33,920 nt of DNA from an uncultured Chloroflexota bacterium (GTDB lineage: Bacteria > Chloroflexota > Limnocylindria > Limnocylindrales > CSP1-4). Positions within the stretch are counted from its first letter, which is position 1. Every line of letters starts with the position of its first letter. Made by a program: the position numbers and the translations under genes. Positions 1 through 33,920 of the stretch are shown piece by piece. The notes beneath the pieces are model-generated. The model ran no database searches and was not told the DNA's origin. It saw nothing but the letters and a program-made list of their open reading frames with translations. Location: assembly GCA_903930745.1 (NCBI GenBank), contig CAIYZX010000181.1:1-33920 (forward strand), in the 5' to 3' direction.

Positions 1-734
1 CGGAAGCAGCGGGCGATCTGGAAGTAGCGGTCGATGCCCGCCACCATCAGGAGCTGCTTGAGCTGCTGCGGGCTCTGCGGCAGGGCGTAGACCGTGCCGG
101 GCTGGAGGCGGGACGGGACGACGAAGTCGCGCGCGCCCTCCGGGGTGCTCTTGATGAGGTTGGGCGTCTCCACCTCCACGAAGCCCGCCGCATGGTGGAC
201 CTCGCGGATGGCCTGGACGAGGTGGCTGCGCAGCAGGAGCCGGCGCGCCATCGCCTCGCGGCGGATGTCCAGGTAGCGGTACTTGAGGCGGAGGCTCTCG
301 TCGATGGGGGCGTCCGGGTCGTTCACGTAGAACGGCGGCGTCTTCGCCTCGTTGAGGATGCGCAGCCCGCGGACCTGGAGCTCCACCTCGCCGGTCGCCA
401 GCTTCGCGTTCTCCGTGCCGGGCTGGCGTCGGGCGACCTCGCCCTCCACCGCGATCACGTACTCGGAGCGGACCTTGCTCGCCAGCTCGTGCGCCTCGGG
501 CGCGTCGGCGGCGTCCACCACCACCTGGGTGATGCCGTGGCGGTCGCGGAGGTCGATGAAGATGAGCTTGCCGTAGTCACGGCGGCGGTGGACCCAGCCC
601 GCGAGGCTCGCCGCCTTCCCGGCGTCGTCCGCGCGCAGCGCCCCGGCGGTGTGGGTGCGGTACGGGGTTGCGAGGCTGGTGGGGTCAACGGGCACGAGGT
701 GGCTCCCAGTGGAACGGGGTGGAGTGGCTGACAT
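1..734 (-). CDS. aspS: Aspartyl-tRNA synthetase, N-terminal part (gene continues past the left edge of the window)
   Basis: Reverse-strand translation [72 protein letters not shown]...YRYLDIRRE...[58 protein letters not shown] is typical of bacterial AspRS. Start ATG at 734. Confidence 0.95.
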
Positions 735-735
735 C

Positions 736-2886
736 CTACGTCAGGGGCGCGCCATCGGGTTCGCGCGCGCCATCGGGTTCGCGAAGACCCAGCTCCACCA
801 GCCAGCCCGCCAGCAGGCGGTGCAGGGCCGGGGCGCCCACGATGGGACCGGCGGGCTCCGCAAGGTCCGCGGGGTACATGACGAACGCCTCGGTCTGCGG
901 GCCGCCGATGCCGCCGTGGCTGCCCACCAGCTCCTCGAACGCCGCCACCTCGCCCGTGTCCACGTAGTAGCTGGAGACCACCACCAGGTCGCCCACGTGC
1001 TGCATGGCGTCCAGCCTTCGCAGCGAGATCGCGGCCAGCTGGCCGTACGGTGCCAGCGGGTCGTCGCCCTCCACCTCGCCGGTGTCCAGGTGGTGGATCC
1101 CGGGCGCGGCATGACCAACGGAGCCCAGCACCAGCGGGCCGTGTGCGGCGGAGCGAAGCATCACGAGGCCCACGCCCGGGTGCGAGGCGAGCGCCTCCAC
1201 GAGGCCAGGATGAGCGGCGTCGATGGCCTCCCAGGTGAGGCGGTCATGGACCGCGGTGAAGTAGACGTTCGCAAGGTTGCCCGACGCGGCGACGACGACG
1301 TCCGTCCTGGGGTGGGGCCGGCCTGCGGCATCCAATCCCTCGCCGTGGTCCTCGGCCGCCCGCTTCTGGACGCGCTCACGCGCAAAGCTGGCGCCGCGTC
1401 CCTTGCCGCCCGCGAGCTGCGTCATGACCGTGTTGACGTGGCCCCACCCCTCCACGGAGCCGGTGGCGGCGAGGACCGCCGGTTCCCCGGCCATCAGGTC
1501 GCGCACCAGGGCGTCCAGCGATTGGCCGTACCGCTGGCGGAAGGTTGCGCCCTGGCTCTGGCCGTGGTCCGAGAGGACGACGATCCGGTACGGACGCGAG
1601 GTGAGCGCAGCGGCCCGCGCGAGGATGCCGATCTGGCGGTCCACCTCCGCGATCGCGTCCAGCGCCTCCGGGCGCTCCGGGCCGCTGTGGTGGGCGATCT
1701 CGTCGTACCCCACGAGATCCACGTAGATCACGGGCGTGCCCCGGTACATCTCCTCCAGGACCACCCCAACGGACAGGTCCCGCAGCACGACACAGGCGGC
1801 CGCCCGGAGCAGCGGGTATGGCCACGAGCGCCCGATGCGAGGCACCACGCCGCGGAGCCGCTGCTGGCGCGCCTCGATCGTCTCCCGGACCACCTCCATG
1901 CCAACGAGCACGAAGGTGCGGAAGACGGTGGACGGATCCGCGAAGAAGCCGAAGAAGTCCCGGCTCCGGACCCCGCTGGGAGCCCTGAGGGTGGACGTGG
2001 TGAGGGCGCTCCGCGTCGCGTCGCCGGAGACGAGGTTGGAGATGCTGGTCCCGCCTCCGGCCAGGAGGCCGTTCCCGGACGACACGCGCCGCTCGATCTC
2101 GGCGGCGTCCGCCGGGCGGTTGGACACCATGAGGCGTCCGCTCCCCTTCTCGTACCAGCGGAAGGCCGGAATACCGTCATTGGATCCGTGGAGGATGCCC
2201 GCCTGCGACGCCGAGGTCTGCGAGGGTGCCAGCACGTCCCAGCGTGCCAGCCGGTGGTGGCCGCCCCGCACCCAGGCCGCCATCGTGGGCGCATTGCCGG
2301 TGCGGATGGCGAACCGCAGGATGGGCTCCGCGAGGCCGTCCACCTGGACGACGAGCAGGCCAGGCGCGCTGGCGGTCGAGCCCTGGGGCTGGCGCCGGTA
2401 CGCCTCCAGGACCACCTGCCGGTACCAGGAGTCAGACCAGTCCAGGTCAAGCACCAGGCCGATGCCCATGTTGACCACGGCCAGGTAGAGCGAGAGCCCG
2501 AACGCGACGCCGAAGTCCCCGACCTCGAACCCGGGCACCACCGTGGCGACGAGGGCGATCATCAGCCCGTTGATCGCGAGCGACAGCAGTCCCAGCGTCA
2601 GGACGGCGTAGCGGACGACGAAGCGCAGGACGATGGGCCGGACGAGCGCATTGGCCGCGGAGATCCCCACCACGGCCCCCACGAGCGACAGGATTCCGTG
2701 GAACCGGACCGGCTCCAGGGCCCATGCCGCGAGCGCGAGGGCGAGCCCGTCGACAATCCACGTCACGAGCACGTAGCGGACGAGTCGCGACCTGTCCTGG
2801 CGCCAGGCGTCGGCGACACGGAGGTTGGCGCGCCAGAAGACGCGCAGGTCCGTGGTGGCGCGCGTGATGGGCCCGGGGATGCGCAT
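736..2886 (-). CDS. Membrane protein with N-terminal phage-holin-IV-like TM domain fused to a type I phosphodiesterase/alkaline-phosphatase-like domain
   Basis: ORF 736..3015 with likely start [17 protein letters not shown] at 2886. Hydrophobic N-terminus ([39 protein letters not shown]...), then [14 protein letters not shown]...NAPTMAAWV...SDHGQSQG typical of alkaline-phosphatase-superfamily phosphodiesterases. Confidence 0.8.
747..784. repeat. 18-bp tandem duplication (two units) in the 3' end of the phosphodiesterase gene
   Basis: CCATCGGGTTCGCGCGCG repeated with period 18; encodes [12 protein letters not shown]. Confidence 0.8.
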
Positions 2887-2905
2887 CCGCCTGCCCCCGC
2901 CTCCG

Positions 2906-4201
2906 TCAGCCGTGCCTGTGGCTGCTCTCGGCCCGGGCGAGCTCGCGGGCGAGGTCCGCAAGCGCCACGATCCGCTGGCTTGCGGCCTGGAGGTCGCGCA
3001 CCTGGACCTGGCCATCGGCCAGCTCGTCGCCCAGGATCACGGCGAAATGCGCGCCGTCCTTGCCGGCGGCCTCCAGCTGGCGGCCAAGCTTGCGACGGCC
3101 CAGGTCCGCGCGAACGCGCAGCCCCGCGGCACGCAGCTCCGTGGCGACCCTGAAGCGGCCCACGGTGTCATCTGGATCCGCGGAGACCACCACGGCGAGC
3201 GGCCCCTCGGCGGTCGCGGCGGCCCCATCGGCCCCCGCCTGCTCGGCGAGCACCAGCGCCACGCGGTCCAGGCCAAGCCCGAACCCGATGCCCGGCGTGG
3301 GCTTGCCGCCCAGCAGCGCCACGAGGCCGTCATACCGGCCGCCGCCGCCCAGCGCCTGCTGCTGGCCCTCGCGGCCGGCCACGTAGAACTCGAAGGCGGT
3401 GCGGGTGTAGTAGTCCAGGCCGCGGACAAGGCCGGGTTCCACGCGGAACGGGACACCAACGGCGGCCAGGTGCGCCTTGACGCTCTCGAAGTGCGCCGCG
3501 CAGGCCTCGCACAGGCGGTCCGTGATGCGCGGTGCGGCGGCGTTGAGCTCCGCCATCGCCGGGTCCTTGGAGTCCAGGAGCCGCAGGACGTTGCGCTCAA
3601 GGCGGTCCAGCTCCGTGGGCGGCAGCACGGCCGCGTGGCCGCGGTAGTACGCGGTCAGCTCCGCCACGTACGCCGGGCGGCACGCCGGGTCACCGATGCT
3701 GTTGACCAGCACCTCCACGTTCCGGACGCCGGCCTCCGTGTAGAAGCGGTGGCCCAGCTCGATGATCTCGGCGTCGATGCCCGGACCCGCGTCGCCGATG
3801 GCCTCCACGTCGAACTGCCAGAACTGGCGGTAGCGGCCGGCCTGGGGGCGGTCGTAGCGGAACATGGGGCCCGTGGTGGTCAGCTTCACCGGCTGCGGCC
3901 ACGTCTGCATGCCGTGCTGCACGTAAGCGCGCACGATGCCGGCCGTGGGCTCCGGGCGCAGCGCCCAGCTCTCGGACTCCTCGGTGCGCGGGGCGATGCG
4001 GAAGAGCTCCTTCTCCACGACATCGGTGACCTCGCCGATCCCGCGCTCGAAGACGCTGGACTGCTCGAAGAGCGGCGTCTCGATGCCGCGGTAGCCGTAC
4101 CGGGTGGTCAGGCTGCTCGCGGTGCGCATGAGGCGGTCGAAGACCGCGCGGTCGTCGGGAAGGAGGTCACGGGTGCCCCGGGGGGCTCGAAAGGCTGCCA
4201 T
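2906..4201 (-). CDS. hisS: Histidyl-tRNA synthetase
   Basis: MAAFRAPRGTRDLLPDDRAVFDRLMRTASSLTTRYGYRGIETPLFEQSSVFERGIGEVTDVVEKELFRI... with class II motifs and the HisRS motif LVRGLDYYTRTAFEF. Confidence 0.95.
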   Translation of the reverse strand: MAAFRAPRGTRDLLPDDRAVFDRLMRTASSLTTRYGYRGIETPLFEQSSVFERGIGEVTDVVEKELFRIAPRTEESESWALRPEPTAGIVRAYVQHGMQTWPQPVKLTTTGPMFRYDRPQAGRYRQFWQFDVEAIGDAGPGIDAEIIELGHRFYTEAGVRNVEVLVNSIGDPACRPAYVAELTAYYRGHAAVLPPTELDRLERNVLRLLDSKDPAMAELNAAAPRITDRLCEACAAHFESVKAHLAAVGVPFRVEPGLVRGLDYYTRTAFEFYVAGREGQQQALGGGGRYDGLVALLGGKPTPGIGFGLGLDRVALVLAEQAGADGAAATAEGPLAVVVSADPDDTVGRFRVATELRAAGLRVRADLGRRKLGRQLEAAGKDGAHFAVILGDELADGQVQVRDLQAASQRIVALADLARELARAESSHRHG

Positions 4202-4288
4202 CGGCGCGAAGTCTACCGGGCGCCATGGGTCACGGCGGGCCAGGAGACGCCCGCAGGGTGACGGAGCATCCGGCGGTAGCATCTCGGC

Positions 4289-5569
4289 ATGCCGGCCATC
4301 GCCAGCGGCCTGGGGGTCTTCCGCCACCGCAACTACCGACTCTTCTACGGTGGACAGGCGGTCTCGCTCGTTGGCACCTGGATGCAGCAGGTGGCCCAGG
4401 CCTGGCTCCTCCTCCAGCTGACCAACGATCCCTTCGTCCTCGGCCTCGCGTCCGTGTGCGCGTTCGGCCCCGTCCTCGTCTTCGGGCTCTTCGGCGGGCT
4501 CATCGCGGACGCGCTGCCCAAGCGGCGGACGCTGATCGCCGTGCAGGTCGCCCAGATGAGCCTCGCGCTCATCCTGTTCGCCCTCGTGATCACGAACACC
4601 GTGCAGGTCTGGCACGTGCTCGCGCTCGCCGTGCTCCTCGGCCTGACCAACGCCGTGGACATGCCCGTGCGCCAGTCCTTCGTGGTGGAGATGACCGGTC
4701 GCGACGAGGTGGGCACCGCGGTGGCGCTCAACTCCGCGCTGTTCAACGCCACCCGCGTGGTGGGCCCGGCCATCGGCGGCCTTGCCATCGGCGCCTTCGG
4801 GATGGCCCAGGCGTTCCTCCTCAACGGCCTCAGCTTCCTGGCCCCGGTCACCACCTACTCGTTGATGCGCGACCAGGAGCTGTTCTCGCCGCCGGCGCTC
4901 GCCCGCGCCCACTCCGCCGCGGAGGTGCGCGAGCAGCTGGCCGAGGGCCTCCGCTACGTCCGCCGCACGGACATGGTGCTGATGCTGGTGATCATCGTGG
5001 GGATCGTGTCCACGCTGGGCATGAACTTCGGCGTGATGATCCCGGCCTTCGCCCGCGGCGTGCTCAGGACGGACGCGACCGGCTTCGGGTTCATCATGGC
5101 CGCCACAGGTCTTGGCTCCATGACCTCCGCCCTGGGCATCGCGTTCTCCGGCAAGTCCAGGCCGGCAATCGTGTGGCGCGGCGCGCTGCTGCTGGGGCTC
5201 GCGCTCATCGGCGCCGCCGTCGTCCCCTCGTTCTGGCTCGCGCTCCCGGTCATGTTCGTCCTGGGCTTCGGCGCCATCGGCATGGCGGCCACGGCGAACA
5301 CTGTCATCCAGACGGCCGTCCCGGACGGGCTCCGCGGACGGGTGATCAGCGTCTACACCACGGTCTTCGTGGGCTCCACGCCGGTGGGCGGCCTCGTGTC
5401 CGGCTGGCTGATGTCCAACGTGGGGATCCCGGACACCCTGGCGATCAGCGGCATCGGCTGCGTGCTGGCGAGCGTGGCTGCGGCGGCCTGGCTCCGGCGC
5501 ATCGAGCGGGCGCAGGCCCGGGAACCTGACCTTGACGGGGCGACCGCCGCCCAGGCGAGCTCGCGCTGA
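4289..5569 (+). CDS. MFS transporter (EntS/MFS_3-like exporter)
   Basis: MPAIASGLGVFRHRNYRLFYGGQAVSLVGTWMQQVAQAWLLLQLTNDPFVLGLASVCAFGPVLVFGLFGGLIADALPKRRTL..., multiple TM segments. Confidence 0.88.
   Translation: MPAIASGLGVFRHRNYRLFYGGQAVSLVGTWMQQVAQAWLLLQLTNDPFVLGLASVCAFGPVLVFGLFGGLIADALPKRRTLIAVQVAQMSLALILFALVITNTVQVWHVLALAVLLGLTNAVDMPVRQSFVVEMTGRDEVGTAVALNSALFNATRVVGPAIGGLAIGAFGMAQAFLLNGLSFLAPVTTYSLMRDQELFSPPALARAHSAAEVREQLAEGLRYVRRTDMVLMLVIIVGIVSTLGMNFGVMIPAFARGVLRTDATGFGFIMAATGLGSMTSALGIAFSGKSRPAIVWRGALLLGLALIGAAVVPSFWLALPVMFVLGFGAIGMAATANTVIQTAVPDGLRGRVISVYTTVFVGSTPVGGLVSGWLMSNVGIPDTLAISGIGCVLASVAAAAWLRRIERAQAREPDLDGATAAQASSR
5553..5568 (+). repeat. Left copy of a 16-bp direct repeat AGGCGAGCTCGCGCTG (end of MFS gene)
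   Basis: Exact match to 31703-31718. Confidence 0.6.
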
Positions 5570-5948
5570 CCTGGCAGGGCATCGCCTGCAGAGCAGGACC
5601 CCAGCGCGGAGGCGCGGCTTGGAGTGGTCGCCAACGCCGGTGGCCGCCTCCGGAGAACACCACCCGATGTCAAGCGCAGCCCCGGTGACCGTGGCCCTGG
5701 AGGCCAGTCCGCCGCGTGGCGTGCCCGCCGGCCGCCCGAGACCGGGAAGATCCCCTCCCTCGTGCGTGAAGGAGCATGACGCCCGGGCGCCTCGGAGGAC
5801 GTTCATCGCTCCGTCTGAGGCCGCCGCCCGTGACGCACTAGGCGAACGGGAGTTGCCCACCGGCGCATGCACCAGCAGCAGGCCGGCGCGGGACCGCCAT
5901 TGCCCAGCGGCAGGTCATGCCTGCGTCGATGCACCCTGGTCCGGCATG

Positions 5949-5987
5949 TTGACCTGATCACCGCTTCGCTCTATGCTCGATAATCGA
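5949..5987 (+). promoter_or_regulatory. Sigma70-like promoter with overlapping palindromic operator (TCGATAATCGA)
   Basis: TTGACC (5949-5954), 17-bp spacer, TATGCT (5972-5977), operator TCGATAATCGA (5977-5987); about 45 bp upstream of the SDR start. Confidence 0.75.
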
Positions 5988-6031
5988 TGATTGGACGCCC
6001 AGGGCGGTGGCGCCCCGCGCCGAGGAGCACC

Positions 6032-6817
6032 ATGGACTACGTGAACAGGTTCGCGCTCACGGACAGGGTCGCGATCGTGCCCGGCGGGGCCGGTGCGATC
6101 GGATCTGCGATCTGCAGGGCGCTCGCGGGGGCCGGCGCGCAGGTCGCGGTCATGGCCCGCACCCTCCAGCAGGCCGAGGCCGTTGCCTCAGAGATCAACG
6201 CCGCCGGCGGCGAGGCGATCGGCGTCGCAGCGGATGCCACGGTTGAGTCCGACTGCGAGGCGGCCGTGGCCGCGACGGTCGAGCGGTTCGGCCACCTCGA
6301 CATCATCGTCAACTGCATCGGGGGCGGTGCCGGCAAGGTGCTCCACGGCGCCGAGGCGTACCCGCGCGATGCCTGGGACTGGATCATGGAGCTCAACGTC
6401 CGGAGCACGGTGGTTGCCACGCAGCCGGCCGTGCGCCAGATGATCAGGCAGGGCACCGGGGGCAGGGTGGTCAACATCAGCTCGGTGCGAGCCCTGCTGG
6501 GCATCAACGCCGGCTACTCGGCCTACGTCGCCGCCAAGGGCGCGGTGGAGTCGCTCACCCGCCAGTGGGCAACCGAGTGGGCGAGGCACGGCATCAACGT
6601 GAACGGCATCCGCCCGACCTTCGTGGACACTCCCCAGGTGGCCATGCTGCTGGGCGATCCGGCCTTCAGGGCCTCCATCGTCGCCCGCATCCCGCTCGGC
6701 CGCGTGGGCGGCACGGACGACATGACGGGCGCCGTCGTGTTCCTGTGCAGCCCGGCCGCATCGTTCATCACCGGCCAGACCATCGGACTCGATGGCGGCC
6801 TCACCTCAACGCAGTAG
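6032..6817 (+). CDS. SDR-family NAD(P)-dependent oxidoreductase
   Basis: MDYVNRFALTDRVAIVPGGAGAIGSAICRALAGAG..., NISSVRALLG, YVAAKGAVESLTRQWA (YxxxK), C-terminal TGQTIGLDGGLT. RBS-like GAGGAG upstream. Confidence 0.9.
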   Translation: MDYVNRFALTDRVAIVPGGAGAIGSAICRALAGAGAQVAVMARTLQQAEAVASEINAAGGEAIGVAADATVESDCEAAVAATVERFGHLDIIVNCIGGGAGKVLHGAEAYPRDAWDWIMELNVRSTVVATQPAVRQMIRQGTGGRVVNISSVRALLGINAGYSAYVAAKGAVESLTRQWATEWARHGINVNGIRPTFVDTPQVAMLLGDPAFRASIVARIPLGRVGGTDDMTGAVVFLCSPAASFITGQTIGLDGGLTSTQ

Positions 6818-6837
6818 CCCCGGAGGGCCAGACCGCC

Positions 6838-7731
6838 ATGGAGCAGGTCACCGACCGCATCTTCGCCGAGACGCGGCTCCGCGGCTGCAATCCCGCCTTC
6901 GTGAAGACGTCCGCAGGACCCGTCGTCATCGACACGCCCCAGCTTCCAACCAGGGCCGTGGCCATGCGGAAGATGGTCGAGGAGCACGGGACGATGCAGC
7001 TGCTCGTCAACACCGAGCACCACGTCGACCACATCTTCGGCAACTACTGGTTCAAGGGGGCGGTACCCATCGCCCATCACCAGGGCGTGCACGACCGGTT
7101 CATGACCGTGTACCCGGAGCTGGACCCGTTCGCCTACGCGCTGGAGGCGCTGCCGACAGACGATCCCGGCGGGGCCGCCCTCGTGCCGGACCGCGAGACC
7201 TACTACGCGAACATGGGCACTGCCGACATCGTCTTCACGGGCGATGTGACGTTCCGCATCGGCGACCGGACCTTCGCCCTGCTCCACACCCCGGGCCACA
7301 CGCCGGGCCAGGTGGCGGTCTACGTCCCCGAGGAGCGCGCCGTCTTCACCGGCGACACGATCTTCTCGGAATGCACGACGTGGCTCATGACGTCCAACGT
7401 GGACCAGTGGATCACGGCGCTCGACCGGATCCGGGCCCTGGACATCGACCACGTCATCCCCGGCCATGGGCCGGTCCAGACGAAGGCGTACCTCGCCACC
7501 CAGCGCTCCTTCATGCTGGAGTGGAAGGCGGCGGTCGCGGTGGCCGTGGCCAAGGGCTGGTCACGCGAGGAGACGATCGCCCGCGTCAGCTTCGAGGAGC
7601 GCTACCCGGTGGACATCGGGCAGGAGTACATGATGGGCTACATCCAGGAGCGCAACGCCGGTGCGCTGTACGACCTGTTCACCAGGCCCACCGAGACGAC
7701 CTGGCCCGCGAAGGACGCACCGCCCCGCTGA
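6838..7731 (+). CDS. Metallo-beta-lactamase-fold hydrolase
   Basis: NTEHHVDHIFGNYWF (variant of HxHxDH), LLHTPGHTPGQVAVY, FTGDTIF, HVIPGHGPV. Confidence 0.85.
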   Translation: MEQVTDRIFAETRLRGCNPAFVKTSAGPVVIDTPQLPTRAVAMRKMVEEHGTMQLLVNTEHHVDHIFGNYWFKGAVPIAHHQGVHDRFMTVYPELDPFAYALEALPTDDPGGAALVPDRETYYANMGTADIVFTGDVTFRIGDRTFALLHTPGHTPGQVAVYVPEERAVFTGDTIFSECTTWLMTSNVDQWITALDRIRALDIDHVIPGHGPVQTKAYLATQRSFMLEWKAAVAVAVAKGWSREETIARVSFEERYPVDIGQEYMMGYIQERNAGALYDLFTRPTETTWPAKDAPPR

Positions 7732-7795
7732 CCTTGAACAAGCGGCCTGCGCCCATTTGGCCGGTCCGCTCCACCCCTCCACGGAGAGCAACGAC

Positions 7796-8860
7796 GTGAC
7801 CGTCCTTCCCGCCACCATGGAGGCGCTGGTGGTCACCGCGCCAGGCCAGTTGGAGATCCGCCAGGTCCCCGTGCCGATCCCCGGCCCAAACGAGGTGCTC
7901 GCACGCGTCCGCGCGGTGTCGATCTGCGGCACCGATGCCCATCTGATCCACGGTGACTACCCCGGCTTCTGGCCACCCGCCTTCCCGTTCATCCCCGGCC
8001 ATGAGTGGGCAGGCGAGATCGTCGCTCTCGGGCCAGGCTCGGCCCTGCATGGATGGACGGTCGGCGACCGGGTCGCCGGCACGTCGCACGATGCCTGCGG
8101 CGTCTGCCAGAAGTGCGTCGAGGGCAGGTACAACCTGTGCGAGAACTACGGGAGGCCCGGACTGCACAAGCAGTACGGTCATAGCTACCAGGGCGCAGAC
8201 TCGACATACGTCGCGCAGGGCATCAAGACGATCTTCCCACTCCCTGGCTCCCTCGGCTTCGACGAGGGAGCGCTCGTTGACCCGGCGTCAATCGCGCTCC
8301 ACGTGGCCAACCGTGGCCGCATCGAGCCGGGCGACACGGTTGCGATCACCGGGGCGGGCACCATCGGCCTGCTCGGCGGCGACGCGGCGTTCATCCGCGG
8401 AGCCGGGCGCGTGATCGTGGTCGGTCGCGGGTACCGCCTCAGGAAGGCGGCCGCCATGGGCTTTGAGACGGTCGACAGCAGCGCGGATGATCCCGTGGCC
8501 GCCGTGCGAGCGATGACGGGTGGGCGTGGTGCCGACGTGGTGCTCGAGTGCGCCGGTGTCCCCGAGATGATCAATGCAGGCCTCGGGATGCTGCGCCGTG
8601 GCGGGCGATGCTCGGCAGTCGGCATCCCAACCGAGGGTGTCGCGATCGGCATGCAGCGCCTCGTGCTGGACGAGCTCGAGCTCGTGGGCTCACGCGCCTC
8701 GGCGGGCGAGATGCGCCGGGTCATGCCGCACCTCGAGCAGGGCCGGATGCGGGTGCGCGAGCTGATCACACACCGCTTCGCGCTCACCGACTACCAGCAG
8801 GCCATCGACACCTTCAACGACCGGGCCAGCGGCGCGATCAAGATCATCGTCAACCCGTAG
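7796..8860 (+). CDS. Zinc-dependent alcohol/polyol dehydrogenase (MDR family)
   Basis: GTG start at 7796; ...VRAVSICGTDAHLIHGDYPGFWPPAFPFIPGHEWAGEIVALG..., Cys cluster CGVCQKCVEGRYNLCEN, AITGAGTIGLL. Confidence 0.9.
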   Translation: MTVLPATMEALVVTAPGQLEIRQVPVPIPGPNEVLARVRAVSICGTDAHLIHGDYPGFWPPAFPFIPGHEWAGEIVALGPGSALHGWTVGDRVAGTSHDACGVCQKCVEGRYNLCENYGRPGLHKQYGHSYQGADSTYVAQGIKTIFPLPGSLGFDEGALVDPASIALHVANRGRIEPGDTVAITGAGTIGLLGGDAAFIRGAGRVIVVGRGYRLRKAAAMGFETVDSSADDPVAAVRAMTGGRGADVVLECAGVPEMINAGLGMLRRGGRCSAVGIPTEGVAIGMQRLVLDELELVGSRASAGEMRRVMPHLEQGRMRVRELITHRFALTDYQQAIDTFNDRASGAIKIIVNP

Positions 8861-9092
8861 GGCACGCTGACCCGCGGCACCATTGCGCTCCGCTGGCCTG
8901 CCCACAGGACGCGTCCACCGCGGCCGCGCCGCCGCGTCCCCCCTGGGCCGCTCCGGCTCCACGACCTGGACGTCAGGCGGGTCTCGGTGCCGGGCCGGCG
9001 TCCCACCTCTGACCGTTCGCCGGCACGGTCCGGCCCGCTCGCGAACCGACGCAACGGTCTGAGCGGTGCGCTGGCGCGGCGGGCCGGTGCTC

Positions 9093-11231
9093 TCAGGCGC
9101 GGCCTGCCGCCACCTCGTCCGCTCGATTGCGTCCGGCGAGGAGGATGAGGTCCTCGTGGAGCTCGAACCACACCCCGTGATAGCTGTCCACGCGTGGCGA
9201 GGCAACGTACTTGCCATTGCCGGCGACGGCGGCAGCCACGGCTGCGCCGAGCCGAACGCCATAGCGCGCGAGCCGCGGCAACGCTGCGGCAGGGGACGCC
9301 AGCCACCGCTCGACCTCCACGTGGAGCTCGCGCAGACTCGCGAGCACCGCCGAGTCGTACACGGGGTCGGTGTGGTCGTTGAAGACTCCCTCGCTTCTCA
9401 TCTGCCAGGACGTCACAACGGTCTTCATCCGATGATCGAGCGCAAGAAAGGCGTCCAGCGCCGCGACCGCGTTCGCAGGCCCCCAGCTTGCCGTGTCCTC
9501 GGCGAGCCTCGCGATGCCCGCCGTCCTGCCCCCGGCAGTAAGGCGGAAGGAGCCGGCGCCCGCCTCGACGAGCCCGTCGGCAACCAGCTGCTCAATGAGC
9601 GAGGACGCGTCCTCGGCGGCGCAGCCGGTGGCGCTGGCAATGCCGTCGGGCCCCGCGTATCCCTTCACGACGAGGGCGCGGATCGCGTCGTGTGCATCAA
9701 CGGGCGCGCGCCCGCCAGCCACGGCGGCGGCAGGGGCACCCTGGGCCCCAGGGGCACCTGCCCCCTCCTGCTCGACGTGGATGCCGAGCTCGCGTGCCCA
9801 TCCAAGCAGCGTGGACACCTCGGGGACGACCGCCTCCACACCGGCAATGGCGCCCTTGAACACCTCTCCCGTGGCGCCGTCGATCGTGATCGTGTCGCCT
9901 CGGCGGATCACGGTGTCCCCTATCGTCACGGTGTCGGACCCGACGTCGACGGTGCTCGCGCCCACGACCGCCGGAATGCCCCACCCTCGCGCCACAACGG
10001 CCGCATGACTGGCGAACCCGCCGGTCGTGGTAAGGACCCCGGCGGCACGACTCATGCCATGCACATCGTCCGGCGACGTCTCCCGGCGAACGAGGATCAC
10101 CCGTGCTCCGCCATCGGCTGCAGTGACCGCGTCCTCCGGTGTCAGCTGGACCTCGCCGCACGCGACGCCCGGCGACGCCGGCAGGCCGCTCGCGAGAGCG
10201 GGGCCCGCATCGGATCGCCCCTTCAAGGTCGTCGGCGGGTTGGCCAGGGCGGATCGCACGCGCTCAACCGCCTGTGCGCGGGTCAACCCGAACGTGGGGT
10301 CCCCGGCCATCTCGACAGCCATCCGCAAGGCCGCCTGGGGCGTGCGCTTGCCGACGCGCACCTGCAGCATCCAGAGCCGTCTGCGCTCGATCGTGAACTC
10401 GATGTCGCAACAGTCACGGTAGTGGCGCTCAAGCGTGGTGGCGTACCTGCGCAGCTCGCCGGCCACCTCGGGCATGCGCTCGCGCAGGCAGCCGATGGGC
10501 TCGGTGACGTGCGTGCCGGCGACGACATCCTCGCCCTGCGCGTTGAACATCACGTCGCCGTAGAGCTCGTTCTCGCCCGTCGCCGGGTTGCGCGTGAAGA
10601 GGACGCCCGTGCCGGAGTCCTCGCCCCTGTTGCCGAAGACCATCGCCTGGACCGTGACACCCGTGCCAAGGTCATCAGGGATGCCCTCCTTCGCGCGGTA
10701 CGCCCTGGCTCGATCGCTGTTCCAGGAGAGGAACACGGCTTCCACCGCACCCCGGAGCTGGTCCCAGGGGTCCGCGGGAACGATCGTCACGCCGACGATC
10801 TCGCGGTAGACCCTGACAAACCGGTCGTGGCAATCTGCCGCGAATGCCGCATCTCCCGAGGTAGCGGCGAGTCCCGCCTCGGTGTCATCGTTGAGGCCGA
10901 GGTTGAGGATGGTGTCCATCATTCCCGGCATGGAACGCGGTGCCCCGGACCGCACGCTCACGAGCAGCGGGTCGGCGGCGTCGCCGAAGCGACGCCCCAC
11001 CTTCTCCTCCAGGCGCGCCATCTGCGCGCGCAGCTCATCCTCGAGACCCGCAGGCCAGCCACCGGCGAGATAGGCGTTGCAGGTGGCCGTCCCCACCGTG
11101 AAGGCGGGCGGTACCGGCAGGCCGAGCTCCACGGCCATGGTGGCGATGTTCGCCGCCTTGCCACCGATCTTGAGCGTGAGCTCGTCCAGAGACAGGCCGT
11201 GATCATGGTCATAGGCAAAGACCTGGGGCAC
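9093..11231 (-). CDS. Truncated pyruvate phosphate dikinase-like protein: ATP-grasp domain, phosphohistidine swivelling domain, C-terminal winged-helix-like region; no PEP/pyruvate TIM barrel
   Basis: MPQVFAYDHDHGLSLDELTLKIGGKAANIATMAVELGLPVPPAFTV..., SVRSGAPRSMPGMMDTILNLGLND, GVLFTRNPATGENELYGD (PPDK N-terminal), TTGGFASHAAVVARGWGIPAVVG (His domain). The remaining ~250 aa do not read as a PEP-binding barrel. Confidence 0.85.
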   Translation of the reverse strand: MPQVFAYDHDHGLSLDELTLKIGGKAANIATMAVELGLPVPPAFTVGTATCNAYLAGGWPAGLEDELRAQMARLEEKVGRRFGDAADPLLVSVRSGAPRSMPGMMDTILNLGLNDDTEAGLAATSGDAAFAADCHDRFVRVYREIVGVTIVPADPWDQLRGAVEAVFLSWNSDRARAYRAKEGIPDDLGTGVTVQAMVFGNRGEDSGTGVLFTRNPATGENELYGDVMFNAQGEDVVAGTHVTEPIGCLRERMPEVAGELRRYATTLERHYRDCCDIEFTIERRRLWMLQVRVGKRTPQAALRMAVEMAGDPTFGLTRAQAVERVRSALANPPTTLKGRSDAGPALASGLPASPGVACGEVQLTPEDAVTAADGGARVILVRRETSPDDVHGMSRAAGVLTTTGGFASHAAVVARGWGIPAVVGASTVDVGSDTVTIGDTVIRRGDTITIDGATGEVFKGAIAGVEAVVPEVSTLLGWARELGIHVEQEGAGAPGAQGAPAAAVAGGRAPVDAHDAIRALVVKGYAGPDGIASATGCAAEDASSLIEQLVADGLVEAGAGSFRLTAGGRTAGIARLAEDTASWGPANAVAALDAFLALDHRMKTVVTSWQMRSEGVFNDHTDPVYDSAVLASLRELHVEVERWLASPAAALPRLARYGVRLGAAVAAAVAGNGKYVASPRVDSYHGVWFELHEDLILLAGRNRADEVAAGRA

Positions 11232-11283
11232 GCGTGGGTCCTCCCAAGGGCATCGTGCGGCCGTCTCGCGGACGGCCTTGGGG

Positions 11284-12171
11284 TCAAAGGACGGCGACCG
11301 GGTCCACCATCGAGCCCGTGGCGCCGCGGATCTTCACCGGCAGCGCGACGAACAGGAACTCGTAGATCCTCCGGCGGGCAAGCTCCTCGAGATCCAGGCT
11401 CTCCATGATGTAGATGCCGTTCTCGATGAGCAGCCTGGTGTGCACTGGCTGCGGATTGCCCTCCGGTCCCGGGTCGGGTGCCGGCTGGACCTCGAAGGTC
11501 TCCGTGTCCGACCCGGCGGCGACCACGCCTCGCTCAAGCATCCACTGGGCCGCGGACAGGTCGGGGCCGGGCGTCTTGTGCGCGGCCATCCTCTCGGCAT
11601 CGGGCCAGAGGCCCATGTACCCGGTGCGGATGACCACGACATCCCAGGGCCGGACGGCAACGCCTTGAGCTGCACAGATCGCCTCCATCTCGGCGGCATC
11701 GATCGGTGACCCCTTGGGCAGGCACTCGACGCCGCGGAAGGTGGGGGCATCGACGAGGACGCCGCGGGTGAAGAACGGCGGCATGCTGGAGGCATCCCCG
11801 TGCACCGGACCAAAGTCGGTCAGGTGCTCGTCCGCAGCGCCGCCACCGTACCAGTGCATGTCGTCGCCGATCGTCATGTGGGCGAGGGCATCCATGTGCG
11901 CTCCAGAGTGGCTCGTCGCCATGACGTACTCGGCCATGTAGCCGAGGCCCGCGTCATTCACCGGGCCCCACGGCTGGGCACCGGTCACCCGGATCCCGCG
12001 TGGCGTCCGGTAGTTGAGCACCTGGAAGGGCGGGTGGCCCGGGAACAGCGGCATGCCCGGGAACCTGACCGCACTGAGCGAGATCATCTCGCCGGCCTGG
12101 ACCAGGCGCGCCGCCTGGGCGACCTGCGAGGCAGGCATGTCCCCGATGGGGCCGAGCTGGGAACCACTCAC
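11284..12171 (-). CDS. Cyclase-family protein (kynurenine formamidase-like metal-dependent hydrolase)
   Basis: SHSGAHMDALAHM (HxGTHxDxxxH-like), DVVVIRTGYMGLWPDAERM. GTG start overlaps the upstream TGA (GTGA). Confidence 0.85.
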   Translation of the reverse strand: MSGSQLGPIGDMPASQVAQAARLVQAGEMISLSAVRFPGMPLFPGHPPFQVLNYRTPRGIRVTGAQPWGPVNDAGLGYMAEYVMATSHSGAHMDALAHMTIGDDMHWYGGGAADEHLTDFGPVHGDASSMPPFFTRGVLVDAPTFRGVECLPKGSPIDAAEMEAICAAQGVAVRPWDVVVIRTGYMGLWPDAERMAAHKTPGPDLSAAQWMLERGVVAAGSDTETFEVQPAPDPGPEGNPQPVHTRLLIENGIYIMESLDLEELARRRIYEFLFVALPVKIRGATGSMVDPVAVL

Positions 12172-14423
12172 CGCGCACCATCCTCCTGCAGCGCTCGCCA
12201 GACACGTTCGGGCGTCAGGGGCAGATCCCGGATCGGGACGCCGATCGCGTCGCGAACCGCGGCGCCGACAGCGGAGGCGACGCACAGCAATGCACCCTCG
12301 CTCATCCCCTTGGACCCGTACGGGCCGGGCCCGTCCTCGTTCTCGATGATCTCGCTCCGCAGCTCGACCGGCAGATCCATGATCGTCGGGATCCGATAGT
12401 CGATCGCGCCAAGGTTCCGCATCCGTCCACGTTCGTCGTAGATGCAGTGCTCCATCAGCGTGTGACCGAGGCCCATGATCGCCGCACCCTCGTCCTGCAT
12501 CCGGACGTGGAGCGGGTTGAGGGCCTTGCCCACATCGGAGACGGTGATGTGCTTCACCAGCGTCACGTCACCGGTCTCGCGATCCACGTCCGCCTCGATG
12601 ACGGTGCAGTTGAACTCGAAGAAGGCCGGTGCGCCGGAGAGTGGATGCGACGGATCGGCATCCTTGCGCACCTCGCCGAGTCCCGTGATCTCTCCGCCGA
12701 GCCTGCCGAGCCCGGACGCAAGCACCTCCCGAATGGTGAGCACGCGACCGTCGGCGACCCGGACGACGCCGGCGTCAACGATCACGTCCCCCACCTCGAC
12801 ACCCGCGATCCGCGCCGCCAGTGCACCCAGCTTCGCCTGCACGTCCCGGCAGGCCATGAGAACCGCGTTGCCCATCAGGACCGTGGACCGGCTCGCGGAG
12901 GTCTGCTGGTCGTACGGCACGATCGCCGTGTCACCCATGATGACCGTCACCCAGTCCATCGGCGCGCCGAGCTCCTGCGCCACGATCTGCGAGAACACGG
13001 TGCGGGCTCCCTGGCCCATGTCCGAGGTGCCCGCGTAGACGACAGCGCTGCCGTCTCCGAGGAGGCGCACGATCGCGTAGGACAGTCCCGTCGTCGGCCC
13101 CGACTTGATGCCGAGTGCGATGCCACGACCTCGGCCTGGAGGCAGCGGCGCGTCCCAGCCGCCTTCCGAGGCCGCACGGCGCACGGTCTGCTCCCAGTCA
13201 CCGTCGGCAGGGGTGTCGAACGGGATGAAGGCATCGCCCTTCCGCGCCAGGTTGAGCAGGCGGATGGCGAGCCGGTCCATGCCGAGCTCGAGCGCGCCCT
13301 GGTCGAGGTTGGACTCCACTGCCCAGTTGATCTGCGGGTTGCCGAAGCCGCGAAAGGCGGTGGACGGCACCGTGTGGCTCAGCACGCTCCGTGCCAGGAT
13401 CCTCACCGCGGGGATGTTGTACGGCCCGGCCGCCGGGTAGCTGCCCTTGGCAACGACGCGGTCGGCGATGTCCACGTAGGCACCGATCAGGTAGTCGGCC
13501 TCGATGTCCTGGAAGAGGATGTGGCCAGCAGCGTCGAAGCCGGTGCGAACATGCGACGCACAGGCCGCTCGGCGGACCGCCTGGAACGACTCCTCGAGCG
13601 TCAGGACGAGCCTGACAGGTCTACCCAGCCTGAGCGCGGCGAACACCACCGCGGGTTCGTGCTTGGCGTGCTGCTTGCCTCCGAACCCGCCGCCGGGATC
13701 CGGGGCGTGGACACGGACCTTGGAGAGCGGTAGGCCGACGAGGCCGGCAATCTGCTTCTGGAGCCAGTTGGGGTGTTGGATCGTGCTCCAGACCACGACG
13801 CCGTCGCCGTCGGGCGCAGCGATGAACGCGTGGGGCTCGATGGCGAACTGCGTGACGATGGGGAAGCTGTACCGGCCCTCGACGACGAGGTGCGCCTTCG
13901 CCTCCTCGGCCTCGACGTCACCCCAGCCAACGCGGTGCTCGGTGAGCACGTTGCCGAGCGCGAGGCCGGTGTCTCCACGAAGCGCCGGGTCCTGCACGAG
14001 GGGCGCACCCGGCGCGAGTGCCCCGGCGATCGTGAAGACCGCAGGCAGCTCCTCGTAGTCCACCTTGACGAGGGCCGCGGCCCGCTCGGCGAGCTCTCTC
14101 GTGTCGGCCACGACGATCGCCACCGGGTCGCCGTGGTACTTGGTCTCGCGCACCGCGAGCACCGGTCGATCGGCAACCTGTGGGCCATATCGCGGCATCG
14201 GGTCCGGCAGGTCGGCCGCCGTCATGACGAGATGCACGCCAGGGAGTGCGAGCGCCGCCGAGCCGTCGATCCCGACGATGCGGGCCCGCGCACAGTCGAG
14301 GTGGACAAGCTTCGCATGCAGGGCACCCGGCACGTGGAGGTCCGCCAGGTACGCCTGGGCTCCGGTGACCCGGTCAGTCCCGCCGACCCTGTTGGGGGAC
14401 TCCCCGATAGGCGACGCGCTCAT
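12168..14423 (-). CDS. Xanthine dehydrogenase-family molybdopterin-binding subunit
   Basis: MSASPIGESPNRVGGTDRVTGAQAYLADL..., DPGGGFGGKQHAKHEPAVVFAALRLGRPVRLVLTLEESF, TAFRGFGNPQ, TSDMGQGARTVFSQI, GSKGMSEGALL (catalytic Glu region). Confidence 0.93.
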   Translation of the reverse strand: MSASPIGESPNRVGGTDRVTGAQAYLADLHVPGALHAKLVHLDCARARIVGIDGSAALALPGVHLVMTAADLPDPMPRYGPQVADRPVLAVRETKYHGDPVAIVVADTRELAERAAALVKVDYEELPAVFTIAGALAPGAPLVQDPALRGDTGLALGNVLTEHRVGWGDVEAEEAKAHLVVEGRYSFPIVTQFAIEPHAFIAAPDGDGVVVWSTIQHPNWLQKQIAGLVGLPLSKVRVHAPDPGGGFGGKQHAKHEPAVVFAALRLGRPVRLVLTLEESFQAVRRAACASHVRTGFDAAGHILFQDIEADYLIGAYVDIADRVVAKGSYPAAGPYNIPAVRILARSVLSHTVPSTAFRGFGNPQINWAVESNLDQGALELGMDRLAIRLLNLARKGDAFIPFDTPADGDWEQTVRRAASEGGWDAPLPPGRGRGIALGIKSGPTTGLSYAIVRLLGDGSAVVYAGTSDMGQGARTVFSQIVAQELGAPMDWVTVIMGDTAIVPYDQQTSASRSTVLMGNAVLMACRDVQAKLGALAARIAGVEVGDVIVDAGVVRVADGRVLTIREVLASGLGRLGGEITGLGEVRKDADPSHPLSGAPAFFEFNCTVIEADVDRETGDVTLVKHITVSDVGKALNPLHVRMQDEGAAIMGLGHTLMEHCIYDERGRMRNLGAIDYRIPTIMDLPVELRSEIIENEDGPGPYGSKGMSEGALLCVASAVGAAVRDAIGVPIRDLPLTPERVWRALQEDGAR

Positions 14424-14896
14424 CGTCCGGCCTCCGAGGCGGCCAGGACTGCGTCCGTGATCTGCTCGTAGCAGGCGCAGCGGCACAGGTTTCCGGCCAT
14501 GCCCTCCGCGATCTCCTCCCGGGTTGGATGGGGGTTCAGGTCCAGCAACGCGTGGGCTGACATGAGCTGCCCGGGGATGCAGAAGCCGCACTGCACCGCG
14601 CCCTTGTCCAGGAACGAGGTCTGCAGCGTCGACAGGCGGCCATCGGCGGACGAGAGCCCCTCGACGGTGAGAATCACCGCCCCATCCGCCTCCACCGCGA
14701 GCACCAGGCACGAGTCCACGGCACGTCCGTCCACGATGACCGTGCAGGCGCCGCATTCGCCGACGAGGCAGCACTCCTTGGTTCCCGTCAGTCCGAGATC
14801 GTCGCGCAGGACATCGAGCAGGGTGTGCTGGGGTGCCACGTCCAGCACGCGTCGCCGGCCATTGACCGTCAGCTCGATGGGAAGGGTGAGCGTCAC
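14420..14896 (-). CDS. (2Fe-2S)-binding subunit of molybdenum hydroxylase
   Basis: TLPIELTVNGRRRVLDVAPQHTLLDVLRDDLGLTGTKECCLVGECGACTVIVDG...QCGFCIPGQLMSAHALL...GNLCRCACYEQI. ATGA overlap with the next gene. Confidence 0.93.
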   Translation of the reverse strand: MTLTLPIELTVNGRRRVLDVAPQHTLLDVLRDDLGLTGTKECCLVGECGACTVIVDGRAVDSCLVLAVEADGAVILTVEGLSSADGRLSTLQTSFLDKGAVQCGFCIPGQLMSAHALLDLNPHPTREEIAEGMAGNLCRCACYEQITDAVLAASEAGR

Positions 14897-14897
14897 G

Positions 14898-15764
14898 TCA
14901 CTGCTCCCCCGCCGCCAGGCGCTCGAGCGCGATGGCAAGGGCACGTCTGCCCAGGACACGCAGCATCGCGAGACGGTACTCGGGTCCGGCCCGCATTGAG
15001 GTCGCGGATGGGGAGGCATCGGCGAGGATCGTCGCAAGGACGTCGGCCCTGGCGGCATCCGGCGCGCCGGGGTCGGCCAGCACACCAGAGGTGTCCACCC
15101 GGACCAGCGGTCGCGGCCCCACGCTCCCAAAGGCGACCCTGGTCACGCCCGCTGCGTCCACTCCGCAGGCCAGCGTGACGGAGGCGAGATCATGACCCCG
15201 TCGGCGCGTTCGACGCTGGTGGGCACTGGCGATCCGGCTTGCGGGCATTGGGACCTCCACTGCAACCACCAGTTCGCCGGGGGCGAGCGTCGTGATCCCG
15301 GATCTGACGAACAGGTCGTCCACGGCGATCCGGCGCACTCCCGTCGGACCCGCTGCCACGACCCGGGCATCGTGCACGAGGAGCGGGGGTGCCGTGTCGG
15401 CGGCGGGCGAGGCATTGCAGATGTTCCCGCCCAGCGTCGCGCGATTGCGGATCTGGATGGAGCCGACAGCTGCGGCCGCCTCACCGAGCGCGTGGGCATG
15501 CCTGCGCACGATCGGACTGGCGGCGATCTCGGTCATTGTCGTTGTCGCACCGATCACGATCGTCCCGGCCTCGTTGCGGATCCCGGGCGCAAGCTCAGGG
15601 ACGCGCTTGATGTCCACCACGAGGGCAGGCGAGGCAGAGCCGTCGCGGAGCCGGATGATGAGATCGGTTCCACCGGCGAGCACGCGAGCACCAGGGCCGC
15701 GCTCGGCGAGGAGCGCGAGCGCGTCCGCGAGCGTGTTGGGACAGGCGTAGGCGAATGGTTGCAT
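14898..15764 (-). CDS. FAD-binding subunit of molybdenum hydroxylase (CoxM/XDH-B-like)
   Basis: MQPFAYACPNTLADALALLAERGPGARVLAGGTDLIIRLRDG..., GSIQIRNRATLGGNICNASPAADTAPPLL. Confidence 0.93.
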   Translation of the reverse strand: MQPFAYACPNTLADALALLAERGPGARVLAGGTDLIIRLRDGSASPALVVDIKRVPELAPGIRNEAGTIVIGATTTMTEIAASPIVRRHAHALGEAAAAVGSIQIRNRATLGGNICNASPAADTAPPLLVHDARVVAAGPTGVRRIAVDDLFVRSGITTLAPGELVVAVEVPMPASRIASAHQRRTRRRGHDLASVTLACGVDAAGVTRVAFGSVGPRPLVRVDTSGVLADPGAPDAARADVLATILADASPSATSMRAGPEYRLAMLRVLGRRALAIALERLAAGEQ

Positions 15765-15786
15765 GATGACCGGCCAGCCCCTGCCG

Positions 15787-16674
15787 CTAGAGGATCCTGT
15801 CGACCTCGTCCATCAGCACCTGCGGGCTGGAGGCACGGATGAAGTAGAAGGGACGCTGACAGAAGTCGTCAACGAACTGGGCGCGGCGGGCACGGAGCAC
15901 GTCGTTGTCCACCATCGGCATGACGTGCCCGGGAGCCAGCAGCTCGTTGGTGAGAAGGTAGTTCTGCAGGGAGTGCAGGAACTGGAAGCCCCGCTCGAAC
16001 GGGATGAGCTCGTTGGTCGCCGGGTCGAAGTTCCCATCGATCGCCGGGACGATCACGAGGTCGATGTTCGGAGTGCCCTCATACCTGCCCCACGTGGGCA
16101 TTGTGCCCCAGAACTTCTCGACGCCCTTGTTGGGGGCGGCCTTGTCCGAGCGCTCCGTGCCCTCGGTTCGCCTGACCAGGAACGTGTCCTCGGAGCCCGC
16201 CACGGCTCGCCCGTCATCGCTGATGACCGTCGTCTCCGATGCGACCTGGAGCGCGCCGCGCACGCCGGCCTCGATCAGGCCCATGCTCTTGCCGTGATTG
16301 GACTCGCCCCCCAGGAACAGGAACGTCTTGCCCCGGTAGTTCACGGCGGCGCTGTGGCTCGGGTGCTCCCCCTTGGCCTCCATGCGCAGCGCCAGCATCG
16401 CCACGATCGCCTTCTGCAGCGGTCCGGCCGGCCAGCTGCCGGTGAACGTCATCGTCCGCCCGTCGTAGGACGCGCGCTTCGCTCCGTCCTGGTTCCATAC
16501 GATGTCCGGCGCCTCGAGCGTCACCGCCGGGGAGATCCGCACGTCGGCGAGCCTGTAGTTCAGGAAGTTGAGATCGTCGAGCACGTGCTCGCGAGGCTCG
16601 CCGCCGTAGACGTCGATGCGGAGGCGGGCCTTGCCTGCCGAGAACTCCTCTGTAAGGCGCAGGTTGCTGTTCAT
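15787..16674 (-). CDS. HPr kinase/PEPCK-like P-loop protein of unknown function
   Basis: HSAAVNYRGKTFLFLGGESNHGKSMGLIEAGVRGAL (Walker A GESNHGKS after a beta strand, as in HprK) followed by TTVISDDGRAV. ATG overlaps the GntR stop (ATGA). Confidence 0.6.
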   Translation of the reverse strand: MNSNLRLTEEFSAGKARLRIDVYGGEPREHVLDDLNFLNYRLADVRISPAVTLEAPDIVWNQDGAKRASYDGRTMTFTGSWPAGPLQKAIVAMLALRMEAKGEHPSHSAAVNYRGKTFLFLGGESNHGKSMGLIEAGVRGALQVASETTVISDDGRAVAGSEDTFLVRRTEGTERSDKAAPNKGVEKFWGTMPTWGRYEGTPNIDLVIVPAIDGNFDPATNELIPFERGFQFLHSLQNYLLTNELLAPGHVMPMVDNDVLRARRAQFVDDFCQRPFYFIRASSPQVLMDEVDRIL

Positions 16675-17426
16675 GGGATCCCTTCCGGTGTGTGAGCGGG
16701 TTCCGGCCCCGTGCCGGTTCGTGCGGCGGGTGAGGGCTGATGCTGATCGGCTTCGCCATCACCCGGTCCGGGCTCCAGCCAGAGCGTGGCCAGCATCGTC
16801 CGCGCGTCGCTGAAGTGGGTCCGGATGGCCGTCTCGGCGGCTGTCCCGTCGCGGCGTCGGAGGGCATCGAGCACAGGGCCGTGTAGCCCGGCGATCCGAC
16901 GCCGGTCCGAGCCGGCCACCGCGAGCGTGATGTACGTCCGGGAGTACGGCTCGAGGAGGCCCCAGACCCGCTTCAGCGTCTTGTTCCCGCTGACGTCCAC
17001 GAGATACCCGTGGAAGGCGGCGTCGGCAGAGGCCTCCCCCACCGTGTCTCCGGCCTCTGCGCCTGCGTGCATCGCGTCCAGGAGAACGCCGAGCCGCTCG
17101 ACGTCATCGTCGGTCAGCCTGGGCACCGCGAGACGTACAACGAGCGCCTCCAGTTCGGACCGGACGACATACGCCTCGAGAAGCTCATCACGAGAGGGAC
17201 GGCGGACCCGGGCGCCGCGAAACGCGGCGATCTCCACGACTCCGAGGGCCTCGAGATCTCGGAGGGCCTCGCGGACAGGCGCCTGGCTCGTCCCGAACTC
17301 GCGCGCCACCCGGGTCTCAATGATCCGGGACCCGGGCTGATAGCGGCCGTCAAGGATCGCCTCGAGCAGGCGATCCTTGACGGTGTCGGACAGGACGCTG
17401 CGTGAGATCGTCGTCTCGGCAGCCAT
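16671..17426 (-). CDS. GntR-family transcriptional regulator, FCD-type (paralog 1)
   Basis: VKDRLLEAILDGRYQPGSRIIETRVAREFGTSQAPVREALRDLEALGVVEIAAFRGARVRRPS plus a helical C-terminal FCD-like domain. Confidence 0.92.
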   Translation of the reverse strand: MAAETTISRSVLSDTVKDRLLEAILDGRYQPGSRIIETRVAREFGTSQAPVREALRDLEALGVVEIAAFRGARVRRPSRDELLEAYVVRSELEALVVRLAVPRLTDDDVERLGVLLDAMHAGAEAGDTVGEASADAAFHGYLVDVSGNKTLKRVWGLLEPYSRTYITLAVAGSDRRRIAGLHGPVLDALRRRDGTAAETAIRTHFSDARTMLATLWLEPGPGDGEADQHQPSPAARTGTGPEPAHTPEGIP

Positions 17427-17453
17427 CCCGGGGGTCTCCTCTCGCCGCGCTGG

Positions 17454-19187
17454 CTAAAGGATCGTCACGATGCCGGCGGTGCCGTCCACGCGGAGACGGT
17501 CGCCGGTCCTGATGGTCGAAGTGGCAACCGAGGTGCCCACGACGGCAGGGATCTCGTACTCGCGCGCCAGCACGGCCGGGTGCGAGACAGTACCGCCGGC
17601 GTCGGTCACGACGGCGGAGATGTGGCCGTAGAGGACCTGCCAGGCCGGGTTGGTCATCTGGCAGACGAGGATCTCGCCCTCGAGCAGGCTGTCGAACTCC
17701 GCCTCCGACATGACGACACGCGCCACGCCCTCAACGACGCCCGGCGAGCCGGCGATGCCCCTGACCTGGCCGGCCACCTGCACCTGCGAGCGGGTGAACT
17801 TGTCGGGGAAGCCCCAGAGGTTGAGGTACGGGAAGGCGAGCTGTGTCGCGGTGACCGTGCCGACCCAGTCACGCGGCTGCACCTTTTCGGCAGCCGCACG
17901 CTTGGCCTTGGCGGCGGCGACGATCGCCCTCCCGTCCATGGAGGACGGGTTGCCGATGAAGGCGCGCAGGTCGTTGTAGCGGAACAGGATGACGTCGTCG
18001 GGCGCGTCGAGGACGCCCTGTGCCACGAGCTTCTCGCCGACGGCGATGAGCACGAGGCGCACGTGGGCATTGGCACCCTGGTCGATGTAGAAGTGGTGGT
18101 CCGGGGTGAGCGGCGCCATCTTGAGGTTGATCTCGTTGGCGGCGCGCATCTCCTCGAGCGCCTCGCCCTCGAGGCCCTCGAGGATCTCCCTCGCGGCTGC
18201 GTCGATATCGGCCGCCAGGGTCGCGATGCGTGCCGGGTAGTCGTAGTCGGACGAGAACTGGTCCCGCACGAGCTGGACGACCGGGATCATGTCCTCCCGG
18301 AAGCTCGGGAAGATGAACTCATGGCTCCAGACGGCGTGCCAGCCGAACTCCTTCTGGTACGGCACGATCCGCTCGTCGATGAAGCGTCGACCGCGTGCGC
18401 TTGCCCTGAGGGAGGGCAGGATCTCGGCCCCGGACGCGGCGGCGAAGATCGCGGCCAGCTCGGCGTCGGCCTTGACCTCCTCCTTCGCCTCCCAGAGGGC
18501 CTTGATCTTGTCCCAGTTGCGGTCGTTGGCCGAGTTCTGGAGCCGGCCGAGCAGGGCCTCATTGACCCTGCCATGCGTCTTCTCCATGACCGCCCGAAGG
18601 TTGAGCGTCGCGCTCAGCTGCGCGAAGTTCAGCATCCAGTGGATCTTCCAGTGGCGGTCGTGCATGTCGATGGCGTCCTCGAGCAGGACGGCCACCTCGG
18701 CCAGGGAGAGCTGGTCCTTCTGGTCCAGCATGCCCTCGATGTAGTCGAAGTTGCGCTGCATCTCCGGGACGAAGCGGCTTCGCCACCAGTCGGTGAACTT
18801 GAGGCCGTACACCGGCAGGACTGCGCCCAGGTACGCGCCGATCCTGCCGGCGTATGCGTTGTCCTCGGGGACGATCGGGTGGGTCGAGTAGTTGTACTCC
18901 TGGGTCGCGACATCGACGCCGGCCTCGGCCGGGATCGCCGCCGTGTACAGGTAGCCGTTGACGTTCTTGTAGATCCAGTCCGACGCGAACGGCGTGCCGA
19001 AGCGGCGGAACATGTGGTCGCACGAGAGCCACCAGCCGCCGATGTCCTCGTACATCGGTGACAGGGGCTTGGGGCAGTGCAGGTCGTCGTAGACCCAGAA
19101 GAGATCCTTCTCGGTCTCGGACGTCCACTCCACGGGGAACGACTCGTCCCCGAGGAACTGGTCCAGGACTTCTTCCTTCAGCGGCAC
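17454..19187 (-). CDS. PEP-utilizing enzyme with C-terminal phosphohistidine (mobile) domain and N-terminal helical domain; no ATP-grasp
   Basis: C-terminus VVTDAGGTVSHPAVLAREYEIPAVVGTSVATSTIRTGDRLRVDGTAGIVTIL is a PEP-utilizer mobile domain. N-terminus FWVYDDLHCPKPLSPMYEDIGG resembles the substrate/linker region of rifampin phosphotransferase-like proteins. Confidence 0.82.
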   Translation of the reverse strand: MPLKEEVLDQFLGDESFPVEWTSETEKDLFWVYDDLHCPKPLSPMYEDIGGWWLSCDHMFRRFGTPFASDWIYKNVNGYLYTAAIPAEAGVDVATQEYNYSTHPIVPEDNAYAGRIGAYLGAVLPVYGLKFTDWWRSRFVPEMQRNFDYIEGMLDQKDQLSLAEVAVLLEDAIDMHDRHWKIHWMLNFAQLSATLNLRAVMEKTHGRVNEALLGRLQNSANDRNWDKIKALWEAKEEVKADAELAAIFAAASGAEILPSLRASARGRRFIDERIVPYQKEFGWHAVWSHEFIFPSFREDMIPVVQLVRDQFSSDYDYPARIATLAADIDAAAREILEGLEGEALEEMRAANEINLKMAPLTPDHHFYIDQGANAHVRLVLIAVGEKLVAQGVLDAPDDVILFRYNDLRAFIGNPSSMDGRAIVAAAKAKRAAAEKVQPRDWVGTVTATQLAFPYLNLWGFPDKFTRSQVQVAGQVRGIAGSPGVVEGVARVVMSEAEFDSLLEGEILVCQMTNPAWQVLYGHISAVVTDAGGTVSHPAVLAREYEIPAVVGTSVATSTIRTGDRLRVDGTAGIVTIL

Positions 19188-19244
19188 AGTTCAGTTCCTC
19201 CTCGGACCGGCCGCGTTGCCGGTCCCTGCGTGCGTGACGGTGGC

Positions 19245-20072
19245 CTACGAGGCCTTCGAGATCCTCTTGAACCTCTTCATGTTCTCGGTGATGGCGATCT
19301 CGGTGGGGAGTCGCTCCATCGAGGAGGCACCGAAGAACCCGGCGACGCCGGTGGTGTGGGTGAGCACGTACTCGGCATCCTCGGGCTCGGCGATCGGACC
19401 GCCATGGCAGAGCACGATGATGTCCGGCTTCACGGCAACGGCAGCGTCGCGGATCGCCTGGACACGCTCGGCCGAGGCCTCGATCGTGAGAGCCGTGGTG
19501 GCGCCGATGGCACCCTTGGTGGTGAGGCCCATGTGCGCGACGATCACGTCGGCGCCAGCGGCGGCCATTGCCGCCGCCTGGTCGGTGTCGAAGACGTACG
19601 GCGTGGTGAGCAGACCGGCGTCGTGCGCCTGGCCGATCATCTCGACCTCGAGGCCGAACCCCATGCCGGTCTCCTCGAGGTTCTGCCGGAACTGTCCGTC
19701 GCACAGGCCAACCGTCGGGAAGTTCTGGACGCCGGAGAACCCGACCCGCTTGATCTCCTCGAGGAACACCGGCATCAGCCGGAAGGGGTCCGTGCCACAG
19801 ACACCGGCGAGGACCGGTGTCTCGCGGACGACCGGCAGCACCTCGGCGGCCATCTCCATGACGATCGCGTTGGCATCGCCGTAGGGCATGCAGCCCGCCA
19901 GCGAGCCGCGTCCGGCCATCCGGTAGCGCCCCGAGTTGTAGATGATGATGAGGTCGGCGCCGCCTGCCTCGGCGCACTTCGCGGAGAGACCTGTGCCCGC
20001 GCCGGCGCCCATGATCACGCCGCCCTGGGCCACCGTTGTGCGCAGCCGTGCAAGCGCCTGCTGCCCGTTCAT
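19245..20072 (-). CDS. TIM-barrel protein of the phosphoenolpyruvate hydrolase family (C-terminal half of plant Tm-1-like proteins)
   Basis: [71 protein letters not shown]...[12 protein letters not shown]...[14 protein letters not shown]. Confidence 0.88.
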
Positions 20073-20091
20073 GCCAAGGACCTCCTTGTCC

Positions 20092-21321
20092 CTATGCCTG
20101 CTTCGCGGCCCACGCGCGGTAGTGCGCGTCGAGCTTGTCGGCCATGGCCGTCGCGAAGGCGGGATCGTTGATGTCGGCGGCCATCTCGACCACCTCGACG
20201 TCGGGCCGGAGACCGGCCTTCAGCTCCCGGATCAGGGCCGCATCCGCGGCCGCATCGTGGAAGGGGCCACCCGGGGTCGCGATCATGGAGACGCCGCCGA
20301 GAGGGATGAAGACCGTGAGGGGTCCCTTGGCCAGGTTGAGCTTGCGGGCGATGATCCGCCCGAGTTCGGCACACTCCTCCTCGGTGGTCCGCATCAACGT
20401 CACCGTGGCGTTGTGCACGTAGAGGTTGCGATCGTTGAACTGGGCCGGAACGGTCTCCCGCGGGCCGAAGTTGCACATGTCGAGCGCGCCGAGCGAGACG
20501 ACCTGCGGGATCCCCAGGGAGCCGGCCATCTCGAGCCGGTCGGGGCCTGCGGAGAGGACGCCGCCCACGAGCTCGTCCACGAGCTCCGTGGTGGTCGCGT
20601 CGAGGGCGCCCGTGATGAAGCCCGCCTTCATGAGGGCCTCCATCGACTGGCCGCCGGCACCGGTGGCGTGGAAGACGAGAACCTCGTAGCCGAGCGCCTC
20701 GAGCCGCTCGCGAGCTGTTGTGACGCAGGGGGTTGTGACGCCGAACATCGTGGCCCCGATGAGTGGCTTCCTCGCGATCCGGGACACGAAGCCGTCGGTG
20801 GCCTTCGCCATGCCCGCGATGGCGGCTGCGGCGTTGGTCAGGATCTTCTCCGACAGGCCGTTGATGCCGGCGATGTCCACCACCGAGTACATCATCGCGA
20901 TGTCGGAAGTCCCCACGTATGGGCGGGTGTCACCCGAGGCCATCGTGGAGACGATCAGCTTGGGCACGCCCACCGGCAGTGCCTGCATGGCCGCGGCAGC
21001 GATCGACGATCCGCCAGAGCCGCCGATGCCGAGTACTCCGTGGAGCCTCCCCTCGGCATACAGGCGCCTGGTCACCTCGACCGCGCCGCGCGTCATCGCG
21101 GCGACCGCGGGGCCGCGGTCGTGCGCTGCCACCAGGGCCGCACGGTCCACGCCCGCCGCTGCAGCAACCTCGTCGGCCGTCACGTCGGCAGCCGGCGAGT
21201 CGCTCATCACGCCCGCATCGACCACGACGACGTCGCAACCGCCTTCACGGACACGCTCGCGCAGGAACTCGTACTCGGGTCCCTTGGTGTCCAAGGTGCC
21301 GAGGAGCACGACGCTCGCCAT
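20092..21321 (-). CDS. Tm-1-like ATP-binding domain protein (UPF0261)
   Basis: [39 protein letters not shown]..., [93 protein letters not shown]. Confidence 0.9.
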
Positions 21322-21333
21322 GTGAAATGCCTC

Positions 21334-22134
21334 CTAGGGGTTCGCCGCAGGTGCGGCAGGAGTCTCGGTGTGCCCGATGTGGGTGCTCACGCCCAGGTAG
21401 CGTCGCTGGGCCACCTCGTCGTCGGCGAGGTCGTCAGACGTCGTCTCAAGCGCAATCCTGCCCGTGACCATGATCGCGATGCGCTCCGAGACGGCCGTGG
21501 CCACGCCAAGGTTCTGCTCAACAAGGAGCAGAGCCACTCCCTCGCGAGCGAGGTTGTGGAGCGTCTCCACCATGTGCTCGACGACGATCGGGGCAAGCCC
21601 CTCGGAGGGCTCGTCCATGATCAGGAGGCGTGGATTGAGGAGCAGTGCCCTGGCGATCGCGAGCATCTGCTGCTCGCCACCGGAGAGCTGGGTCCCGCCA
21701 TTGCGACGGCGGGCCTGCAGTGAGGGGAAGAGGTCGTAGACCTTCTTGATGGTCCAGCCATCGCTGCCCCCGCCGGACACCATCCGGAGGTGCTCGTCGA
21801 CCGACAGCGACGCGAAGACGCGCCGGCCCTGGGGGACGTAGCCGATCCCGGTGCGGGCGATCTCGTGCGGCTTGAGGCCGATCAGCTCCTGGCCATGGAG
21901 CCGGATCGAGCCGCCGAACGCGGGCACGAGGCCCATGATCGCGTTGCACAGGGTGGACTTGCCCATCCCATTTCGCCCGATCAGCGACAGCGGCCGCCGG
22001 TTCACCACGAGATCCACGCCCTGGAGGACGTGGCTCTGGCCGTATCGGACATCCAGGCCGGAGACCTGGAGCACGGGCACGGCCCCTGTCTCGGCCGGCA
22101 CATCCGGCTGGGGCGCGACAGCCTGCTCAGCCAT
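21334..22134 (-). CDS. Branched-chain amino acid-type ABC transporter ATP-binding protein (LivF-like)
   Basis: SLIGRNGMGKSTLCNAIMGL (Walker A), GIGYVPQGRRVFASLSVDEHL, LSGGEQQMLAIARALLLNPRLLIMDEPSEGLAP. Start chosen at MAEQAVAP. Confidence 0.92.
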   Translation of the reverse strand: MAEQAVAPQPDVPAETGAVPVLQVSGLDVRYGQSHVLQGVDLVVNRRPLSLIGRNGMGKSTLCNAIMGLVPAFGGSIRLHGQELIGLKPHEIARTGIGYVPQGRRVFASLSVDEHLRMVSGGGSDGWTIKKVYDLFPSLQARRRNGGTQLSGGEQQMLAIARALLLNPRLLIMDEPSEGLAPIVVEHMVETLHNLAREGVALLLVEQNLGVATAVSERIAIMVTGRIALETTSDDLADDEVAQRRYLGVSTHIGHTETPAAPAANP

Positions 22135-22912
22135 TGCGGGCTCCCACTGCATGCCCAAGGTAGATGTCCTGGACCTGGCGGTTGTCCTGGATCTCGTCGG
22201 GGTTGCCCTCGACGAGCGGTGTGCCCTCGGCCATGACGGTCACCCGGTCCGCCACGGCGAGCGCGACGTCCATGTCGTGCTCAACGATGACGACGGTGAT
22301 GTCCCTCGGGAGCCCCTGGATCAACGAGGTGAGGTTGATGCGCTCAGCACGCGACAGGCCTGCGGCCGGCTCATCGAGCATCAACAGGCGTGGGTTGCCC
22401 GCGAGGGCCATTCCCACCTCCAGCTGGCGCTGCTGCCCATGCGAGAGTGCGCCCACCGGCGCCGCGAGGGCGTCGGCCAGCCCCACGATCGCTGCGATCT
22501 CCGCCGCCCGGACCCGTGACGGATCATCCGCCTTGGGTCTCGTGGGCCAGAAGCGTCGGCCCTGGACCCCCCGGATCGCCAGGAACAGGCTCTGCGCCAC
22601 GGTCAGACCCATGAACAGCTGCGATGTCTGGTACGTCCGGCAGACGCCGAGCCTGGTGCGCACGTACGGCGGCAGGTTCGTGACATCCGTGCCGAACAGC
22701 TCGACGCTGCCGGAGGTGGGCGGGAAATCGCCGGCGACCACGTTGAACAGGGTCGTCTTCCCGGCCCCGTTGGGACCAAGGATCGCTCGACGCTCGCCCG
22801 CGGCCACCTCCATGCTCGTGTCGTGCAGCGCCTGGAGGGCGCCGAAGCGCCGCCCCACACCCTGCAGACGCAGGGCGGGGGCAGACGCTTCGGCTGCCAT
22901 CCGATCGGTCAC
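22127..22912 (-). CDS. Branched-chain amino acid-type ABC transporter ATP-binding protein (LivG-like)
   Basis: AILGPNGAGKTTLFNVVAGD, LSHGQQRQLEVGMALAGNPRLLMLDEPAAGLS, VIVEHDMDV. Confidence 0.92.
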   Translation of the reverse strand: MTDRMAAEASAPALRLQGVGRRFGALQALHDTSMEVAAGERRAILGPNGAGKTTLFNVVAGDFPPTSGSVELFGTDVTNLPPYVRTRLGVCRTYQTSQLFMGLTVAQSLFLAIRGVQGRRFWPTRPKADDPSRVRAAEIAAIVGLADALAAPVGALSHGQQRQLEVGMALAGNPRLLMLDEPAAGLSRAERINLTSLIQGLPRDITVVIVEHDMDVALAVADRVTVMAEGTPLVEGNPDEIQDNRQVQDIYLGHAVGARNG

Positions 22913-24195
22913 GGGCAGCTCGGGAAGTCGCGGCTCACCGGCTGGGCGAGATACGGGCTCGTCGCACCGAGGCCAAGCGTCTGGTCGACGCCGTCGGCCT
23001 TGGAGATGACGTTGTTCTGCAGGGTGCCGTCGGCAGCCTTCTGCACTTCGGTGACGTAGTTGGAGCTGATCGCCTGGCGGTTGCCGTCAAGGCTGACGTG
23101 TCCCGTCGGGCCATCGAACTCGACCTTGGCAAGGGCCGCCATGAAGGCTGCCTGCTTGTTGGAGAGGTCGCCCTTGACGGCCTGGAGGGCCTTGAGGACG
23201 CCGACCGTCTCGTTGTAGTAGCTGAGGGCAAAGAGTCCCGGGAACGGCAGTCCGTCCTTGAACTCCTTGTGGTACTCGGCCACGTAGTCGAGCCATGCCT
23301 TGTCGGTCGCGGTGTCGGCAGTCGGGCCGGCTGCGATCGTGCCGGCGAGGATGTCCTGGAAGGCACCCTTGGTCGCGAGCACCGACTGGTCCACCGTGAT
23401 GGAGCCGCCGATGAACTTGGCCTTGCCGCCAGCCTGGTTGTACTGGGTGAAGAAGTTGACCGCGTCCGAGCCGCCGAGCGCGACGTAGATCGCGTCGATG
23501 CCGGATGTCGGCAGGTTGGACACGACGGACGAGTAGTCCTTGGTGCCGAGCGGGACCCAGTTCTTCTGGACAACATGGCCACCGGCCGCGCAGAACTCGT
23601 ACATGAAGCCGCCAACCTGCGTGTACGGGAACGAGTAGTCCTCGGCCACGAGGGCGACGCTCTTGTAGCCCTTCTTCTCAAACGCGTACTTGCCGAGGCC
23701 GGCCATCCACTGGGCACCGTCGGTCGAGAAGCGGAAGAAGTTGGGGGCGGCATCGCGGAACGTCGTGTCCTGGGCCGCGGACGACCCGTTGACGAACGTC
23801 TTGTCCGGCACGGTCTTGGCGTAATCCTTGATCGCGAGACCCTCGTCACCGGAGAGAGGGCCGATCAGGATGTCGACGTTGTCCTGCTCGATGAGCTTCT
23901 TCGCCTTCTCGAGGGCAACGGCCGGCGTGGCGTCGGAGCCCTCCTTGAGCAGCTGGACCTGGAAGCCCTCGAACTGCCAGTTGCCGTTGTCGAGCTTCTT
24001 GCCGAGAGTGTTGAGCGCCTGCTCGACACCACGGAAGCCATCCTGACCGGGCACCGCGAACGGGCCCTCGAGGGTGGCGAGTCCGCCGATCTTGATGACC
24101 TTGTCACCGCCGCTCGAACCACCGCACCCGGCGGCGGCGATCGATGCAACGAACATCAGGGCGACGAGCCCGCGGCCCGTCCTCGTTCCGAACAT
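22909..24195 (-). CDS. ABC transporter substrate-binding lipoprotein (Leu/Ile/Val-binding type)
   Basis: Signal and lipobox VALMFVASIAAAGCGGSSGG, then VIKIGGLATLEGPFAVPGQDGFRGVEQALNTLG..., periplasmic-binding type I style. Confidence 0.92.
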   Translation of the reverse strand: MFGTRTGRGLVALMFVASIAAAGCGGSSGGDKVIKIGGLATLEGPFAVPGQDGFRGVEQALNTLGKKLDNGNWQFEGFQVQLLKEGSDATPAVALEKAKKLIEQDNVDILIGPLSGDEGLAIKDYAKTVPDKTFVNGSSAAQDTTFRDAAPNFFRFSTDGAQWMAGLGKYAFEKKGYKSVALVAEDYSFPYTQVGGFMYEFCAAGGHVVQKNWVPLGTKDYSSVVSNLPTSGIDAIYVALGGSDAVNFFTQYNQAGGKAKFIGGSITVDQSVLATKGAFQDILAGTIAAGPTADTATDKAWLDYVAEYHKEFKDGLPFPGLFALSYYNETVGVLKALQAVKGDLSNKQAAFMAALAKVEFDGPTGHVSLDGNRQAISSNYVTEVQKAADGTLQNNVISKADGVDQTLGLGATSPYLAQPVSRDFPSCP

Positions 24196-24285
24196 CAGTC
24201 CTCCTCTCAGCGATGGCCGCACAAGGTAGTGCGGGTCCACGCGACCTCCGTACCGGTATGTCCTGGTGGTGCCTCCTCCTGTTGA

Positions 24286-25407
24286 CTACCCTCCCGATGG
24301 GACATCGTCGCCCGCAGGCACGCCCGGAGCTCCAGGTGCTGTCACGGTGGATGCCGACGCGATGCCTGCCTCGGCCGCAAGTGGGTCCACGGCGCGGCGC
24401 CGTCCCCCGCCGCGATGGGTGAGCGCCACGAATGCACGATCGGCGAGGCCCACGATCCCGTTGGGCGCCACGAGCACGATCAGCAGGAAGCCAAGTCCGA
24501 TGAGCGTGTTGAACCGCTCGTCGAACGAGAAGCCGGCGATCGTGATGCTGCTCGCGAAGACCTTGATCAGCGTGTAGATGACGGCGCCCACGAACGCACC
24601 GATCGGATAGCCCAGGCCACCGAGGACGGCGACGATCAGGACTTCGATCGTGCGGCTGAGATCAACGATCCCGGGCGAGATGTTGCCGCGGTACCACGCG
24701 CCCAGGACCCCCGAGATGCCCGCCACGAAACCGCCGATGGCAAACAGGGCGACGCGATGGCCGCCAACGCGGTACCCCAGGGCGGCCATGCGGCGCGGAT
24801 TGTCCCGCACACCCTGGAACGTCAAGCCCAGCTGTGACCTCACCAGGTAGCGCAATCCGAGGTAGACCGCGGATGCCGTTCCGAGGCAGAGGTAGTAGAA
24901 GACGGGCGGATCCTGCCGTGGGAGGCCCGTGGGGCCCTCGATGCCGGCGAAGCCGATGTGGCCGCCGAAGACGTCGTAGTTCTGGAGGACGATGTAGTAG
25001 AAGCCCACGGACAGCGCGAGCGTGAGCATCAGGAAGTAGATGCCGTACGAGCGCGACGAGATGGCCCCGAACAGGGCGCCGAGCGCCGTGGCCAGTGCGA
25101 TGGCGATGAGTGCGGACGGGATCGCGGGCAGGCCCGCCCCGAGCGTCGATCCGGTGGCGTTCGTGCTGGGCTCGAGGCTCAGGAGCGCAACCATGTAGGC
25201 CGCGAAACCGGCAAGGGCGGCCTGGGCCAGCGAGGTCATCCCGCCATAGCCCGCCATGAAGACGAGGCTCAGAGCGGCGATGCCCAGGATCATCGCGTTG
25301 GCGCCGATGGACAGCACCCAGAACCGGGGCATCACCTGCGGGTAGATGACCAGGACCACGAGGACCGCCAGCGTCGCGATGCCCTGGCGGCTGCGCACCC
25401 AGGTCAT
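24286..25407 (-). CDS. ABC transporter permease (LivM-like)
   Basis: MTWVRSRQGIATLAVLVVLVIYPQVMPRFWVLSIGANAMILGIAALSLVFMAGYGGMTSLAQAALAGFAAY..., hydrophobic multi-TM. Confidence 0.92.
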   Translation of the reverse strand: MTWVRSRQGIATLAVLVVLVIYPQVMPRFWVLSIGANAMILGIAALSLVFMAGYGGMTSLAQAALAGFAAYMVALLSLEPSTNATGSTLGAGLPAIPSALIAIALATALGALFGAISSRSYGIYFLMLTLALSVGFYYIVLQNYDVFGGHIGFAGIEGPTGLPRQDPPVFYYLCLGTASAVYLGLRYLVRSQLGLTFQGVRDNPRRMAALGYRVGGHRVALFAIGGFVAGISGVLGAWYRGNISPGIVDLSRTIEVLIVAVLGGLGYPIGAFVGAVIYTLIKVFASSITIAGFSFDERFNTLIGLGFLLIVLVAPNGIVGLADRAFVALTHRGGGRRRAVDPLAAEAGIASASTVTAPGAPGVPAGDDVPSGG

Positions 25408-26282
25408 GCCGGTCGCCCCAGCAGTCCCTGCGGACGGATCGCAAGGACGCCGGCCATGATCACGAACGTGATGAAGATCGAGTAGGTCGGGGCGTAGAAG
25501 AGGCCGATCTGCTCGGACAGGCCGATGATCAGCGCCCCGATGACCGCGCCTCCGAGGCTGCCCATGCCACCGACGATGACCACCACCAGTGAGCTGAGCA
25601 GGTATCGGCCGTCCTCGCTCGGCGAGATCGACAGGGCCGTTGCCCCCACGACCCCTGACAGTCCGGCAAGTCCCGCTCCCAGCCCGAAGACGAAGAGGAA
25701 CACCCGGGAGACGTTCACTCCGAGGGCCGAGAGCATGTCCCGGTCATCGATCCCCGCCCGGATGTACCAGCCGATCCGGGTCCGGTTCAGGACCAGCCAC
25801 AGGGCGCCATAGACGGCTGCCGCCAGGGCGATGATGAACAGCCGGTAGGCGGAGTACGTGCCGTTGACGACAAACGGGATTGCGACCGAACCCGCGGCAA
25901 AGGGCGGTGGCTCGATCTGGTAGGTCAGACCTCCGTACTTGGCGAGCAGCAGGTCCGCGATGATGATCGAGAGCCCGATCGTGACGAGCGCCTGGCGCAG
26001 ATCCTGCCCTGCCATCCGCGAGAGCAGTCCAAGGTGGATGACGATGCCGACCACGGCCACCGCAGCGAAGCCGATCACGAGCGCTGCGAACCAGTTGCCG
26101 GTCGCCTCGTAGGCGCTGACTCCAACATAGGCACCGAGCATGTACAGCGAGCCGTGCGCCATGTTCGTGGTGCGCATCAGGCCGAAGATCAGCGTGAACC
26201 CGCTTGCGACGATGAAGTACAGGGCGGCAAGCGTGACACCGTTGACCAGGACCGTCAGGAAGTCGACGAGCGCCTTCGGCAA
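25404..26282 (-). CDS. ABC transporter permease (LivH-like)
   Basis: FLTVLVNGVTLAALYFIVASGFTLIFGLMRTTNMAHGSLYMLGAYVGV...GGMGSLGGAVIGALIIGLSEQ. Confidence 0.92.
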   Translation of the reverse strand: MPKALVDFLTVLVNGVTLAALYFIVASGFTLIFGLMRTTNMAHGSLYMLGAYVGVSAYEATGNWFAALVIGFAAVAVVGIVIHLGLLSRMAGQDLRQALVTIGLSIIIADLLLAKYGGLTYQIEPPPFAAGSVAIPFVVNGTYSAYRLFIIALAAAVYGALWLVLNRTRIGWYIRAGIDDRDMLSALGVNVSRVFLFVFGLGAGLAGLSGVVGATALSISPSEDGRYLLSSLVVVIVGGMGSLGGAVIGALIIGLSEQIGLFYAPTYSIFITFVIMAGVLAIRPQGLLGRPA

Positions 26283-26361
26283 AGGAGCACTCCCAGGTTT
26301 GGGGATCGCGATCTGGCTTGGGTCTCGGATCGGCTGGACAGCGATCCGATGGAATGCAACT

Positions 26362-26424
26362 GGTTCCTATCTGACCTTCGATAATCGATTAGCGATAGTA
26401 GGAACCCTTTGGCACGTCCGTCAA
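26362..26424 (-). promoter_or_regulatory. Divergent-region promoter for the ABC/dikinase operon with palindromic operator and outer inverted repeat
   Basis: Minus strand: TTGACG (26419-26424), 18-bp spacer, TACTAT (26395-26400), operator TCGATTATCGA (26378-26388), outer arms GGTTCCTA (26362-26369) / TAGGAACC (26399-26406). Confidence 0.7.
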
Positions 26425-26487
26425 GCCCGAATCTGCACTTCAGCGGTAGCAGATACCGTCATGCGCAATCGCCGTGCGGGCCGGTCA

Positions 26488-26498
26488 TCGATGATCGA
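26488..26498. promoter_or_regulatory. Palindromic operator copy TCGATGATCGA upstream of the cupin gene
   Basis: Same 5-1-5 palindrome; 45 bp between its end and the cupin ATG at 26544. Confidence 0.65.
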
Positions 26499-26543
26499 GT
26501 ATTGCGTCCTGCCACCCGGCACGGCCAAGCTCGAGGAGCGCTC

Positions 26544-26969
26544 ATGACTGGCGACCTGCGGTTCATCACCCCCGACGACATCGAGACCCAGGTCTTCGAC
26601 TGGGGGGCGATCAAGTGGATGAGCGAGATCCGGACAACCGGCTGCGACCGCTTCACCACGGGCGTCGTCATCCTCGAACCCGGCAAGGGCCACGCCCGAC
26701 ACAACCACCCCGGCTCCGACGAGGTCCTGTACTTCATCTCCGGCGAAGGCGACCAGATGGTCGAAGACGCAGATGGCAATCCCGTCGTCCGGCATCTCAA
26801 GGCCGGCGACATGGCCTTCATCCCGGACAGCACCTACCACTCCACGGTCAACACGACCTGGGAGCCGCTTCGCATCCTGGCGATCTACACGCCGGGCGGC
26901 CCGGAGGCCGTCCTGCGGGGCCTTCCCGACTGCCTGGTCGTCCCTCCCGGCAAGATCCACACCAAGTAG
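26544..26969 (+). CDS. Cupin-domain protein
   Basis: GVVILEPGKGHARHNHPGSDEVLYFISGEGDQMVEDADG...LKAGDMAFIPDSTYHSTVNT; RBS-like GAGGAG upstream. Confidence 0.88.
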   Translation: MTGDLRFITPDDIETQVFDWGAIKWMSEIRTTGCDRFTTGVVILEPGKGHARHNHPGSDEVLYFISGEGDQMVEDADGNPVVRHLKAGDMAFIPDSTYHSTVNTTWEPLRILAIYTPGGPEAVLRGLPDCLVVPPGKIHTK

Positions 26970-27036
26970 CCCCTCGTTCGAAGACGCCCTGGCCCAGGCT
27001 CACCGCCCGGGTCGGGGCACCTCCGGGAGCACTGCC

Positions 27037-27936
27037 ATGACCCACGACCTTCGCGCCGTGCTCGGTCCCACGGGGATCTGGGCGGCCCTCGACGGCATCC
27101 CCACGAACGAGGTCCTCCGCTTCGCGGTCGAGGTGGAGGCGATGGGCCATACCGCTCTCTGGATCAACGAGGGCAGCGGTCGGGAACCATTCGCCGTCCT
27201 GGGCGCCCTGGCTGTCTCCACCAGTCGGATCACCCTGGGCCTGGGCATCGCCACGATCCATGCTCGCGATGCCACCGCCGCGCATGGCGGAGCGAGGACC
27301 GTCAACGACCTGAGTGGTGGCCGGTTCGTGATGGGACTGGGCGTCTCGCACAGGTCGTCGGCCAGCGCCCGCGGGCACGACTACGCGGCACCCCTGCCCG
27401 CCATGCGCACCTACCTGGACGCGTACGAGGCGGCCCCGTGGACCGGTCCTGCGGCAGCTGACCCGCCACTTGTGATCGCCGCCCTGGGGCCCCGGATGCT
27501 CGCCCTCGCCGCGACACGCACATCCGGCGCCTTCCCCTACAACGTCACCGAGGCGATGGTCGCCGATGCTCGCCGGACATTGGACGAGGCGGCAGCCACC
27601 GCGGGCGCCACCGCACATCCCCTGCTCGTGGCCTCACTGCCTGCCGTGCTCGGCGACCCGGCGGAGGGCATCGCCGCGGGGCGCGTGCTGATCGGGCGGT
27701 ACATGGGCCAGCCCAACTACCGCAACAACCTGCTCCGGGCAGGGTTCCTGGAGGCCGACCTCGACGGGCCCTCGGACAGGCTGGTCAAGGCGCTCGTTGC
27801 ACTTGGCGATGCCGATGTGCTGCGCTCCCGTATCGCCGGCATGCATGCTGCGGGTGCCGACCACGTCGCGGTCATCCCTCTCGCGATGTCCGGGCGGCAG
27901 GCGGACCTGGCCACAGCCCGCGCGGTGGCTCCGTAG
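27037..27936 (+). CDS. LLM-class (F420-dependent-like) oxidoreductase
   Basis: EVLRFAVEVEAMGHTALWINEGSGREPFAVLGALAVSTSRITLGLGIATIHARDATAAHGGARTVNDLSGGRFVMGLGVSH. Confidence 0.85.
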   Translation: MTHDLRAVLGPTGIWAALDGIPTNEVLRFAVEVEAMGHTALWINEGSGREPFAVLGALAVSTSRITLGLGIATIHARDATAAHGGARTVNDLSGGRFVMGLGVSHRSSASARGHDYAAPLPAMRTYLDAYEAAPWTGPAAADPPLVIAALGPRMLALAATRTSGAFPYNVTEAMVADARRTLDEAAATAGATAHPLLVASLPAVLGDPAEGIAAGRVLIGRYMGQPNYRNNLLRAGFLEADLDGPSDRLVKALVALGDADVLRSRIAGMHAAGADHVAVIPLAMSGRQADLATARAVAP

Positions 27937-27967
27937 GGCCCCCGGCCAATGGCCTCCCGGGCCGCGC

Positions 27968-28260
27968 TCAGCCCACCCGGTTCGTCCGCAGCCCCTTGAA
28001 TGCCCGGACCACGCCGGACACCGCGCGCTCGACGGCGAGCCGCTCGATCGACGAGGCGCCGAGGTAGCCGACCACGTCGGTGGTCTCGAGCACGCGTGCC
28101 ACCGACTCCGCGTCCTCGAACGGGCCGCCGTGGGCAACAACCAGCACGTCCGGGCGCACAGCCGTCGCCGCCTGGAACATCGCCTGGTGGCTGCGCACGC
28201 GGCATCAAGGTCCATCGTCGCCTGGGCGGCCGCCCCCGGGAACGGCCCGCGCCGGCACGG
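27968..28260 (-). pseudogene. Frameshifted C-terminal remnant of a second TIM-barrel (PEP hydrolase family) gene
   Basis: RVRSHQAMFQAATAVRPDVLVVAHGGPFEDAESVARVLETTDVVGYLGASSIERLAVERAVSGVVRAFKGLR aligns with the C-terminus of the 19245..20072 product; upstream residues GAAAQATMDLDAA continue the homology in another frame. 5' boundary approximate. Confidence 0.75.
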
Positions 28261-28423
28261 CAGCATGCCGGACGCTGGGCTGGGGTCGGCGTCGCGATGA
28301 CAGTGCCGGGTGACCGGCGAACGAACGCCCATGCCACGACCCTGCCCCATCGCCCGCGTTGCCACTCCGACGACGACCGGGTGCCAGGCCCCGGCTCCGA
28401 CCGGCAGTCTGCCGCGCAACCCG

Positions 28424-28463
28424 TTGACCGCCACGCGGGTCTGTGCGTATGCTCGATTATCGA
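28424..28463 (+). promoter_or_regulatory. Sigma70-like promoter with overlapping palindromic operator (TCGATTATCGA)
   Basis: TTGACC (28424-28429), 18-bp spacer, TATGCT (28448-28453), operator TCGATTATCGA (28453-28463). Confidence 0.75.
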
Positions 28464-28522
28464 TTGTCTAGCCGCTCCCCCGCTCTCGGGGTCCGGCATC
28501 CCGCGCCAGCAGAGGTGCATCG

Positions 28523-28891
28523 ATGATCAAGCGCGTCGCCCGAGAGGACGCGGTCAAGGTTCCGCTCCCCGGTCGCGTCTGGAACTCCTACATCGCTCCC
28601 GGCGACGGCACGTCGGATCTCGTCTCGCTTGGCGTGTCGGTCTACCCCCCGGGGTCCCGCCCAAAAGGCCACGTGCATCCCGCCGAGGAGGAGACCATCT
28701 ACTGCGCCCGGGGTCGTGGCCGCATCGTGACCTCCCAGGGGACGGCGGACATCGAGCCCGGGGTCGTGGTGCACGTGCCGCCCGGCGTCTTCCATGCGAC
28801 CGAATCGGACGGCCCGGAGGAGATGGAGCTGCTGTGCCTCTTCACGCCCCCGGTCGTGTCGGGCTCGTATGAGAGGAAGGAACCCACGTGA
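28523..28891 (+). CDS. Cupin-domain protein
   Basis: SVYPPGSRPKGHVHPAEEETIYCARGRGRIVTSQGTADIEPGVVVHVPPGVFHATESDG. Confidence 0.88.
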   Translation: MIKRVAREDAVKVPLPGRVWNSYIAPGDGTSDLVSLGVSVYPPGSRPKGHVHPAEEETIYCARGRGRIVTSQGTADIEPGVVVHVPPGVFHATESDGPEEMELLCLFTPPVVSGSYERKEPT

Positions 28892-29754
28892 GCCCCGAAC
28901 GATCCGAGATCGCGCGGCTCGAGGAGGCAGCCCGCCGGATCCGGATAGAGCTGGTGCGCGCCGTCAACCACGCGAGGGCAGGGCACCTCGGCGGCCCACT
29001 GTCGGCTGCCGACATGCTTGCCGCGCTCTACTTCCGGGTGCTTCGCATCCGGCCGGACGATCCCGCGTGGCCGGATCGGGACCGATTCATCCTCTCAAAG
29101 GGACATGCCTCGATCGCCCTGTACGCTGCCATGGCGCTGCGAGGCTACTTCCCGGTGGAGGAGCTGCTGACGTTCGATGCGGCACACTCACGCCTCCAGG
29201 GTCACCCGGACATGACTCGCCTGCCGGGCCTGGACATGTCCAGTGGCTCGCTGGGCATGGGCATCTCGGCTGCGATGGGGATCGCGCTGGGAGCCCGGCT
29301 GACCGCACGCGATGTCCGCTCGTTCGTGATGCTCGGCGACGGCGAGTGCCAGGAGGGCGAGGTCTGGGAGGCGGCGATGGCGGCCGCGCGCTACCACCTC
29401 GACAACCTGGTCGCCATCGTGGACCACAACAAGCTCCAGCAGTACGGCTGGCCCGGCGACGGACCCGACGGCCGGACGCCCCCGCAGGCCCCTGGCGAGA
29501 TGGCCGGCAAATGGGCCGCCTTCGGCTGGCGGGTGCTCGAGGTGGACGGCCACGACATGGCGGAGATCATGCGCACGCTCGATTTGGCCGTCCAGGGTGA
29601 CGGCAGGCCCACGGTCGTGATCTCGCACACGGTCAAGGGCAGGGGTGTCTCCTACATGGAGGGTCGCTACTTCTGGCACACCCGGGCGATCAGGCCAGAG
29701 GAGTTCGACCTCGCAATGGCCGATCTCGGCGCAGACGCGGGAGCCGGACGATGA
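28888..29754 (+). CDS. Transketolase, N-terminal (TPP-binding) subunit
   Basis: AGHLGGPLSAADMLAALYFRVLRI...RDRFILSKGHASIALYAAMALRG...MLGDGECQEGEVWEAAMAAARYHLDNLVAIVDHNKLQQYG. Confidence 0.93.
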   Translation: MSPERSEIARLEEAARRIRIELVRAVNHARAGHLGGPLSAADMLAALYFRVLRIRPDDPAWPDRDRFILSKGHASIALYAAMALRGYFPVEELLTFDAAHSRLQGHPDMTRLPGLDMSSGSLGMGISAAMGIALGARLTARDVRSFVMLGDGECQEGEVWEAAMAAARYHLDNLVAIVDHNKLQQYGWPGDGPDGRTPPQAPGEMAGKWAAFGWRVLEVDGHDMAEIMRTLDLAVQGDGRPTVVISHTVKGRGVSYMEGRYFWHTRAIRPEEFDLAMADLGADAGAGR

Positions 29755-30695
29755 CCCTGCCGATGGGTCGTCCGATGCGGGAGATCTTCGGCGAGACCGT
29801 GGCCGAGCTGGCCGAGACCGATCCCCGGATTGTCATGCTCGACGGCGACGTCGGGTCCTCAACGCGAGCGGACATCTTCGAGAAGGCCCATCCGGACCGC
29901 TACCTGCAGATGGGGATCGCCGAGCAGAACATGTTCGGCGTCGCGGCGGGACTCGCGACGATGGGCCTGATCCCGTTCGTCAGCACCTTCGTGGCATTCG
30001 CGGTGATCCGGCCCCTTGACCAGGTCCGGGTGCTCGTCGCACAGACCGGCGCCAACGTGAAGATCACTGCCGGGTATGCCGGCCTCTTCACGGGCCAGAC
30101 CGGGATGAGCCACATCATCGTGGACGACCTCGCGATCATGCGGGCGATGCCGGGCATGGTCTCGGTTGCCCCGGCTGATGCCGTCGAGGCCGCGGAGGCG
30201 CTGCGCTGGGCCGCAGCCCACGATGGCCCGTGCTACGTCCGCCTCGTCCGCGATGCCACGGCGCGCCTCTTCGACCAGTCGCATGCCTTCACCTTCGGCA
30301 AGGCGGAGATCGTCCGCGAGGGTCGCGATGTCACGCTCATCTCCACGGGATCCCAGACGCCACGCACCTTCGAGGCCGCGGAGATCCTGGCCGGCGACGG
30401 GATCGACGCCCATGTGCTCCACGTGGCGACGGTCAAACCGCTCGACACCGACGGCATCGTCGCGGCGGCGGCGAGGACCGGTCGCGTGATCACGGTCGAG
30501 GAGCACACGGTGCTCGGCGGCCTGGGCGGTGCAGTCGCAGAGGTCCTGGGCGAGCGACACCCGGTACGGGTCGACCGCATCGGGATCCAGGACTGCTACG
30601 TGCAATCCGGACCCAACGAGGCCCTCCTCGACATCTACGGGCTGTCGCCGCGCCGGGTGGCGGAGCAGGTGCGACGGATCCTCGCCAACGGTTGA
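29751..30695 (+). CDS. Transketolase, C-terminal (pyrimidine-binding) subunit
   Basis: MREIFGETVAELAETDPRIVMLDGDVGSSTRADIFEKAHPDRYLQMGIAEQNMFGVAAGLATMG...VEEHTVLGGLGGAVAEVL; ATGA overlap with the upstream subunit. Confidence 0.93.
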   Translation: MTLPMGRPMREIFGETVAELAETDPRIVMLDGDVGSSTRADIFEKAHPDRYLQMGIAEQNMFGVAAGLATMGLIPFVSTFVAFAVIRPLDQVRVLVAQTGANVKITAGYAGLFTGQTGMSHIIVDDLAIMRAMPGMVSVAPADAVEAAEALRWAAAHDGPCYVRLVRDATARLFDQSHAFTFGKAEIVREGRDVTLISTGSQTPRTFEAAEILAGDGIDAHVLHVATVKPLDTDGIVAAAARTGRVITVEEHTVLGGLGGAVAEVLGERHPVRVDRIGIQDCYVQSGPNEALLDIYGLSPRRVAEQVRRILANG

Positions 30696-30761
30696 TCCGG
30701 GCCCGTCCGGGCCATGGTCAACCGGGCGGGCCAATGCCACAGGCTGACGGCGCCGAGCGGA

Positions 30762-31433
30762 TCAGCCCATCCGCCCGGCGTCTCTCCAGCCCTCGGCCAG
30801 GTGTGCGGACGCCTCGTCGAAGTGATGCCGGAGCGCGGCCTCCACGGCGCCACTGTCGCGGAGGCGAAGGGCCGCGACGATCTGCGGGTGCAGATCGGCG
30901 GTCCATTGCGCGTCGGCACCGGGCGAGACGAGCGTGATGTACGTCCGCGAGAACGGCTCCAGGGAGCGCCACACACGCTCGAGCGTTCGATTGCCGGCGA
31001 GCGCGACCAGCCGCGCGTGAAACGCGGCATCCCTGACGGCCACCTCGTCCCGGTCCCCGGCCCTTGCCGCAGCCTGCATCGCGGCATGCGCCGCCTCGAG
31101 CTCGGCAAGGTCCTCGTCCGTCATGCCCGGCACGCCAAGCTGCGCAGCCAACGTCTCGAGATGGGCACGGACGGCATAGGCCTCGAGCAGCTCCGCGATG
31201 GACGGGCGACGGACACGGGCACCCCGGAACGGGTGGATCTCCACGACCCCGAGCGCCTCGAGGCCGCGTAGAGCCTCGCGCACCGGCGCCTGACTGGTGC
31301 CGAGGTCACGGGCGACGCGCGTCTCCACGATCCGGGAGTCCGGGGGGTAGCGGCCACTCAGGATGTCCTGCAGCAGCCGGTGCTTCACCTGGTCTGCGAG
31401 CACGCTTCGTGCGATGGAGTTGTCGTCACTCAT
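30762..31433 (-). CDS. GntR-family transcriptional regulator, FCD-type (paralog 2)
   Basis: VKHRLLQDILSGRYPPDSRIVETRVARDLGTSQAPVREALRGLEALGVVEIHPFRGARVRRPS; start at MSDDNSIARSV. Confidence 0.92.
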   Translation of the reverse strand: MSDDNSIARSVLADQVKHRLLQDILSGRYPPDSRIVETRVARDLGTSQAPVREALRGLEALGVVEIHPFRGARVRRPSIAELLEAYAVRAHLETLAAQLGVPGMTDEDLAELEAAHAAMQAAARAGDRDEVAVRDAAFHARLVALAGNRTLERVWRSLEPFSRTYITLVSPGADAQWTADLHPQIVAALRLRDSGAVEAALRHHFDEASAHLAEGWRDAGRMG

Positions 31434-31464
31434 AGAGGATCCAGCAGTGTTGAGCTTGGGCAGT

Positions 31465-31483
31465 TCACAGTGTGACATCGATG
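31465..31483. promoter_or_regulatory. Two abutting palindromes upstream of GntR paralog 2
   Basis: TCACAGTGTGA (31465-31475, perfect 5-1-5 palindrome) directly followed by CATCGATG (31476-31483). Confidence 0.4.
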
Positions 31484-31700
31484 ACCCATTACGCCCCCCC
31501 GAAATCCTCTCTGCGCGACGCGCCCGACCCTGGACATGCGATCACCCACACCGGGTTGCGTGCGGGTGAGAGCCTGCGCTCCGGCAGTTGGGGCTCATCG
31601 ATGAGGGCCACCGCCGGACCACGCCCGCCAGCACGGCCCCGCGAAGGCCCGGCAACAGCGTCGAGCGGAGCTCGAGGACCGCACCTGGCGCCCGGTCGCA

Positions 31701-33848
31701 CTAGGCGAGCTCGCGCTGGACGTTCAGGACGTCCTTGAGCGCCTCCACGCGCCCCATCACCTTGGCGAGCTGCGCCACCGACGCCACCTGGATGGTCATC
31801 GCCACCATGGCCGTGTGATCCGCGTGGACGCCCACGTTGGCGGACAGGATGTTGACCTTGTTCTCCGCCATGACCTGGGTGATGTCCGAGAGGAGGCCCG
31901 TCCGGTCGTACGCCTCCACCTTGATGGCGATGGGGTACGTCTGCGCCGGCGCGGACTCCCACTCCACCTCGATGAGGCGGGAGAGCTCCCGCTCGTGCAT
32001 CACGGTGGCACAGCTCTGCAGGTGGACGGTGATGCCCTTGCCACGGGTGATGAAGCCCTGGATCGCGTCACCCGGGATGGGATGGCAGCACTTGGCGAAC
32101 CGGACCAGGAGGTCCCCCACCCCCTTGACGCGGACACCACCGGTCCGGGCGGGCTGCGTGGGCGCCACCGTGGGCAGCGCGGCGTGGCCGTCGTCCATGA
32201 CGCCCAGGCGCATGACCACCTGCTGGGCGTTGATGGCGCCGTAGCCGATGGCCGCGTACAGGTCGTCCACGGACTCGTGCTGGTAGTGCTTCGCGATGTC
32301 CGTGATCCTGTCCAGGCCCACCGCCTGGATGCTGGTCCGCGCCAGGCGGCGGAGCTCGCGCTCCAGCGACTCGCGCCCGTGGACCACGTTCTCCGCCCGG
32401 TCCTTCTTCTTGAACCACTGGCGGATCTTCTCGCGGGCGTGCGACGTGCGAACCAGGTTCAGCCAGTCACGGGACGGGCCGTGCTCGCCCTTCGTGGTGA
32501 CCATCTCCACGATGTCGCCGTTCTTGAGCCGGTAGTCCAGCGGCACGAGGCGGTTGTTGACCTTGGCGCCGATGGTCCGGTGGCCAACGTCCGTGTGGAT
32601 CCGGTACGCGAAGTCCAGCGGCGTCGCACCTGCCGGCAGATCCTTCACGTCACCGCGGGGCGTGAACACGAAGACCTGGTCCTGGAAGATGTCGAGCTTG
32701 ATGCCCTCGACGAACTCGGTCGCATCGGACTCGCTGACGTCGCGCTGCCACTCCATGAGCTGGCGGACCCAGGCCAGCTTCGCGTCGTAGTCGCGGTCTG
32801 ACTTGGAGCCCTCCTTGTAGCGCCAGTGGGCGGCGATGCCCACCTCGCTCACCTGGTGCATTGAGTGGGTGCGGATCTGGATCTCGAGGGGCTTGCCGTC
32901 CAGCGCGATGACCGCGGTGTGGAGCGACTGGTAGTGGTTGTTCTTGGGGACGGCGATGTAGTCGTCGAACTGCCCCGGGATGGGCCGCCAGATGGAGTGG
33001 ACGATGCCCAGGGCGGCGTAGCAGTCGCGGACATCCTCCACGAGGAGGCGGATGGCGTAGACGTCGTAGATCTCGCCGAACTCCGCGCCCTTGCGCAGCA
33101 TCTTCTTGTGGATGCTGTAGATGTGCTTGGGGCGGCCCTGGAGCTCCGCGGTGACGCCGGAGGCCTCCAGCCGCGGCCGCAGCTCCTCGATGGCGCGCTC
33201 GATGTACGCCTCGCGGCCCTTCCGCCGGGTGTCCAGGAGCTTCGCGAGGTCGCGGAAGGCGTCCGGCTCCAGCGCCTTGAAGCTGAGGTCCTCAAGCTCC
33301 CACTTGACCTGCCAGATGCCCAGGCGCTCCGCGAGGGGCGCGTAGATCTCCATGGTCTGGCGGGCGATGCGGCGCTGCTTCTCCGGCTTGAGCGAGCCGA
33401 GGGTCCGCATGTTGTGGAGCCGGTCCGCGAGCTTGACGAGCACCACGCGGCTGTCGTCCGCCATCGCGAGGAACATCTTCCGGATGTTCTCCGCCTGCTG
33501 CTGCTCGTGGGTGTGGGTGCTGAACCTGGAAAGCTTGGTGACGCCGTCCACGAGATGGGCGATCTCTGGGCCGAATGCGTCCTCAACGTCCGCGAGGCTG
33601 TACTCGGTGTCCTCCGGCACGTCATGGAGCAGTGCCGCGGCCACCGCCGTGGGGTCCATGCCCAGCTCCGCGAGGATCTGTGCGGCGGCGATGGGATGCG
33701 TGACGTAGGGCTCACCCGATGCGCGAAGCTGGCCATCGTGTGCCTTGACGGCCAGGTCGTAGGCCTTCTCCACCCCGGTGAGGTCCGCCTGGGCGTGCTG
33801 GGCACGGAGCGCGGCCAGGAGGCGGCGGCGGAGCGCGTGCAGGTCCAC
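31701..33848 (-). CDS. relA: Bifunctional (p)ppGpp synthetase/hydrolase RelA/SpoT (HD, synthetase, TGS, ACT). The true start may lie upstream, beyond the window, since the frame stays open to 33920
   Basis: VKAHDGQLRASGEPYVTHPIAAAQILAELGMDPTAVAAALLHDVPEDT, KLADRLHNMRTL, YDVYAIRLLV, FVFTPRGDVKDLPAGATPLDFAYRIHTDVGH (TGS), C-terminal ACT. Confidence 0.95.
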   Translation of the reverse strand: MDLHALRRRLLAALRAQHAQADLTGVEKAYDLAVKAHDGQLRASGEPYVTHPIAAAQILAELGMDPTAVAAALLHDVPEDTEYSLADVEDAFGPEIAHLVDGVTKLSRFSTHTHEQQQAENIRKMFLAMADDSRVVLVKLADRLHNMRTLGSLKPEKQRRIARQTMEIYAPLAERLGIWQVKWELEDLSFKALEPDAFRDLAKLLDTRRKGREAYIERAIEELRPRLEASGVTAELQGRPKHIYSIHKKMLRKGAEFGEIYDVYAIRLLVEDVRDCYAALGIVHSIWRPIPGQFDDYIAVPKNNHYQSLHTAVIALDGKPLEIQIRTHSMHQVSEVGIAAHWRYKEGSKSDRDYDAKLAWVRQLMEWQRDVSESDATEFVEGIKLDIFQDQVFVFTPRGDVKDLPAGATPLDFAYRIHTDVGHRTIGAKVNNRLVPLDYRLKNGDIVEMVTTKGEHGPSRDWLNLVRTSHAREKIRQWFKKKDRAENVVHGRESLERELRRLARTSIQAVGLDRITDIAKHYQHESVDDLYAAIGYGAINAQQVVMRLGVMDDGHAALPTVAPTQPARTGGVRVKGVGDLLVRFAKCCHPIPGDAIQGFITRGKGITVHLQSCATVMHERELSRLIEVEWESAPAQTYPIAIKVEAYDRTGLLSDITQVMAENKVNILSANVGVHADHTAMVAMTIQVASVAQLAKVMGRVEALKDVLNVQRELA
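31703..31718 (+). repeat. Right copy of a 16-bp direct repeat AGGCGAGCTCGCGCTG (3' end of relA)
   Basis: Exact match to 5553-5568. Confidence 0.6.
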
Positions 33849-33920
33849 GTGTGGGACATGCTGGACGACACCCGGCCCGCCCGACGCATCCGGGACGGCA
33901 ACCTCCGGCTCGGCAGCGTC

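Follow-up and report, generated by a model that had tools for sequence, protein, structure and literature searches.

The window, 33,920 nucleotides of DNA from an uncultured Chloroflexota bacterium, carries on its minus strand a gene of 295 codons that we call KIN (Table 1). Position, strand and length of the frame agreed with an earlier note on this DNA, and the stretch quoted there, HSAAVNYRGKTFLFLGGESNHGKSMGLIEAG...TTVISDDGRAV, is present in the translation. The start of KIN sits within the stop of the GntR/FCD gene, so that the ATGA coupling described before is visible in the sequence, and a CoxM-type FAD gene follows. KIN is a single copy in the host genome. Its 76 relatives and 69 invariant alignment columns exclude a chance or spurious antisense frame, and KIN is a real gene.

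The genes from 26282 down to 9093 run on one strand with short gaps or overlaps and would probably be read as a single transcript; the description of KIN as embedded in a catabolic operon was right. Both phosphohistidine-domain proteins announced for this operon, PEPut and PPDK712, were found on the KIN strand. Judged by their domains, they apparently form a two-component dikinase with two His domains. The last ~250 amino acids of PPDK712 have no Pfam match, and its orthologs occur in about 32 of the 76 KIN loci. The UPF0261 and PEP_hydrolase genes adjoin (19245-21321, minus strand); in plant Tm-1-like proteins the two halves are fused (PMC5028733). Elsewhere in the window lie a split transketolase (N half 28888-29754, C half 29751-30695, both plus strand), whose nearest solved relative is the split-chain transketolase 6yak and which stands beside the KIN cluster in other phyla too, and an ORF (736-3015, minus strand) matching Phage_holin_4_2 plus a phosphodiesterase/nucleotide pyrophosphatase domain.

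Table 1. Genes of the KIN operon and residues of the KIN product, with coordinates in the window.
Feature	Coordinates	Strand	Basis
KIN, compact PEPCK/HprK-clan P-loop protein, 295 aa	15787..16674	-	ORF, translation, relatives, AF2 model, Foldseek
GntR/FCD regulator, 4-bp ATGA overlap with KIN	16671..17426	-	domain search, sequence
PEPut, acceptor-binding and His-swivel protein, 577 aa, HpeH/PpsA/RPH type, no ATP-grasp	17454..19187	-	PEP-utilizers domain; PMC12167813
PEP_hydrolase-like TIM barrel (PF09370)	19245..20072	-	domain search
UPF0261 protein	20092..21321	-	domain search
Branched-chain-amino-acid/urea-type ABC transporter: 2 ATPases, binding protein, 2 permeases	21334..26282	-	domain search
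CoxM-type FAD subunit, 22 bp downstream of KIN	14898..15764	-	next gene in 69/76 loci
CoxS-type 2Fe-2S subunit	14420..14899	-	domain search
CoxL-type molybdopterin subunit, start approximate	12168..14420	-	domain search
Putative cyclase PF04199, start approximate	11284..12285	-	domain search
PPDK712, PPDK_N ATP-grasp and His-swivel protein, 712 aa	9093..11231	-	PPDK_N and PEP-utilizers domains
Walker A, G123-ESNH-GKS130	16285..16308	-	invariant 37/37
K88, equivalent of E. coli PEPCK Lys213	16411..16413	-	ungapped alignment to ATP-PEPCK; invariant
H107, equivalent of E. coli PEPCK His232	16354..16356	-	alignment; invariant
S/T146-E147, at the DD position of HprK-like proteins	16234..16239	-	L141/L142 register; E147 invariant
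D153-D154, 'DD' of the earlier note	16213..16218	-	variable in family

Fold and active-site residues of KIN

Pfam and NCBIfam searches with KIN returned no family match, and no PDB sequence family claims it. A profile search of the PDB with the KIN alignment gave ATP-PEPCK as its top match (E=0.0047, residues 67-130). Among 37 members tested, 16 produced sub-threshold matches to PEPCK_ATP (PF01293; best E 0.016) and 10 to Hpr_kinase_C (best E 0.022); none passed the Pfam cut-off of either family, and the host KIN itself (P0001) gave no PEPCK_ATP match. Aligned by hhalign to 20 Chloroflexota ATP-PEPCKs, KIN scored 44.6 over 63 columns (32% identity), and still 37.9 with the P-loop masked, while 100 full column shuffles reached at most 33.8 and 100 shuffles keeping the P-loop at most 25.4. 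Since the masked score exceeds every shuffle, the match is more than a Walker motif. Direct sequence similarity to PEPCK is nonetheless confined to residues ~62-136, and the N-terminal substrate domain of PEPCK has no sequence match in the 295 residues of KIN.

The AlphaFold (AF2) model of KIN (pLDDT 90.2, pTM 0.88) pointed the same way: the 35 best Foldseek matches in the PDB are all ATP-PEPCKs (E 4.7e-8 to 3.8e-6), followed by GTP-PEPCK, with HprK appearing only from E ~1e-3. The TM-scores against ATP-PEPCK, 0.40-0.46, mean that the chain superposes only in part. A fold search of viral proteins found viral PEPCK alone. By profile score alone, the HprK-like proteins L141, L142 and L108 are as near to KIN as PEPCK is, and statistical sequence support for the clan covers residues ~64-158, the remainder resting on the model. 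KIN thus shares the P-loop kinase fold of the PEPCK/HprK clan (Foldseek 4.7e-8; hhalign above all 200 shuffles) and very probably belongs to it; on the predicted structure it is nearest to ATP-PEPCK, yet is neither a PEPCK nor an HprK. The original assignment to an HprK/PEPCK-like P-loop protein was correct, the PDB profile, hhalign and Foldseek evidence leaning to PEPCK over HPr kinase.

The host carries its own canonical ATP-PEPCK (a fragment at a contig edge), while HprK was not found, and HPr (PF00381) was absent at E<=0.1, in an assembly about 90% complete. Neither classical job is therefore vacant or possible for KIN, and we rejected it both as the PEPCK of this genome, given the canonical enzyme, and as an HPr kinase, given that no HPr was detected. 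We also observed a divergent PEPCK_ATP group in G008, G017, G021, G040, G045 and G054, scoring about 240-250 bits vs the usual about 700.

In E. coli PEPCK, Lys213, His232 and Asp269 are ligands of the metal (Mn), the DD after the P-loop being Asp268-Asp269; in HprK, the first Asp of the DD serves as catalytic base. K88 and H107 of KIN, which are spaced as in PEPCK with no gap between them, match the Lys213 metal-ligand and His232 positions in this numbering, and along the same alignment K129 falls on Lys254 and S130 on Thr255. As far as aligned residues go, this establishes motif equivalence to PEPCK at all four sites. They are invariant in 37/37 KIN sequences, as are E147 and R175, the latter part of an invariant GTER motif and a candidate for the role of PEPCK Arg333. 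Other features are particular to the family. The P-loop is unlike those of PEPCK and HprK, with N126-H127 in place of the clan's Gly and small residue, and position 146 is Ser/Thr in 37/37, where the HprK DD has its first Asp. This placement of S/T146-E147 comes from the HprK-like register of L141 and L142, direct alignment to Asp268-Asp269 of PEPCK being ambiguous; E147 is a putative metal ligand. The 'acidic DD' that had been read as an HprK layout does not hold up: Asp occurs at 153 in only 5/37 and at 154 in only 15/37 sequences, and the invariant acid is E147. By inspection, L141 lacks a Lys where KIN has K88.

Distribution and genomic neighbourhood

A scan of 84,980 species genomes recovered 76 relatives of KIN (50-85% identity), the majority full length and the others cut by contig ends; as the scan was pattern based, this number is a lower bound. 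Going by record titles, about 46 are from Chloroflexota, 21 from Actinomycetota, 4 from Dormibacterota-like genomes and 2 from Spirochaetota, with 3 unplaced. Mean column identity is 74% over the 37 aligned sequences. We rejected plasmid spread, there being no match among 72,556 plasmids searched. An apparent 755-aa KIN fusion (L046) turned out to be a spurious upstream read-through in which no domain was found.

All loci fall in the same catabolic gene set. CoxM (CO/xanthine-dehydrogenase-type FAD subunit) is present in 74 of the 76, CoxS in 68, CoxL in 67, PEPut in 62, the cyclase in 43, an alcohol dehydrogenase (ADH) in 37 and the 712-aa PPDK_N protein in 32, counts that are lower bounds because of contig ends. 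Split transketolase, transaldolase-like, ALDH, SDR, metallo-beta-lactamase-fold, cupin, UPF0261 and PEP_hydrolase genes also occur, and some clusters have a separate XdhC-type maturation gene. CoxM lies directly downstream of KIN in 69/76 loci (median gap 15 bp), and a GntR gene directly upstream in 48/76. In Spirochaetota, CoxLSM is encoded on the strand opposite to KIN, and a stand-alone PPDK_N gene precedes KIN. KIN has moved across at least four phyla together with one uncharacterised catabolic gene cluster. A literature search on this cluster found nothing, and PDB and literature searches with the neighbour genes gave no conclusion on the substrate of the pathway.

The conserved neighbourhood link sought for KIN exists, then, and is strong. 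Among 107 host-family genomes, 46 carry KIN and PEPut, 5 PEPut alone and 56 neither, so that PEPut accompanies KIN in 46/46 cases (Fisher p 5e-25, a value inflated by genome relatedness). In contrast, three Actinomycetota genomes (two Actinotalea-type, one Propionibacteriaceae) have KIN with cyclase, ADH, CoxMSL and UPF0261 and lack orthologs of both PEPut and the 712-aa protein: searches with PEPut gave nothing or weak, partial matches, and those with the 712-aa protein hit ~900-aa ORFs resembling ordinary PPDK. In the isolate Actinotalea lenta, the source of L017, cyclase, ADH and CoxMSL accompany KIN and there is no dikinase. Exceptions in the opposite direction come from the host-family genomes with PEPut alone. 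Of these five, one reflects a contig end; among the remaining four (L131-L134), the KIN slot is empty or, in the two clusters with a transaldolase-like gene there, KIN is absent next to it, while the Cox genes and at least the 577-aa phosphohistidine protein, if not both, are kept. The PEPut tree requires four separate losses of KIN. These exceptions both ways indicate that the cluster can do without KIN, that KIN is not tied to the phosphohistidine system and that control of PEPut cannot be its general job.

In PPDK and PEP synthase a regulatory Thr precedes the catalytic His by two residues. Among the PEPut orthologs tested, 35 have Val and 20 have Thr at this position, and we rejected regulation through such a Thr as a general mechanism. 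This lack of conservation, the three KIN genomes with neither protein and the four clusters without KIN weaken the suggestion that KIN might act as a regulator of one of the swivelling-domain proteins. We checked whether some PEPut orthologs have lost the catalytic His, which is not so. KIN as a stand-in for the ATP-grasp subunit missing from PEPut was also rejected: the operon itself encodes an ATP-grasp protein (9093-11231), and Spirochaetota have a stand-alone PPDK_N gene ahead of KIN.

Possible roles and relation to known systems

KIN is probably an active ATP-dependent phosphotransferase. Our best guess is that it is accessory to the catabolic pathway as a putative ATP-dependent small-molecule kinase, both the activity and the type of acceptor being what we infer from the observations above. 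More precisely, we tentatively favour a compact phosphotransferase from the PEPCK/HprK clan that would bind ATP and pass phosphate to a small-molecule intermediate of a pathway comprising a CoxMSL-type molybdenum hydroxylase, a cyclase, an alcohol dehydrogenase, transketolase/transaldolase and, usually, the two-component phosphohistidine dikinase. ATP-Mg would bind the Walker-A loop (K129, S130) and a second divalent metal would sit on K88, H107 and E147, like Mn on Lys213, His232 and Asp269 of PEPCK. The acceptor of the gamma phosphate might then be a small intermediate, acidic or hydroxylated, bound by N-terminal residues that are invariant and specific to the family and by the R169/GTER175 loop. 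A small-molecule acceptor is favoured by the PEPCK-type metal site and by the travel of KIN with catabolic enzymes, and opposed by its dispensability. Transketolase and transaldolase relatives use sugar phosphates, and their presence among the cluster genes counts in favour. Against it, the cluster usually has a complete dikinase already, so that a second kinase needs a reason. A replaceable enzyme could have been lost four times from otherwise intact clusters, and an accessory or regulatory role would fit these losses equally well.

Those losses would also be expected of a regulator, and the equal profile scores of PEPCK and HprK-like relatives, together with the GntR gene directly upstream in 48 loci, agree with a protein kinase of the HprK kind or an ATP-dependent regulator acting on GntR, Cox subunits or phosphohistidine proteins. 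We consider this unlikely, because KIN has the PEPCK-type Lys that L141 lacks and Ser/Thr for the first Asp of the HprK DD, the host has no detected HPr or HprK, three genomes have KIN without phosphohistidine proteins and the regulatory Thr in the swivel motif of the 577-aa protein is unconserved. Proximity to CoxM would suit an ATP-dependent factor that matures or activates the adjacent CoxMSL-type molybdenum enzyme, since Cox-type clusters commonly carry accessory ATPases; yet four clusters retain Cox genes without KIN, the two are on opposite strands in Spirochaetota, the XdhC-type gene occurs separately and a PEPCK-type metal site is unexpected in such a factor, which makes this quite improbable.

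We give little credence to two further readings. A true carboxykinase, using ATP to decarboxylate some beta-keto acid, not oxaloacetate, with an enol phosphate as product, would explain why the nearest structural relatives are PEPCKs and why the metal-ligand Lys and His are retained, but KIN has 295 aa against about 530 and no match to the PEPCK substrate domain. A degenerate kinase, binding nucleotide as a sensor without phosphotransferase activity, could account for the odd P-loop GESNHGKS and the Ser/Thr at 146, but the invariance of the Walker Lys and Ser, K88, H107 and E147 in all four phyla speaks against it.

So far the PEPCK fold has been known chiefly for a single central reaction and for protein kinases like HPr kinase. 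A protein half as large, with this fold and the PEPCK metal site, in a widespread catabolic cluster would, if true, broaden its known uses. It is possible, if somewhat unlikely, that KIN is the first of a new family of PEPCK-fold metabolic kinases, using a catabolic intermediate as substrate beside a phosphohistidine dikinase in four phyla. KIN also marks an uncharacterised Chloroflexota/Actinomycetota pathway in which a molybdenum hydroxylase is combined with an HpeHI-type dikinase, and the natural clusters with and without KIN make its role directly testable.

Compared with ATP-PEPCK (PF01293), KIN has the same fold by Foldseek, the 63-column match over the Lys213 helix and the His232 strand up to the P-loop, and the equivalents of Lys213, His232, Lys254 and Thr255. 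It differs in being half as long with a sequence match limited to the core, in its P-loop (GESNHGKS vs GLSGTGKT) and in having Gln/Asn for PEPCK Lys212. HPr kinase and HprK-like proteins (PF07475) share with KIN the P-loop core, the upstream His and the helix after the P-loop, L141 and L142 aligning with residues 97-158; KIN departs from them in S/T-E for DD, in the K88 Lys absent from L141 and in the far weaker Foldseek E. Likeness to the two-component small-molecule dikinases HpeHI, CreHI and PpsAB (PMC12167813) and to rifampin phosphotransferase belongs to the neighbours of KIN only, PEPut having the acceptor/His-swivel layout and PPDK712 the ATP-grasp. PPDK712 differs from these systems in its extra His domain and C-terminal part, and KIN, with neither ATP-grasp nor swivel domain, corresponds to no part of those enzymes.
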